Shown here: positions 1 to 55,515 of the stretch, piece after piece | Layout: each line of letters starts with the position of its first letter | Position numbering within the stretch: position 1 is the first letter of the stretch | Assembly (NCBI GenBank): GCA_035529075.1 | Contig: DATKXK010000004.1 | Location: 1 to 55,515 of the forward strand | Source: Acidobacteriota bacterium | GTDB lineage: Bacteria; Zixibacteria; MSB-5A5; GN15; FEB-12 | Length of the DNA stretch: 55,515 nt | Direction of reading: 5' to 3' | Position numbers and translations under genes: made by a program | The notes under the pieces: generated by a model | Databases searched by the model: none | The model's input: only the letters and a program-made list of their open reading frames with translations | What the model was told of the DNA's origin: nothing

Positions 1-369
1 AATCGACGGGACATCGCTGGTGAACTCCACTCTCCCGCCGTTGTAGCTCCACTGCCAGTCATCCCAGGTCTGCTTGATCGTGAGGCCCGGTGACGGATCA
101 GTCTCCGCGAGACCGGCGGTGCCCAGAGAAGACCGCGTCGACATCCAGTTGCGTGCGGTGGCAAGGGGATCATAATCCTTGAGCCCGACCGCCCTTACAG
201 GTTCGCGATCGATGCGCGGGAAGCCGTACTGTGTGATGTTGTTGGTCCGCTTGTCAAGCACCCGGTCCCCCGAGGCCTGGTCAAAGACGGCCCTGGCCGA
301 GACAGAGATGGCCAGCAGAGCAACACACGCCGTCGTGAGAAGAAGAAGATAGAATAGTTTTTTCGTCAT
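1..369 (-). CDS. Secreted dockerin-family paralogue, N-terminal part (cut by window edge)
   Basis: The reading frame starts at the ATG at 369 behind AGGAG and runs off the left edge of the window (123 codons present). It opens MTKKLFYLLLLT and continues as a hydrophobic signal peptide ending near SARA, then FDQASGDRVLDKRTNNITQY. That matches the start of the two full-length paralogues downstream (KAWFDPRNRVTSDISDRVTKY and similar), and the later stretch SSLGTAGLAE is also shared. It is therefore the third copy of the same secreted family. The catalytic or binding part and any dockerin tail lie outside the window, so nothing more can be said about function. Confidence 0.8.
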   Translation of the reverse strand, partial: MTKKLFYLLLLTTACVALLAISVSARAVFDQASGDRVLDKRTNNITQYGFPRIDREPVRAVGLKDYDPLATARNWMSTRSSLGTAGLAETDPSPGLTIKQTWDDWQWSYNGGRVEFTSDVPSI

Positions 370-463
370 TCCTGGCTCCTTTCAGTAGCCCTAATGACTC
401 ATCATTCCGGGCCCGCCCCTCCGAAAGCGGGTCTGTACCTGAAACCATAAGACCAGACAGCCC

Positions 464-532
464 TTACGTGCCCGGCCGGCACCGGGCGGAGGTCAACGCA
501 AGTGCTGCGGTTACTCTCCTTCTGAGGTTCAC
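464..532 (-). CDS. Short upstream ORF 1 in the leader of the partial paralogue
   Basis: A 22-codon frame starting with GTG directly inside a near-perfect anti-16S sequence (AAAGGAGGTGA). Codons 5-8 read R-R-V-T. The two other paralogues have a GTG-started frame in the same setting with [RK]-R-V-T at exactly the same codons and synonymous differences (AGA/CGA, GTA/GTG, ACC/ACA). This argues that the start of the frame is translated. The tail is not conserved. It could be a regulatory leader peptide; no function is known to me. Confidence 0.45.
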   Translation of the reverse strand: MNLRRRVTAALALTSARCRPGT

Positions 533-611
533 CTCCTTTCCCTTCACAGGCTGCGTTGACGCAGCCCCGGCCGACAAAGGTAGCATATCGTCCGGTGTCG
601 ACCGTGTGTTC

Positions 612-640
612 AAGATACCAAAAAAAGCGCGTTCAACCAA
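612..640 (-). promoter_or_regulatory. Putative sigma70 promoter of the partial paralogue
   Basis: On the minus strand TTGGTT (640-635) and TATCTT (617-612) are separated by 17 bp. Transcription would start near 605, giving a leader of about 235 nt. The leader contains a GGCTGCG/CGCAGCC hairpin (about 553-570) just before the short upstream ORF. Confidence 0.5.
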
Positions 641-763
641 GCTCTTGCTGGAATTAATGCCGCCCACATTCCGGATGCAAGCCGGAATGCGTGGAATTTC
701 GCCGTGAGTCCCGGGTTTGGGACGATGCGGCGGACTGGCGTGTACTCCTCCCAGAAAGAGTCA

Positions 764-912
764 CAAAAAACCCCTGGAAGTCAAGCCTTCAGGGGCGAAT
801 TTGAGACGGGCCAAGTTCACTGAACCCATCGCCATTGGTACGGTTCACAGAGGCAACCCGCGCCGACTGAGCCGCACACGAGCCGGCAACCTATCGGCCA
901 CGCCCCTCTTAC
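764..912 (-). ncRNA. Structured small RNA gene, about 150 nt (possible 6S RNA)
   Basis: No protein frame is convincing here, but the minus strand has every part of a small RNA gene. A consensus promoter sits just upstream. The 5' end GGGGCG (906-901) can close a long stem with CGCCCC (797-792). Internal hairpins include a GAACC/GGGTTC pair. The 3' end is a strong intrinsic terminator, CCCCTGAAG/CTTCCAGGGG followed by six T (770-764). The terminator stem overlaps the closing stem, so the two are alternatives. I do not see the SRP GGAAGG signature, a tmRNA tag or RNase P motifs. Length, promoter strength and the closed long-stem layout fit 6S RNA, but this is a guess. Confidence 0.5.
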
Positions 913-918
913 CACTGT

Positions 919-947
919 AGAATAACTCGGGAATCGCGCGGTGTCAA
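919..947 (-). promoter_or_regulatory. Consensus sigma70 promoter of the small RNA
   Basis: Minus strand TTGACA (947-942), a 17 bp spacer, then TATTCT (924-919). The predicted start lies six or seven bases downstream, right before the GGGGCG that opens the RNA stem. This is among the best promoters in the window. Confidence 0.65.
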
Positions 948-1006
948 GACCTATGTAGATTTTGGTGCCCGGCGGTGGATTTCCCCATCCGGCTTAAGGG
1001 GGTAAC

Positions 1007-1037
1007 TAAAACCACCCCCGGGCCGGGGGGTGGTTTT
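1007..1037 (-). terminator. Intrinsic terminator after the first full-length dockerin protein
   Basis: A GC-rich inverted repeat (CCACCCC.../...GGGGTGG) flanked by A-run and T-run, about 30 bp past the stop codon of the gene ending at 1069. It is symmetrical and may work in both directions. Confidence 0.75.
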
Positions 1038-1068
1038 GCGCGTAACTATTTACCGTTTAAAGAGATAA

Positions 1069-4000
1069 CTAGCACGGATTGAGTGGAGGTGCCGGCTTGG
1101 TGATAAACAGGTAGTCGATCAGAGCCGTCAGGTCGCCGATGTCGATGACACCAGCGGGATCACCGTCGATATTGGCCTCCTCCGGACACGGCAGAACCGG
1201 AGCCGGCTTGGTGATGAACAGGTAGTCGATCAGCGCCGTCAGGTCGCCGATGTCGACGACTTCACCCGGGTCGCCGTCGACGTTACCCACGACGTTCTTG
1301 CAGCAGCCGCACAGTTCCTCGCAGCCGGCGCGAAGGTTGACGCGGTACCATTCGAAGGCGGCGTCGAGATTGGCCTTGACGTCGTCGACCGTACCGTCAT
1401 GCACCGACGTTACTACCGAGTAAACGGTCAGGGTGTCGGCAGCCTCCAGCGTCCAGTCATGCACGTAGGTCATGACCATGTGCATGTCGGTAGTATCCGG
1501 CTCCGCGTATGGGGAGAGGGCACCGCTGAGGGTGTCGGTCTTCTCCCACAGCATCGGCGGGTAGAGGTTGCCGTCGCGGCGCGTCGAGCCGTCCGGGAAG
1601 GTGTCGGCCACGAAGACGTCACTGTCGTTGCGGGCGCTGTACACGCCATAGGGGGTGCATACTCCCGCGCACGGATCGTCGATCAGTTCCTGGGCGGTGT
1701 GGAAGCCGAGCAGCCGGTGGGAGCCAAAGCGTCTCTCGTTGAGCTGGCAGCCGGGCACGGTGGCGGTGTCGGTCCCCTTCAGGTAGACCGCGTTATGGTC
1801 CGGAAGAACGCCGGAGACGTTATTCGCTCCGTTGTCGGCGGGAATATCCCAGTCGATGGCTTCACCGATCACGAGGTTGCTGTGCGGGTTGCCGTCAAGG
1901 GAGGAGAAGCGCGTGCGCATAATGATAAAGTCGGTGCTGTCGCCGCCGCCGGTGGGGGCGAAATACTCGCGCTCGACCGCAATGGTCGTGTCGGCATTGA
2001 CCACGGTACCGGTGAAGTAGCCGTCGAAGTTGGTTCCCGAAACGGGGCCGGATGCGGCGAAACCGTCAACGCGCTTGAAAGCCAGGTAGGTGGCGAAGCT
2101 GGCCTGGTGCATGGCATAGTTGAGCACGTACGACGTGTCAATATCGACAATATCGCGCTGCATGACCAGCGGACCGCCGCTGTACAGATACACGCTGGCG
2201 CTGCTGTTGCATTCGCCGCCATCAGTCACGAAGTCGAGATTGACGAGCCCGTTGGTGCCGCCGTTGGCACCCATTTCCGCATTGTTGGAAACGACCAGCC
2301 GCACGAAGTCATCCTCGTGGACCGGGCGCAGCAACCCCGAGGTGGCCAGCGTATCCCAAGCCATCCCGATAACCGTGTCGGCGACGATGTACGCGATCAT
2401 GATGGGCAGGGAATCCCGGTTGTCCGCATCCGAGAACAGGCAGACCTCACCGTCCAGGGCGACGATGGTGCCCGGGCTGTCGATGGTCCCGTCCTTGTTG
2501 ATGATGATGTCAAAGGTTCCGGTGTTGTAGACGCCGGCGCCTACGGCAAGGCTGGCCGCCGAGACGTCAAGCCAGTCTGACGGGCCGGTATCGTCTTCGA
2601 ATACCTTAATCGAATCCACCGATAGCGGGACGTTGCCGTCGTTGGTGACGGTTACGGGGATGGTGTCGGCCTGGCCGTGCTTGCAGTAGCTCGGGTACCC
2701 CAACTCATCGGGCGCGACCACAATCTGGGGCGCGTCAACGGGATCGACACAGGCCAGCCGCATCCACTTGAGGGGGTTGAGCGTAAGCATGTTGTTGGCC
2801 TCAGGGTCCCGCCAGCCCGGGGCGGGATAGTGGTCCTCGGTATAGAACGCGTGCAGATAGTGGTGGCCGGTATACTCACCGCTCGGATCCACGAAATCGG
2901 CACCCGGCCATTTCAACTCGACGCCGTAGGCGGAGCTGTCCATGCCGTAGCGGCTGAGCGTAGGCCGCGTATCGTTCATGCAGGTGCCGCCGTAGCCGGC
3001 CGAATCACAGCCGGGCGTGTAGGAGTTGGTCAGATCCCGTGCTGCGTCCCAGAGGATGCCGTCGAGAGTCGTGGAGACGCAGATGGCGATCTCACCGTTG
3101 GCCGCCCTGGTGCGATCGGCAAAACCGCTGGCGCAGTCATCGGTCTGTGGCAGGCCGAAATTACCCCAGGCGTCAAGGTACTGGGTGAACACCGTGTACA
3201 GGTGGCTGTTGCATTCGGAGATGGAGAAGTAACCCAGGTACATCGTCCCGGGGCTTCCGAACCCGCAGACCTGGGTGTTGTAATTGATGCCCCATTCCGC
3301 GTTATGTACGCGCGTTATGGTGCCTTCGGCTTTAGGACCCGGGACGCGATCGGTCCAGTGGAACATGCTTGACGAAAAATCACCCCAGAAGAAGATCGGG
3401 TCGTTGTACGGGTCGGCGACAATCGGCTCGGCGTTAAAAACGATGTGCAGGCCGCCCTCGGAGTCGTACAGCGCACTGGTCTCTACCCAGGCGGCGTGGG
3501 ACGCCTGCGTGCCCGTGCGCGGGTAACTGGTCAGGTTGGTAGGCAGACCCCAACTGGCCCCGCCGTTGTCCGACAGCCTGAAAAACACCTCGACATCATA
3601 TACCTGGTTGTTGGCATAGGCCATGTCGTGGTAGTGGGTGTACGACACGGCTACGTCGCCGGAGACGCGCGACGCGGCAATGCTGCCGTTGACGTAGAAA
3701 GCCGTGGTGTCCATCACCGTCGGACCTTCCCACGTTCCCGCGTCTCCCGTTCCCAGCTTGCGGTAATACGAGATGGCACCCTCGAGCAGGTTGCGGGCTG
3801 TGGGATGCGCTACGGTCGAGCTCTCGCCGGCCAGAACGTGCATGATGGTGTCGTTGTTATATTCCTGGACTTCGATTTTGCAGAAGGTGAGGTGGTTGGT
3901 GACGTCCAGGAAGTGCCCGTCGTTGTACTGAACCGCCGGGATCACCGAGCCGGCGCCGAAGAAACAACTGTGTTGTGAGGGCTGGAAATAGAAGTGGTTG

Positions 4001-4575
4001 TCGGCACTGCCGCCGGCGTCGTCTTCACCACCAAAAACCAGCAGTCCGCGCGGATCGATGTCGTTCATCACCCACTGGCCGGTCTGGTCCGTGGGCTGTA
4101 CCTCGCAGCCAACCCCGGAACCGCGTGGCCAGTCCGCAGCGACCGGGTCATAGATGTTGTACCCGAAGCGGGAGTTGGCCGAGGGGGAGGTGGCGTCCGA
4201 ATACGTGAAATGGATCGACGGGGTCGGCCCGCCGAAACTGACCATATGCCCGGCCGGCGGGCGGTACTGGTCATCCATGTACGTGTTGTCTACGACCATA
4301 CCGGCCGACTGAACCGCGCCTGGCTGGGCGGCCCCGAGCGACGCTCTGGCATCGCGACGAGAGGGATCGGCCGGCCAGGCCGAAAAGTCCTCCGGAACGC
4401 CCCGCGCCACCAAATTGTCGCGGACACTCGGCAGGGCGTACCTTGTGATCTTGGTCAACCGGTCATCCTGGACGCGATCACGCCGGTCGTAGACCGCCTT
4501 CGATACGGCCGTGCCCACAAACAGCGCGCACAGGATCAAGACCAGGATTGCCAAGGATAGATAACGTTTTGCCAT
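1069..4575 (-). CDS. Large secreted beta-propeller-like protein with C-terminal dockerin pair
   Basis: A 1168-residue exported protein starting at ATG 4575 behind GAGGAGAG. Residues 1-27 are a signal peptide. The first half has sialidase-type Asp-box features (SDNGGASWG near residue 340) and repeated aromatic/glycine blocks, suggesting a beta-propeller. The middle (about 620-760) looks like an Ig-type module with VTNDGNVPLSVDSIKVFE. The last 75 residues are two dockerin-like calcium repeats, GNVDGDPGEVVDIGDLTALI and NIDGDPAGVIDIGDLTALI, each followed by DYLFITKPAP. Dockerins normally bind cohesins on scaffolds or surfaces; no cohesin is visible here. It is a tandem paralogue of the gene at 5254-8754 with an almost identical C-terminus. 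Substrate unknown. Confidence 0.85.
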   Translation of the reverse strand: MAKRYLSLAILVLILCALFVGTAVSKAVYDRRDRVQDDRLTKITRYALPSVRDNLVARGVPEDFSAWPADPSRRDARASLGAAQPGAVQSAGMVVDNTYMDDQYRPPAGHMVSFGGPTPSIHFTYSDATSPSANSRFGYNIYDPVAADWPRGSGVGCEVQPTDQTGQWVMNDIDPRGLLVFGGEDDAGGSADNHFYFQPSQHSCFFGAGSVIPAVQYNDGHFLDVTNHLTFCKIEVQEYNNDTIMHVLAGESSTVAHPTARNLLEGAISYYRKLGTGDAGTWEGPTVMDTTAFYVNGSIAASRVSGDVAVSYTHYHDMAYANNQVYDVEVFFRLSDNGGASWGLPTNLTSYPRTGTQASHAAWVETSALYDSEGGLHIVFNAEPIVADPYNDPIFFWGDFSSSMFHWTDRVPGPKAEGTITRVHNAEWGINYNTQVCGFGSPGTMYLGYFSISECNSHLYTVFTQYLDAWGNFGLPQTDDCASGFADRTRAANGEIAICVSTTLDGILWDAARDLTNSYTPGCDSAGYGGTCMNDTRPTLSRYGMDSSAYGVELKWPGADFVDPSGEYTGHHYLHAFYTEDHYPAPGWRDPEANNMLTLNPLKWMRLACVDPVDAPQIVVAPDELGYPSYCKHGQADTIPVTVTNDGNVPLSVDSIKVFEDDTGPSDWLDVSAASLAVGAGVYNTGTFDIIINKDGTIDSPGTIVALDGEVCLFSDADNRDSLPIMIAYIVADTVIGMAWDTLATSGLLRPVHEDDFVRLVVSNNAEMGANGGTNGLVNLDFVTDGGECNSSASVYLYSGGPLVMQRDIVDIDTSYVLNYAMHQASFATYLAFKRVDGFAASGPVSGTNFDGYFTGTVVNADTTIAVEREYFAPTGGGDSTDFIIMRTRFSSLDGNPHSNLVIGEAIDWDIPADNGANNVSGVLPDHNAVYLKGTDTATVPGCQLNERRFGSHRLLGFHTAQELIDDPCAGVCTPYGVYSARNDSDVFVADTFPDGSTRRDGNLYPPMLWEKTDTLSGALSPYAEPDTTDMHMVMTYVHDWTLEAADTLTVYSVVTSVHDGTVDDVKANLDAAFEWYRVNLRAGCEELCGCCKNVVGNVDGDPGEVVDIGDLTALIDYLFITKPAPVLPCPEEANIDGDPAGVIDIGDLTALIDYLFITKPAPPLNPC

Positions 4576-4620
4576 TTCAACTCTCCTCGAACGATTTAAG
4601 TACCCTTGTGACAGCGTATA

Positions 4621-4728
4621 CTACATGTTGTCGGCTGGAAGAGCTTGGGATATTAGGAGTTGCGCCTGTCTTGACCGGACATACGGACTCTGCCAGGCCG
4701 ACTGTGTTACTCTCCGCTTATGGATCAC
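4621..4728 (-). CDS. Short upstream ORF 2 in the leader of the 1069-4575 gene
   Basis: A 35-codon frame beginning GTG ATC CAT inside AGGGAGGTGATCC, a sequence complementary to the whole 3' end of 16S rRNA. It ends 45 bases before the ATG of the main gene. Codons 5-8 encode R-R-V-T, as in the leaders of the two paralogues. The ribosome site here is stronger than that of the main gene, so translation of the leader is likely to influence downstream expression. This is inference from sequence only. Confidence 0.45.
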   Translation of the reverse strand: MIHKRRVTQSAWQSPYVRSRQAQLLISQALPADNM

Positions 4729-5100
4729 CTCCCTTCACCGCCCCGTTTCCGCCAGCGCGAGAAGCTGCCTGGGGGGCGTATAGACCGTCACCGGTCCTGG
4801 GAAATCTGTTCCGGAACCGGTCGTTGCGACGTCTATCCGGCTTGGAACCACTTGCCCGGAAAACGCGGCGAGCCGCCGCACCGGTCAGGAGGAAATCTGC
4901 GGGTACCGGTGGCGGCCCTGCCCGCAACTCACCCGCGCACGGGCTCTAAGAAACCCGGAGGCGGAATGCGTGGTGCTGTGATCAGGTCGGGTGGAGTCTG
5001 AAATCCCTCATATTTCGGGATCAGCAAAGAGTGAAGTCTGATCATGACTGCGCTGCGGACGAGTCATGGGCGCTGCGATCACACGCCTCCTCCCTGCCAT

Positions 5101-5129
5101 ACAATACCGGGCCGGGCCCGGCTTGTCAA
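5101..5129 (-). promoter_or_regulatory. Sigma70-like promoter of the 1069-4575 gene
   Basis: Minus strand TTGACA (5129-5124), 17 bp, TATTGT (5106-5101). The start point near 5095 leaves a 5' leader of about 520 nt before the ATG at 4575, unusually long. It holds the short upstream ORF and several GC-rich inverted repeats. I recognise no known riboswitch in it. Confidence 0.65.
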
Positions 5130-5183
5130 GGGCTATGTATGTACAGCACCCCATGCGCGGGTTCCGGTGACGGTTCGCGCAGG

Positions 5184-5220
5184 CAAAAAAACCACCCCCG
5201 GCCCCGGGCCGAGGGTGGTT
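5184..5220 (-). terminator. Intrinsic terminator after the second full-length dockerin protein
   Basis: On the minus strand CCACCC-CGGCCC pairs with GGGCCG-GGGTGG and is followed by a run of seven T. It lies between the end of the upstream gene (5254) and the promoter of the downstream one, so the paralogues are separate transcription units. Confidence 0.75.
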
Positions 5221-5253
5221 ATGCATCTAACTAAATACCGTTCAGCACAGCCA

Positions 5254-8200
5254 TTAGCACGGATTGAGCGGAGGTGCCGGCTTGGTGATGAACAGGTAGT
5301 CGATCAGCGCCGTCAGGTCGCCGATGTCGATGACACCAGCGGGATCAGCGTCGATATTGGCCTCCTCCGGACACGGCAGGACCGGAGCCGGCTTGGTGAT
5401 GAACAGGTAGTCGATCAGCGCCGTCAGGTCGCCGATGTCGACGACTTCACCCGGGTCGCCGTCGACGTTACCCACGACGTTCTTGCAGCAGCCGCACACA
5501 TCTTCGCAGCCGTCGCGAAGGTTGACGCGGTACCATTCGAAGGCGGCGTCGAGATTGGCCTTAAGGTCGACGACTGTGCCATTGTGCACCGACGTCACGA
5601 CCGAGTACACTTCGAGCGTGTCGGTGCCGCCCAGCGTCCAGTCGTGCAACCACGTCGACACCGTATGCAGGTCATCGACCTCATCGATGGCGTGTATGCC
5701 CGCGAGGGTGTCGGTCTTCTCCCACAGCATCGGCGGGTAAAGGTTGCCGTCGCGGCGCGTCGAGCCATCCGGGAAGGTGTCGGTAACGAAGATATCACTG
5801 TCGTTGCGGGCGCTGTACACGCCATAGGGGGTGCATACTCCCGCGCACGGATCGGTGTTGAACTCCTCGTTGGTGTAATATCCCAGCAGCATGGAAGCGC
5901 CGAAGCGATTGTTGTTCGGCTGGCACGGTGTCGTGGTGGTGTCCGTACCCTGCTGGTAGACGGTGTTGTACTCCGGCAGCGCCCCGGACTGATCACCGGT
6001 GCCGTTCACGGCGACGATATCCCAGTCGATTACCTCGCCGAACACCATGTTTTCATGGGGGTTACCGTCGTAGGAGAAGAAGCGGGTGCGCACGATAACG
6101 AAGTCGGAACTGTCGGCCCCGCCGGTGGGCGCGTACCACTCACACTCCGCGGCGATGGTGGTGTCGCGGTTGACAAAGGTGCCGCTAAACCAGCCATCGA
6201 AGTTGGTGCCGGCGATCGGTGCGGGCGACGCCCTGTCGTGCACCGGCTTGAAGGAAATGTCGGTGGCGAAATTCGCCTGGTGCATGGAATAGCTCATGAC
6301 AAACGAGGTGTCGGTATCGACAATGTCGCGCCGCATGGCCAGCGGACCGCCGCTGTAAAGGTACACGGTGGCGACAGCGTCGCATTCGTTGCCGGACTCC
6401 GTATAGTCAAGGTTTACCGAAGTCAGACCGTTCTGGCCCATGCCGCCCGTGTTGGCTAGGACGAGTTGCACGAAGTCATCGGTGCCGCCACCGGTGTAGG
6501 TGCTGAGCGTATCCCACTCCATGCCGACGACGGTGTCAGCAACAATGTACTGAATGACGACGCCCGTGGAGTCGCGGTTGGCCGCGTCGGACCACACTGA
6601 GACCTCGCCGTTGAGAGCCACGATGGTCCCCGGGGCGTTGACAATCCCGCCACTGTTGATGATGATGCCGAAGGTCTCCGTGTTGAGAACGCCGGCCCCG
6701 ACCGTCATGTCGGTCTTGGTTATGCCGAGCCAACCGGACGGCGCGGAAGTCTCGAATGCCTTGATCGAGTCCACCGTAAGCGGCACGTTGCCGTCGTTGG
6801 TGACAATGATCGTCTCGAGCGTCGTGTCGCCGTGCTGGACGTAATCCGGGTACCCGATCGTATCCGCAGACAGTATTATCTGCGGAGCCTCGATGGGTTC
6901 CACACACGGTATCCGCATCCACTTCAGCGGATTCGGTGTGGTCATGTTGTACGTCTCAGGATCTCTCCAACCGGGGCCCGGGTAGTGGTCCTCGGTGTAA
7001 AAGACGTGCAGATAGTACGGATCGGTCCAGGTGCCGTTGTCCGGAACGACGAGCTCGTCACCCGGCCAGGTCAGGGCCTGGCCGTAGGCCGCACTGTCCA
7101 TCCCGTACCGGGACACGGTAATACGCGAATCGTTCATGCATACGCCGCCGTAGCCGGCCGAGTCGCATCCAGGCGTGTAGCTCTTGCTCAGGTTTCGCGC
7201 TGCATCCCACAGCAGGCCGTCCAAAGAGCTTGAGACCACCATGGCCGCCTCACCGTTGGCCGCGTAGTACCGGTCCGTGAAACCGCTCGCACAGTCGTCA
7301 ACCTGCGCGGGGCCGAAAATGCCCCAGGCATCGAGCCACTGGCTGAAAAAGCAGTACAGACGGCCGTTACACTCGGCGATCGATTCATAACCGATGTAGC
7401 TGACGCCGGGCGCCCCGAAACCGCATACCTGCGTATTATAGGCGATACCCCAGTTGGCGTTGTGCGCCCTGACAATGGTACCACCGGCGTTAGGTCCGGG
7501 GACCCGGTCACTCCAGTGGTACAGGCTGGCCGAGAAGTCGCCCCAGAAGTAAATCGGATCGTCGTAGACGTTCTCCACCGTCTGGTCGGCGGTCCAGATA
7601 ATGTGCAGGTAGTCTTCCGAATCGTAGATCGAATGGGTGTTAATAAAGGCCGTCTGCGAGGGCAGGATCCGCGAGTAGTTCGTCATGTTCGTCTGCGGAC
7701 CCCAGGTCGCACCGGCATTGGTGGACGTTCGGAAGTACACCTCCACGTCGTACCGCTGGTTCTCCACGATACCGAGCGCGTGCTGCTTGGTGTAGGCCAC
7801 CGCAACTTTGCCGGACACCCTCGAGGCGGCAATAGAGCCGTTCGAGATGTCCTGCACGCCGGACGAAGAGTTCATAATGTCAATCAGAAACGGCCCTTCC
7901 CAGGCGCAGGTCGCATCCATCTTCTCCCCGAACTTCCGGAAGTAGTTGATGGTGTTTCCGCGGATGTCAAACGGGTTGCCCGCGTGGGTGACCGTAAACT
8001 CGCTTTCCACCGCGATGCAGTGGACAATGGTGTCGCCGCCGAACTCCTGGATTTCGATCCTCGGGTGTCCCAGGTAGTTGGCCGGTGTCAGGAACGTCGC
8101 ATTGTACTGCGTCGGGAGGATCAGGCAGCCGGCGCCGAAAAAGCAGCTGTGCTGTGAAGGCTGCGAGTAGAAGTGGTTGTCGCGCGAACCGCCGGCGTTA

Positions 8201-8754
8201 TCGACGGCGCCTATAACGACATACCCCGCCGGCGAGACGGCCATATTCGGCCACAGACCTTCCTCGTCGGTCGCATTGATCAAACAGCCCACCCCGGCGC
8301 CGCGCGGCCAGTCACCGGCGCCCGTCGGGTCGTACACGTTGTAACCGATCAGACCGTTGACCAAAGGACCGCTGGCCCAGCCATAAACGAAGTGTACGGA
8401 CGGTGCGGGACCGCGAAAGTCCACCTGATGGTTACCGCCCGGGAACAACTGGTCGTCGTTATAGCTGATTATAACCGGGAAACCGGGCGATTCCACCGCC
8501 GCCGGAGCGGCTGCCGCGCCGAGCGATCGGCCGGCATATGGATAGGAGGTAATCGCCTCAGCCTGGTCAGGCACGTCACCCCAGGCAACCGGCTTTGAGG
8601 CAACCTTGGGGAAACTATACTTGGTGACCCGGTCGGATATGTCACTGGTCACGCGATTTCGTGGGTCAAACCAGGCCTTGGAAGCCACGGTAGCCGCCAT
8701 CAGGGCCACCATCAGCGAAACCAAGACCAGTAATGACAAAAGCTTCTTTGTCAT
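5254..8754 (-). CDS. Large secreted beta-propeller-like protein with C-terminal dockerin pair (paralogue 2)
   Basis: 1166 residues from ATG 8754, chosen because AAAGGAG stands five bases before it; an in-frame TTG five codons upstream is less likely. It has an N-terminal signal peptide (MTKKLLSLLVLVSLMVAL). A propeller-like half carries an Asp-box-like STNAGATWG, and an Ig-like module contains VTNDGNVPLTVDSIKAFE. The C-terminus is the same two dockerin-like repeats as in its neighbour, with one obvious change (NIDADP for NIDGDP). Long stretches align residue for residue with the 1069-4575 product, for example SQPSQHSCFFGAG and YSARNDSD. Role unknown; surface attachment or a cell-envelope complex is suggested only by the dockerins. 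Confidence 0.85.
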   Translation of the reverse strand: MTKKLLSLLVLVSLMVALMAATVASKAWFDPRNRVTSDISDRVTKYSFPKVASKPVAWGDVPDQAEAITSYPYAGRSLGAAAAPAAVESPGFPVIISYNDDQLFPGGNHQVDFRGPAPSVHFVYGWASGPLVNGLIGYNVYDPTGAGDWPRGAGVGCLINATDEEGLWPNMAVSPAGYVVIGAVDNAGGSRDNHFYSQPSQHSCFFGAGCLILPTQYNATFLTPANYLGHPRIEIQEFGGDTIVHCIAVESEFTVTHAGNPFDIRGNTINYFRKFGEKMDATCAWEGPFLIDIMNSSSGVQDISNGSIAASRVSGKVAVAYTKQHALGIVENQRYDVEVYFRTSTNAGATWGPQTNMTNYSRILPSQTAFINTHSIYDSEDYLHIIWTADQTVENVYDDPIYFWGDFSASLYHWSDRVPGPNAGGTIVRAHNANWGIAYNTQVCGFGAPGVSYIGYESIAECNGRLYCFFSQWLDAWGIFGPAQVDDCASGFTDRYYAANGEAAMVVSSSLDGLLWDAARNLSKSYTPGCDSAGYGGVCMNDSRITVSRYGMDSAAYGQALTWPGDELVVPDNGTWTDPYYLHVFYTEDHYPGPGWRDPETYNMTTPNPLKWMRIPCVEPIEAPQIILSADTIGYPDYVQHGDTTLETIIVTNDGNVPLTVDSIKAFETSAPSGWLGITKTDMTVGAGVLNTETFGIIINSGGIVNAPGTIVALNGEVSVWSDAANRDSTGVVIQYIVADTVVGMEWDTLSTYTGGGTDDFVQLVLANTGGMGQNGLTSVNLDYTESGNECDAVATVYLYSGGPLAMRRDIVDTDTSFVMSYSMHQANFATDISFKPVHDRASPAPIAGTNFDGWFSGTFVNRDTTIAAECEWYAPTGGADSSDFVIVRTRFFSYDGNPHENMVFGEVIDWDIVAVNGTGDQSGALPEYNTVYQQGTDTTTTPCQPNNNRFGASMLLGYYTNEEFNTDPCAGVCTPYGVYSARNDSDIFVTDTFPDGSTRRDGNLYPPMLWEKTDTLAGIHAIDEVDDLHTVSTWLHDWTLGGTDTLEVYSVVTSVHNGTVVDLKANLDAAFEWYRVNLRDGCEDVCGCCKNVVGNVDGDPGEVVDIGDLTALIDYLFITKPAPVLPCPEEANIDADPAGVIDIGDLTALIDYLFITKPAPPLNPC

Positions 8755-8791
8755 CTTTGCTCCTTTCAATGCTCAAAATTTCTTCCCAACC

Positions 8792-8905
8792 TCAGCAATC
8801 GAGAGCAGCGCGCGGATGTGCAGCACCGCCCTGCTCGACGCAACAGTCTTGCCTCGTGATTGTAGCTGGAGATTGCGTCCGTGTCACTCGTTTCTGCGAA
8901 ATCAC
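8792..8905 (-). CDS. Short upstream ORF 3 in the leader of the 5254-8754 gene
   Basis: A 37-codon frame starting GTG ATT TCG within AAGGGAGGTGA. Codons 5-8 read K-R-V-T, matching the other two leaders by position, with different codons for R (CGA) and V (GTG). The remaining residues show no similarity to the other leaders. It ends about 37 bases before the start of the main gene. Confidence 0.42.
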   Translation of the reverse strand: MISQKRVTRTQSPATITRQDCCVEQGGAAHPRAALDC

Positions 8906-9218
8906 CTCCCTTCGTCGGGCGCAAGACCAGTCAGAAATCGGCACAATACGCCGTTGCGCCCGTTTGACCGAAACTTAGTGCATACTTACGCGTCCGATAA
9001 GGTTATCTGTGCCGGTGCCAATTGCGTGCTGCGTACGCAGGAGCCGCCACGGGAACAGAACCGGCGCACAAAAGAGAACACTCCCACCCGGCACAACTTC
9101 TTATCCGGGTAGATAGCGCAGATCCTGCCCTTCAGCGGGACCAATACTCGCGAGCAAACAGGACAAGTAGAGTAGTACCGATGCGGTGGAGCATACATAC
9201 CCCCACCATATCACCTGA

Positions 9219-9246
9219 AATTTAATACTTTCGACGCCATTGTCAA
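9219..9246 (-). promoter_or_regulatory. Sigma70-like promoter of the 5254-8754 gene
   Basis: Minus strand TTGACA (9246-9241), 16 bp, TAAATT (9224-9219). The predicted leader is about 450 nt, again long, and includes the short upstream ORF. The stretch 9247-9444 beyond it shows nothing else I can name. Confidence 0.55.
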
Positions 9247-9444
9247 TGCTTTTGTTTGGTTTGATAGGCCGGGCGGGCGCTCGATCGGGTCCCCGAAAAG
9301 GTCTCCGCGCCTTCAGAAGCGGCATCCCGGCCCGCCCGGAACCAGCGCCGCGATGACCTGCCGGCCTGCGATCCGAACTCACGTGGTTCTTCAGGCCCGG
9401 CCCGCCGCGTCGAAATCGAGCCGGCCGTGCGAGGGGCTAACCCC

Positions 9445-10581
9445 CTACCGGTCACACACTTGGGCGAACACTCGCATGAAGTTCTCGCCCAGAATCTTTC
9501 TGATGTCAGCCTCGGCGTACCCGCGCCGGACGAGTTCGCGCGTGATATTCGGCATCATCGAGCAGTCCGCCAGGTCGATCGGCGGGTGAATTATGCCGTC
9601 GAAATCGGAGCCGAGGCCGACGTATTCCGGACCGACCAAATTGACAATGTAGTCGATGTGATCTGCGACCATGGTCACGGCGGTCGGAACGGACAGCATC
9701 TTCGTACTCCAGGCGTCCAAAAAGGGTGAGAGTTTCTTGAAACGCAGTCTATATGCGTCGTCTTTATGCATGCCGCTCATCAATTCCAGGACGGCTTCGT
9801 ATTCCTCCTCGTGAGCCTCGGTGAAGGCAGTGGACACCAGGAAGAACTCGGGCAGGAGAAAGGCGCCGCAGAAGTTCACGCCGATCATACCGCCGGTGTC
9901 GGCCACGGCCTGAATCTGGTCGTCGCTCAGGTTCCGGTGATGGGGGCAGAGCGCGTGGACGCACGAGTGAGACGCGATAATGGGAGCCTTCGATACCTCG
10001 AGCACCTGCCTGACGGCCTCGAGAGACAGGTGTGAGATATCGACGATCATGCCGAGGCCGTTCATTTCGCGCACAACGTCGCGCCCAAAGTCAGTCAGGC
10101 CGTCGAAGGCCGGTTCGGGGTCGGCCGATGAGATGCACCAGTCGTGCGAGACGGCGTGCACAAGCGTCATGGACCTGACGCCGCGCCGATAGAAGTACTC
10201 CAGGTTGTGCAGGTTACCGGCGATGGCCTGCCCGTTTTCGATTGACAGCACGGCGGCGATGCGGCCCTCGGCGACAGTCCGCCGTGCTTCAGCCGTCGTC
10301 GTGCAGATGGCGACCTCCTGTTCATTTCGGGCGGTGGTGACAACGAGCAAGCCGAGCAGTTCGTCAACCCAGGCGACGGCCTCGTCGGCCGGGATTTGTA
10401 CGGGCAGAAAACAGGCGAAGACCTGGAGGTTGACGCCGCCCTGCTTCAGCCGGGGCAGATCGACGTGGCCGGTCTCGTTTCTTATGGATACGTCGAGGCC
10501 GGTCTTGATAAACAGGAGTGTATCACAGTGAAGGTCCGCGACGAAGGCACGCCGATGAATGTCCAACGGGTCCGCCGGCAT
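9445..10581 (-). CDS. Membrane dipeptidase-like metallopeptidase (peptidase M19)
   Basis: The frame is open further upstream, but homology to the renal dipeptidase family begins at the ATG at 10581 (MPADPLDIHRRAF), giving 378 residues, the usual length. Family zinc ligands are visible in order: the HxD of ADLHCDT near residue 18, the bridging Glu in SIENGQ, His in VDISHLS, His in ASHS, and the late Asp in GLGSDFDGI. M19 enzymes hydrolyse dipeptides, some with D-residues. No signal peptide is seen from this start, so it is probably cytoplasmic. No clear Shine-Dalgarno supports the start, which is the least certain point. It is divergent from the ZIP gene. Confidence 0.88.
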   Translation of the reverse strand: MPADPLDIHRRAFVADLHCDTLLFIKTGLDVSIRNETGHVDLPRLKQGGVNLQVFACFLPVQIPADEAVAWVDELLGLLVVTTARNEQEVAICTTTAEARRTVAEGRIAAVLSIENGQAIAGNLHNLEYFYRRGVRSMTLVHAVSHDWCISSADPEPAFDGLTDFGRDVVREMNGLGMIVDISHLSLEAVRQVLEVSKAPIIASHSCVHALCPHHRNLSDDQIQAVADTGGMIGVNFCGAFLLPEFFLVSTAFTEAHEEEYEAVLELMSGMHKDDAYRLRFKKLSPFLDAWSTKMLSVPTAVTMVADHIDYIVNLVGPEYVGLGSDFDGIIHPPIDLADCSMMPNITRELVRRGYAEADIRKILGENFMRVFAQVCDR

Positions 10582-10758
10582 GCCGTAGTCTACTGATGTG
10601 GCCGAGCGAACGCAAGGGGACTCACCCCTGTGACCGTCTCGAAACCCCGCGGCCGTGGTTTTTCGCAGCGCCGAAGAAAAAAGCTTGTCACGGCGCTTTG
10701 GCTGAGTTCCTTTTGTCCAGGCGATAACCAACGTGGGCAAGCTGATGAGGTGCCGAGT

Positions 10759-11577
10759 ATGGGGATAGTGGACTGGTTTTTGGGTCTGAATCCGATTTTG
10801 CAGGCACTGGCGGCTACTCTGTTTACATGGGCCGCCACCGCGGCGGGTGCCGCCGGCGTATTCCTGGCTCGACAACCCACAAAGCGGGCCATGGACATAA
10901 TGCTCGGATTCGCAGCCGGCATAATGATAGCGGCCAGCTTCTGGTCGCTGCTGGCCCCCGCGATTGAGATGTCCGAGGGAAAGTCACTGCCTGCCTGGAT
11001 GCCTGCCGCCATCGGCTTTCTGGCGGGGGGCGTTTGCCTGCGCGGTGTCGACTGGATACTGCCTCACGTTCACCCGAGAATGCCGGACGGCCGGGTGGAA
11101 GGTGTCTCTACCAGTTGGCAGCGGAGCGTGCTTCTGGTTATGGCGATCACCCTGCACAACGTGCCTGAAGGCTTGGCGGTGGGTGTAGCTTTCGGGGCCG
11201 TTGCAGCCGGTTTGCCGTCGGCGACGCTGACCGGAGCCATTGCTCTGGCCATCGGTATCGCCATACAGAATTTCCCGGAAGGACTGGCCGTTTCAATGCC
11301 GCTGCGGCGGGAGGGTCTGTCTCGGGGGAGATGTTTCTGGTACGGTCAGCTTTCCGGAGTGGTGGAACCGGCGGCGGGCGTCCTCGGCGCCGCCCTGGTA
11401 CTGATAGTGCAACCCATTCTCCCTTATGCACTTGCCTTCGCAGCCGGAGCCATGATATTTGTCGTCGTAGAGGAACTGATTCCGGAATCACAGACCGGCG
11501 GTCACTCCGATGCCGCTACCATGGGAGCCGTGCTCGGATTTACGGTGATGATGGTACTCGACGTCGCCCTGGGATAG
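10759..11577 (+). CDS. ZIP family divalent metal transporter
   Basis: 272 residues from ATG 10759 ([12 protein letters not shown]); an open frame begins earlier, but its extra residues are polar and overlap the divergent dipeptidase promoter region. About eight hydrophobic segments are visible. Both ZIP signatures are present: [10 protein letters not shown] near residue 134 and [15 protein letters not shown] near residue 171. These histidine, asparagine and glutamate residues form the binuclear metal site in the family. A short histidine-poor loop separates the two halves. It probably imports zinc or iron across the inner membrane; the exact metal cannot be told from sequence. Confidence 0.9.
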
Positions 11578-12072
11578 CCGACCGACCTCGCACGCCCGGC
11601 CCGGTAGCCTCAGCCCGGATCGCCCGGCCGACGGTGGCCGGCGCTGGTTGGCGGCTGAGATTAGTCTCTGCGTTGAAACGATGATGGACAATAGGGATCG
11701 TCACCGCAAGCGGTGGTTTCGGATCAATGCTGTCTGACTGCGGGCTTGGTAGTCACACCACTCGTCATGTCAGTGCCTGCGGCCGCCCGTCTTGACATTC
11801 TGTCCTCAAACCTGGTTGTCGGCCGATGATGTCATTGGATCTTCCTGAGGCGGGGGTGTCCTCTTCACGCCAGGACAGCCCCGCAATGTTCCCGGACATG
11901 ACTCGTCCTTCAAGTTGTACTGACAGAATCTGTCAGTGACGATTTCTTGCTTAACGGGTCTAATGACCTGCCGATAAAAGGGGTGACAATGTCCGACAGG
12001 GGTTTGCGCAACGAGTAGTCTTGCTGCAAAGAACCTGGACACACGACCCTACTGTGTAGGGCAGGCGGCTTA
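11578..12072 (+). other. Intergenic region with a 19 bp perfect palindrome
   Basis: No credible gene. The notable site is ACTGACAGA-A-TCTGTCAGT at 11919-11937, a perfect 9+1+9 inverted repeat about 135 bp before the histidine kinase start. It could be an operator for a dimeric regulator. I see no convincing promoter pair next to it. Confidence 0.4.
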
Positions 12073-14328
12073 ATGGGTAACTGGAGATTTGCAAGCACAC
12101 CTCCCCAGGACGCTCGTTCTCAAGGGGGCATGAAGCGTTGGACAGCGGCGGCGCCGCTGGTCACGATGTTACTGACCCTGGCCATTACGAGTCTCCTCGT
12201 GTATGACCACCTGGCGCATCACTCCGAGCTGAAAAGACAACTCCTGCTCGAGAAGTCTGCCAGGCTGGACGATACGTGCGAGCACGTGCGAGGGTTCTTC
12301 AACGGCATTCATACCGTGCTGTCGTTCATCAGCCACGACGCAGGCGTGACAACGTCCGGATTTCATTCTTATCCGCTGGTTGAGGATATCGCAGCCGGAC
12401 CTCTGAAGCGAGGCGAGTTGAAGGGGTTGTACGTCCTTGAAAATCAACCGGACTGGACTCTGCGGCCGCTCGTGCCCGTCGGAGACAGTATCCATAACGG
12501 CTCAGAGATTGCGGATCTCGGGTGCGTGCGATCTGCTCTCGAAATGCAGAGAAGCTCGTTTGACCGCAATCCGGACCTCAGGGGGCTTTTGAGCGATCCC
12601 GTTTTCCGGAATGTCGGTCCGGAGTGCGTGCTTTACTCGGTGCCGGTCAGGTCAGGGGGGAAACTGGACGGTATGATTGTCGGTGTGGTTCCGACCGGCA
12701 GTCTCGCCGCAGAACTGCAGAGCAACGACTACCGGCCCTCGGTTCTCCTGGCCGGTGAAGGCGGTACGATTGTAAGTTGCGGTGAAGGTTCGGAGGCCAT
12801 GTATGACTGGTTCAACTCGCGGTTCCGCCAGCATGGGGTGGCCTCCGTCTTTGCCGACCGTCCCGCCGCGTTCAGGATCGGGTCGGGGATGATACTGTGG
12901 AGGACGGCCACTCTGCCCTCCGGGCAGCCGCTGTGGCTGGCCGTGCAATACCATGAGTCGGTGCTCCTGGAACAGGGTGGGTATCTTCATCACTGGGTAA
13001 TTCCAATAGCAGGACTTGCAACCGCTCTGGTCCTGGCACTGATGGCCGGCCTGGTGCTCCTCAGGCGCGGTGATACGCGCCGGTTCGTCCGTGAACGTCA
13101 GTGCGCCGAAGCACAACGTCAGAAGCTCCAGCAGGAGCTCGAGCGCTCGCGCAGAATGGAGTCGGTTGGGCTGCTGGCGGGCGGGGTGGCGCATGACCTG
13201 AACAACATGATCGGCCCGCTGGTTGCATACCCGGAACTCATACTCTCGGAGCTTCCTGACGACAGTCCCGTTCGCCGTGACCTTGAGATTATCGGTAAGT
13301 CCGCCAGGCGGGCAGCCGAGGTCGTTCAGGACCTGCTGGCGATGGCGCGCCGCGGCCGCTACGAAATGAGACCGGTCAACCTGAACGAGCTTGTCGAGGA
13401 ATACCTTGATTCGGCCGGTTTTCGGGACCAGAGATCGCGGCATCCGGCGGTCGCGGTGAATACTCCCCTGGATCACTCGATTGCCAACGTCATGGGGTCA
13501 CCGGCTCACCTTTCCAAGGTAGTCATGAATCTGGTGATTAACGCATACGACGCCATGCCGGACGGCGGCACGCTTAACATCAGCACCGGGCAGGCCTATC
13601 TCGACCGACTCCAGAGCGGGTATGACCAGATTGACAAGGGTGAATACGTGCTGCTGACCGTGACTGACAGCGGGATTGGCATCAACCCGCAGGACATTCC
13701 GAACGTCTTCGAACCCTATTATTCCAAGAAGAAGATGGGACGAAGCGGCAGCGGGCTTGGGCTGGCCGTGGTGTACGGCATTCTGAAAGATCACGAGGGC
13801 TATTACGACGTTCGTTCGGAGGTCGGCACGGGCAGCGATTTCACCATGTATTTCCCGATTACACATGTGGCCGCGGACCAGGCTGCCCGGGCCGAGGCCC
13901 GCACCGGCACAGAGTCCATTCTCGTGGTGGACGACGTCCCCGAACAGCTTGAGTTGACCTGTCGACTGCTCTCCGGCCTTGGCTACGTGGTCGAAGGTGT
14001 CGGCACCGGGAGGGAGGCCGCAGCCTGCGTGCAACGGACGCCGCCTGATCTGGTGGTCCTCGACATGATTCTTGAGAAAGACTTTGACGGTCTGGATGCG
14101 TACCGGGAGATGGCAAAATATCATCCCGGCCAAAAGGCCGTCGTCGTCAGCGGGTTCACGGCCACCAGGCGGGTGCAGCAACTCCTGGCCCAGTGTGCCG
14201 GTCAGTTCCTGGAGAAGCCGTTCACCCGCGAAATGCTCGGTGAGGCGGTGAGACTCGAACTGGATCGCACTTGCCCCGAAGCGGTGGCGCCACAGGATCG
14301 AGGGGCCGTGCCGGACCGGCAGACATGA
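12073..14328 (+). CDS. Hybrid sensor histidine kinase with C-terminal receiver domain
   Basis: About 751 residues; the start may be ATG 12073 or ATG 12130 (MKRWTAAAP), and neither has an ideal ribosome site. A membrane helix near residues 25-45 and a second near 312-335 (IAGLATALVLALMAGLVLL) bracket a periplasmic sensor of about 265 residues, probably Cache-like. Then come a coiled coil and the HisKA motif with phosphorylated His in GGVAHDLNNMIGP near residue 373. The ATPase domain follows with N box (NLVINAYDAMP), G1 (DSGIGI) and G2 (GSGLGLAVV). The receiver domain has the acidic pair VVDDV, phospho-acceptor Asp in VVLDMI and conserved Lys in LEKPF. No DNA-binding partner is adjacent. The downstream electron-transfer operon may be a target, but that is speculation. 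Confidence 0.9.
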   Translation: MGNWRFASTPPQDARSQGGMKRWTAAAPLVTMLLTLAITSLLVYDHLAHHSELKRQLLLEKSARLDDTCEHVRGFFNGIHTVLSFISHDAGVTTSGFHSYPLVEDIAAGPLKRGELKGLYVLENQPDWTLRPLVPVGDSIHNGSEIADLGCVRSALEMQRSSFDRNPDLRGLLSDPVFRNVGPECVLYSVPVRSGGKLDGMIVGVVPTGSLAAELQSNDYRPSVLLAGEGGTIVSCGEGSEAMYDWFNSRFRQHGVASVFADRPAAFRIGSGMILWRTATLPSGQPLWLAVQYHESVLLEQGGYLHHWVIPIAGLATALVLALMAGLVLLRRGDTRRFVRERQCAEAQRQKLQQELERSRRMESVGLLAGGVAHDLNNMIGPLVAYPELILSELPDDSPVRRDLEIIGKSARRAAEVVQDLLAMARRGRYEMRPVNLNELVEEYLDSAGFRDQRSRHPAVAVNTPLDHSIANVMGSPAHLSKVVMNLVINAYDAMPDGGTLNISTGQAYLDRLQSGYDQIDKGEYVLLTVTDSGIGINPQDIPNVFEPYYSKKKMGRSGSGLGLAVVYGILKDHEGYYDVRSEVGTGSDFTMYFPITHVAADQAARAEARTGTESILVVDDVPEQLELTCRLLSGLGYVVEGVGTGREAAACVQRTPPDLVVLDMILEKDFDGLDAYREMAKYHPGQKAVVVSGFTATRRVQQLLAQCAGQFLEKPFTREMLGEAVRLELDRTCPEAVAPQDRGAVPDRQT

Positions 14329-14773
14329 TCCCGTCCAGAGCCGTTTCCATCTGTTACCCCATTCATCCTGATCGCAAGTCCAGCCGAGCCTGCTACCGGG
14401 GATATTTACTCTTGACAATGGTCACGGTAGACGCCGACATTTAAGCAGCCCCGGCAATCCCGACATCACACGAGCAAACTCCGACTTAGACGTGCCGACC
14501 CGCAGCCGTAACAGGGCTGCTGATGAGATGAGCCCAGGTCGGAAACCTGACAATTGCCGCCGAAGGTAAGGGGACAGTGTGACGGAGTATGATAGCAGCC
14601 GGCTTCTGGCTCCCGTTCTAATTCGAAGATTTGCAATAGATTAAGCGGGCCGAGCTCGGTTGCAGCCGTAATCGAGGGCTTACGGGACAAAATCTACAGT
14701 TTTAATATTGTTTTTTTTCCGAGACGGTCGATAAGCATACCACGACCAAATGCACAGCATTTACGGGGAGAAT
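14329..14773 (+). other. Intergenic region before the electron-conduit operon
   Basis: About 445 bp without a believable gene. It contains inverted repeats (GGGCT/AGCCC at 14514-14535 and CAGG/CCTG at 14535-14549), and an A/T-rich stretch at 14700-14720 that may hold the operon promoter. No clear -35/-10 or sigma54 pair could be assigned. Confidence 0.3.
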
Positions 14774-15724
14774 ATGAATCGAGGGGACCGAAACAAGAGG
14801 CATGCGTCGGGCTGGATGGTCGTACTGACCGCTTTTCTGGTCTGGACCTTCCAGGTCTGGGCGGGAGTTCCGGAGCCGGACGACGAGACGTGTCTGACCT
14901 GCCACGCTACCTATGGCGAATCGCTCAGACCTGGACCTCACCGGCTAAGCTCGCAGTCGACAGAGGCCAGGGTACAGGTGGCGTGTGTGAACTGTCATGA
15001 GGGCGGCGAAGTGCACGCTGAAGATCCGTCGGTGGAGAACATTTCCAATCCGATCCGCCAGATCGGATTAGAGGTGGAGAAAGTTTGCACTGAGTGCCAT
15101 CAGGCGCACGGGCAGGCGGGCGTTTTCGGTCTGGACCCGCACGCGGGTCCGGACCTGTCATGTACGGCCTGCCACTCGGTGCACGGCGGCCTGGCGGGCC
15201 TGCTGGTCGACGAGGAGGCCCGGTTCTGCAAAGATTGCCATGTTAGCGTCGGCAACCAGTTCCAACGGCGGTCGAATCATCCCCTGACGGACGGGAACAT
15301 CTCCTGCCTGGACTGCCACGACTTTGTCGGCCGGAACGAGCCGGACTACGGGCACGGCGGAAACGTCAACTGCTATCGGTGTCATCCTGAGCAGAGCGGG
15401 CCGTACCTTTGGGAGCACGAGGCCGGAAGCTCCTTTACGACGGAGGGCGGGGGCTGTGTAGCCTGTCATTCGCCGCACGGCAGTTCGAACGAGCGGCTGC
15501 TCGATCAGCCCGGCTCCGCGCTCTGCCGGCAGTGTCACCTCGTGGGCCCCCTGCATGCGCAGACGGCGCACGGCGGGCAATACGCCGGATTTAGTTGCGT
15601 GGATTGCCATAGTGAAGTTCACGGGTCGAATGAGCCGAAGAATGCCTATCTGCTCGACCCGTTCCTGGGATTGAAACTCGGCGGCAGCCAGACCTCGTGT
15701 TTCTGCCACCACGTCAGCAAGTAG
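14774..15724 (+). CDS. Decaheme c-type cytochrome, DmsE/MtrA-like, periplasmic
   Basis: 316 residues from ATG 14774, which has GGGGAG five bases upstream. An N-terminal hydrophobic export signal (residues 14-30, WMVVLTAFLVWTF) precedes ten CXXCH heme sites: CLTCH, CVNCH, CTECH, CTACH, CKDCH, CLDCH, CYRCH, CVACH, CRQCH and CVDCH. Their even spacing with many distal histidines is typical of DmsE/MtrA decahemes that sit inside an outer-membrane porin. A terminal CFCHH is not a normal site. The gene is 11 bp upstream of the porin gene, so both are surely co-transcribed. Direction of electron flow, outward to minerals or inward, cannot be read from sequence. Confidence 0.9.
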   Translation: MNRGDRNKRHASGWMVVLTAFLVWTFQVWAGVPEPDDETCLTCHATYGESLRPGPHRLSSQSTEARVQVACVNCHEGGEVHAEDPSVENISNPIRQIGLEVEKVCTECHQAHGQAGVFGLDPHAGPDLSCTACHSVHGGLAGLLVDEEARFCKDCHVSVGNQFQRRSNHPLTDGNISCLDCHDFVGRNEPDYGHGGNVNCYRCHPEQSGPYLWEHEAGSSFTTEGGGCVACHSPHGSSNERLLDQPGSALCRQCHLVGPLHAQTAHGGQYAGFSCVDCHSEVHGSNEPKNAYLLDPFLGLKLGGSQTSCFCHHVSK

Positions 15725-15735
15725 GGGGATGAGCC

Positions 15736-17301
15736 ATGAGTTTGAAAGCAGCAGGCAGACTGACCGTGGTGCTCGCCATCGTTGCCGGCCTGGGCGCTGC
15801 CGCGGCTGGTTCTGAATACGGTGGAAATGTCCGGGTGGGGTTCGTGCTCGTTGACGATGAAGGCAATCGAGGCGTAAATCAACCCACCTACAATCTCTAT
15901 GAGGGACTGTCGTTGTCCCTGGAGAAGTTCCGGTATCAGTTCGACAACGGCACCCGCGTTTTCGGCACCCTGAAAAACCTGACCCTGAACAACCGCAATC
16001 TCTACGCCGGAATATCGCGCCCCGGGGTGTACGGGGTCACGGTCAGGAATGACCAGTACCGGCGCACGTACAGTTTTGAAGGCGATCGCTTCACCCGGCG
16101 GCGTCGCGGCGGGGCCGCGTTCTGGGTCGAGCCGCATCGATACGTCAGGTTGTTCGGAGGTATCGACCGCATCTGCAGGAAAGGCGACCTGGTTGAGCTG
16201 GCGGCCGCGAGCGGTGTCCCGGCAGCCCGCGGCATCGATTACGTGCAGACGCAGTTCAACGCCGGTTTCCGATTCCGGCAAGGGCGCAGGATGGCCCAGT
16301 TTGAGTACCGGGGATCGGACTTCAACGATGACACCAATGCTACGAACGACCGGCTGTCCAAGCGGCTCAGGGTGACGGCCGCGGCTCCGGTGCCGTCATA
16401 CGAAAACGTGCTTCTCAACGTCGGCTTTCAGCATTACCGGAAGGAAATCACCGAGCGGCAGGATACGCTGACGGCTAATACGATCTGGGGCGGTGCCCGC
16501 TTTTACTACGGCGAGGGCTACAGCCTCCGCTACAGTTTTGCGTTTGACCGGGCGCGGCGGACCGGCGACCTCTCGGCCACCGACAATATCTCCCATGCCG
16601 TTTATGCCGGCAAAGTGTGGCCCCGTCAGGGCGGATTCTCCGCCGGATATCGCGTGGCCGTTAACGACGACGTGCGCGACGAGATCTCGACCAACGGGTA
16701 CTCTTTTTCGGGGTGGTACAACGTCCTGCCGGAACTGACCGTCAAGGCCGGATACGGGGCCCAGAGCAGGAACGTCGAGGAAGGTCGTACGCTGACCGGC
16801 GACGAGGATTTTTCGCGCTACCGGGGGTCGCTGCGTTACCGGTTTGAATACGGCACCGCTCAGGTGCAGGTCGAGAACAGGAAGACGCAGAACGATGACA
16901 TCGGCAGCAGCGCCGGGTTCATCAGGGCCGCGTCACAACTCACGCTGGTGTGGTCCCGGTACGGGCAGTTGCAGGCTGCGTACATGTACTACGACGGAGA
17001 GTGTGAAAACGCCGGCGGCAAGTTCAGTTTCAGCGAGCACGTGATCGACGGCGAAGTGCTGTCGACCTGGTACCGTCACCTGCAGGGCGGGATCGGCGGA
17101 ACGTACCTGCGCAGCCGGCAGGATCTTGACGTCGAGAGCTACTCGGTGCGGTTCACGGCCAGGTTCACGTTCGCCGGCGATCACAAGCTGGAGGTCATCT
17201 ACAGCGCTTTCAACTTCGATGATCTGGCTGATCCCTCACCCGTCTACACGCAGTATTACACGGCCAACGTAGTTGAGGTCAACCTGATCAAGGAACTCTG
17301 A
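15736..17301 (+). CDS. Outer-membrane beta-barrel porin of an electron conduit (MtrB/OmbB-like role)
   Basis: 521 residues starting at ATG 15736 behind GGGGGATGAG. A signal peptide covers residues 1-25 (LTVVLAIVAGLGAAAAG). The rest alternates hydrophobic and polar residues with many Tyr/Arg/Gly strands, as in a large barrel of some 20 or more strands, and the protein ends in a hydrophobic residue (KEL). No heme motifs. Its place between a periplasmic decaheme and a multiheme lipoprotein is the porin-cytochrome layout known from Geobacter (OmaB-OmbB-OmcB) and Shewanella (MtrA-MtrB-MtrC). Primary sequence similarity to MtrB is not obvious to me, so the call rests on fold pattern and context. 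Confidence 0.8.
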   Translation: MSLKAAGRLTVVLAIVAGLGAAAAGSEYGGNVRVGFVLVDDEGNRGVNQPTYNLYEGLSLSLEKFRYQFDNGTRVFGTLKNLTLNNRNLYAGISRPGVYGVTVRNDQYRRTYSFEGDRFTRRRRGGAAFWVEPHRYVRLFGGIDRICRKGDLVELAAASGVPAARGIDYVQTQFNAGFRFRQGRRMAQFEYRGSDFNDDTNATNDRLSKRLRVTAAAPVPSYENVLLNVGFQHYRKEITERQDTLTANTIWGGARFYYGEGYSLRYSFAFDRARRTGDLSATDNISHAVYAGKVWPRQGGFSAGYRVAVNDDVRDEISTNGYSFSGWYNVLPELTVKAGYGAQSRNVEEGRTLTGDEDFSRYRGSLRYRFEYGTAQVQVENRKTQNDDIGSSAGFIRAASQLTLVWSRYGQLQAAYMYYDGECENAGGKFSFSEHVIDGEVLSTWYRHLQGGIGGTYLRSRQDLDVESYSVRFTARFTFAGDHKLEVIYSAFNFDDLADPSPVYTQYYTANVVEVNLIKEL

Positions 17302-17389
17302 CAGACTCGGGCCGAACGGCCACGGGATAGACGCGAAGACAAGGGAAACGGGTTTTGAAAGAGAATAAGCACTGCCAAGGGAGGAAATA

Positions 17390-18499
17390 ATGAGAGGAAT
17401 CAAGCTGATGCTGCTGGCCCTCGCGGCACTTGCGCTTGTCTGGGCCGGGTGCGACCGGGAAATCACCGGCGACGTTCAACTGGCGGATACCGGTTCCACC
17501 GGCTGTTTCAGCTGTCACAGCGACAAGGACGTTGTGCTCAAGGTCGCCCAGGAACAGTACAAGCACTCGCAGCACGCCACCGGTGAGAACACCAATCGGA
17601 ATCGCCTGTATTCGTCGAGCTACGGCAGTTGTGAAAAGTGCCACACCCATCAGGGGTTCGTGGCCGAAGTGACGGGTGAGGACGCCAGCGGTGACTACTT
17701 CACGCGGATCGATTGCTTCACCTGCCACCAGCCGCATTCCAGCGGGGCCTTCGGGCTGCGTCTCGAGGCCGCGGCGACGCTGGCCGACAAGGTGACGACG
17801 TACGATCGGGGTTCGTCCAATCTCTGTGCCGCCTGCCACCAGGGACGGCGCGACGCGGCGACCTACGTCGTTGACAGTGTCATGCTCACTTCCCGCTGGA
17901 GTCCCCACTACAGTGTCCAGAGTGACATGCTGCTCGGTGTCAACGCGTACGAGTATGACGGGTACGCTTACAGGAACTCCTGGCACAGCACCGGGGTCAC
18001 GGAAGGCTGCGTGGAATGTCACATGCGGACCGCCTCCGTGCACGCCTCGGTCGGCGGCCATAGCTGGAACGTGGCCAACCACGAGCGCCATATTGAAAAC
18101 CTGACCGGCTGCAACCGGGATGGTTGCCACGTGGACCCGCCCCTCGATTCGCTTAACCGGCTGGCCTTCGCCGACTACGACGGAGATACCGAAATAGAGA
18201 CTGTGCGTGACGAAATCACCGGCTTGCTCGACAGCCTGAAGTTCCTGCTGCTTGACGCAGGCCTCGTGGACACGACCGATGAAGGTGAAGTAGAGCCAAA
18301 GGACTCGCTGATCGTTCCGGATGCCGACTCCGCCGGCGCCGTTTACAACTACCTGTTCGTCCTGGACGACGGCTCGATGGGTGTGCACAACACCAACTAT
18401 GTTCTGGACCTTCTGCAATCGGCGATCAATTACATTGCAACCGGCGACCCGAGCGGCCTGCCTGCCAACAGGCGATCCTCCTTCGCGACTTCGCGTTAG
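17390..18499 (+). CDS. Multiheme cytochrome c lipoprotein, probable outer-membrane partner of the conduit
   Basis: 369 residues, start ATG 17390 after AGGGAGG. The N-terminus is a lipoprotein signal with lipobox LVWAGC, Cys near residue 22. Five standard heme sites follow (CFSCH, CEKCH, CFTCH, CAACH, CVECH), plus one wider site CNRDGCH (CX4CH) near residue 242. The last 120 residues lack heme motifs. The wide site resembles those attached by specialised systems in other multiheme proteins, or it may be empty. As the third gene it would be the exposed acceptor/donor. It has fewer hemes than OmcB or MtrC, so it may represent a smaller conduit type. Confidence 0.87.
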   Translation: MRGIKLMLLALAALALVWAGCDREITGDVQLADTGSTGCFSCHSDKDVVLKVAQEQYKHSQHATGENTNRNRLYSSSYGSCEKCHTHQGFVAEVTGEDASGDYFTRIDCFTCHQPHSSGAFGLRLEAAATLADKVTTYDRGSSNLCAACHQGRRDAATYVVDSVMLTSRWSPHYSVQSDMLLGVNAYEYDGYAYRNSWHSTGVTEGCVECHMRTASVHASVGGHSWNVANHERHIENLTGCNRDGCHVDPPLDSLNRLAFADYDGDTEIETVRDEITGLLDSLKFLLLDAGLVDTTDEGEVEPKDSLIVPDADSAGAVYNYLFVLDDGSMGVHNTNYVLDLLQSAINYIATGDPSGLPANRRSSFATSR

Positions 18500-18523
18500 C
18501 GCCCGGGACGCGCGTCTTTTCAG

Positions 18524-18548
18524 CCCCCTCCCCGGGAGGGGGTTTTTT
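18524..18548 (+). terminator. Intrinsic terminator of the cytochrome operon
   Basis: CCCCCTCCC pairs with GGGAGGGGG and is followed by six T, 25 bp past the stop of the lipoprotein cytochrome gene. Confidence 0.85.
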
Positions 18549-18623
18549 CTTATGCGGCTGCGGATCTTGCGCTCGCCAGTCGCGTGACCAACCCCGTCGA
18601 CGTCCTGTCACCAGCAACTGTGC

Positions 18624-18652
18624 TTGACAAAGTAACGCGGGCTGAGTAATTT
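18624..18652 (+). promoter_or_regulatory. Sigma70-like promoter of the first glycine-rich lipoprotein
   Basis: TTGACA (18624-18629), 17 bp, TAATTT (18647-18652). The leader is about 150 nt and ends in a strong GTAGGAGGTAAG ribosome site before ATG 18807. Confidence 0.6.
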
Positions 18653-18806
18653 CAATCAGCAACAGACTCTTTGCAATTATCATCGGAGGTTCACCATTCC
18701 GAGATCGCGTATCGGCGCGATCACTGATGGTTGAGCAATGACACCAGGGAGGAGCCTGGCTCGATTCCCAAGCTTCCCGTCCCGATTCCCGTAGGAGGTA
18801 AGTTCC

Positions 18807-21107
18807 ATGTTTGCAGATCGGCGTGAGACGATCGTGAGCGGCTTGCTGCCGGCCGTTACACGCGGGGCCCGGTGGCTGTCGTGGGTTATGTGCCCAGTGA
18901 CAGTTGTGCTGCTGGCAGGATGTTCGGATGACAAGACAACGGGACCGGAGCCTGATACGACCGCCCCGCACGTCGTTTCGTGCGTGCCGGTGGACGGGTC
19001 CCAGGGAGTGGCGCTGGACGCTAAGATCACGGTGACGTTTTCCGAGGCGGTGGCGGCCTCGAGCGTGGATACGAGCACGTTCAAGGTGAGCGACGTCACC
19101 GGGACGGTGAGTGTTGACGGCGCCGAGGCGACTTTTACGCCTGATGGCGGTCTGAGTGCCGGGACGGCGTACACGGTGACGTTGACGACCGGCATCAAAG
19201 ACAAAGCGGGTAACCGGCTGGCCAGCGAGTATACATCGACGTTTACGACGGCGTTTGCGCCGCTGACGGTGGTGGCGATTGACCCGGTGAATCTAGCGAC
19301 CAAGGTGCCGACGGACGTAACGATCACGGCGACCTTTTCAGTGCCGGTGCAGGTCACGACGGTGACGACCAGCACGTTTCTGGTCAGTGGCGTAACGGGG
19401 ACGGTGGTGGCGGTCGGCAACGAGGCGATGTTCACGCCGGACGCTCTCCTGGAGCCCGGTACGGCGTACACGGTGGCGATTACGACGGACGTGACGGACA
19501 CGGCGGGTCACGCCATGGTCAGCGAGTTTACATCGACCTTCGAAACAACAGCCTTGCCGCTGGCCGACGCCGGAGCGGATCAGGACGTGACGCTGGGCGA
19601 ACAGGTGGTCCTTGACGGCAGCGGCAGCAGTGATCCTCGGGGGTTGGCGTTGACCTATGATTGGCGGCAGATATACGGTCCGGCGGTGGGGGACTTCACG
19701 GACGAGTCGCCGGAGTTCACGGCTCCTGATACGGTGAGCACGCTGGAGTTTGAGCTGGTGGTGAGCAACGGCACCGACGACAGCGAACCTGACACGGTCA
19801 TGGTGTTTCTGCTGGAGGATCGAGACCGGGCGTTGTTTGTCAATGCGCAAACGGGCCTTGACGGCAACGCGGGGACACGGGACGAGCCGTTGGCGACGAT
19901 CCAGGCGGCCATTGCGCAGGCGGCGGCTCTGACGCCGCCGGGCGACGTATACGCGACCGGGGGGATTTACTGGGGGAGTCTGACGCTGGCGACGAACGTG
20001 AGTGTGTACGGCGGATATAATGCGAGCACGTGGCGGCGAGACGTTGAGACGGTGGAAACAATAATCCGCGGTGAGCCGACCGCCGTTCGCGGCAAGGACG
20101 TGACTGCTCTGACGCTTGACGGACTGGTAATTCAGAGCGATCACGGGGCATCCGAGGGAGAGAGTTCGGTCGGGATCAATCTGAACAACAGTCAGAACAT
20201 TGTCATTTCGCGCAACCGGATCGAAGCGGGCTCCGGGGCGGCGGGTTTGATCGGTGAAGGCGGAGCGCCAGGTACACCGGGCAATGCAGGCGGTGATGGC
20301 GACGACGCACATCCATTGGGGGATAATGCCTCCGGGGGCGCTGGCGGATCCTCGGCCATCGGGAGGTCCGGCGGGTCTGGAGGCTCCACCAGCGAGCTCG
20401 GCTCGTCGGACGGCGCCGCCGGTCAGGGACCGAGCGGTGGAGCCGGTGGGTCAGCTGGTATTGCAGGGGATGGCTCGCCGGGTGGCGCAGGAGGAGACGG
20501 CACCAACGGCGCTAATGGTGCCGGAGGTAGCGCTTTCGGCACGCTGAGTATGGGCGAGTGCGTGGCTTCGAATGGCCAGCCGGGCAGTGCCGGTGACCAC
20601 GGCAGTGGTGGTGGTGGCGGCGGCGGTGGTAGTGGCGATGGATTCCAGGTGGGGGGTGGTGCCGGCGGCGGGGGTGGTGCCGGCGGACAAGGGGGAGGAG
20701 CAGGCCAAGGTGGCGGCGGCGGTGGCGGCTCCTTCGGATTGCTTATGACTAACTCTTCCTACGTTGTGCTGAATAGCAATGACATCACCACGACAAACGG
20801 CGCCTCGGGTGGCGCGAGTGGCAGCGGTGCTCCGGGCGCAGGCGGCGGCGCCGGCGGAAGCGGTGGTGACAAATATGAACTATACACGGGCAACGGCGGT
20901 AAGGGTGGTCCTGGAGGCAGCGGCGGCGCGGGCGCTCATGGCGGCGGCGGGGGCGGCGGTTCCTCATATGGCATCGTGCGTGATGCCGGGAGCCTTGTTG
21001 AAACCGCCGACAACACGTTTACCATCGGCAGTGCCGGCTCAGGCGGCGGCAGTTTCGGCAACCCGGGAGTGGCCGGTGAAAGGGGTGTCGAGAAAGTCGT
21101 CATGTAA
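18807..21107 (+). CDS. Surface lipoprotein with two Ig-like domains, PKD-like domain, beta-helix and glycine-rich tail
   Basis: 766 residues. A lipoprotein signal ends in VVLLAGC (Cys near residue 36). Two SbsA-type Ig-like (Big_5) domains follow (about 50-150 and 151-250), marked by VTFSEAVAASSVDTSTF and ATFSVPVQVTTVTTSTF. A PKD-like domain (about 253-340) contains DGSGSSDPRGLALTYDWRQ. A DUF1565/right-handed beta-helix segment (345-470) contains FVNAQTGLDGNAGTRDEPL. The last 290 residues are extraordinarily rich in Gly, with long runs of GG(A/S/G), reminiscent of mycobacterial PE_PGRS tails but unrelated in origin. It is a tandem duplicate of the next gene. Likely adhesive or structural at the cell surface; function not known. 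Confidence 0.82.
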   Translation: MFADRRETIVSGLLPAVTRGARWLSWVMCPVTVVLLAGCSDDKTTGPEPDTTAPHVVSCVPVDGSQGVALDAKITVTFSEAVAASSVDTSTFKVSDVTGTVSVDGAEATFTPDGGLSAGTAYTVTLTTGIKDKAGNRLASEYTSTFTTAFAPLTVVAIDPVNLATKVPTDVTITATFSVPVQVTTVTTSTFLVSGVTGTVVAVGNEAMFTPDALLEPGTAYTVAITTDVTDTAGHAMVSEFTSTFETTALPLADAGADQDVTLGEQVVLDGSGSSDPRGLALTYDWRQIYGPAVGDFTDESPEFTAPDTVSTLEFELVVSNGTDDSEPDTVMVFLLEDRDRALFVNAQTGLDGNAGTRDEPLATIQAAIAQAAALTPPGDVYATGGIYWGSLTLATNVSVYGGYNASTWRRDVETVETIIRGEPTAVRGKDVTALTLDGLVIQSDHGASEGESSVGINLNNSQNIVISRNRIEAGSGAAGLIGEGGAPGTPGNAGGDGDDAHPLGDNASGGAGGSSAIGRSGGSGGSTSELGSSDGAAGQGPSGGAGGSAGIAGDGSPGGAGGDGTNGANGAGGSAFGTLSMGECVASNGQPGSAGDHGSGGGGGGGGSGDGFQVGGGAGGGGGAGGQGGGAGQGGGGGGGSFGLLMTNSSYVVLNSNDITTTNGASGGASGSGAPGAGGGAGGSGGDKYELYTGNGGKGGPGGSGGAGAHGGGGGGGSSYGIVRDAGSLVETADNTFTIGSAGSGGGSFGNPGVAGERGVEKVVM

Positions 21108-21138
21108 GCTCCCGGCACCAGTGGAATAGAGTTTTTCA

Positions 21139-21175
21139 ACCCGGGCCGAGGGCATCTCGCGCCCGGGTTTTGTTT
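21139..21175 (+). terminator. Intrinsic terminator after the first glycine-rich lipoprotein
   Basis: AACCCGGGCCGAG pairs with CTCGCGCCCGGGTT and runs into TTTTGTTTT. The same hairpin, almost unchanged, follows the duplicate gene at about 23715. Confidence 0.85.
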
Positions 21176-21193
21176 TGCCTGCTTCGCCGGGGC

Positions 21194-21222
21194 TTGACAT
21201 CGCGGACAACAGATACTAAGTT
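21194..21222 (+). promoter_or_regulatory. Sigma70-like promoter of the second glycine-rich lipoprotein
   Basis: TTGACA (21194-21199), 17 bp, TAAGTT (21217-21222). It is not similar in its flanks to the promoter of the duplicate copy, so the duplication did not include the whole upstream region. Confidence 0.6.
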
Positions 21223-21379
21223 GTTGGCACAATCGACGCCCGGCGTTCGGGTAGCCAGAGATCAATCTTCTTAGTTACGCCGGTAAGAGGAATAACTCGC
21301 ATCCAGCAGCATCGACGGAGGAACCCTCCCGTGCTGAGTGGATGCTAAAACTTATTTGTTATCAGAAGAGGAGCATGTC

Positions 21380-23683
21380 ATGCTCACGGAACGTAATGAG
21401 ATCATAGTAAGGCCGTGGCCGGGCCGGGTGCCGGTCGGCGGGCGGTGGTTGAATTATGTCGTCGCTCTTGCGGCCATAGCAGGCCTGGTGGTCGGCGGCT
21501 GTTCGGACGACAAAACAACGGGGCCGGAGCCCGATACGACCGCCCCCCGAGTGGTTTCGTGCGTGCCGGTGGACGGGTCCCAGGGAGTGGCGCTGGACGC
21601 TAAGATCACGGTGACGTTTTCCGAGGCGGTGGCGGCCTCGAGCGTGGATACGAGCACGTTCAAGGTGAGCGACGTCACCGGGACGGTGAGCGTGGACGGC
21701 GCCGAGGCGACTTTTACGCCTGACGCGGATTTGAGCGCCGGGACGGCGTACACGGTGACGTTGACGACCGGCATCAAAGACAAAGCGGGCAACGCGCTGG
21801 CGAGCGAGTATACATCGACGTTTACGACGGCGTTTGCGCCGCTGGCGGTGGTGGCGATTGACCCGATCAATGGCGCGACCAAGGCGCCGACGGACGTTAC
21901 GGTCACGGCGACCTTTTCGGTGCCGGTGGATATCGCCACGGTGACGACCAGCACGTTTCTGGTCAGTGGCGCGACGGGGACGGTGGCGGCGGTCGGTAAC
22001 GAGGCGACGTTCACGCCGGACGCTCTTTTGGAGCCGGGGACGGCGTACACGGTGACGATCACGACGGATGTGACGGATACGGCGGGTCACGCCATGGTCA
22101 GCGAGTTTACATCGACCTTCGAAACAACAGCCCTGCCGCTGGCCGACGCCGGGCCGGATCAGGACGTGACGCTGGGGGCGCAGGTGATCCTTGACGGCAG
22201 TGGCAGCAGTGATCCTCGGGGGTTGGCGTTGACCTATGATTGGCGGCAGATATACGGTCCGACGGCGGGAGATTTCACGGGTGAATCACCTGAGTTCACG
22301 GCCCCGGACACGGTGAGCACACTGCAATTCGAGCTGGTGGTGACTAACGGCACGGACGACAGCGAACCTGACACGGTAATGGTGTTTTTGCTGGAGGATA
22401 TTGACCGGGCGTTGTTTGTCAATGCGCAGACGGGCCTTGACGGCAATGCGGGGACACGGGCCGAGCCGTTGGCGACGATCCAGGCGGCCATAGCGCAGGC
22501 GGCGGCGTTGACGCCGCCGGGCGACGTATACGCGACCGGGGGGATCTACTGGGGGAGTCTGACGTTAGCGACGAACGTGAGTGTGTACGGCGGGTATGAT
22601 GCGAGCACGTGGCGGCGTGACGTGGGGACGATAGAGACGATAATCCGCGGTGAGCCGACGGCTGTTCGCGGCAAGGACGTGACCGGCCTGACGCTTGACG
22701 GCCTGGTGATCCAGAGCGATCACGCGGCGTCGGCCGGCGAGAGTTCGGTCGGGGTCAATTTGAATAACAGTCAGAATATTATCATTTCGCGCAACCGTAT
22801 CCAGGCGGGATCCGGGGCGGCCGGTTTGACCGGTGAAGGCGGCGCGCCGGGCGTCCCGGGCAACGCCGGCGGGAACGGCAGCCAATGGGTAGGAAACGGG
22901 ACAGCTCTTGGGGGTGCCAGCGGATCCTCAGATATAGCGCGTGCAGGCGGCGGCGGTGGTAATGGTACTATGAGTTCCGGCCAAGCCGGAGCCTCCGGCC
23001 AGGGACCGGATCCCGGTGCCGGCGGGTCTGCTAGCAAGTCGGGCGGCGCGGGAGGGGATGGCGCCAACGGCATTAATGGCGCCGGTGGAACTGCTTTCGG
23101 CACGCTGAGTACGGGCGAATACGTGCCTTCGGATGGCCAGCCGGGTACTGCCGGTGTTCACGGCAGTGGCGGTGGCGGGGGCGGTGGTGGTGGGGGAATA
23201 GGTTTTCCCTGTTACCGGTCCGGTGGCGGTGGTGGCGGGGGCGGCGCCGGCGGCCAGGGGGGTGGAGCAGGTCAGGGGGGCGGCGGCGGCGGCGGCTCCT
23301 TCGGGCTGCTGCTGACAAACAGTTCTTTCGCCGAGCTTGAAGGTAACAGCATAAGCACGGCCGGAGCCGGTCAGGGCGGTGCCGGCGGCAACGGTGCCCC
23401 CGGTGCAAGCGGCAGTGCGGGCGGAAAGGGTGGCGCCGGATCGACTTTATTTATTTGTAACACAGGCTCGGGCGGTACCGGTGGTCACGGAGGGGTCGGC
23501 GGCTCGGGCGCTCATGGCGGCGGCGGGGGCGGCGGCCCGTCATATGGCATCGTGCGGGATAAAGTGAGCCTGGTGGATATGTCCGGCAATTCATTCGCCA
23601 TTGGCAATGCCGGTTCCGGCGGAGGCAGTTTCGGCAACCCGGGAGTGGCCGGTGAAAAGGGTGTCGAGGCAGTCGTCGACTAA
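21380..23683 (+). CDS. Surface lipoprotein, tandem paralogue with glycine-rich tail
   Basis: 767 residues from ATG 21380, preferred over the upstream in-frame ATG because AGAGGAG lies just before it. The lipobox is LVVGGC followed by SDDKTTG, as in the upstream copy. Domain order is the same: two Big_5 Ig-like domains, a PKD-like domain, a DUF1565 beta-helix segment, then a glycine-rich region that is the main point of divergence. Codon-level identity with the first copy is high through the Ig and helix parts, including synonymous sites, so the duplication is recent or the copies are kept alike by gene conversion. Confidence 0.82.
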   Translation: MLTERNEIIVRPWPGRVPVGGRWLNYVVALAAIAGLVVGGCSDDKTTGPEPDTTAPRVVSCVPVDGSQGVALDAKITVTFSEAVAASSVDTSTFKVSDVTGTVSVDGAEATFTPDADLSAGTAYTVTLTTGIKDKAGNALASEYTSTFTTAFAPLAVVAIDPINGATKAPTDVTVTATFSVPVDIATVTTSTFLVSGATGTVAAVGNEATFTPDALLEPGTAYTVTITTDVTDTAGHAMVSEFTSTFETTALPLADAGPDQDVTLGAQVILDGSGSSDPRGLALTYDWRQIYGPTAGDFTGESPEFTAPDTVSTLQFELVVTNGTDDSEPDTVMVFLLEDIDRALFVNAQTGLDGNAGTRAEPLATIQAAIAQAAALTPPGDVYATGGIYWGSLTLATNVSVYGGYDASTWRRDVGTIETIIRGEPTAVRGKDVTGLTLDGLVIQSDHAASAGESSVGVNLNNSQNIIISRNRIQAGSGAAGLTGEGGAPGVPGNAGGNGSQWVGNGTALGGASGSSDIARAGGGGGNGTMSSGQAGASGQGPDPGAGGSASKSGGAGGDGANGINGAGGTAFGTLSTGEYVPSDGQPGTAGVHGSGGGGGGGGGGIGFPCYRSGGGGGGGGAGGQGGGAGQGGGGGGGSFGLLLTNSSFAELEGNSISTAGAGQGGAGGNGAPGASGSAGGKGGAGSTLFICNTGSGGTGGHGGVGGSGAHGGGGGGGPSYGIVRDKVSLVDMSGNSFAIGNAGSGGGSFGNPGVAGEKGVEAVVD

Positions 23684-23714
23684 TCTTGCGGCACCAGTGA
23701 TATTGAATCTTAAG

Positions 23715-23752
23715 ACCCGGGCCGAGACAATCTCGCGCCCGGGTTTTGTTTT
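23715..23752 (+). terminator. Intrinsic terminator after the second glycine-rich lipoprotein
   Basis: ACCCGGGCCGAG pairs with CTCGCGCCCGGGT, followed by TTTGTTTT. Confidence 0.85.
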
Positions 23753-23889
23753 GCACCGGAGTGGTGCAACACGGATACCCGTGAATGTATTTCTCCCGGC
23801 ACAAGCGGTCTGCGATGACGTTCTTTTACGGGAGAGTGCGGGCGTGATCGGCCGGACCGTCATGACATGCAGAAGGTGTTCATCGAGCA

Positions 23890-25254
<1,365 letters not shown>

Positions 25255-25258
25255 GAGC

Positions 25259-25768
25259 ATGAAGATTTATAGCATCAGACGGGAACAGTTTGTGCAACGG
25301 TCGCTTGACGACGTTTTCAGGATGTTCGAACGGCCGGAAGACCTGTCGCTTATCACACCCCCGTCAATGGACTTCATCCTCCTGTCGCCGCGTCCGATCG
25401 AGAAGAAGGCCGGGACACTGATGGATTTTGCCGTGCGCGTTTTCGGGGTACGGTTTCACTGGATGGCCATGATAACGGACTACCAGCGGCCGTACCGGTT
25501 CGTGGACGTTCAGATCAAGGGCCCGTATACGTTCTGGCATCACACCCACCTGTTCGATGAATCGGAGAAGGGCACCAACATCGTCGACGAGGTTCGGTAC
25601 GTTCTTCCTTTCGGCATCCTCGGGCGACTGCTGCATGCCCTCCTGGTGAGGCGGCGGATTGAGAGGATTTTCGACTACCGGGCCAAGGTGATTGCTCGCA
25701 ATTTTGCGCTGCAGAGCGATCAGGCCGCCGCACCCGACTGTGCGGCCGTCGGCGGCATTAGCCGGTGA
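25259..25768 (+). CDS. SRPBCC (START-like) ligand-binding protein
   Basis: 169 residues starting at ATG 25259 behind GGGAGGTAGGAG. The pattern, an opening beta strand, PEDLSLITPP, then VRFHWMAMITDYQRPYRFVDVQIKGPY and HTHLFDESEKGTNIVDEVRYVLP, is characteristic of the SRPBCC/polyketide-cyclase-like fold that binds hydrophobic ligands in a cavity. The actual ligand is not known. It sits between the photolyase and DUF523 genes with 4 bp and 8 bp gaps. Confidence 0.8.
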   Translation: MKIYSIRREQFVQRSLDDVFRMFERPEDLSLITPPSMDFILLSPRPIEKKAGTLMDFAVRVFGVRFHWMAMITDYQRPYRFVDVQIKGPYTFWHHTHLFDESEKGTNIVDEVRYVLPFGILGRLLHALLVRRRIERIFDYRAKVIARNFALQSDQAAAPDCAAVGGISR

Positions 25769-25776
25769 GGCAGCAT

Positions 25777-26751
25777 ATGAAAGCAGGGGTCAAAAAGTCG
25801 CTCGATGCACCCATCAGGGTCGGTATCAGCACCTGTTTGCTTGGCCAGAAGGTGCGGTTCGATGCCGGTCACAAACGGGACCGCTATATCACCGATATCC
25901 TGGGTGAGTATTTTCAGTTTGTGCCGGTCTGCCCGGAACTCGAAATCGGCATGGGTGTGCCGCGAGAGGCGGTCAGGCTGGTGGGAGATGTCGGGGCGCC
26001 ACGGATGGTCGGCGGCAAGTCCGGGACCGACTGGACCTCGAAGATGGTGCAGTATTCCAGGACGCGCGTCGGCAGACCGGATATGTTCGGGATCAGCGGC
26101 TACATCCTGAAGAAGGACTCGCCGACGTGCGGAATGGCCCGGGTCAAAGTCTATCGTGAGTCCGGGATGCCCGAGAAAAAAGGCAAGGGTCTGTACGCTG
26201 GAATTCTCATGGAGCATCACCCCCTGCTGCCGGTCGAAGAGGAGGGACGGCTCAATGACGGCCGTATCCGGGAGAACTTCATCGAACGGGTTTTCACTTA
26301 CCACCGCTGGCAGACGCTGGTCCGGGGCGGCCTGACCCGCGGCAAGCTGGTTCAGTTCCACACCGTGCACAAGTATCTGGTGCTGGCTCACAGCGCCAGC
26401 CATTACAAGCTGATGGGTCAACTGGTGGCACAGGTCAAGCAGTTGGGGCTGCCGAAGGCAAGGGACGGCTACGCGGCCCTCCTGATGGAGGCGCTGAGCG
26501 TTAAGACGACGGCCCGGAAAAACGTAAACGTCCTGCTGCACATACTGGGATTCCTCAAAGGCCTCATCGGCGCGCCGGAGAAGAAGGACATTCTGCTGGT
26601 CATCGAAGACTACCGGAACGAGCTTGTGCCCCTTGTAGTCCCGGTGACGCTGATCAGGCACTACGTGATCAAACACGGTGTAGAATACATCCGTGACCAG
26701 GTCTATCTCAATCCGCATCCTAAAGAGCTGATGCTGCGCAATCACGCCTGA
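25777..26751 (+). CDS. DUF523-DUF1722 fusion protein (TudS-like and YbgA-like domains)
   Basis: 324 residues from ATG 25777; a GTG four codons earlier overlaps the previous gene and is less likely. Residues 12-155 form DUF523 with its cysteine motifs ISTCLLGQKVRFD, VCPELEIGMGVPRE and DSPTCGM. Proteins of this family (TudS) carry an iron-sulfur cluster and desulfurise thiouracil. Residues 185-310 form DUF1722 (HTVHKYLVLAHSASHYKLMG), as in E. coli YbgA, whose gene also lies beside phr. The repeated pairing suggests a link with handling of thiolated or light-damaged pyrimidines; this is inference. Confidence 0.87.
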   Translation: MKAGVKKSLDAPIRVGISTCLLGQKVRFDAGHKRDRYITDILGEYFQFVPVCPELEIGMGVPREAVRLVGDVGAPRMVGGKSGTDWTSKMVQYSRTRVGRPDMFGISGYILKKDSPTCGMARVKVYRESGMPEKKGKGLYAGILMEHHPLLPVEEEGRLNDGRIRENFIERVFTYHRWQTLVRGGLTRGKLVQFHTVHKYLVLAHSASHYKLMGQLVAQVKQLGLPKARDGYAALLMEALSVKTTARKNVNVLLHILGFLKGLIGAPEKKDILLVIEDYRNELVPLVVPVTLIRHYVIKHGVEYIRDQVYLNPHPKELMLRNHA

Positions 26752-27234
26752 TTCACTCGTGGCCCGGAGACGGTCCGGCTTGTCCCGGAAATCGGACGCG
26801 TCCGCGGAGAATCCGGCGCTCCGGGTGGAAGTGAAACCGGACAAGATTTGAAGTCTTTGGCCGCAGTTTTTTGTTGAAGTCCCCAACACGGTTACTATAC
26901 GCTTGTCTAGAAGAACATGGCATATGGATGCCGAGGCTCCGACACCGGCGGCCGGTGAGCTTCGGTAGCCGTCCGTGTTTGCCGTTTCCACCTTGCCAAT
27001 ACATCAGATAAGACGGACGACCAGAGCTTCCAGAGGCCCTCTGCCTGGCTGCCGGCGGGCCGTGCGCAACCGGTATCGGCCGGTTCGACCGGTCCGGACA
27101 GGGATCACGCCGGTTGTGGGGAAACGGAGATTTTCGCAGAGAAGACGAGAATTGATATTGAGCATTTACTGGTTGTTTGTTTCAAGCCCTTTAGACGTTT
27201 CGACGTTGTACTGTCGATCCAAGAGGAGGTACAG
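26752..27234 (+). other. Intergenic region, no gene seen
   Basis: About 480 bp. Small frames on both strands have arginine/proline-rich composition typical of antisense GC-rich DNA. A TTGAAG...TATACG pair at about 26875-26902 could be a weak promoter, but nothing convincing lies directly behind it. Confidence 0.3.
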
Positions 27235-27456
27235 ATGAAGACACTGGACATCATTGCCGAGGTTCTCCTGGTCATCGGGGGACTAAACTGGCTCCTGGTC
27301 GGGGTGTTCAATTTCGACGTGGTCGCCGCCATCTTCGGCCAGATGAGCATTATCAGTCGCATAATCTACATTCTGGTGGGGGTCAGCGCTCTGTATCAGC
27401 TGCTGCTCTGGAAAGCGATTCAGGCGCGCTGGACAAAGGCACCGGCCGCGGCCTGA
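27235..27456 (+). CDS. DUF378 small inner-membrane protein
   Basis: 73 residues, ATG 27235 preceded by AAGAGGAGG. It has two hydrophobic segments, LDIIAEVLLVIGGLNWLLVG and IISRIIYILVGVSALYQLL. The GGLNWLLVGVFNFD stretch with its NWL motif is diagnostic of DUF378. Members are widespread, small and of unknown function. Confidence 0.85.
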   Translation: MKTLDIIAEVLLVIGGLNWLLVGVFNFDVVAAIFGQMSIISRIIYILVGVSALYQLLLWKAIQARWTKAPAAA

Positions 27457-27675
27457 TCCCGACCGCCTCTACGGCCTTACCCGGCCCGGGAAGGGGCATA
27501 TTGCGATAGCGGGTCCCGATTGCCCCTGATCGGACCTTCAACTCCCCTATGGTACGCCGGGGTCGACAGAGCCACAAACTGTCGGCCCCTATTTCTTTGC
27601 CCGGTAATCGGACGGGCGGACGGCTGAAGCCCGGAGGTCTGAGGGGATCGAATCGGTTGTCGGGGGGTAGTCGGC

Positions 27676-28281
27676 CTACGGAAGCTCTCGCGCCAGCTGC
27701 CGGATGTGTCCCTTCAGCGCCGTGCTATCGGCATCGTTCAGGCCGTCGTGGTAGCTTCGGATTCTGGCCAGGTGATCTACCAGGACAAAGGCGGTAGCAT
27801 GGCCGCCCGGGAGGTCATCGGCGGCCAGCATGAAACCGTTCTCGGAGAGGCTCACGACCTGCTCCAGAGGTGCTCGCAGAAAAAGCCAGCGGCAGTCGGT
27901 CACTCCCTGGTTGTGCGCGTAGGCCTGGAGCGCCGCGATACTGTCACGCTCGGGATCGACGGAGATGGACACGAACTGAACCTTGTTTGAGCCTGCATAC
28001 AGCCTGTAAAGTCCGGACATTTTCGAGGCCATGATCGGGCAGACCCCCGGGCAGCTGGTGAAGATGAAATCGACGACGCTCAGTCTGCCCATCATCTGCT
28101 CGCGGCCGAACGGCAGCCCGTCGTGGGCCGTAAACTCGAACTGCGGCACCCGGCCCAACACGGGGATCCGGGAGCGTGACCTGTTGGCCCCATCCACAAC
28201 AAGGGCGGCCAGTGCGGCCAGGAGGATCGTCGCCACCACGACCAGGATGAGCATCTTTGGGTAAGTCCTGCGTTGTAGCAT
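27676..28281 (-). CDS. SCO1/SenC family copper-binding thioredoxin-fold protein
   Basis: 201 residues starting at ATG 28281. A single N-terminal membrane anchor (LILVVVATILLAALAALVV) leads to a thioredoxin-like domain with the copper site CPGVC in FTSCPGVCPIM and the distal His in GGHATAFVLVD. SCO proteins deliver copper to the CuA site of cytochrome c oxidase. Its ATG directly follows the TAG of the broken upstream gene, as in cox operons where the two are translationally coupled. No oxidase subunits remain here, so its client must be elsewhere or lost. Confidence 0.9.
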   Translation of the reverse strand: MLQRRTYPKMLILVVVATILLAALAALVVDGANRSRSRIPVLGRVPQFEFTAHDGLPFGREQMMGRLSVVDFIFTSCPGVCPIMASKMSGLYRLYAGSNKVQFVSISVDPERDSIAALQAYAHNQGVTDCRWLFLRAPLEQVVSLSENGFMLAADDLPGGHATAFVLVDHLARIRSYHDGLNDADSTALKGHIRQLARELP

Positions 28282-28667
28282 CTATCCCTCCGCTGCGTAT
28301 CTGAGGGTCACGAACGAGATCAGGACGAGTCCGGCCAGAAGGCTCGCCATCCACAAGTGAAGCACCAGCGCGACCGCCGGGAGACCGACGGCGAAGAAAA
28401 GCAGGCCTGGGTTCCGGTCAGTCTGCCGCGCGGCAACGGCCTCCGGGCGCAAGTGCGGCTCATCAACGCATCTATCCTGCGCTCAAGATACTGGTTGAGA
28501 GCGTTGGCCGAGCCGCCGGCCAGAAAGAGGCCCAGGAGGAATAAGCCACACGGCCCCGGCCGACCGATCAGACTGCCTTCCATGACAAGTCCGGCCGCCC
28601 CGGACGTGAGAACAAGGACCATTATGGTCGGCTTAGTGAGTTCAACGAAACCTGAGATCAACTTCAC
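28282..28667 (-). pseudogene. ctaB: Degenerate heme O synthase (protoheme IX farnesyltransferase) fragment with frame change
   Basis: From a GTG at 28667 the frame gives VELTKPTIMVLVLTSGAAG and then SANALNQYLERRIDALMSRT, the prenyl-diphosphate site of CtaB/CyoE, and RPLPRGRLT. After about 75 residues the good coding signal jumps to another frame: NPGLLFFAVGLPAVALVLHL, then a further hydrophobic segment ending LRYAAEG and a TAG at 28282. The original frame meets a stop at 28320. Real family members have about 290 residues and nine helices, so most of the enzyme is missing. The tail may be the true end of CtaB or of another membrane subunit joined by deletion. Confidence 0.75.
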
Positions 28668-29186
28668 TTCCGGCTCGTCTCGTGCGATCGGTCTGTGTTT
28701 CTCCGGGGATAATGCTTCCGCCCGTTCAAAATTGCGTGAGACGTAAACACGCGCAACTTCAAAATACGGATCGACCTTTTGAGTCCACCGGCGGCCGGTG
28801 TATCGCCGGTGACAGGCTGTCAGGTGGTACGGTCGCCGACAGGCGGTGTTGGCCGCCTGGCGGGAATCGTGGCCAATTACGGTCCGGCCGGTGGGCTTTT
28901 GCAGCTTGCGTTTTCTTACCTGCTGTGTATATTAGTATGTCGCACTTGCGCCCTAGACGTTTCAGCAGTTCAGTTTACACGCAAGGTTCTCATCGTACTG
29001 TCCGGTTGCTATCAAGCGGCGCACTCAGGGTCCTTGCATGTTTTATTCGAGCGGCACGGCAGGCCGCAGTCGACGCACCTTGACGGACTTCGGGAATCAG
29101 CATTCAGAAATCTGACGATATGACGCGCCGAACCCGGCCATTTTGAGCCGGTGGCGCAGAATCTCAAGCTTAGGGAGGTCTACTCC
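28668..29186 (+). other. Intergenic region, no gene seen
   Basis: On the minus strand an open frame runs into the heme O synthase remnant but has no recognisable similarity. On the plus strand the 29187 gene is preceded by TAGGGAGG. I found no clear promoter. Confidence 0.3.
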
Positions 29187-31931
29187 ATGAAACGAGTGGT
29201 ACTTGTGGTAGCGCTGTCGCTGGTGCTTGTGGCGGCGGCCGTGATGCAGGCCGTCGATGTGAATCCCGGCACACAGGACCGTGAGGTACAGTCCCTTGCG
29301 CTTCCGGCCGGAGCAAAGATTGCTGAGGTGTACCCGGCGGGTGTCGATCAGCAATTGCGGGCGCCGGCGGCCAACTGTGACGGTGAGTGGCATGGCCCGG
29401 CTGCCTACGCCATTTCGGGCTGGTTCTACGGCAACGAGTATTATGCGGTGTACCAGGACCCGGATGAAACGGGTTGCGTGAACACATACCCGTTTGAGGT
29501 TGAAGCCGTTCACTGGCTCGTGCGGAGTGCAGCCCCTGGCGCGCTTGTACTGACGATGCAGCCGATCATCTACACCGCTGACCTGACAGATCCCGAATGC
29601 CCCAAACCGGGTGTGGTTCAATGTCTTGGCTCGCAATTCACCGTAACTCTGCCTGAGCCGGGGCTTTGGGATGTGGGTGTGCCGATCTCGGATTGCTGTG
29701 TGAGCCGCCCGTATTTCGCCAGCATCTACTGCCCCGACCTCACCGGCCTAGACCTCCTGGACATTTTAACTGATGACGGCGCTGTCTCGCCGCCGGGCAG
29801 CCGCGTCTGCGCCAACTACTTCAACTCCGCGGGGAGCTGGGACGATCTTATCAGCCTGTACGGTTTTCCAGGCAATGTGAAGCTCTGGTCAGAGGGAACC
29901 AACTCTGATCTGAGCGATTGCGACACCTGCGCCATCGTGCTGGTGCCCGGCGTGGATCTCTGGGAGACCTCACGCGACGGCAGCATGATTCCCCCGAACG
30001 TATTTGCGAGTTACCCCGTCCCGGCGGACTTTTTCGGCCCGGGTTCTGACCCGTTTGACGGTGCCGTTGTGTGGGGCGGCGACCCGCTGCCAACCGACCC
30101 CCTTGGGGCCTTGCCGGATGTCGACGGGATTGTGGAGCGCAAGTCGGCAGCCTCGCTGCCCTCCGATGGCAGTTCAGACCAGGTGGGCATTGAAATCGTG
30201 GCACTGTCGCTCGTCAGCGTCGAGCCTATCACGGTTACGTACGACGGCGGCGTGGTTACGGAAGCGTGGAATGTTCGCGTCTGCCTCTCCCAAAATGCAC
30301 AGACGGCCGGGATAATGGACCTGAGCCGCGAATGCTGCCTGGGCGGGAGTTTTGATGCCAGCCTGCCGATCCTGCCGAGATTTGTTTTCACGAATCTCTC
30401 GGGACCTGGCGAGAGGGTTCTCGATTTCGGGTTGGAAGGTATCGGCGCCGAGGTCTACAATACGGCAGACGGTCGCTGGTCGGCGAAGGTTCACCCGCCA
30501 TACGGCCTCGCAACTTCGCCGGGTCTGGTGCAGATCGATCATGATTGCTACGGTCCTACAGCTGAGACGGTAATCGGCCAGAGCAGCAGGTTTCTCAGGT
30601 GCGAAGACGAGTCGTGCTTTCCGGATCCCTGCGCGCCACCCAGCCCGGATGCCATTGAGAAGGGTCTGGTATGGCTGGCGGGTCAGCAGAATGCGGACGG
30701 ATCCTGGGGAATCACGGACAAAGTGGGCCGGACCGGCCTGGCGGTCCTGAAGTTCGAGCACTATGCACTTGAACAGGAAATTCCGCCGCTGGACCCCGGC
30801 TACGAATATTACCTGCAGGTTTCTGGCGGTCTGGACTACCTCTTCTCCGAAGCCTGCAAGATTCCCATCGGTCCCCAGCCAGCCGGCAACCCTGATTACG
30901 ACGGTGACGGAGTCGGTGTCTTCTTCATCACCGGTTCCTGCGGCGTCATGACGCGCCGCAACTACGAGACGGGTATAGCGTTGATGGCGATAGCAGCCAG
31001 CGGCGAACCGGAGCAGGTCATAAACGTGCCGGTCAGCCCGGTTCACGGCTTGACGCACGTTCAGGTTGCTCAGGACGTGGTGGAGTATCTTGCGTTCGGT
31101 CAGAACGACGGCGGGTTCGAACGCGGAGGCTGGGGGTACTACGAGAATCACGTCGGCATGAGCACCAACTCCAACAGCGGCTTTGTAGTCAGCGGTCTCG
31201 CCTATGCGGAATCGTTCCTGACGGGTGCCGGTCTTGTTGTCCCGGACTTTGTAAAGACCGAGCTGGATATCTGGATTGCTTACATCCAATGCACAGTGTT
31301 TATGGGTCCGGATGACGGGGGTTCGGGTTACACGGCCCCCTGTGTCTGGGTCAACACGCTCAAGACCGGTAACCTGCTGGCGGAAATGGCATTCGCAGGC
31401 GATCTGGGCAGCCTCGAGCAGGAGAGAGCCGTGGCGTACATGGTACGCCACTGGTATGATCCGAACAACGATCCGGGATGGATAAACAACTACATGGCCA
31501 TGTGGTGCATTATGAAGGGCCTGAAAGCCCAGCACCTTGACGCCATCGACGGGATCGACTGGTTCGAGGACATCTCCGGCTTTATCCTGGCTAACCAGTT
31601 GCCTGACGGATCCTGGCGTCCGGATCTGTGGGGCGATAACATACTGACCACGACGTGGGCTCTCCTGACCCTGGAGAAGGATTATCTGACGCCGAGTTGC
31701 TGTATCGGCCTGACGGGTAACATAGACTGCGATCCGGCTGAGGTCGTGGATATCGGGGACCTGACAGCGCTGATCCGTTACCTCTTCATCCCGCCCATTC
31801 CGACGCTGTGTTGCCCGGAGGAGGCCAATGTTGACGGTGATCTGGAAGGCATTATTGACATCGGTGACCTGACAGCGCTGATTGCCTACCTGTTCATCTC
31901 GCCTAATCCTGATCCGGCACCCTGCCTATGA
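29187..31931 (+). CDS. Secreted protein with prenyltransferase/squalene-oxidase-type repeats and dockerin pair
   Basis: 914 residues from ATG 29187 (MKRVVLVVALSLVLVAAAV), chosen for the AGGGAGG ten bases upstream and the clean signal peptide. The first 480 residues are beta-rich and not recognised. From about 490 there are alpha-toroid repeats: LVWLAGQQNADGSWGITDK, LVYA-type helices and a last ILANQLPDGSWRPDLWGDN. These QxxDGSW repeats are shared with squalene cyclases and complement-like toroids, but catalytic DxDD is not seen, so enzymatic cyclase activity is unlikely. Residues 845-914 are two dockerin-like repeats (AEVVDIGDLTALIRYLF and EGIIDIGDLTALIAYLF). It belongs to the same secreted dockerin set as the genes at the left end. 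Confidence 0.82.
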   Translation: MKRVVLVVALSLVLVAAAVMQAVDVNPGTQDREVQSLALPAGAKIAEVYPAGVDQQLRAPAANCDGEWHGPAAYAISGWFYGNEYYAVYQDPDETGCVNTYPFEVEAVHWLVRSAAPGALVLTMQPIIYTADLTDPECPKPGVVQCLGSQFTVTLPEPGLWDVGVPISDCCVSRPYFASIYCPDLTGLDLLDILTDDGAVSPPGSRVCANYFNSAGSWDDLISLYGFPGNVKLWSEGTNSDLSDCDTCAIVLVPGVDLWETSRDGSMIPPNVFASYPVPADFFGPGSDPFDGAVVWGGDPLPTDPLGALPDVDGIVERKSAASLPSDGSSDQVGIEIVALSLVSVEPITVTYDGGVVTEAWNVRVCLSQNAQTAGIMDLSRECCLGGSFDASLPILPRFVFTNLSGPGERVLDFGLEGIGAEVYNTADGRWSAKVHPPYGLATSPGLVQIDHDCYGPTAETVIGQSSRFLRCEDESCFPDPCAPPSPDAIEKGLVWLAGQQNADGSWGITDKVGRTGLAVLKFEHYALEQEIPPLDPGYEYYLQVSGGLDYLFSEACKIPIGPQPAGNPDYDGDGVGVFFITGSCGVMTRRNYETGIALMAIAASGEPEQVINVPVSPVHGLTHVQVAQDVVEYLAFGQNDGGFERGGWGYYENHVGMSTNSNSGFVVSGLAYAESFLTGAGLVVPDFVKTELDIWIAYIQCTVFMGPDDGGSGYTAPCVWVNTLKTGNLLAEMAFAGDLGSLEQERAVAYMVRHWYDPNNDPGWINNYMAMWCIMKGLKAQHLDAIDGIDWFEDISGFILANQLPDGSWRPDLWGDNILTTTWALLTLEKDYLTPSCCIGLTGNIDCDPAEVVDIGDLTALIRYLFIPPIPTLCCPEEANVDGDLEGIIDIGDLTALIAYLFISPNPDPAPCL

Positions 31932-32030
31932 GCAGAGTAGCCGCCATGGCGGCGAGCGGGATTTGAAATTAGTTTGTCTTGCGAGAAGGCCGGTCAACCC
32001 GACCGGCTTTCCGCTTTATGCGGGGATTGT

Positions 32031-32366
32031 CTAACCGGGGCAACAGTCGCCCGGGGAGCAGTTTGCGGCCGATGGCCCACCGATAGTGATGAGGTAGCCG
32101 GGCCGACCCGAGTCGCCCGTCACGTAATCGATATGCAGGCCTTCGTTGTCGGTGGCGAAGTCCCTGAGGAAGGGATCGACATAGGCCGTAACGCCGTTCG
32201 ATTCGAGCGCCGCCAGACCGTCCACTGACTCCTCCAGAGCCAGACCGAGAACCGGCCCGTTTCAGCCATGCCCCCGATAATGGACGACAAGCTTTCGCCC
32301 TGAGGCCTCGTCCGAGTTAAGCACCTTCAGGAGGGCCTTGCCGGCCGTGTCAGTAATTATAAGCAT
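32031..32366 (-). CDS. HesB/IscA-like probable selenoprotein with in-frame UGA
   Basis: On the minus strand ATG 32366 opens a frame (MLIITDTAGKALLKVL) with AAGGA ten bases upstream. At codon 35 it meets TGA (32264-32262), then continues in the same frame without shift as NGPVLGLALEESVDGLAALE, GVTAYVDPFLRDFATD, HIDYV and a C-terminus NCSPGDCCPG, stopping at 32031. Total 111 codons, the length of IscA/HesB proteins. TGA falls in GHG(U)NGPVLGLAL, where the family has its conserved Cys (as in GGCSG); HesB-like selenoproteins with Sec there are known. A stem-loop at the right distance follows. The alternative is a nonsense mutation. A TGA-terminated reading would leave a useless 34-residue peptide. 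Confidence 0.7.
32225..32243 (-). promoter_or_regulatory. Candidate bacterial SECIS stem-loop
   Basis: Downstream of the in-frame UGA the RNA can form CUGGCUC-UGGAG-GAGUCAG, a seven-pair stem (one G-U) with a five-base loop that has G at positions 2 and 3. The loop begins 25 nt after the UGA, within the distance accepted for bacterial SECIS elements. A second, shorter hairpin closer to the UGA (CGGGCCG/CGGTCTG) is an alternative. Confidence 0.5.
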
Positions 32367-32592
32367 AGTCCGGTCGTCCTTGGGTCTGCCAATGATCTAT
32401 CACGAATATCACGAGCCAATATAACCTGCGCAGAGCGAAAAGCCGGGGAAATAATTGTCGGGCCTTCCGGCTGGGCATGTGCCCCGCGCGGCAGCCGCCA
32501 GCCGATCAGCAGCGAGCCCCCTGCCGAGGCTGTTTCGACAACAGCTATTGTGTTCAGGGGTAGCGGGTTAACGGTTTTTTCATAAAAAGCCT

Positions 32593-32622
32593 TTGCATCC
32601 TGAAACTTTGGGACATTATTAT
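32593..32622 (+). promoter_or_regulatory. Possible promoter of the membrane protein-regulator pair
   Basis: TTGCAT (32593-32598) and TATTAT (32617-32622) are 18 bp apart, or 17 bp if TTATTA is used. It lies about 60 bp before the ATG at 32685. Confidence 0.45.
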
Positions 32623-32684
32623 CGTAAATTAGTTTGTGCGACAGACCGATATGTCAGACAAATTTAGTAAAGAGGAAATATTCG

Positions 32685-33305
32685 ATGGAATCAGCGGCTG
32701 ATTTGAAGAAGCTCGAGCGTAAAGCCTACTTGTCGTACCTTCAGGATGGCATCTGGGACACGCTCTTCGGTCTCGGGATACTTTCGTTTGGCGTGCTGAT
32801 GTTCCTGGACCTGTACTACCTGGTCGGGGCTGTAGTGGTAGTTCTCTGGGCCGTGGCGATTGGTGCGAAAAAGCGGTTTACTCAACCGAGGTTGGGCTAC
32901 GTGCGATTCTCGCCCGAGCGGGAGGCGCTGGAGGGGCGTAACCGGACGGTGCTAATGGTCCTGCTGTGGGTTGCGGTGCTGCTCGGGGGCGCTCTCGCCT
33001 TGGCCTGGGGCACAAGTTCAGGTGTTCACAGATGGGCCCGGGCTGCCGGTCTGATGCCCATGGGCATCGTACTGGCTGGTCTCGTGGGCGCTGTCGGTCT
33101 GCTGTGGGGGATTCGTCGCTATGTCGTCTACGCGGTGATAATCCTGGTGGGCTTTGCAGGAGGGCACGTGCTTGACGTGCACCCCAAGTTCTACTTCACG
33201 GCAATCGGGGCCGTGATTCTGCTCACGGGTTTGATCATGATGGTTCAATTCCTGCGCAAGTACCCGAAGCCCAAGGGGGAGGAGTTCGCCGGTGAGCGAC
33301 CGTGA
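32685..33305 (+). CDS. Polytopic membrane protein of unknown function
   Basis: 206 residues from ATG 32685 (MESAADLKKLERKAYLSYLQ), supported by AGAGGA upstream. About six hydrophobic helices are arranged in three pairs, separated by basic loops (GAKKRFTQPRLGYVRFSPER). It ends in a charged tail. I do not recognise a family. Its last 14 bases overlap the following winged-helix gene, so the two are translationally coupled. The pair looks like a membrane protein and its own regulator, a common arrangement. Confidence 0.75.
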   Translation: MESAADLKKLERKAYLSYLQDGIWDTLFGLGILSFGVLMFLDLYYLVGAVVVVLWAVAIGAKKRFTQPRLGYVRFSPEREALEGRNRTVLMVLLWVAVLLGGALALAWGTSSGVHRWARAAGLMPMGIVLAGLVGAVGLLWGIRRYVVYAVIILVGFAGGHVLDVHPKFYFTAIGAVILLTGLIMMVQFLRKYPKPKGEEFAGERP

Positions 33306-33621
33306 CGAAAGCCACCGGGGACCGGGGTCCGTGGCAGACATCAATCGGATAATCCACGAGCCGGCACGATTAGCCATACTGGCCTGCCTGTACGTCGTTG
33401 AGAGTGCGGATTTCCTTTTCCTGGAGCGCCAGACGGGCCTTACCCGGGGAAACCTGTCGTCGCACCTGAGCAGGCTGGAAAGCGCGGGCTATGTTCAGAT
33501 AAGCAAGGAGTTCGTGGACAAGATACCGCGAACGTTGCTTCGTCTCACGGCCGTCGGACGAGATGCGTTCGAAACGTACCGGCGAAACATGAAACGGATT
33601 CTCGACGAGTTGCCCGGCTGA
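33292..33621 (+). CDS. Winged-helix transcriptional regulator
   Basis: 109 residues starting with GTG 33292, which has GGGGGAGGAG upstream inside the previous gene. The sequence INRIIHEPARLAILACLYVV, then FLFLERQTGLTRGNLSSHLSRLE and GYVQISKEF is the DNA-binding winged helix found in small ArsR/MarR-like regulators (HTH_34 type). No metal-binding cysteines. It is likely to control its own operon with the membrane protein. Confidence 0.85.
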   Translation: MSDRDESHRGPGSVADINRIIHEPARLAILACLYVVESADFLFLERQTGLTRGNLSSHLSRLESAGYVQISKEFVDKIPRTLLRLTAVGRDAFETYRRNMKRILDELPG

Positions 33622-33673
33622 TCGGTCAAGGCGCCGGCGGCCGCACGGACTTTGGGAAAGGGAGGACAACACG

Positions 33674-34072
33674 ATGCAGGAGATGATTGGCCGCTGCGGA
33701 TACAGGTGTGACCTGTGCGCCGCTCGCTCTGACGATCCGGCCGTCAGGCAAAAGCTGGTGGACGGATGGAGGAAATACTTCGGTCACCAGATGTACACCG
33801 TGGAGAACGTCCGGTGCGACGGATGTCTCAGCGACGGGAGACTTGCCGACAAAAGTTGTGACGTCAGGCCGTGCGTCATCGAGAAGGGCATTCCCAATTG
33901 CGCCCACTGCGATGAGTTCCCGTGTGACAAGGTCAAGGGGCTCATACTCAGTCAGGAGCGGCTCAAGGAGCGCTTTGGAGAGATTCCCGAGGAAGACTAC
34001 AATCTCTGCATTAGGATGTTCGTCAGCGAGCCTCTCCTTCTGGAAATTCGCCGGGAACTGGGGAAAGGTTAA
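33674..34072 (+). CDS. DUF3795 cysteine-rich protein
   Basis: 132 residues, ATG 33674 after AGGGAGG. The N-terminus IGRCGYRCDLCAARSDDP and later cysteines (VRCDGCLSDG, SCDVRPCVIEKG, NCAHCDEFPCDKV) form the cysteine pattern of DUF3795, presumably a zinc or cluster-binding small protein of unknown function. Its last four bases overlap the end of the convergent alkyltransferase-like gene. Confidence 0.82.
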   Translation: MQEMIGRCGYRCDLCAARSDDPAVRQKLVDGWRKYFGHQMYTVENVRCDGCLSDGRLADKSCDVRPCVIEKGIPNCAHCDEFPCDKVKGLILSQERLKERFGEIPEEDYNLCIRMFVSEPLLLEIRRELGKG

Positions 34073-34395
34073 CCATCCGGAGACCAGAGGTAGCGGTTCA
34101 GATCAATGGTATCGTCGAGGCTGAAGGTGATCCCCTCGTCCTGAAGCAGCGCCTTTTGCAACTCATATCCCCGTGACGGCTTTAGAGATATTTTTCCCAA
34201 GCGATTGATGACCCGGTGCCACGGGAGCTTGTCCTTGCTCGACGAACTGTGAAGCACCCTGACCACCTGTCGCGCGCCGCGAGGATTTCCAGCAAGGGTG
34301 GCAATCTGTCCGTACGAGGCTACCCTGCCACGGGGTATTGACTTTATGGCGGCCTTGACGCGCTCGTGGAAAGAGCTTTCTGGTTTCTTTTGCAT
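34069..34395 (-). CDS. Alkyltransferase-like protein (MGMT-family, non-catalytic)
   Basis: 108 residues. The region IPRGRVASYGQIATLAGNPRGARQV and the PWHRVIN motif belong to the DNA-binding domain of O6-methylguanine methyltransferases, but the active-site PCHR cysteine is replaced by Trp. That is the definition of ATL proteins, which bind alkylated guanine and hand it to nucleotide excision repair. An arginine-finger-like R and a GK.SL segment are present. It is a second DNA repair gene in the window, not linked to the photolyase operon. Confidence 0.9.
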   Translation of the reverse strand: MQKKPESSFHERVKAAIKSIPRGRVASYGQIATLAGNPRGARQVVRVLHSSSSKDKLPWHRVINRLGKISLKPSRGYELQKALLQDEGITFSLDDTIDLNRYLWSPDG

Positions 34396-34503
34396 ACTCT
34401 ACAGGGCCGGTCTTGTCGCTGTCCCCCAAGATACGTCACGCCACGCGGGTATTCAACGGTTGATGGGCCAGCCTGCCCTGTTAAGTTTGCGACTTACAGC
34501 AGC

Positions 34504-36996
34504 CTACTTCAACAGCAGCATCTTTTCTGTCTGCACGTGCTCTCCGGCCTGCAAACGGTAAAGGTACACACCGGTGGAGACCGGTCCCCCGGTCGACGAC
34601 CTCCCGTCCCAGGTTATGACATGTGACCCGGCCGACTGCTCCCCGTCGACCAGCGTCCGCACCCGCTGACCGAGCACGTTGAATATCTCGATTCTCACAT
34701 GGCTCCGCTGCGGAAGAACGTACTTGATCGCGGTTGACGGATTGAACGGGTTCGGGTAATTCCGGCCCAATTCAAAGCCGTGCGGCAGTTCCAACGGCCC
34801 ATAATCCTCAACGTCCACGTAAACGTCACTGAGATTAAATAGAATGGAAACATTGTTGGAGTAATAATTAGCTACCGCCAGGTCATTGTCACCATCCCCG
34901 TCAAGATTAATCGCGAAGACAGAGGACGGGCCACTTCCCACGCCATAGTTGACCGCGGTTGCAAAGGTCCCGTCACCGTTGTTCTTCAGAACGGAGACAT
35001 TGCCATAGAACGAATTAGCTACCGCCAGGTCATTGTCATCATCACCATCAAGATCAATCGCGAAGACAGACCCCGGATAACTTCCCACGCCATAGTCGAC
35101 CGCGGCCTGAAATGTCCCGTCACCGTTATTCTTCAGAATGGAAACATTGTCAGACTCAATGTTAGCTACCGCCAGGTCATTGTTACCATCAGCGTCAAGA
35201 TCAATCGAGAAGACAGACCCCGGACCATCTCCCACGCCATAGTTGACAGCGGCAGCAAACGTCCCGTCACCGTTATTCTTCAGAATGGAAACACTGTTGG
35301 AGTAATGATTAGCAACCGCCAGGTCATTGTCATCATCTTTGTCAAGATCAATCGAGAAGACAGACTCCGGCACACTTCCCACGCCATACTCAACCGCGGC
35401 CTCAAACGTCCCGTCACCGTTATTCTTCAGAATGGAAACATTGTCAGAATACGCATTAGCTACCGCCAGGTCATTGTCATCATCACCATCAAGATCAATC
35501 GAGAAGACAGACCCCGGACCATCTCCCACGCCATAGTTGACCGCGGCCTCAAACGTCCCGTCACCGTTGTTCATCAGAATGGAAACATTGTCAGAGCCCG
35601 CGTTCGCTGCCGCCAGGTCATTGTCATCATCACCATCAAGATCAATCGAGAAGACAGAGTACGGACCATCTCCTGCGCCATAGCCGACCGCGGCCTGGAA
35701 CGTCCCGTCACCGTTGTTCTTCAGAATGGAAACATTGAAAGAGTAATAGTTAGCTACCGCCAGATCATTGTCACCATCTTTGTCAAGATCAATCGAGAAG
35801 ATTGAGCGCGGACCATTTCCTGCGCCATTTCCTGTGCCATAGTTGACCGCGGCCTCAAACGTCCCGTCACCGTTATTTACCAGGACAGAAACATTGTCAG
35901 AATTGCCATTGGCTATCGCCAGGTCATTGTCATCATCACCATCAAGATCAATCGAGAAGACAGAGTACGGACCATCTCCTGCGCCATAGTCGAACGCGGC
36001 CTGGAACGTCCCGTCACCGTTGTTCATCAGAATGGAAACATTGTCAGAATACGCATTAGCTACCGCCAGGTCATTGTCATCATCACCGTCAAGATCAATC
36101 GAGAAGATTGAGCGCGGACCATTTCCTGCGCCATTTCCTGTGCCATAGTTGACCGCGGCCTCAAACGTCCCGTCACCGTTATTCTTCAGAATGCTAACAT
36201 TGTCAGAGCCATAGTTCGCTGCCGCCAGGTCATTGTCATCATCACCATCAAGATCAATCGAGAAGACAGAGTATGGATTAGTTCCCACCAAATAGTCGAC
36301 CGCGGCCTCAAACGTCCCGTCACCGTTATTCTTCAGAATGGAAACATTGTCAGAGCCCGCGTTCGCTGCCGCCAGGTCATTGTCATCATCACCATCAAGA
36401 TTAATCGAGAAGACAGAGGACGGGCCACTTCCCACGCCATAGTCGGCCGCGGCCTCAAACGTCCCGTCACCGTTGTTCTTCAGAATGGAAACATTGTAAG
36501 AGTAATAGTTGGCTACCGCCAGGTCATTGTCACCATCTTTGTCAAGATCAATCGAGAAGATTGAGCGCGGACCATCTCCCGCGCCATAGTTGACCGCGGC
36601 CTGAAATGTCCCGTCACCGTTATTCTTTAGAACGGAGATATTGTCAGAGTACGCGTTAGCTACCGCCAGGTCATTGTCACCATCACCGTCAAGATCGATC
36701 GAAAAGACAGAGTATGGTTCATCTCCGGCACCATAGTCGACCGCGGCCTCAAACGTCCCGTCACCGTTGTTCATCAGAATGGAAACATTGTCGGACTCAT
36801 TGTTAGCTACCGCCAGGTCATTGTCGCCATCACCATCAAGATCAATCGAGAAGACTGAGGTCGGATATTCTCCCACACCATAATCGATCCTTGCGGCGAA
36901 TAGTGGTTCGTCGGCCAGGGCATCAGGCATGGCCAGTGTCATTGCCGCCATCAGCCACAGCGCCAGGATACAGCCTGATTTGAGTACGCTTTTCAT
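34504..36996 (-). CDS. Secreted FG-GAP/VCBS-type repeat protein with type IX sorting domain
   Basis: 830 residues from ATG 36996 (MKSVLKSGCILALWLMAAMT), the start that gives a signal peptide and has GGGGAGG upstream. Residues 30-735 are 14 tandem repeats of about 49 residues: VFSIDLDGDGDNDLAVAN followed by a variable loop, NVSILKNNGDGTFEAAV, and a linker. DxDxDGDND is the calcium-binding loop of FG-GAP propeller blades. After a short linker the last 90 residues are the type A sorting domain (FELGRNYPNPFNPSTAIKY ending KMLLLK), so the protein is expected to leave the cell by the type IX system and remain on the surface. The blades are nearly identical at DNA level. Confidence 0.9.
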   Translation of the reverse strand: MKSVLKSGCILALWLMAAMTLAMPDALADEPLFAARIDYGVGEYPTSVFSIDLDGDGDNDLAVANNESDNVSILMNNGDGTFEAAVDYGAGDEPYSVFSIDLDGDGDNDLAVANAYSDNISVLKNNGDGTFQAAVNYGAGDGPRSIFSIDLDKDGDNDLAVANYYSYNVSILKNNGDGTFEAAADYGVGSGPSSVFSINLDGDDDNDLAAANAGSDNVSILKNNGDGTFEAAVDYLVGTNPYSVFSIDLDGDDDNDLAAANYGSDNVSILKNNGDGTFEAAVNYGTGNGAGNGPRSIFSIDLDGDDDNDLAVANAYSDNVSILMNNGDGTFQAAFDYGAGDGPYSVFSIDLDGDDDNDLAIANGNSDNVSVLVNNGDGTFEAAVNYGTGNGAGNGPRSIFSIDLDKDGDNDLAVANYYSFNVSILKNNGDGTFQAAVGYGAGDGPYSVFSIDLDGDDDNDLAAANAGSDNVSILMNNGDGTFEAAVNYGVGDGPGSVFSIDLDGDDDNDLAVANAYSDNVSILKNNGDGTFEAAVEYGVGSVPESVFSIDLDKDDDNDLAVANHYSNSVSILKNNGDGTFAAAVNYGVGDGPGSVFSIDLDADGNNDLAVANIESDNVSILKNNGDGTFQAAVDYGVGSYPGSVFAIDLDGDDDNDLAVANSFYGNVSVLKNNGDGTFATAVNYGVGSGPSSVFAINLDGDGDNDLAVANYYSNNVSILFNLSDVYVDVEDYGPLELPHGFELGRNYPNPFNPSTAIKYVLPQRSHVRIEIFNVLGQRVRTLVDGEQSAGSHVITWDGRSSTGGPVSTGVYLYRLQAGEHVQTEKMLLLK
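34850..36940 (-). repeat. Fourteen tandem 147 bp repeats inside the FG-GAP gene
   Basis: Each unit encodes one blade. Units differ mainly in a few loop codons and in two units that carry an extra NGAGNG insertion. Such arrays expand and contract by recombination, so copy number probably varies between strains. Confidence 0.9.
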
Positions 36997-37171
36997 GTTT
37001 GCCTCCCCTGGTGTTTTGTTTTCTGCAATTCCGCTCAGATATTTGGCCACCGTTTGCGAAACACACCTGCCCCTGCGACAGGTATTCTCCAGCCCCGCGC
37101 GTGAACTCATCAATTCCGGTGTCTGGACACGGGGCGATATCAGATCGATGACGGGCTATATTTGATATATC

Positions 37172-37200
37172 AATATACGCACTGTGGACCAAAAAGTCAA
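37172..37200 (-). promoter_or_regulatory. Sigma70-like promoter of the FG-GAP gene, with palindrome
   Basis: Minus strand TTGACT (37200-37195), 17 bp, TATATT (37177-37172). A perfect 12 bp palindrome, TTGATATATCAA (37162-37173), covers the expected start site and could be an operator. Confidence 0.6.
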
Positions 37201-37646
37201 CGATATTTCGGACTCCGAGAGACCCATCCCGATGCCGGGCATTGCATTAAGGTCGAAAAGGGCAGTCCGCCGCTGCAACGACCGGGGTCAGACGAAGAAG
37301 GGCCGGGAGCATGGTATTCTCGCTCATTCTAAATCACGAGGGGAAAGGCTCTGCTGCGGCAGTGGCAGTGGATCCCGTTTTTCAGTTGCCAGGTCAGCCG
37401 GCGATCATTAGCTTTACAGGCGACCGGCACTGATGGGAAATGCCACTGATGAGCAGACATGTGAAGCGGCCGGTCGGATCAATCCGCCGTCATTGAGATC
37501 CCGGCAACGGCCGGAGACAACCCGGCGTTACCCGAAATAAGTGGGACAACAGGTCCGGTCAGGGAGGATCGGCGCGTTATCAAAGAAACTCGAAACTGTT
37601 TCAACGTTACCTGTTTGCTTGATCAATCCATAAGGAGGCAGCATTT
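37201..37646 (+). other. Intergenic region, no gene seen
   Basis: About 450 bp without a believable frame. The next gene begins after a good AAGGAGG site at 37632-37638. Confidence 0.3.
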
Positions 37647-37904
37647 ATGTGGCTGAAATGTAATCATTGCGGCAACGTCTACTCGAACCAGTCGCGCAGC
37701 GTCGGGGGCACATGCGGGGTGGACAATTGCACGGGGAAATTGGTGGTTCTTGCTACCATGCAAGCCGCGGCCTCGTCAGCCCGGCTGGACCTGAGGTGCC
37801 AGAAGTGCGGCAACGTATACTCGTCGAGTTCTTCGGGGAAGCACATTTACGGCACGTGCGGCGTGAACGGGTGCTTCGGGAAGCTCGACCGCTACTGGGG
37901 TTGA
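37647..37904 (+). CDS. Small protein with two duplicated zinc-ribbon-like halves
   Basis: 85 residues, ATG 37647 behind AAGGAGG. The two halves are clear internal duplicates: LKCNHCGNVYSNQS...GTCGVDNCTGKL (residues 3-32) and LRCQKCGNVYSSSS...GTCGVNGCFGKL (49-80). Each has CxxC and a second Cys pair (C-x4-C), fitting a zinc ribbon. No export signal. Family and function unknown to me; small duplicated ribbons often bind nucleic acid or protein. Confidence 0.75.
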   Translation: MWLKCNHCGNVYSNQSRSVGGTCGVDNCTGKLVVLATMQAAASSARLDLRCQKCGNVYSSSSSGKHIYGTCGVNGCFGKLDRYWG

Positions 37905-38042
37905 CATTTCCGGTCTGGATGTCGCTTTAACCAACCAGACGAATTTGTCGAATGACTCGATGCATGACTGGCGGCCTCAATGGTCGCCGATTCCGCAGTA
38001 GCGGGAGGAATAAACAGATACTCGGGGTTACTCACCATAAAA

Positions 38043-38072
38043 GGTGGCCCACCATTCATGGTGGGATTCCCG
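38043..38072 (+). repeat. Dispersed palindromic repeat, copy 1
   Basis: A GGTGGCCCACC...GGTGGG element whose core CCCACCAT-TC-ATGGTGGG (38048-38065) is a perfect palindrome. Related copies occur at 39135-39164 and 46177-46206, both just left of tRNA-derived units. Confidence 0.6.
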
Positions 38073-38105
38073 CGGAAAGAACGGATGCGAAAGGGGAGAG
38101 TGAAC

Positions 38106-39098
38106 ATGAGAGCTGTGGCAATAACGCTGGTTCTGCTTGTCGCTCAGGCCGCCTGGGGCCAGGGTGAAGCCACGGTTGCAGCGCAGCCGACCGAGGTGGT
38201 TTTTGTCAGCTATGCTGGCAACGAAACACAGCTTGAGCGTGCCTGTAATCTGGCCGAAAGTATCCGAACCTTCGCCGGTCGGTATAAGGATGCGCCGATA
38301 TGGGTGTACGCTTCTCCGGAACTCCTGGAGGGTGAATCTGCGGCGTTGCGGCAGCTCGAAGGGCTGAAAGTGGAAATCAGGCGCGTCGTCATTCCCGAAG
38401 AGACGTCCTGGTTCTTTCTCTCGGGAATGGTGTTCTCTGCGGCTTCCGCGGAAGCGGCAGCAGACGGAGCGGCGGTTATCGTGGTGTTTATGGGCAGCGA
38501 CACTATCGTGCTGCAGGAACCGCACGAGTTCATCCTGGCTGACTCAGTGGTTTTGGGATACCGCCCCGTGATGCATAAGAACATCAGCCCATTGTATTCG
38601 GAACCGCTCGATACCTACTGGAAAACGGCATACGATCTTATGGGTATCGATGAAGCGGCGGTCTTTCCGATGGTTACACAAGCCGACGGCGACACGATAC
38701 GCCCCTATGTCAATGCAGGCTGCATGGCGATCCGCCCGGAGCGGAGTATTTTCAGGAAATGGGCGGAGATATACAAACGCCTCTGCCGGGACTCGGTCCT
38801 GAAGGCTGAGAGCGTGCAGGACGGCATGAAACGGGTTTTTACTTTCCAGGTGGCCCTGACCGGAGCCGTTCTGAATAATCTCAAGCGGGGCGAGATGGTG
38901 GAGCTTTCCCAGCGGTATAATTACCCGATCTTTTTCAGGGAAATGTTCGGTGCCAAGCGCGATTTTCATGACATCACGGACGCGGCCACAATTCGTTACG
39001 AACACTTCTTTGATGAGCCGCCGCCCAACTGGGAAGAGCAACTGCAAGGACCGCCTGACAGGATTACGTGGATAAAGGAACACTGCGAAAAAGACTGA
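38106..39098 (+). CDS. Secreted protein with glycosyltransferase-like features, unrecognised family
   Basis: 330 residues from ATG 38106 (MRAVAITLVLLVAQAAWGQG), selected for signal peptide and GGGGAGAG. The open frame reaches further upstream but across the palindromic repeat. A Rossmann-like start (VVFVSYAGNETQLERACNLAESI), an acidic segment AVIVVFMGSDTIVLQEP and VNAGCMAIRPERSIFRKWAEIYKRL recall nucleotide-sugar transferases of the GT-A type, where NAG.(M/F).(I/R)P is common. The usual DXD motif is not evident. Export makes a classical glycosyltransferase role doubtful. Confidence 0.6.
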   Translation: MRAVAITLVLLVAQAAWGQGEATVAAQPTEVVFVSYAGNETQLERACNLAESIRTFAGRYKDAPIWVYASPELLEGESAALRQLEGLKVEIRRVVIPEETSWFFLSGMVFSAASAEAAADGAAVIVVFMGSDTIVLQEPHEFILADSVVLGYRPVMHKNISPLYSEPLDTYWKTAYDLMGIDEAAVFPMVTQADGDTIRPYVNAGCMAIRPERSIFRKWAEIYKRLCRDSVLKAESVQDGMKRVFTFQVALTGAVLNNLKRGEMVELSQRYNYPIFFREMFGAKRDFHDITDAATIRYEHFFDEPPPNWEEQLQGPPDRITWIKEHCEKD

Positions 39099-39134
39099 GC
39101 CGGCGCGGTGCAGAACAGAACCCTTCAGCGACGG

Positions 39135-39463
39135 GGTGGCCCATCCGCTTGCGGTGGGTTTCTCTCATAAAAACCGGCTTTCGCCGGTTTCCCAATTTGG
39201 CACCGGGGGGCGGATTTGCCGCAGGTCCTGAGCGGGCCGAAGGATCGCAGATGCTGAGCGCAGCGAAGTAAACCTCCGACAACCACCTCGCAGGTGCTTC
39301 GGGTTATGAGCTTGCTCAGTTGTCCGAACAACAGAAAACACCAGACACTAAGAGGCAATAATAGCAACAACTTAACTTGAGCCTTTTGTCTGGTGTTTTC
39401 TCTTATTATCTGTTGTTTTGGCTAATTATGTTAGAAAAATGTTAGAAAGAGGTGTATGTCAAA
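39135..39463 (-). repeat. Array unit A: initiator tRNA 3' half, long hairpin and GTTAGAA boxes
   Basis: Order left to right: dispersed palindrome copy 2 (39135-39164); terminator hairpin AAACCGGC/GCCGGTTT (39171-39190), acting on the minus strand; tRNA 3' half (39199-39310) whose anticodon loop reads CTCATAACCCGAAG on the minus strand, as in tRNA-fMet. The T-arm is interrupted by two CTGAGCG...CGAAG palindromes (about 39220-39270). Next is a hairpin (39327-39417) with perfect outer 9 bp and inner 13 bp stems, then GTTAGAA at 39430 and 39441, then a conserved GGTGTATGTCAAA. As the leftmost copy it should be the original tRNA end. Confidence 0.7.
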
Positions 39464-39629
39464 GTTACTTGATACTTTGTTGAGGTATGTCCTGTCAGGT
39501 TGCTCGGAGTAGCTAATGTGGGCACCGAGATCTTCGCCGTCATCAGGACATTGCTAGGAATCAACGACTACTAATCATTTTAGCGCACCGTGCCTTGATT
39601 CACGCAATCCCAAAAGGACCTTATTCTGC

Positions 39630-39665
39630 TTGACAAATATAGTACGATATAGTACTATGCTATAT
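39630..39665 (+). promoter_or_regulatory. Promoter with overlapping dyad, probable MarR operator
   Basis: TTGACA (39630-39635), 17 bp, TACTAT (39653-39658). ATATAG (39637-39642) and CTATAT (39660-39665) are symmetric about position 39651, and AGTAC/GTACT form an inner dyad. The site covers the promoter of the operon encoding the MarR protein, so autorepression is likely. Confidence 0.55.
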
Positions 39666-39695
39666 AGAACCACCTAACTGGAAAGGCGAAGAGAA

Positions 39696-40169
39696 ATGAG
39701 CGGTAGTGATGCAAAACAGGATTGCCTTAAGTTAATGGAAGCAACTGATATTATGTACTTGTCAACTATCGGAGAAGACGGTTTCCCTTACATAAGAGGC
39801 GTTATGAATCTGAGAAATAGCAAGAATTACCCCGACTTGGTCGAAATATTCAACCGACATGGCAATGACTTTCAAGTGTACATTTCGACTAGAACTTCCT
39901 CCAACAAGATCAAACAAATCGCAGCTGATAATGCAGTCAGTATTTACTATTGCGACCCTGAAAAGCACCAGGGTTTAATGTTGGCAGGTCAAGCAGAAAT
40001 TGTCTCAGATTCGAAAATGAAGCATAGGCTATGGCAGGATGATTGGGGAACATGTTTCCCTGATGGCAAGAACGATCTCGACTATTCGATCATTCGTATC
40101 AGACCCGCATTTGCACAAGGTTGGTGGGAGTCTGCAACCTTCAGATTCGAATTGGCTGGAAGAATATGA
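39696..40169 (+). CDS. Pyridoxamine 5'-phosphate oxidase-like FMN-binding protein
   Basis: 157 residues, ATG 39696. The split-barrel pattern of the PNPOx-like superfamily is visible: CLKLMEATDIMYLSTIGEDG, PYIRGVMNLRN, VYISTRTSSNKIKQIAADNAVSIYYCDPE and a final IIRIRPAFAQGW. Members of this general-stress subgroup bind flavin and reduce or bind small molecules. Its stop overlaps the start of the MarR gene (ATGA), so the products are made together. It is the first cargo gene of the array, in DNA clearly lower in GC than the left part of the window. Confidence 0.85.
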   Translation: MSGSDAKQDCLKLMEATDIMYLSTIGEDGFPYIRGVMNLRNSKNYPDLVEIFNRHGNDFQVYISTRTSSNKIKQIAADNAVSIYYCDPEKHQGLMLAGQAEIVSDSKMKHRLWQDDWGTCFPDGKNDLDYSIIRIRPAFAQGWWESATFRFELAGRI

Positions 40170-40609
40170 AGAGGCAACCTGAAGGCGGATTTCTGATAGG
40201 CAAGATACATCGACTGTCACACAGGATACTCACAAGGAAACTCAAAGACTATCAAATCAATCTTATCAATCCAGCTCAGGGCCGAATAATGTTTGTGGTG
40301 TGGCGGAAAGATGGTCTTTCAATTAGCGACCTTGCCAGAGAGACATCACTTGGCAAATCAACTTTAACAAGCATGCTCGACCGTCTGGAGAAAGCAGGTC
40401 ATCTAAAACGCGTTCCTTCGCAGGATGATCGGCGAAAACTGTTAATCAGGCGCACGAGGAAAGACAGGGCGGCCGAGGAAACATATAAGGCGGTATCAAA
40501 GAAAATGACTAAGCTATTCTATAGTGGTTTTTCGAAACACGAGATTGGTCAATTTGAAGGATACCTGCAAAAAATACTAGCCAATCTCACGGCCTCTGAC
40601 CTGCATTGA
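40166..40609 (+). CDS. MarR-family transcriptional regulator
   Basis: 147 residues starting at ATG 40166, which overlaps the previous stop by four bases. Winged-helix features: LINPAQGRIMFVVWRKDG, SISDLARETSLGKSTLTSMLD, RLEKAGHLKRVPSQDDRRKLLI, the last being the MarR wing. The C-terminal helix would form the dimer interface. MarR proteins respond to phenolics, oxidants or antibiotics; the linked FMN protein and thiazoline-hydrolase-like enzyme suggest a detoxification operon. Confidence 0.9.
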   Translation: MKRQPEGGFLIGKIHRLSHRILTRKLKDYQINLINPAQGRIMFVVWRKDGLSISDLARETSLGKSTLTSMLDRLEKAGHLKRVPSQDDRRKLLIRRTRKDRAAEETYKAVSKKMTKLFYSGFSKHEIGQFEGYLQKILANLTASDLH

Positions 40610-40685
40610 AATGATGCTCTTACTGCTGCGCGAACAACAATGTGCCTGATGTCTTACCAAATGTAGATACAGAAAGGAATTGTTC

Positions 40686-41294
40686 ATGGGTAAACAAGAA
40701 TCTATCCCAAGAGTGAATCGCCGGAAATTCATCACTACAGTCATGCCTGCATGCGGTCTCTCATGCCTGGGTGTTGGGAATTTGGCTGGCATCTGTGGCA
40801 GCGCGAGTGCTGACCAGGAGGAACCCATGGTACACAAGTTTCAGAAGAACTGGTGCAAAACCCACGAGGAGGCGTTCGAGTGGCGGTTTGGATACTACAT
40901 TGAATACATGGAACAGTTTGCCAAGTATCTTGGCCGGGATGAGCTGGTCCAGATGATCAAACGGGCCGTTGACGATAGTCTTCCACCTGCAAAAGTTGGC
41001 GATCCTGATTTTTCCCTTAGGAGATGGATTCAGGGTGGTAATGATATGTACGCAAACATGATGACCTGGGAAGTCATTGAGCAAACGGATACTGTCTACG
41101 AAATGAGGGTCTCTGAGTGCCTGTGGTGTAAGATTTTCCAAAAACACAATGCTGCCGATATTGGTTATGCTTCAGTCTGCTACTCGGATTTTGCCTACGC
41201 TCGCTCGGTTCATCCGAAATTGAGTATGAAACACACCAAGACACTGATGAACGGAGACGGCTACTGCAACCATCGCTGGATCTTTGAGGGCTGA
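40686..41294 (+). CDS. L-2-amino-thiazoline-4-carboxylic acid hydrolase-like protein with Tat-like leader
   Basis: 202 residues from ATG 40686 (GAAAGGA upstream). The N-terminus NRRKFITTVMPACGLSCLG resembles a twin-arginine type signal. The C-terminal part shows the ATC-hydrolase family pattern: YEMRVSECLWCKIFQKHNAADIGYASVCYSDFAYARS and TKTLMNGDGYCNHRW. Named members open the thiazoline ring of a cysteine precursor, but most of the family is untested. Conserved cysteines (CLWCK, VCYSD, GYCNH) may be catalytic. Last gene of the first array segment. Confidence 0.72.
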   Translation: MGKQESIPRVNRRKFITTVMPACGLSCLGVGNLAGICGSASADQEEPMVHKFQKNWCKTHEEAFEWRFGYYIEYMEQFAKYLGRDELVQMIKRAVDDSLPPAKVGDPDFSLRRWIQGGNDMYANMMTWEVIEQTDTVYEMRVSECLWCKIFQKHNAADIGYASVCYSDFAYARSVHPKLSMKHTKTLMNGDGYCNHRWIFEG

Positions 41295-41390
41295 GTTTCA
41301 ATCGAAGGAGACCATATTGATTAGCGGCCGATGCGATAGTGATTTGCCTGGAATACAGATCACGGATTATCTAATTCAGGCCGTCGAGTG

Positions 41391-41552
41391 TCGGCTTATG
41401 AGCCTGTTCAATAGTCCGACCAACAGAAAGCACCAGACACTAACCTGCCATAATGGTAATAAGTTACGACAGACCAGGTGCCTGGTGTTTTTTCTTATTA
41501 TCTGTTGTTCCTGCTCGTTTTGTTAGAAAACTGTTAGAAAAGAGCTACTGTG
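41391..41552 (-). repeat. Array unit B: truncated tRNA remnant, long hairpin, GTTAGAA boxes
   Basis: Only the anticodon region of the tRNA half remains (CTCATAAGCCGA on the minus strand, 41391-41402); the T-arm and terminator are gone. The hairpin spans 41421-41507 and GTTAGAA boxes stand at 41522 and 41533. From the tRNA remnant to the boxes this copy differs from unit G by only about three bases in 145. Confidence 0.7.
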
Positions 41553-41640
41553 CATATGAACAAGAAACGGTGTTGTCTCGTCACTGATATTAGTAAACAT
41601 AAGTAATGATACATAAGCCTTGCTACCTGGGAGAGAGGCC

Positions 41641-43389
41641 GTGAAGAGCATCAATTCCATAACTGCCTGCCTGTTTATTGTTCAAAGCCAGTTGGTTGCA
41701 GGGGACGTATCACTTACGGGTAATTGTGAGACATTAAACGACGCTGAAAATACCGCTTCGAGTGGCCAGAGGCCTGGTTGTAACAACGAAAGTCTCGCTA
41801 ATGATTCACCGATAGACTACGAGATCTTTTATGGTCTAAACGAAAGTCACAGTAGAAACTGGGTGCAAACGAACGGCGACCGGGTCATTGGTATCACTTA
41901 CTTTCAGCAGTTCGAAGGCAGTTCTGATGAAGGGACTTTGATTTACAAGACGATCAATCTTGACGGTTCCGGAGATGTAGACTCAGTAACGACCGGCCAA
42001 CGCCTGGAGAAATCCGTCCTGCTGTATGATTCCTTGTTCTCCCCCCATATTTTTGTCGCCCGGTCGGATGATCTTGATCAAGTCATTGATCATCATTATA
42101 AGAACGATTTTGATAAGTGGCAAAGCGAGACAATTACGCATTTCAACAATCTGGGAGGAAGGTTCATATACGAACTTTCTGCAGACACAGGCCCCGATCA
42201 TTCATTTCACCTGTTGATTTTGAAAACACGTTCCGATATTGATTCGGATGATTATTGGAATGCTTGGATAAATTCATATTTGTACCATATGACAAATTCA
42301 AACGGTACCTGGCAAAGGCAGCTCATTCATAATTATGATATGGCCTATACCTATGATCACTATATCAAATCCTCCGGTCGTCAGGATATAAAAGTCGATA
42401 ACGACGGCTACGTACACGTGACTTTTTCGCAGCAGATAAATGCAAGCGACGATCCTTCCCGGTTGCTTTATGCAACGAACAAATCGGGAACCTGGGACAT
42501 AGAGGTGGCCTTGAATAATGATTACGGACCCAGAGATGATGCCGGATGGTTTCCTTCTTTATGCCTGGATAATGATGGTGTACCGCATATCTCTTGCATG
42601 TATGTTAATCGCGTTCATACGTATTCTGCTGTGTATTGTAAGCTTCTCTTGCTCAAGAGGCTGGGTAGCAACAACTGGCAGTGCGAGGTAATCGCGGAAC
42701 ACGATGATGGGTATTACGGGACTGATGGAAGGAACTTTACAGGTGCCTTATCTCATCTGGTTTTCGACGATGAAAACACACCTCATTTAGTCTTCTCGGA
42801 TATCGCGTCGTCGCACTGGGGCTATCAGCGCCTTAATGTGGGCAATATAAGGTATGGAGTTTTTAGGGATGGAGACTGGGAGATCAAAACGATTTATCGT
42901 CAGCCATTACCCACCGGCTTTCTAAGCGCCACTGAGATGCACGGGATGTGCTTGGTTGTGTCAGAGTTGACTGATACAATACGTGTTATAGGGGAGGAAT
43001 TGGAGATTACTTCGGCCTTTCAATATACTTCCAATCTGCTCGATTTTTCATGGGCCAAAGTTCCCGCTGACAATACAAATGTTCGCGGGGAGTATGGGAA
43101 TTCAGTACCTGATCAATACTATTTGTCCCAGAACTACCCGAATCCGTTCAACCCGGGAACCTGGATAGAGTTCTATTTGCCCCGCCGGTCCAACGTGGCT
43201 ATTTCGATTTACAACCTGCTTGGCCAACAGATCAATACTCTGGTTAGCCGGGAACTGACGGCCGGTAGCCATTCCGTCTATTGGAACGGTGCTGATTGCC
43301 ACGGCAGCACGGTGTCAAGCGGCATTTATTTCTATCGCTTCCGGTCCGACGATTATGTCGAGACGAAAAAAATGCTGCTACTGAAGTAG
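41641..43389 (+). CDS. Secreted propeller-like protein with type IX sorting domain
   Basis: 582 residues from GTG 41641, which gives a signal peptide (MKSINSITACLFIVQSQLVAG) and has GGGAGAGAGG upstream; the frame is open to a TTG earlier. The body contains blade-like repeats such as IKVDNDGYVHVTFSQQ and LCLDNDGVPHISCMYVN, typical of sialidase-like or BNR-type beta propellers. The last 90 residues carry the sorting domain (YLSQNYPNPFNPGTWIEFYL to KMLLLK). Substrate unknown. Codon choice is more AT-rich than in the left-hand secreted proteins. Confidence 0.8.
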   Translation: MKSINSITACLFIVQSQLVAGDVSLTGNCETLNDAENTASSGQRPGCNNESLANDSPIDYEIFYGLNESHSRNWVQTNGDRVIGITYFQQFEGSSDEGTLIYKTINLDGSGDVDSVTTGQRLEKSVLLYDSLFSPHIFVARSDDLDQVIDHHYKNDFDKWQSETITHFNNLGGRFIYELSADTGPDHSFHLLILKTRSDIDSDDYWNAWINSYLYHMTNSNGTWQRQLIHNYDMAYTYDHYIKSSGRQDIKVDNDGYVHVTFSQQINASDDPSRLLYATNKSGTWDIEVALNNDYGPRDDAGWFPSLCLDNDGVPHISCMYVNRVHTYSAVYCKLLLLKRLGSNNWQCEVIAEHDDGYYGTDGRNFTGALSHLVFDDENTPHLVFSDIASSHWGYQRLNVGNIRYGVFRDGDWEIKTIYRQPLPTGFLSATEMHGMCLVVSELTDTIRVIGEELEITSAFQYTSNLLDFSWAKVPADNTNVRGEYGNSVPDQYYLSQNYPNPFNPGTWIEFYLPRRSNVAISIYNLLGQQINTLVSRELTAGSHSVYWNGADCHGSTVSSGIYFYRFRSDDYVETKKMLLLK

Positions 43390-43400
43390 TCCGGGTTGTG

Positions 43401-43520
43401 ACCCAGCCGGATGCTGTTCCACTATGTGTCAGCGATGCTATTCCGGATTTGTTCGACAGTTACTCAACTGTCGCCCCTGGGGAGGGACCTTACACTAACC
43501 GGCAGTGGGCCACATTGTGA
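43401..43520 (+). pseudogene. Fragment of an EreA/ChaN-like hydrolase gene
   Basis: About 40 codons directly behind the sorting-domain stop read QPDAVPLCVSDAIPDLFDSY and then STVAPGEGPYTNRQWATL. This aligns with residues 33-70 of the intact gene at 48612 (DAVPLDPIDAILGLFDSY, SIVALGEGPHANWQGATF). No start, no rest of the gene. It is a relic of a second copy. Confidence 0.75.
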
Positions 43521-43583
43521 CTATTGGACGTTTCCCGTTTCAAGAATGTTAAAGGCAATCTTACAGCTGGTCCCTATTGACGT

Positions 43584-46073
43584 CTACGGTTTCAGTATCG
43601 CCGTTCCCCAGGTAGCGGGTGACTCAACCGCCGCGTCCGCAGGCCAGTAACCATAGATTGTCGGGACCCACTCGGCTCGGAATGCCAGACCGATCGCGTC
43701 TCCCACCGCGACCCCGATCTTCGTCAGCGGTATCCGGATCTCAAAGGTATCGAGTGGCGGCGGGTCCGGGACCATTGGGAAATTCGGTATTCCCTCCCAG
43801 TCGGGCTGAACAACGCTGCAGTCGTTATAGAGGTCGTAAGTACCGTGCGCTTCGCAATCTGACGCCGACACATGGAACCACCAATCGTCACTCATCCAAT
43901 GCTCTGTCTTGTCATTCCCCACATCGATCAGCATTTCGGGCAAACACAAGTTCTCTTCCTGCCGAAAGACATAGTGGTAAGCCGCAAGCAGATTAGTGCC
44001 ATCATGCTTGATCATGACCGTGACATCCACCCAGTTGTCGACAGTAAACTGCCTCAGGACGGCGTCACTCCATTCGCCGGGGTCGAGAGTGCCGTCCATT
44101 ACAACCGGTGCGCCGAACGGTATCTCAAGAACTGAGCCGAGCGGAGTTGGACACGCCGCCGGCAACGGATTAGGCGGTATGAACAGGTAGCCGATCAGGG
44201 CCGTCAGATCGCCAATATCGACAATGCCTTCCTCGTCGCCATCAATGTTCGCCTCTTTCTTGCATCCTGGAGCTTCGTTTGGCGGGATGAAGAGATAGCT
44301 GATCAAAGCCGTCAGATCGCCAATATCGACGATTCCTTCGGGGTCACCATCAATGTTCCCCCGGATGCCGACACAACAACAGGCGTCGCCAATGTCATCC
44401 CCGTCGGTATCGCTCTGGTCGGGATTGTAGTCGAGCGGGCAGTTATCGACGCCCTCTGGAACACCATCTCCATCCTGGTCAAGCGTAAGACCCTCCGTGA
44501 CGACCAGGAATTGATTCACATCAACATTCACCAGCACATCGGTCAGGCCGCTTGGCCACTCCACCAGGATCGAGTCGACGGCGGTCGCGTCACCAAGACC
44601 GAAATGCGCCTCGAGCGGAGGTTGCGCGTTAGTTCCTGTTTGGCTGACAATTTCTCGCATTTGCCAGACTGAACTTCCGCCGATATTCGCTTTTAGACGG
44701 ACTTTCGCACCAATGGCTGAGCGATTTGAAATAGTACCATAGGGTTTAATTGTAATCCAGCGGTTGAGATTACCGTTGTTGCGGTATAGTCTGTTTACCG
44801 CATATACGCTGTTATTGTTCCAACTGGGATCATACCGGCAAGTATAAAGATCAACGTCGCCGTCTCGATCATAATCACCCCAAACTGCGGACACTACAAT
44901 ATGAGTATCGGCCGCAATGATTCCCTCGGTTATCTTATTGAAGGTATGATCGCTAAGATTCTCAAAGAGATTCCCTTCCGAAAGTACGGGATAATCCCAA
45001 TTCATTCGCGTGATGAAAATATCCAGGTCACCATCATTATCATAATCACCCCAGATGCCCTGATACGCAAAACCATCACTCGATTGCAGGCCATGTCCTA
45101 CTACGCTTGTAAAAGTACCGTCGCCGTTGTTGCGATACAAGAATGGCTCGCCGTCTCTATTCGCCACAAATAGATCCTGATCACCGTCATTGTCGTAGTC
45201 TCCCCAACTGCTACAGAAGCAATAACCCGAGTCGCTGCCCAAAACACTCTCGGCCATCAAAGTAAAATTACCATTTCCATCGTTACGATACAAATCGTTG
45301 CCTTCCCGCTGAATGCTCGAAGTGAATAAATCCGGATCACGGTCATTGTCATAATCACACCAGGTAGCGCTGTAAGTATGCTTTGCATCGGTCACGATTT
45401 CTCCAGAGTCAACTTTAGTGAAGACGCCATTGTTATTGATATACAGGTAGTTGGGAAAGGGATCGTACCCCTGAACATTGTCGTCGGTCGAATTACCGAT
45501 AAACAAATCCAGATCTCCGTCGAGGTCAATATCAACCCAGTTCGGTGAGGTCGAGCCGGCGTTCTCACCGCTTATAACGTTCTCGGTGTCTATGACGAAG
45601 TTGCCGGAGCCATCGTTGATGTATAGGAAGTTCGGATCAGCCTTGAAATTCGCTAACAGCAAATCCAGACCGCCGTCACTATTGTAATCTGCCCAACTGG
45701 CGGCATAACACTCCAGGGCAGTTCCAACAACTTCCAGTTTGTCGACAACGGTAAAAGAACCATCACCGTTATTATGATAGAGATTGTGATAGGCCGGGGG
45801 CGGATCTTCCGAAACTGCCCAGTAATCGATATTCAGAAGATCGAGATAATTGTCCTGATCATAATCGACCCAGCATACGCCCCAGGTAGAAGCGTTGGTA
45901 TTTACATGCGGTCCTTCGGTGACTCTGGTGAAAGGGTCTGCTGTCAGCTTGGCATTGAGCACCGGGGTCACTGCCGCGCTGTCTGCCTGGCCGATCGCTT
46001 CGTGAATTGTCGCAGCCTGCAGATTTCCGCACACCGCTAGTGCCAGGATCGGCAGAAACCATCCAAGTCTCAT
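43584..46073 (-). CDS. Secreted FG-GAP/ASPIC protein with internal dockerin pair and C-terminal CBM9-like domain
   Basis: 829 residues from ATG 46073 (MRLGWFLPILALAVCGNLQA, signal peptide). FG-GAP/VCBS blades run from about 45 to 430 (VDYDQDNYLDLLNIDYW, WGDYDNDGDQDLFVANRDG). An ASPIC/UnbV domain follows (IGAKVRLKANIGG to ILVEWPSGLTDVLVNVD, about 450-535). Two dockerin-like repeats at about 570-640 carry VDIGDLTALISYLF and VDIGDLTALIGYLF. Unlike the other dockerin proteins here, a further domain of about 180 residues follows (VMDGTLDPGEWSDAVLRQF, FEIRIPLTKIGVAVGDAIGL), resembling family 9 carbohydrate-binding modules. It is the only minus-strand cargo gene in the array. Confidence 0.85.
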   Translation of the reverse strand: MRLGWFLPILALAVCGNLQAATIHEAIGQADSAAVTPVLNAKLTADPFTRVTEGPHVNTNASTWGVCWVDYDQDNYLDLLNIDYWAVSEDPPPAYHNLYHNNGDGSFTVVDKLEVVGTALECYAASWADYNSDGGLDLLLANFKADPNFLYINDGSGNFVIDTENVISGENAGSTSPNWVDIDLDGDLDLFIGNSTDDNVQGYDPFPNYLYINNNGVFTKVDSGEIVTDAKHTYSATWCDYDNDRDPDLFTSSIQREGNDLYRNDGNGNFTLMAESVLGSDSGYCFCSSWGDYDNDGDQDLFVANRDGEPFLYRNNGDGTFTSVVGHGLQSSDGFAYQGIWGDYDNDGDLDIFITRMNWDYPVLSEGNLFENLSDHTFNKITEGIIAADTHIVVSAVWGDYDRDGDVDLYTCRYDPSWNNNSVYAVNRLYRNNGNLNRWITIKPYGTISNRSAIGAKVRLKANIGGSSVWQMREIVSQTGTNAQPPLEAHFGLGDATAVDSILVEWPSGLTDVLVNVDVNQFLVVTEGLTLDQDGDGVPEGVDNCPLDYNPDQSDTDGDDIGDACCCVGIRGNIDGDPEGIVDIGDLTALISYLFIPPNEAPGCKKEANIDGDEEGIVDIGDLTALIGYLFIPPNPLPAACPTPLGSVLEIPFGAPVVMDGTLDPGEWSDAVLRQFTVDNWVDVTVMIKHDGTNLLAAYHYVFRQEENLCLPEMLIDVGNDKTEHWMSDDWWFHVSASDCEAHGTYDLYNDCSVVQPDWEGIPNFPMVPDPPPLDTFEIRIPLTKIGVAVGDAIGLAFRAEWVPTIYGYWPADAAVESPATWGTAILKP

Positions 46074-46176
46074 GATTACGGTCCCTTCTTTCTCGCGCAT
46101 CAGCATTCGATGACTTTTGTACTATGACGTTACGAAGGGGCGCCTCATAAAGTTTTTTCTTCAGGTTTTTTGACGG

Positions 46177-46510
46177 GGTGGCCCATCCGCTTACGGCGGG
46201 TGTCACGGACACAAAAAGGCCAGTTTATTAGATGGCCCTAAGATCTTGATAGCGGGGGGAGGATCTGCCGCAGGTCCTGAGCGCAGAGAAGGATCGCAGA
46301 TGCTGAGTGCAGCGAAGGAAACCCCTGACAACCACCTCGCAGGTGCTTCGGGGCATGAGCCTGTTCTATCGTCCGACCAACAGAAAGCACCAGACACTAA
46401 CCTGTAGTAATAGCAATTACTTACGGGAAACACAGTGTCTGGTGTTTTTCCCTTATTATCTCCTGTTTTGGCTAATTATGTTAGAAAAACGTTAGAAAGG
46501 GGTATATGTA
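46177..46510 (-). repeat. Array unit C: tRNA 3' half, long hairpin, GTTAGAA boxes
   Basis: Contains dispersed palindrome copy 3 (46177-46206), a terminator hairpin GGCC...GGCC followed by five T on the minus strand (46217-46238), and a tRNA half with anticodon loop CTCATGCCCC (46248-46359) again holding the CTGAGCG...CGAAG insert. The hairpin at 46377-46471 has an 11 bp perfect inner stem (CACCAGACACT/AGTGTCTGGTG). GTTAGAA boxes stand at 46480 and 46491. Its terminator differs in sequence from those of other units, as expected if each unit came with its own element. Confidence 0.7.
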
Positions 46511-46653
46511 AGAGTGTGTGAAGTAACGGTTCGGAAAGTCAATAGTTCTACCAGGTGAGGCGGCAGACCTTCTGACGGGGAGGACGTGATGCCATTGACA
46601 GAATCACTTGATTGTCTATATTGAGATAAGAAAACCATGATACGGGAGGGACC

Positions 46654-48033
46654 ATGATGAGATTCGTTTTCGCACTCATCATTATATTTCCGGCTATCCC
46701 GATCCATGCAACAACAATCCATGTGCCGGCTGATTCTTCAGCCATCCAGGCCGGAATAAATGGCGCTACCGAGGGCGATACCGTTTTGGTGGCAGCCGGG
46801 ATTTACACCGGCGATGGCAACCGCGATATCGACTTTGGAGGCAAGAGCATCCTGCTCATGTCCGAAGAAGGACCAGACTTTACGACTATCGACTGCCAGG
46901 GCAGTGAACTGGATCAGCACCGAGCGTTTGATATTCATAATGGAGAAGACACAACAGCTATCATCGACGGTTTTACAATCACGGGGGCATATTGGGATGA
47001 TGGCACCTACACGGGAGGAGCCGCTGTTTTTCTTGATAGTGCCGGTATGGCGCTGCAAAACTGTATTATAACCGGGAATTCTCAATCCGGTCTGCTAATT
47101 CAAGACTGTGATACCATGCCGCTTCGCATAATGAACTGCATGTTTAAAGACAACGGTGTATTCGGTATTCAAGTGGAGGGTGCATCAGCCAAGATCGCCG
47201 GTTCGGTTATTGATGGGAATGGTTATATCGGTATCTTTGCCGCAGATTGGGGATGGGGAGCACATTCTCTAGAAATATCCGGGTGCGTCATAGTCAATAA
47301 CGGCAATGCTGGTCTTACTGTTATGTATCCGATGGAATTCCACGTTGAAAACAGCACTTTTTACAACAATCGTGACGGGATGTATTTCGAGTGGACGCCT
47401 CCCAAGAAAAGCCCGGAAGACTTAGTAGGAACATCTACCGTTTCCAACTGCCTGGCGGCCTATAATCTCAGGAATGGTTTTGAAAACGCTTTCGGCTATT
47501 CGGAATACGAGTTTCTCTGCAATAATTCGTACGGGAATAGTACACTCGACTGGGCCGGTTTGGACTACTACGATGGCGATGCATACGGCAACATTGTCGC
47601 CAATCCGGAGTTTTGTGATACGGCTTTGGGGAATCTTGGAGTTTCAGGTTCATCGCCGTGCGCACCGACTAACAACAATTGCGGAGTGCTTATCGGCGCC
47701 CTGGAAGCTGAGTGTGGTCTGGTAGATGTTGAAGAAGAAGAGGGTCCGCTACCATATACCTTTGAATTGAATCAAAACCACCCCAATCCATTCAATCCCA
47801 CAACTCTGATCGAATACTCGGTTCAAACCCTATCGCATGTCAGGATCTCTATTTTCAATGTCCTGGGTCAAAGGGTTAGATTGTTGGTAGATGAAGTGAA
47901 GCCGGCAGGATCATATAGGGTGAGTTGGAATGGCGAAGACGAGAATGGCCAGCAGGTTGCTGCCGATGTTTACCTATACCGTTTCCGGGCTGGGGATTTT
48001 GTCGAAACAAAGAAAATGTTGCTTTTGAAATAA
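46654..48033 (+). CDS. Secreted right-handed beta-helix protein with type IX sorting domain
   Basis: 459 residues, ATG 46654 after GGGAGGG. A signal peptide (MMRFVFALIIIFPAIPIHA) is followed by the DUF1565-type opening IHVPADSSAIQAGINGATEGDTVLVAAG. Parallel-helix repeats (IIDGFTITGA, LQNCIITGN, KIAGSVIDGNGYIGIF, LEISGCVIVNNGNAGL) follow, as in pectate lyases and NosD-like proteins. Residues 365-459 are the sorting domain (FELNQNHPNPFNPTTLIEY to KMLLLK). No pectate-lyase active site was identified. Probably a surface polysaccharide-binding or structural protein. Confidence 0.85.
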   Translation: MMRFVFALIIIFPAIPIHATTIHVPADSSAIQAGINGATEGDTVLVAAGIYTGDGNRDIDFGGKSILLMSEEGPDFTTIDCQGSELDQHRAFDIHNGEDTTAIIDGFTITGAYWDDGTYTGGAAVFLDSAGMALQNCIITGNSQSGLLIQDCDTMPLRIMNCMFKDNGVFGIQVEGASAKIAGSVIDGNGYIGIFAADWGWGAHSLEISGCVIVNNGNAGLTVMYPMEFHVENSTFYNNRDGMYFEWTPPKKSPEDLVGTSTVSNCLAAYNLRNGFENAFGYSEYEFLCNNSYGNSTLDWAGLDYYDGDAYGNIVANPEFCDTALGNLGVSGSSPCAPTNNNCGVLIGALEAECGLVDVEEEEGPLPYTFELNQNHPNPFNPTTLIEYSVQTLSHVRISIFNVLGQRVRLLVDEVKPAGSYRVSWNGEDENGQQVAADVYLYRFRAGDFVETKKMLLLK

Positions 48034-48157
48034 GAAGGTGTCGAGGAGACTGAGATGATGGACGGTGGGTCCGTCCTTCTCTTGTTTACTTGAAAAGACA
48101 AATATAATCTGTTGTTAGAACATCCCGTTTTCAAAGCAAATTCCACCCAAAAACAAA

Positions 48158-48345
48158 CTCCCGAAGCTTTTGAACTTCAGGAGCTTGAACTCGGCAGCGG
48201 GGGGCGGATTTGCCGCAGGTCCTGAGCGCAGAGAAGGATCGCAGATGCTGAGCGCAGCGAAGTAAACCCCTGACCTTCGGGGCATGAGCCTGCGAGCTCG
48301 TCCGAACAGCGGAAACTGCCAGATACTAACCGGCAGTGGTGCCGT
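48158..48345 (-). repeat. Array unit D: tRNA 3' half and left hairpin arm only
   Basis: A terminator hairpin CTCCCGAAG/CTTCAGGAG (48158-48183) and a tRNA half (48192-48289) carry the palindromic insert. It lacks the encoded CCA, and the loop reads CTCATGCCCC. The left arm of the long hairpin (AACAGCGGAAACTGCCAG, about 48304-48321) is present, but the right arm and GTTAGAA boxes are not next to it; they appear 1.4 kb further right, beyond the EreA/ChaN-like gene. Confidence 0.65.
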
Positions 48346-48611
48346 AAACTACATGAAACCACGTACCCGGCGCTTCGTATTGCTGACCGTGATCTTGGCG
48401 AACTCTGTCAGGAGAAGGTTTACAGGGTTGTATGAGAACCGCGAAACATGGATCGGACCACCGTGCCAGGGAGTCGAAATTCTCCAAACAGTCTTGAGAA
48501 ATTCTTGTCTAAAGAACGACCCCGCCCGTCATTAGTAGTCACAAGGACACAAGCTGGTCTATACACATGAGGACATATCTCAACCCAGGTTAATCAAAGG
48601 AGAAAGACCAA

Positions 48612-49685
48612 ATGCCCCGTGATGCTTTCAAATGTGCTTCAGCTCTGGTTCTAATCGTCATGTTGTCGGTTTCAGTTGTGGCCGGGCAGGCTGCAACTGA
48701 AATGCAACAGGATGCCGTTCCGTTAGACCCCATCGACGCTATTCTGGGTTTGTTCGACAGTTACTCAATTGTTGCGCTTGGGGAGGGACCTCACGCGAAT
48801 TGGCAGGGGGCCACGTTTCGACTGGAGCTTATCAGGCATCCTCGTTTTTCTGAGAAGGTCAATGACATTGTCGTTGAGTTCGGAACCGGCCGCTATCAGG
48901 ACATAATGGATCGTTATGTTTCCGGGGAAACGGTTCCGATGGACAGTGTCCGGCTTTGCTGGAGAGAGACAACCCAACCGGTCATCTGGGATGCGCCCGT
49001 CTATGCTGAGTTTTTCGCAGCCGTACGCGATCTGAATCAATCTCTTGCGCCTGGGAAGCGGCTGCGTGTGCTGCTGGCTGACCCTCCGATAGACTGGAGC
49101 CGGATAAGAACACGAGAAGAATTAGAGCAGTGGTATTATGATCACATGCCGAGCAGGGCATGGGGCAAGGTTAATGCACGAGATGGCTATGCAGTTGATG
49201 TCGTGGAACGCGAAGTTCTGGCAAAAAGCAGAAAGGCGCTGGCCATTGCCGGTGACGCGCATTTTAACCGGGCGACTTTCAACCCGGAAATGCCGGGGTT
49301 TATGGGGGCCTATTTCACGGGGAATTTCGTTCACCAGTTGGAGCGCATGCATCCCGGATCGGTCGTCAGTATCACTTCCATAATAAACGTTGATAGCCTC
49401 GAATTCAGACACCCCGAAGTATTGTCATGGCCGACACCCTCTCTGGTCCATCTGAAAAGCACAAAGATCGGGAGTCTGAAAACATTCGGCCCGCGGGCGC
49501 TGGAAGAAACACACGATGCGGTATTGTGGATGGGGCCAAGTAGTTTGCTTAGTTATTCCCGCCTGATGCCGGAAGTTGTTGAGAACGAGGAGTATTATCT
49601 GGAAGCGTTAAGAAGAGACAGTCTGTGGATGAAACAGTACCAGGATGTGCTGCGTGGACTCCGGTCAGAATATCTTGGCGATTAA
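48612..49685 (+). CDS. Secreted EreA/ChaN-like hydrolase
   Basis: 357 residues, start ATG 48612 with AAAGGAGAAAG upstream. A signal peptide (residues 1-27) precedes a domain with IVALGEGPHANWQGATFRLEL and VNDIVVEFGTGRYQDIMDRYV. The GE..H and VEFG pattern is shared by the erythromycin esterase/ChaN/TraB fold, where the Glu and His residues are catalytic or bind metal. A later LAIAGDAHFNRATF supplies another conserved H. True EreA enzymes inactivate macrolides in the cytoplasm; an exported relative more likely acts on another ester or on heme. A broken second copy lies at 43401. Confidence 0.68.
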   Translation: MPRDAFKCASALVLIVMLSVSVVAGQAATEMQQDAVPLDPIDAILGLFDSYSIVALGEGPHANWQGATFRLELIRHPRFSEKVNDIVVEFGTGRYQDIMDRYVSGETVPMDSVRLCWRETTQPVIWDAPVYAEFFAAVRDLNQSLAPGKRLRVLLADPPIDWSRIRTREELEQWYYDHMPSRAWGKVNARDGYAVDVVEREVLAKSRKALAIAGDAHFNRATFNPEMPGFMGAYFTGNFVHQLERMHPGSVVSITSIINVDSLEFRHPEVLSWPTPSLVHLKSTKIGSLKTFGPRALEETHDAVLWMGPSSLLSYSRLMPEVVENEEYYLEALRRDSLWMKQYQDVLRGLRSEYLGD

Positions 49686-49800
49686 GCTGGCGCTGACATT
49701 AGAGGTCATGCATCCTCTAACGCCAGATTGGCACATTCTAAATCCTCTGGCCTGCTGTTTTGGCTGATTCTGTTAGAAAAATGTTAGAAAGAGGTGTTAT
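49686..49800 (-). repeat. Array unit E: detached right half of a unit
   Basis: After a strong hairpin TTAGAGG/CCTCTAA with outer CTGGCG/CGCCAG (49687-49724) comes CTGGCCTGCTGTT (about 49748-49760), which can pair with the left arm in unit D (AACAGC and GCCAG). GTTAGAA boxes follow at 49772 and 49783 with the conserved GAGGTGT. There is no tRNA half. D and E are best read as one unit split apart. Confidence 0.6.
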
Positions 49801-49989
49801 TCGGGCTTACAGAAAACACGCCGTAAGATAAAGAGATTGGTGACTTGATTAGCGCCATTTAATCCAAGTCTTGATTCCAAAGACTGGCATCACATTTACC
49901 GATTTAACAAGGCCTGGTTATTTGCGTCTCTTAAAGAGAATATTGACGGAATTAATAAATCACAAACACCAACAGGAGGAATAGAAAGT

Positions 49990-51153
49990 ATGGTGTCTCT
50001 ACGATCAATAATCGTCCCAGCAATAGTGATTATCATAGTGTCAGCAACGGGCCAGGCTCAGGAAACAATCAATGATCTGAGATTCGTGAAAAGTGATCAG
50101 ACTTTTTCTGCCATGGCCAGCACTGGAGTATTTTTGGAGGATATTGATGCCGACAGGGATTTTGATGCAGTAATTTCAAATTTCGGCCAGTCGTTAGTCC
50201 TGAAAAATGATGGGGCTGGTCGATTCGTAGAAGTTCAGCAAGTTGAATCGTTACATGGTGTTTTGGTCGGTGATATTAATATGGATGGAAAGGACGACTT
50301 GCTTTCTTACCCAAGCACGATGATATACCTGAATAATGGCCGCGGGGAATTCAAAAACATTGATAATGCTGCTGTAAGGAAGAGCGAACAGCTAGATTAT
50401 TGTGCTCATTTGGTTGATCTTGATAATGATGACGATCTTGATGTCGTAACGGAGAGTGTAACCGGGCAGCTAATCAGTTGGATAAATGACGGGAGTGGTC
50501 AGTTCAAAGAAGGTATGTTCAAGCTTCCTGCAAATGCGTCGTTTTGCGATCTAAATAACGATAGGGCGATTGATTGCATTGTTCGGGAGAGCAAAAAGCA
50601 GTTGGTTAAGACAGGCGGCGTAGAAAAGTGGTCGGATCGAGAGGGCGATGTTGGATATCGATTATATTTAAATGATGGCAATGGAAGGTTTGAAGACTTT
50701 TCGTTCGTTTCGGTCCCCGAACTGGTTCGAAGTGGAAATCGATGGACTTGGTTTTTTGATTTTGATAATGACGGAGACATGGATATTGTATTCTCCGATC
50801 GGGAAAGCCATTTAGCCCGTATATTGGAAAATGACGGAAAAGGTAACCTGAGGATCGGACAGAGTTTGACCACGGTAACATACGGGAAAATCGGCACCGG
50901 AGATTTGAATAATGATGAATACATAGACCTCGTCATTACTAATAGGAACGAGCCGGCTCAGATTTGGATAAATGATCGCAAGGGCAGGTTTTATGATTCC
51001 GGAATTAGATTGGAGGGAAACTCCCTGAGCCAAGGTTGCACAATTAAAGATATCGACAATGATGGCGATCAGGATATTTTCATGATATTCTACCAAAGAG
51101 GCAGTGCAAGTATCTGGTATAATCAGATTGTGAAGGATGCTTACGAGTATTAA
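49990..51153 (+). CDS. Secreted FG-GAP/VCBS repeat protein
   Basis: 387 residues, ATG 49990 behind ACAGGAGGAA. A signal peptide (MVSLRSIIVPAIVIIIVSATGQA) precedes about seven FG-GAP-type blades with calcium loops: EDIDADRDFDAVI, GDINMDGKDDLL, VDLDNDDDLDVV, FDFDNDGDMDIVF, GDLNNDEYIDLVI, KDIDNDGDQDIFM. The length fits one closed seven-bladed propeller. No sorting domain or dockerin at the end, unlike its relatives in the window. Markedly AT-rich coding sequence. Confidence 0.85.
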   Translation: MVSLRSIIVPAIVIIIVSATGQAQETINDLRFVKSDQTFSAMASTGVFLEDIDADRDFDAVISNFGQSLVLKNDGAGRFVEVQQVESLHGVLVGDINMDGKDDLLSYPSTMIYLNNGRGEFKNIDNAAVRKSEQLDYCAHLVDLDNDDDLDVVTESVTGQLISWINDGSGQFKEGMFKLPANASFCDLNNDRAIDCIVRESKKQLVKTGGVEKWSDREGDVGYRLYLNDGNGRFEDFSFVSVPELVRSGNRWTWFFDFDNDGDMDIVFSDRESHLARILENDGKGNLRIGQSLTTVTYGKIGTGDLNNDEYIDLVITNRNEPAQIWINDRKGRFYDSGIRLEGNSLSQGCTIKDIDNDGDQDIFMIFYQRGSASIWYNQIVKDAYEY

Positions 51154-51265
51154 TGTGTTTGTACATCCGGGAGTAATATACTTAGAGGAAACCCGGTCGA
51201 TTAGCCACTTGCAGGGAAGAGCCCATTGTCGATGCCGCTACTTGGCGGCTGAAGGAAAACCCACC

Positions 51266-51570
51266 CAAAAAAAATCCCCGAAGCCTCTCGGCTTCAGGGA
51301 CTTAAATTTGGTAGCGGGGGGAGGATTTGCCGCAGGTCCTGAGCGAGCCGAAGGATCGAAGATGCTGAGCAAAGCGAAGTAAACCGCCGACAACCACCTG
51401 ACAGGTGCTTCGGGTTATGAGCCTGTTCAATAGTCCAAACAGTGGAAAGCACCAGACACTAACAGGTAATAATAGCAATAACTTAGCTTGAGCCTGTTGT
51501 CTGGTGTTTCTTTTTGTTTTAGCCTGTCTTGGCTAGTTTTGTTAGAGAACTGTTAGAAAACCAAGTATGT
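51266..51570 (-). repeat. Array unit F: tRNA 3' half, long hairpin, GTTAGAA boxes
   Basis: An excellent minus-strand terminator TCCCTGAAGCC/GGCTTCGGGGA with eight T (51266-51300) is followed by a tRNA half (51309-51421) whose acceptor end CCCCGCTACCA is intact and whose T-arm carries the CTGAGCG...CGAAG insert. The hairpin spans 51435-51532 (CCAAACAG/CTGTCTTGG outside, CACCAGACA/TGTCTGGTG inside, ACAGG/CCTGT next). Boxes: GTTAGAG at 51541 and GTTAGAA at 51552. Confidence 0.7.
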
Positions 51571-51592
51571 GATTGACAACCGGTGGGATAAA

Positions 51593-51742
51593 ATGATATC
51601 GTTGATATCAAAAATTCCCAGCGGAGGTGTCGAAATCGCAAAACAGATATTGATTCGTGATGATCCTGAAAACGTTCAGGACTGGATTGAAAGGGAATGT
51701 CATAAATCGAAAACATCATCGTTACAAAGGGAGTACATGTGA
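51593..51742 (+). CDS. Small ORF overlapping the acyltransferase start
   Basis: A 49-codon frame (MISLISKIPSGGVEIAKQ and on) starting at ATG 51593 with GGTGGGA upstream and ending ATGTGA, where the GTG of the next gene is embedded. The overlap suggests translational coupling. Against it: a TTGACA at about 51573 would place transcription start near or after the ATG. No similarity recognised. Confidence 0.4.
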   Translation: MISLISKIPSGGVEIAKQILIRDDPENVQDWIERECHKSKTSSLQREYM

Positions 51743-52884
51743 CAGAACAATACATCATTCGAGAAGGTGTTTTCCAACATATTACGTTAGAAGGAACAAG
51801 CTACGAAATTGGCCGTAAGCAGGCAGAGATTCTGAAATCAACGAATGAAAGCTCGCTGAACAGCTTCACATCAGAAGAAGTTCATCCCAAAAAGTACGGA
51901 TTTGCTACATTCAAGCAAGTTCAAAATGAATACGAAGTAGTTTGTCCAGGTATCAATGATGAAATTCAAGGATTTGCTGACGAGTTGGGATCGCCAATTG
52001 AAAAGATCATGTTCTATGACGCAAGTTATCTTGTGCAGGCTAATTGCTCGCATATGGTTGTATTGCCGTCTCTCACCCTCAATAAACATTTACTGGTAGG
52101 CCGAAGCTATGAACAGATTCCAGAGGAAGAAGATTTGCGTTTATGCACGACCCAGGTTAAGGGAAAGGCCCGCCACATCGGTTTTTCAGTCTTCCTTTTT
52201 GGACGGCAGGAGGGCATGAATGAGTACGGATTGAGCCTTACTATGTCTGCCGGTATGGCAGCAGGATATCCAAGCGAATGGAACAAAAAGACGGGACTGG
52301 GTTATTGGGTAATTCAACGTGGAATTTTAGATAACTGCAGAGATGTAAAAGATGCCTTGGAAAAACTCCGAATGTGTCCCCCGACCTCAAATACCAATAT
52401 ATTATTAGCTGAGCGTAATGGCAAAGCCGCTTTAGTAGAAATCTACGCTGGAGAGATGCAAGTAAAGGAGATAAACGACGCCTCAGATTGGCCCTGTTTG
52501 GTATCTACTAATCACTTCACATTGCCTGGTATGGCTGAACGCAATCACCACCAGATCATTCTTGATACTTCTCCTCCGCGAGCCGAGGCTATTCGCTCTG
52601 GTATTGAAGGAGCTCAACCTTCAGTTACTCGTGAAACCCTGCGTGGAATACTGACCACAGAGATTCCAAATGGCTGTTTTGGCCCTTACTACTCTGACGG
52701 ATTTGGAACCCTATGGTCGATGATTTTCGATCTGACCGCTGGTGAAGTTGAGATTTGTTTTGGTGCACCTGGTTATAATCCTTGGCGGACATTTACGTTA
52801 GAAAATGTGGGTGAAGTAAGGGAGTATGAAGCGATATTCCCAGACAAACAAGGTTTGTTCAGTGATTCTGTGTCGCAAGGGTGA
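51739..52884 (+). CDS. C45-type acyltransferase/amide hydrolase (penicillin acyltransferase-like)
   Basis: 381 residues starting with GTG 51739, preceded by AAAGGGAG. Features of the C45 (acyl-CoA:6-aminopenicillanic acid acyltransferase-like) family are GTSYEIGRKQAEI near the N-terminus and the nucleophile region YLVQANCSHMVV (Cys near residue 97). GRSYEQ, GMNEYGLSLTMSAG and a late STNHFTLPGM with CFGPYYSDGFGTLWS follow. In the family an N-terminal nucleophile Cys is exposed by self-cleavage and cleaves linear amides. No signal peptide, so cytoplasmic. It is alone in its array segment, apart from a small coupled ORF. Confidence 0.8.
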   Translation: MTEQYIIREGVFQHITLEGTSYEIGRKQAEILKSTNESSLNSFTSEEVHPKKYGFATFKQVQNEYEVVCPGINDEIQGFADELGSPIEKIMFYDASYLVQANCSHMVVLPSLTLNKHLLVGRSYEQIPEEEDLRLCTTQVKGKARHIGFSVFLFGRQEGMNEYGLSLTMSAGMAAGYPSEWNKKTGLGYWVIQRGILDNCRDVKDALEKLRMCPPTSNTNILLAERNGKAALVEIYAGEMQVKEINDASDWPCLVSTNHFTLPGMAERNHHQIILDTSPPRAEAIRSGIEGAQPSVTRETLRGILTTEIPNGCFGPYYSDGFGTLWSMIFDLTAGEVEICFGAPGYNPWRTFTLENVGEVREYEAIFPDKQGLFSDSVSQG

Positions 52885-52921
52885 CAGCTACCGGCCCACT
52901 TTTATTGATTGGCCGATACAA

Positions 52922-53147
52922 GAAACCGGCTTGCGCCAGTTTCATGATTTGGTAGCGGGGGCAGGATTTGAACCTGCGACCTTCGGCTTATGAGCCTGTT
53001 CAATAGTCCGACCAACAGAAAGCACCAGACACTAACCTGTTATAATGGTAATAAGTTACGACAGACTAGGTGCCTGGTGTTTTTTCTTATTATCTGTTGT
53101 TCCTGCTCGTTTTGTTAGAAAACTGTTAGAACGGGGTGTATGTCAAA
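52922..53147 (-). repeat. Array unit G: best-preserved tRNA-fMet 3' half, long hairpin, GTTAGAA boxes
   Basis: Terminator hairpin GAAACTGGC/GCCGGTTTC (52922-52943). The tRNA half (52950-52994) reads on the minus strand CTCATAAGCCGAAGG, the T-arm GCAGG-TTCAAAT-CCTGC, CCCCGCT, A, CCA; this copy has no palindromic insert. Hairpin 53013-53099; GTTAGAA at 53114 and 53125; conserved GGTGTATGTCAAA next. No 5' half of a tRNA is attached, so it cannot be a working tRNA gene. Confidence 0.75.
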
Positions 53148-53151
53148 ACTC

Positions 53152-53180
53152 TTGACAAAACTGCGGTAATTACTTATGTG
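53152..53180 (+). promoter_or_regulatory. Possible promoter just inside the unit G border
   Basis: TTGACA (53152-53157) followed after 16-17 bp by TTATGT/TATGTG (53174-53180), 35 bp before the TrmB-like gene. It lies right after the conserved unit end, so it belongs to the cargo. Confidence 0.4.
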
Positions 53181-53213
53181 GTTTCACTACATGAAGAAGA
53201 ATAGTGATATAAC

Positions 53214-53552
53214 ATGAATCAGATTAGAAAGAGTGAAGATACTCTGATCGAAATCGAATTTTCGAAGTTTGAAGCCGCTACTTTTATTTTCTTATTACAA
53301 CACTCGCCCTCCACAGGTTATAAAGTTGCCAAGGGCATAGGGACATCATATTCGAACGCATATAAGATCTTAAAATCTCTGGAGAAAAAAGGATATGTGT
53401 TGGCCGAGAAAGGGGATAATAATCGGTATCGTGCCATACCAATTGATGAAGTCCTGAATATACTGGAGAAGAAGTTTAACCAGCGTAAGAATAATTTGGC
53501 GGATGCAATTGCTGATTTGCCACTGATAGAAAACGATCAAAGGATATATTAA
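53214..53552 (+). CDS. TrmB-like winged-helix regulator
   Basis: 112 residues from ATG 53214. SKFEAATFIFLLQHSPSTGYKVAKGIGTSYSNAYKILKSLEKKGYVLAEKG is the DNA-binding domain of the TrmB/PadR-like group; RYRAIPIDEVLNILEKKFNQRKN begins the coiled dimer region. It lacks the sugar-binding domain of full TrmB. Located 135 bp upstream of a membrane protease gene which it may control. Weak ribosome site. Confidence 0.82.
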   Translation: MNQIRKSEDTLIEIEFSKFEAATFIFLLQHSPSTGYKVAKGIGTSYSNAYKILKSLEKKGYVLAEKGDNNRYRAIPIDEVLNILEKKFNQRKNNLADAIADLPLIENDQRIY

Positions 53553-53687
53553 TTGAAGACAGTTGAGCAAGTTTATGCCGAAGTATGAGTGACATCGGTT
53601 CACCTGAATACTAATTCGTTAAGAATCATGTGTACTGAACGATACTTGACTTAACAATCATTTACTTCTGAGAGGATAATACACATT

Positions 53688-54533
53688 ATGTCAGAAATCT
53701 CTGAAAAGAAGCACTCGATTGTGTCTTTTTTTGCATTGGCCTATCTGAGCACATGGGCATTCTGGATACCATTCGTGATCTTTGGCCCTTCCTCAACAGC
53801 CATCGCTTCAAACCCGGATTTGAGAGGCTCACCCTTTATGTTGTTGCAGGTTCTCGGCAACTTTGGACCTGCAATAGCTGCAGTTCTGCTTTGGATCTTC
53901 TCGGGGAAACGCACTGAACTCAGAGACGCATTTAGACGGTTACTCCCTCATCCCGCAAGTTTGATTTGGTATATTGTCGTTTTGCTTCTGCCTGTTGGAA
54001 TGCTACTCCCCGGACTTATTGTTTACGCGCTTCTCGGGGGAAATATTGCAGGCTTCAGCATCTTGGGTTTATTGCTACTATTCGTCTCTGCTATCTTTAT
54101 CAGCGGTTTAGGTGAAGAGATGGGATGGAGGGGGTATGCTCTGACAAGACTGCAGATGACCAAGAGTCCACTCATATCAAGCCTTATCGTCGGTGCCTTC
54201 TGGGGATTATGGCACTTACCAATAATCTGCTGGTACTCGCATCAAACCGGCTTGCTTTTCCTTGTTGAGTTCGGGCTATATGTGTTGGTCCTGACGGCCT
54301 TTTCTGTAATATTCACCTGGGTATATAACGCCACGGATAGGAGTTTATGGTTACTTGTACTAATGCACGCAGCGTTCACAACCAGTGGTAACACTATTGC
54401 AGCTTTCACACAACCTGTGGCGGGAGGTACTTGGGTGCCTTACATCGTGGGTGTGCTTTCAGCAGTTGTTGCAGCAGTTTTCGTCGTAGCTCTTAACCGA
54501 ACCCGGATGTGCTCCAGGCAATGCGCTGCATAA
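53688..54533 (+). CDS. CPBP-family intramembrane glutamic endopeptidase (CAAX protease-like)
   Basis: 281 residues with about seven to eight membrane helices. The catalytic motifs are clear: GLGEEMGWRGYAL near residue 145 (EE..xR), WGLWHLPI near 180 and LMHAAFTTSGN near 228. Bacterial CPBP proteases often serve bacteriocin immunity or maturation, and similar genes are frequent in mobile cassettes. No bacteriocin gene is recognised here. Paired with the TrmB-like regulator in the same segment. Confidence 0.9.
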   Translation: MSEISEKKHSIVSFFALAYLSTWAFWIPFVIFGPSSTAIASNPDLRGSPFMLLQVLGNFGPAIAAVLLWIFSGKRTELRDAFRRLLPHPASLIWYIVVLLLPVGMLLPGLIVYALLGGNIAGFSILGLLLLFVSAIFISGLGEEMGWRGYALTRLQMTKSPLISSLIVGAFWGLWHLPIICWYSHQTGLLFLVEFGLYVLVLTAFSVIFTWVYNATDRSLWLLVLMHAAFTTSGNTIAAFTQPVAGGTWVPYIVGVLSAVVAAVFVVALNRTRMCSRQCAA

Positions 54534-54643
54534 CTAGTCATTCAACTTGAGTAATCAATGCATAAGCTGCTTTTCTGTGGATGGGCAAACGCTCCCCTGC
54601 TTGTAGATACACCAGGCCTCCTTGGACAGATTGATCACATTAT

Positions 54644-55210
54644 ATGGGAAGACAAGGAGGTTTTTGTGGGGGTCGTAAGTGGAAAGTGGCATACAAGAAG
54701 TTAGTGTTGGAATACGATGATTTGATTGGAAGTGATGCAAAGTCATATCGTGATTTTGATGTTCCTATGTCAACATTTTATGAGTGGAAGAGATCGTTGA
54801 GGGAAGAAGGAGGGACAGTTGATACCGTACTAAATCAAGTTGTTGAAACGATCACTGAGCCTGGTGTATATGCTGCTTTCACAACCGATGCTTCGGTTGA
54901 TGTTGAGGATGAGTATGGTGATGCTCTACCATACCGGTTTGAGCTCTCGCAGAACTACCCCAACCCATTCAACCCGGCGACGACAATTGAGTACAGCTTG
55001 CGGAAACGAGGTCATGTCACGATCGACGTGTTCAATGTCCTCGGACAGAAAGTGCGGACATTGGTCAACAGAGAAGAGCCGGCTGGTTCCTACACTATCA
55101 CATGGAATGGAACCGATACGAACGGCAAGTCAGTGGCGACAGGTTTATACTTCTACCGATTCCAGGCCGGAGACCATGTCGAGACGAAGAAGATGCTTCT
55201 GTTGAAATAG
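54644..55210 (+). pseudogene. Chimeric remnant: HTH-like piece joined to a type IX sorting domain
   Basis: 188 codons from ATG 54644. The first 55 residues include YKKLVLEYDDLIGSDAKSYR and VPMSTFYEWKRSLREEGG, which looks like the helix-turn-helix of a transposase or integrase subunit. After a short linker (NQVVETITEPGVYAAFTTD) comes a complete sorting domain (FELSQNYPNPFNPATTIEYS to KMLLLK). There is no signal peptide, so the tail would have no use. It is probably the end of a secreted protein gene truncated and fused by chance to mobile-element DNA. Confidence 0.6.
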
Positions 55211-55230
55211 TGACTATTAGCAGCAAATCA

Positions 55231-55263
55231 AAAGGGACAGGTTATGAAACTTGTCCCTTTCTT
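55231..55263 (+). terminator. Intrinsic terminator after the chimeric remnant
   Basis: AAAGGGACA pairs with TGTCCCTTT, followed by CTTATTATCC. The CTTATTATC tail is also the start of a unit right-arm remnant. Confidence 0.7.
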
Positions 55264-55375
55264 ATTATCCACCAGACTACTCTGAACTAATTCTGTTAGA
55301 AAGTCAATTATTCGTGGATATATGAACACCACAATAGGTCTGTAATCTATTGCGGTGTAATAATTTGGTAGCGGG
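55264..55375 (-). repeat. Array unit H: remnant right arm, terminator and start of a tRNA half, cut by an IS
   Basis: CTTATTATC... with a single GTTAGAA (55295-55301) is a reduced right arm. Then a minus-strand terminator CACC-CAATAG/CTATTG-GGTG (about 55327-55356) and the first bases of a tRNA half in plus orientation, AATTTGGTAGCGGG (55362-55375), as in units F and G. The match stops exactly where the IS end begins. The space between the right arm and the next terminator is almost empty, as if a cargo was lost. Confidence 0.6.
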
Positions 55376-55515
55376 TGACCTGCCCCCCATATTTCGTTCC
55401 AGTTTGAGAGTTATTATGTTGGACTGGATCGAGGAAGGAGGATCTAATGGGCAGGCAACGATTTACAGTAGAAAGTATCGTCCGCAAGCTTCGGGAAGCG
55501 GAAGTGGAGCTGTCA
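55376..55515 (+). mobile_element. IS3-family insertion sequence, left end (cut by window edge)
   Basis: TGACCTGCCCCCC at 55376 is typical of IS3-type (IS407-like) terminal repeats, and a transposase OrfA starts 71 bp inside. It is inserted in the acceptor-stem part of the last tRNA half. The right end, orfB and target duplication are outside the window. Confidence 0.7.
55447..55515 (+). CDS. IS3-family transposase OrfA, N-terminus (cut by window edge)
   Basis: ATG 55447 behind GGAAGGAGG gives MGRQRFTVESIVRKLREAEV and continues past the window end. RFT.E.I...LREAEV is the opening of the helix-turn-helix OrfA of IS3 elements. Confidence 0.8.
   Translation, partial: MGRQRFTVESIVRKLREAEVELS

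Follow-up and report, generated by a model that had tools for sequence, protein, structure and literature searches.

A predicted HesB/IscA-like selenoprotein gene conserved through most of Candidatus Zixiibacteriota

The selenoprotein gene and its surroundings

The stretch of DNA analyzed here (55,515 nt; hereafter "the window") corresponds to contig 4 of a genome of 3.04 Mb, which comprises 21 contigs, is rated 100% complete, and belongs to the phylum Candidatus Zixiibacteriota. An initial annotation, made from the letters of the window, had proposed that a 111-codon frame on the minus strand, broken by a TGA alone, encodes a HesB/IscA-like selenoprotein. The coordinates and description of that frame are exact: it runs from 32366 to 32034, its single internal stop is the TGA at 32264-32262, and a TAG follows at 32033-32031. 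The features of the gene are as follows:

32031-32366, minus strand: predicted hesB/iscA-like selenoprotein gene, 111 codons plus TAG stop, with an ATG start at 32366
32377-32381, minus strand: possible ribosome-binding site AAGGA, 10 nt 5′ of the ATG, seen directly in the sequence
32262-32264, minus strand: in-frame UGA, with a predicted selenocysteine (Sec) reading, at residue 35; motif G-H-G-U-N-G-P, at the position of the first ligand cysteine in IscA
32225-32243, minus strand: SECIS-like hairpin CUGGCUC-UGGAG-GAGUCAG, 7 bp, 25 nt from the UGA to the first loop base
32034-32063, minus strand: C-terminal cysteine-rich tail NCSPGDCCPG, from the sequence and comparison with homologues

Residue 35 lies in the context YRGHG-U-NGPVLGLALEESVDG. 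The next start codon 3′ of the UGA is a GTG located 64 codons before the end of the gene, in agreement with the earlier remark that a gene caller would report just the 64-codon C-terminal part.

Divergent from the selenoprotein gene is a plus-strand gene pair (32634-33621), in which a winged-helix regulator (HTH_34; 33292-33621) and a membrane-like protein that has no Pfam match (32634-33305) overlap by 14 bases, at the end of the latter. The intergenic region upstream of the selenoprotein gene contains a sub-threshold Rfam match to PYLIS_3 (32507-32620, minus strand; 20.7 bits with a gathering threshold of 38, E 0.38), which is probably due to chance. At 22 of 67 loci carrying a UGA-type gene (for example, among L024, L043, and L061), the opposite strand encodes a sugar nucleotidyltransferase (NTP_transf_4) upstream of the gene; a glutamate dehydrogenase is encoded downstream on the same strand at 13 of the 67. 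Both are absent beside the window copy, where the neighborhood gave no clue.

Conservation of the in-frame UGA

Of 98 relatives searched, 69 have a homologue, and in almost every case the gene contains a single internal TGA. When the scan was extended to the phylum, 87 of 132 genomes gave a match; about 80 of these were strong, and nearly all had UGA at the codon for residue 35. The UGA at this codon spans genera, families, and orders, and the residues invariant in a 29-sequence alignment are the Sec site itself, A8, G32, G37, P38, G41, D80, and G90. Outside the phylum, a homologue from the Syntrophomonadaceae also has UGA at the same codon, together with an almost identical hairpin, TTGGCTCTGGAAGAGTCA, at the same distance, and a CGSCSC tail.

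Among the strong matches, a stop is lacking in just four genes, all of them tandem Cys paralogues that share a locus with a UGA-type gene (L049, L050, and L051 in genomes G045, G040, and G028, and L052 in G065); the Sec-site alignment comprised 67 UGA-type homologues and these four. The initial annotation had suggested looking for Cys at this codon in homologues, and had held that unrelated stops in sister genomes would mark a decaying gene. Cys is indeed what the four paralogues have, UGA is found nearly throughout the other strong homologues, and the sister genomes carry the same UGA rather than scattered stops. In the tree, the Cys paralogues have two or more separate origins, one in the genus g29 lineage and another in G065, and they could serve as selenium-independent backups.

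A hairpin under selection at the RNA level

The 7-bp stem-loop reported in the initial annotation is present, with its loop 25 nt after the UGA. Given the encoded amino acids, it is modestly unusual (P ~0.015 for seven pairs, from 10,000 synonymous recodings), and the folding energy alone is not decisive, with z-scores of -1.3, -0.1, and -2.2 for pieces of 50, 65, and 22 nt, respectively. Scanning the region against Rfam produced no SECIS match at the hairpin. By itself, then, the window hairpin is weak evidence, and it is the comparison of homologous sequences that leads us to regard it as certain.

All 67 UGA-bearing homologues keep the hairpin, and most third positions within it are frozen. 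The consensus codons after the UGA are xTG-GCT/ACT-CTG-GAN-GAG-TCA, with almost no synonymous variation: leucine is encoded by CTG in 67 of 67 cases, alanine by GCT in 50 of 51, glutamate by GAG in 65 of 66, and serine by TCA in 50 of 58. Elsewhere in the same genes, four to six codons are used for leucine, alanine, and serine. The stem consensus is UGGCUC-UGGAN-GAGUCA, and its 6-bp core is 96.8% paired across the 67 UGA-type genes, as compared to 22-51% when the partner is slid by one to three columns. At three stem pairs, a sequence is altered on both sides (shuffled mean, 0.0), with very few sequences contributing. Of the six stem pairs, the Cys-type genes retain one, one, two, and five (three of these genes are from genus g29 and one is from G065); the hairpin is thus lost in the g29 paralogues and partly decayed in that of G065, which looks like a more recent change from Sec to Cys. 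Because the synonymous sites are frozen, the stem is paired with compensatory changes, and pairs are lost in the Cys-type genes, the alignments argue that the hairpin is selected as RNA. The loop, UGGAN, has a G early in the apical loop in the 67 sequences, as the bacterial SECIS criterion specifies.

A lower 3-bp helix drawn by RNAalifold (columns 9-11 with 19-21) was discounted, given that two of its pairs are invariant within conserved Pro/Gly codons and the third is often broken. The pattern of UGA plus hairpin did not occur in the viral contigs that were scanned for it.

The own genome also carries a second HesB-like selenoprotein gene (C10:544336-544668; L047 3037-3378), whose UGA and hairpin are intact. 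The two copies, which share 51% identity, are sisters in the tree (support 98/81), and we therefore conclude that a duplication occurred in this lineage, with the UGA and hairpin kept in both.

The window copy belongs to a pair, has diverged to this extent, and stands without the gene neighbors common at many orthologues, which counts against a functional selenoprotein. Its pairing and divergence are also what might be expected if a HesB-like gene were decaying into a pseudogene, with the UGA a chance nonsense mutation. However, about 80 genomes have this UGA at the corresponding codon, the window copy keeps every residue that is invariant in the 29-sequence alignment and has no other lesion, and the synonymously constrained hairpin is intact in it. 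For the family as a whole, decay is refuted by the conservation of the UGA and hairpin across the phylum; for the window gene, we consider it very improbable.

Family membership and fold

All 29 homologues in the alignment match both NCBIfam models of HesB-like selenoproteins, NF038090 (IscA_HesB_Se) and TIGR01911 (HesB_rel_seleno), with the best E-value to NF038090. The scores are low: the window protein reaches 31.7 bits against NF038090 and 28 bits against TIGR01911, where the curated cut-offs, which are annotation thresholds and not a biological criterion, are 85 and 66.35 bits. The five Zixibacterial members with bit scores range from 31.7 to 60.7 (NF038090) and from 28 to 38 (TIGR01911), all below the cut-offs, and the best NF038090 E-value among all 29 members (8e-19) implies a sub-cut-off score as well. 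The structure predicted for the window protein (mean pLDDT of 79, with a low-confidence tail) matches HI1723, IscA, and SufA (Foldseek E-values of 5e-6 to 2e-4), and in a profile alignment to HI1723, the Sec falls on the first ligand cysteine. The U-N-G-P of the window protein also fits the family Sec motif, UxGP. The HesB/IscA-like identity first proposed is thus borne out by the best NCBIfam match and by the fold. Judged by the Sec site, the hairpin, and the predicted fold, and despite the sub-cut-off HMM scores, the Zixibacterial proteins are a new divergent branch (subfamily) of the known HesB-like selenoprotein family.

This fold extends over both halves of the gene, which bears upon the idea that the UGA mainly serves as a programmed stop, ending a 34-residue peptide or setting apart a 64-codon C-terminal piece that starts at the GTG. 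A GTG start is present after the UGA, and UGA is also an ordinary stop in this genome. Nevertheless, the IscA fold covers both sides of the UGA, the Cys paralogues are full length, and protein conservation is even on either side, consistent with the earlier claim that coding similarity runs on past the UGA. We therefore give programmed termination a slightly smaller chance still than decay of the window gene.

Selenocysteine machinery and the proposed reading

As the initial annotation had predicted of a host that makes selenocysteine, selA, selB, selC, and selD were all found in the genome, so the absence of selB or selC, which it had named as evidence to the contrary, does not apply. SelB is encoded by a gene scoring 313 bits, above the cut-off, with selA (501 bits) directly before it; tRNA-Sec (68.6 bits; anticodon TCA, as assigned by ARAGORN) lies about 11 kb from the two. 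The selD gene (377 bits; C11:170304-171230, L108) has an in-frame UGA in the motif SCAGUASK and is predicted to be a selenoprotein gene itself. In the phylum, selB is near universal, scoring above the cut-off in 113 of 132 genomes.

Genome-wide reassignment of UGA to an ordinary amino acid (as to Trp or Gly in some lineages), with the hairpin irrelevant, would account for a frame that is open once the UGA is read through, but it is refuted by genes of the window that themselves terminate in TGA (nearby long frames at 29151..31931, 32634..33305, 33292..33621, and 37980..39098), is at odds with the presence of tRNA-Sec, selA, selB, and selD and with a hairpin conserved in UGA-type genes only, and has next to no likelihood.

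The window gene has an open frame, membership in a known family, a conserved UGA, a constrained hairpin, the IscA fold, and a complete Sec machinery in its genome. We consider it almost certain, on comparative sequence evidence, that it is a real gene whose in-frame UGA is read as selenocysteine in a functional selenoprotein; Sec insertion in this particular organism is what we infer from the same evidence. Ribosomes would start at the ATG at 32366, the hairpin 25 nt downstream of the UGA would bind SelB, and SelB-bound Sec-tRNA(Sec) would thereby be delivered at the UGA. The expected product is a 111-residue protein of the HesB/IscA fold, in which selenocysteine replaces the first ligand cysteine of IscA and a cysteine cluster lies at the C-terminus.

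Possible role of the protein

Of 70 complete homologues, 67 carry at least two cysteines within the last 18 residues, and hardly any cysteines occur elsewhere in the protein. For this reason, Sec35 and the cysteines of the tail are the obvious residues to consider as forming an iron or Fe-S site, or else a selenenylsulfide. We lean towards the view that the protein is an A-type Fe-S or metal carrier that uses Sec35 and the C-terminal cysteines together. It is possible, but we think it doubtful, that these residues instead act together in a purely redox selenol protein. More speculative, and in our opinion unlikely, is the proposal that the Zixibacterial subfamily is functionally distinct, with Sec35 and a mobile C-terminal cysteine cluster forming a selenenylsulfide or metal site whose role is other than Fe-S scaffolding, and that it may replace a missing Cys-type A-carrier in some species, including this host. 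A PF01521 search of the own genome returned nothing, not even the two Sec copies, and so is a poor guide to whether it has Cys-type A carriers.

Whatever its role, this predicted selenoprotein has been conserved across most of a candidate phylum. Its Zixibacterial members would escape curated annotation models, since those tested score well under both cut-offs, and gene callers would cut them short. The deep natural alignment, in which the Cys paralogues act as internal controls, would be well suited to probing the role of Sec in the HesB-like family.

Comparison with known systems

Members of the HesB-like family were reported in 2005-2006 (PMC1242214; PMC1794560), and the family, with its UxGP Sec motif, is included in a 2026 review of prokaryotic selenoproteins (PMC13188914). 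HesB is not mentioned in the open-access full text that pairs Zixibacteria with selenocysteine, which is weak evidence of novelty. An archaeal member, MMJJ_08070 of Methanococcus maripaludis, was recognized as a selenoprotein through mutagenesis together with 75Se labelling, and nitrogen fixation was unimpaired after its disruption (PMC11097638). The Zixibacterial proteins are likened to it here by description, as it is placed in the HesB-like family by name; it differs in being archaeal, and the bacterial-type SECIS was not found there (PMC1794560).

The Syntrophomonadaceae homologue, from a Firmicute, shares the UGA, a near-identical hairpin, and a Cys-rich tail. With the HesB-like selenoproteins described by TIGR01911 and NF038090, the Zixibacterial proteins share a small IscA fold, Sec at the position of the first ligand cysteine, the UxGP motif, and a bacterial-type hairpin just after the UGA, but they differ in scoring below both curated cut-offs. 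HI1723 and AQ_1857 have G-F where the window protein has G-P after the Sec site. Finally, the Cys-type A-type Fe-S carriers IscA, SufA, and ErpA have in common with the Zixibacterial proteins the fold, the first ligand position, and cysteines near the C-terminus, whereas the latter have Sec in place of Cys and a variable cysteine cluster at the end of the chain.

Follow-up and report, generated by a model that had tools for sequence, protein, structure and literature searches.

What is the short block of DNA that recurs beside half copies of a tRNA-fMet gene in a Zixibacteria genome, and why does it combine a long hairpin with a pair of GTTAGAA boxes? The window analysed here is the whole stretch of 55,515 nt, contig C4 of the source genome. 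The first-pass annotation had seen a candidate recombinase site: a folded structure comparable to the attC sites of integrons, with the boxes as arm-type binding sites for an integrase or an excision factor. Transcript termination had been named as another possibility.

Our answer differs in part. Quite probably, the block forms the left attachment end of integrative elements, all of one family, that integrate next to tRNA-fMet, and the window is a tandem array of their integrase-less derivatives; the boxes would be arm-type sites and the hairpin a rightward terminator. Judged by its sequence, the array looks like a stack of integrase-less integrative cassettes (CIME-like) at tRNA-fMet. In the open-access papers searched, these elements are not described for Zixibacteria.

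A standard module beside tRNA halves

The units of the array are, from left to right:

39197..39311, minus strand: unit A, displaced tRNA-fMet 3′ half, interrupted by a REP-like sequence and with the att core CTTCGGGTTATGAGC as its end (from the sequence and from homology to the intact tRNA-Met at C12:14199-14275)
39327..39417, plus strand: unit A, hairpin (outer arms 39327-39335/39409-39417)
39339-39347/39387-39395, plus strand: unit A, main stem of the putative terminator, T-rich tail from 39396
39430-39436 and 39441-39447, plus strand: unit A, twin GTTAGAA boxes, putative arm-type sites of the integrase
41391..41539 (homologous stretch 41398-41545), plus strand: unit B, left-end module, complete; no tRNA half on its left flank
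46346..46497 (homologous stretch 46355-46503), plus strand: unit C, left-end module with core, hairpin and twin boxes
48275..48430, plus strand: unit D, decayed left module without hairpin or twin box; core and 5′ arm remain
49740..49789, plus strand: unit E, right part of the module with intact twin boxes (49772, 49783)
51408..51558 (homologous stretch 51417-51564), plus strand: unit F, left-end module, preceded by a box-less right end resembling an integrase stump and by a tRNA half
52949..53131 (homologous stretch 52990-53137), plus strand: unit G, uninterrupted tRNA-fMet 3′ half and left-end module

Alignment of the units within the window bears out the earlier grouping: A, B, C, F and G are homologous and share hairpin and boxes in a module of 149–152 nt. 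The order is a 3′ half of tRNA-fMet on the minus strand, the core CTTCGGGTTATGAGCC, the hairpin with its roughly 90 nt and, finally, the two GTTAGAA boxes. In all units but D, the box starts are spaced by 11 bp; this spacing had been described correctly, but the first box of unit F reads GTTAGAG. Unit D consists of the left part alone, in decayed form, and unit E of the right part alone. Unit A is the leftmost copy, and a chromosomal-type tRNA terminator precedes its tRNA half.

That the module has sharp edges is evident from units B and G. They are nearly identical over exactly 149 nt (B 41391-41539), with 93–100% identity per 15-nt window and a single window of 87%. The homology stops abruptly on both sides, on the right at the second box, and the sequence immediately outside is unrelated. 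Between the modules lie unrelated genes, mostly on the plus strand.

Against 200 dinucleotide shuffles, stability is far above expectation for the hairpins of A, C and F (z −4.2, −4.4 and −3.7, respectively) and modestly so for those of B and G (z −1.5 and −1.9), and unit D does not fold better than its shuffles. An Rfam scan yielded no match. ARAGORN found no intact tRNA in the window, which means that the tRNA pieces are halves only. Short REP-like sequences (..CCTGAGCG..GAAGGATCG..) break up the T loop of displaced halves, at an equivalent site in several units and in a relative (window 39197-39311, 46243-46360, 48195-48289 and 51312-51422; L020 2800-2880 and 4375-4440).

Cargo and right ends

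Each module is followed by its cargo, and for some cassettes both attachment ends are present (left modules A, B, C, F and G; right ends at 48107-48215 and 55295-55376):

39696..41294, plus strand: cassette A cargo, a PNPOx-like protein (39696-40169), a MarR regulator (40121-40609) and an ATC-hydrolase-like protein (40680-41294)
41620..46106, mixed strands: cassette B cargo, a secreted sorting-tail protein (plus), an FG-GAP/ASPIC protein (minus) and a fragment (43404-43522) related to the cassette D gene
46654..48033, plus strand: cassette C cargo, a beta-helix protein with FlgD-like tail
48107..48215, plus strand: cassette C right end, similar to an integrase 3′ stump, with one GTTAGAA (48114), a tRNA terminator and a tRNA 3′ end
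48612..49685, plus strand: cassette D cargo, a 357-aa protein with no Pfam match
49990..51153, plus strand: cassette E cargo, an FG-GAP protein
51739..52884, plus strand: cassette F cargo, an acyl-CoA:6-APA acyltransferase-like protein
53214..55210, plus strand: cassette G cargo, a TrmB regulator, a CAAX protease and a sorting-tail protein
55295..55376, plus strand: cassette G right end, with GTTAGAA, a palindromic tRNA terminator and a tRNA 3′ end TTTGGTAGCGGG, cut by an IS

The cassettes of the window thus hold one to three cargo genes each and measure about 1.5–5 kb. No integrase match was found on contig C4, and the cargo domains include neither integrase nor transfer genes. The right end of cassette C is 79% identical to the integrase 3′ end at C12:14120-14219; that of cassette G is homologous to right ends in two loci of relatives (L080, L092). 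The fragment in cassette B (43404-43522) is related to part of the cassette D gene (48705-48823), suggesting gene loss or exchange between cassettes.

The IS cuts the tRNA half at the end of the window's contig (55377-55515), and contig C12 begins with the same IS end in inverted orientation (L014 1-139). An IS copy, to judge from these ends, probably broke the assembly near the array. The array (C4) and the integrase gene with its tRNA (C12) lie on separate contigs of the source genome.

The integrase at the intact tRNA-fMet

The genome contains six tyrosine recombinase matches. One of them, on contig C12, reads toward an intact tRNA-Met(CAT), which it abuts; it is the only integrase of its family in the source genome. 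Its last codons include TTTTGTTAGAAAACTGTTAGAAAA, a 24-nt exact match to unit B. Relatives of this integrase, with proteins about 60–100% identical and an equal layout, occur in Zixibacteria and on one contig labelled Ignavibacterium. A phylum-wide protein search led to 15 integrase loci that were inspected, the source genome included: all 15 have the twin box or a close variant at the integrase 3′ end, and in 14 an intact tRNA-Met is predicted beside the gene.

The boxes are here part of a coding sequence. Among nine integrase genes, pairs with the same residue use the identical codon in 96.2% of cases within the box, compared with 46.5% in codons 40–380, and none of 344 other windows of eight codons reaches the conservation of the box codons. 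The difference indicates selection on the DNA, not on the protein alone.

A structural model of the C12 integrase, of low overall confidence (mean pLDDT 62), predicts an N-terminal beta-beta-beta-alpha fold at residues 40–83, resembling an arm-binding domain, and a disordered C-terminal tail. The best fold matches of this model are the integrases of Tn1549 and lambda. IMG/VR contained neither a relative of the integrase nor the exact box pattern, and a phage origin was rejected on these grounds. An integrase relative in Omnitrophota carries, at its 3′ end, two repeats of another sequence spaced by about 11 bp (TGCTAACACTGTGCTAACA; L021 1350-1505), hinting at an equal layout with another box specificity.

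Whole elements and matched boxes in relatives

A complete element can be read in one relative (G132; L017/L083/L084). A module at C13:153704 and an intact integrase gene at 179057-180340, next to the tRNA, bracket 26.7 kb, and twin boxes are found both in the left module and at the integrase end. The hairpin lies at the end far from the integrase. In between are genes for restriction-modification, Fic, ArdC and caspase-domain proteins, a serine recombinase, RuvC, a TraG/TrwB-like protein and Replic_Relax; the backbone genes are of mobilisation type, and several of them are shared with the element on C12. A CBASS-like pair, consisting of a SMODS-type nucleotidyltransferase and a Cap15 receptor, is also encoded by the C12 element (L014 878-2417).

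Arrays and their target also occur together: one contig (L020/L080) holds three modules, a C-terminal remnant of an integrase and the intact tRNA-fMet. One element on it has GGTAGAA boxes at both ends, its neighbours have GTTAGAA. A further genome (G055) has GTTAGCA variants in its left modules and likewise in the right end on the tRNA side. With the copies at the integrase 3′ end, the constraint on the DNA and these matched ends, the early idea of the boxes as putative arm-type sites of the integrase has gained considerably. The right ends of cassettes in G070 retain about the last 38 integrase codons including the box pair, which suggests that cassettes arose by replacement of everything between the ends.

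The hairpin as a probable terminator

The first-pass annotation had held that the structure of the hairpin, not just its sequence, is selected. In 121 aligned copies, 34 of 38 pairs show double changes and the paired cells exceed shuffled and slid controls; being fitted to the covariance model, this alignment leans towards the model structure. Pairs 61-208, 68-189, 79-164 and 80-162, all in the middle and inner stems, lie above the 99.9th percentile of non-pairs, so that the compensating changes reported for the middle pairs are confirmed. The compensation reported for the outer arms was not: one of seven pairs is high, wobble and mismatch changes balance at 26:26, and the 98 sequences give it no support. 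Selection on structure is supported for the middle and inner stems, but not for the outer arms. The inner arm CACCAGACA, said to be conserved, is so in the window; in other families a different but pairing sequence takes its place, e.g., CGGGACAATACCG.

The way in which pairs decay is informative as to the strand. When changes are counted on a tree, Watson-Crick pairs of the main stem turn into G.T 63 times and into A.C 28 times (p 3e-4), versus 26:26 in the outer arms. G.T is tolerated as read from the plus strand, which points to a rightward transcript. A mutational cause was rejected, as C.G and A.T should then lose pairing symmetrically on both strands; the excess therefore points to selection on the plus strand, with the proviso that counts from related sequences are not independent.

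As is usual for an intrinsic terminator, the hairpin combines a stable stem with a T-rich stretch that follows it on the transcribed strand. At a threshold of six among nine positions, the 3′ side counts as T-rich in 61 of 112 cases and the 5′ side as A-rich in 32 of 112, and termination could be bidirectional. A scan with a simple terminator consensus picks out only some units, namely C and in part B, and overall it yields about as many calls as shuffled sequence would. In G070, G068 and G064, the 3′ arm has been swapped for a different GC-rich hairpin with a T run, while core and boxes are retained. The inner loop (AGCAA..ACTTA) is conserved, but lost in these terminator-replaced copies. In Tn916, a terminator at the end of the element was experimentally shown to be an insulator (PMC11658703). 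Of the functions first proposed, transcript termination fits best, and a terminator that insulates the cassette is the simplest reading of sequence and analogy.

A terminator could, of course, also serve the integrase itself, in the manner of lambda sib. In the excised circle, int would read across attP into the hairpin, which would end or destabilise the int mRNA; integration would separate the two, and the cassettes would simply have inherited this end. Across the joined ends the module indeed falls downstream of int, and its structure is read from the plus strand. Yet the integrase end already has a palindromic terminator at the tRNA, and cassettes devoid of int keep the hairpin or swap it for other terminators, which speaks for a function without int. 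Such a role is unlikely, although it retains a modest chance.

Distribution across Zixibacteria

As had been recommended, a covariance model was built (R1, made from eight units; its E-values are rough due to short calibration) and relatives were searched. It matches in 49 of 132 Zixibacteria genomes from many families. Fragmented, metagenome-derived genomes underlie most of the comparisons, and the sequences counted do not stand for independent events. Of 119 distinct copies from the phylum, 85 show the 11-bp spacing of the boxes, and 45–48 have a recognisable tRNA 3′ end upstream.

The hairpin had been linked to tRNA halves, and this link holds in part. Many copies have no full tRNA half, but most of those with the left end retained still have the short core ..CCTTCGGGTTATGAGCC, and the core ..CCTTCGGGTT is likewise retained in many copies without a full half. 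This is what one would expect of an element-borne core with a variable left neighbour. Insertion at secondary sites or later deletion are possible causes. At some tRNA-fMet loci of the family, neither an integrase end nor a module is found at the tRNA; occupancy is thus variable.

Are the cassettes still alive? Of the 45 units open to this test, only 13 have right-end boxes upstream, compared with one of 45 in the reverse-strand control, and many cassettes may therefore be immobile relics. In its extreme form, this would make the entire array static: it would have grown by duplication and by homologous recombination between tRNA halves, it would no longer move, and its conservation would reflect recent common descent. 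The decay of units D and E, the lack of intact boxes in most right ends and the single integrase of the C12 family in the source genome agree with this. It does not explain, however, why unrelated cargo lies between near-identical modules with homology stopping exactly at the second box, nor the compensatory changes, the matched box variants and the spread over 49 genomes of many families. We give static relics a slim chance.

Comparison with known systems

CIMEs related to ICESt1 of Streptococcus have lost their integration genes but kept their attachment ends, and they accumulate in tandem where the target gene has its 3′ end (PMC5704250). The array has the loss of integration genes and, in some cassettes, the retained ends in common with them, here together with putative arm-type tyrosine integrases; tandem stacking at the target gene can be seen on one contig in L020/L080, and in the source genome array and target lie on separate contigs. 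It differs by many small cassettes, by a standard left module of 150 nt that brings its own terminator, by phylum-wide occurrence and by a mobility that is putative.

According to PMC3146451, ssrA islands of Dehalococcoides are arranged in tandem, carry varied cargo and are flanked by copies of the 3′ end of an RNA gene; an integration module is present in some of them only. The likeness lies in the tandem islands, the varied cargo and the RNA-gene repeats as bounds. In contrast, their recombinase is a serine recombinase and their target is tmRNA, and the abstract and section considered describe no module of terminator and twin box.

With Tn916 and Tn1549 the elements share an integrase composed of arm-binding (here predicted), core-binding and catalytic domains, Tn1549 Int being the best fold match, and with Tn916 also an insulating terminator near one end (PMC11658703). 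Unlike these transposons, they insert specifically at a tRNA gene, and the cassettes lack an integrase. What sets the arrays apart from the known kinds is the small size of the cassettes, a standard left module that includes a terminator, and the spread across a phylum.

The resemblance to integrons is the most tempting one, since in both, gene cassettes form arrays and a conserved hairpin adjoins the recombination core of every cassette. A hairpin acting as a folded single-stranded recombination substrate as in attC, with the boxes as accessories, would moreover account for the covariation that conserves the structure and for the common orientation of the cassettes. Yet homology and tRNA identity end in the anticodon-stem core of the tRNA, which places the strand exchange there, outside the hairpin. 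An unrelated terminator can replace the 3′ arm, and the wobble asymmetry is restricted to the T-tailed stem; attC sites are described as having no T-rich region and as not being terminators (PMC8876359). Nor is the C12 integrase an IntI: this protein, the only one of the six tyrosine recombinase matches run against the IntI models, scores 67.5–70.0 bits with TIGR02249, far below the cut-off of 265, and its predicted N-terminal domain is arm-binding-like. With an integrase of this kind and a core outside the hairpin, the arrays are not integrons, and the attC-like site of the first-pass annotation has become very unlikely. A riboswitch-like leader RNA regulating the cargo genes in cis, for which the conserved inner loop (AGCAA..ACTTA) and the covarying inner stem could be quoted, is hardly credible, as the cargo is unrelated among cassettes, the terminator-replaced copies lack the loop, and Rfam offers no match.

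A plausible mechanism

The preferred reading, left attachment ends of integrative elements and their integrase-less derivatives, can be put together as follows. The sequences argue for a module of about 150 nt per unit, made of tRNA-derived core, hairpin and twin GTTAGAA. As the twin box also occurs in the 3′ coding end of the tyrosine recombinase, integrase-bearing elements have a box pair at both ends, and cassettes retain the left module and, in some cases, also the 3′ stump of int as right end. The integrase would bind the paired boxes as arm-type sites with its N-terminal domain, and its catalytic part would exchange strands in the anticodon-stem core. A related integrase would act on the cassettes in trans, and the cassettes would be mobile by this route. 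The hairpin would terminate rightward transcription and so insulate the cassette from that of its left neighbour or of the host.

Other features of the window

Three further observations concern the remainder of the window. At 14750-17301, a multihaem cytochrome gene lies next to a weak match to an MtrB/PioB-like porin; the two may form a pair for extracellular electron transfer. At 34783-36911, about thirteen tandem repeats of 147 nt, some of them 159 nt apart, lie within an 869-aa minus-strand ORF. Finally, there are two pairs of large paralogs, the two genes of each pair being neighbours (1069-4575/5254-8769 and 18807-21107/21338-23683), parts of which are up to 97% identical.

What the arrays may mean

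Taken further, the findings would describe an integron-like platform for gene capture in Zixibacteria: tRNA-fMet as dock, and integrase-less cassettes with an end built from core, terminator and twin box, bringing their own insulation; arm-type integrases, either resident or visiting, would insert and exchange them in trans. This extension is tentative, and we consider it possible rather than probable.

More generally, the array suggests that integron-resembling arrays can arise from an ordinary tRNA-targeting integrase system that loses int but retains two short ends, of which one is concealed in the coding end of int. The matched box variants offer a clean natural test of arm-site specificity. 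The combination of model R1 and twin box, in turn, is a signature by which a reservoir of cassettes can be searched for in a poorly studied phylum.
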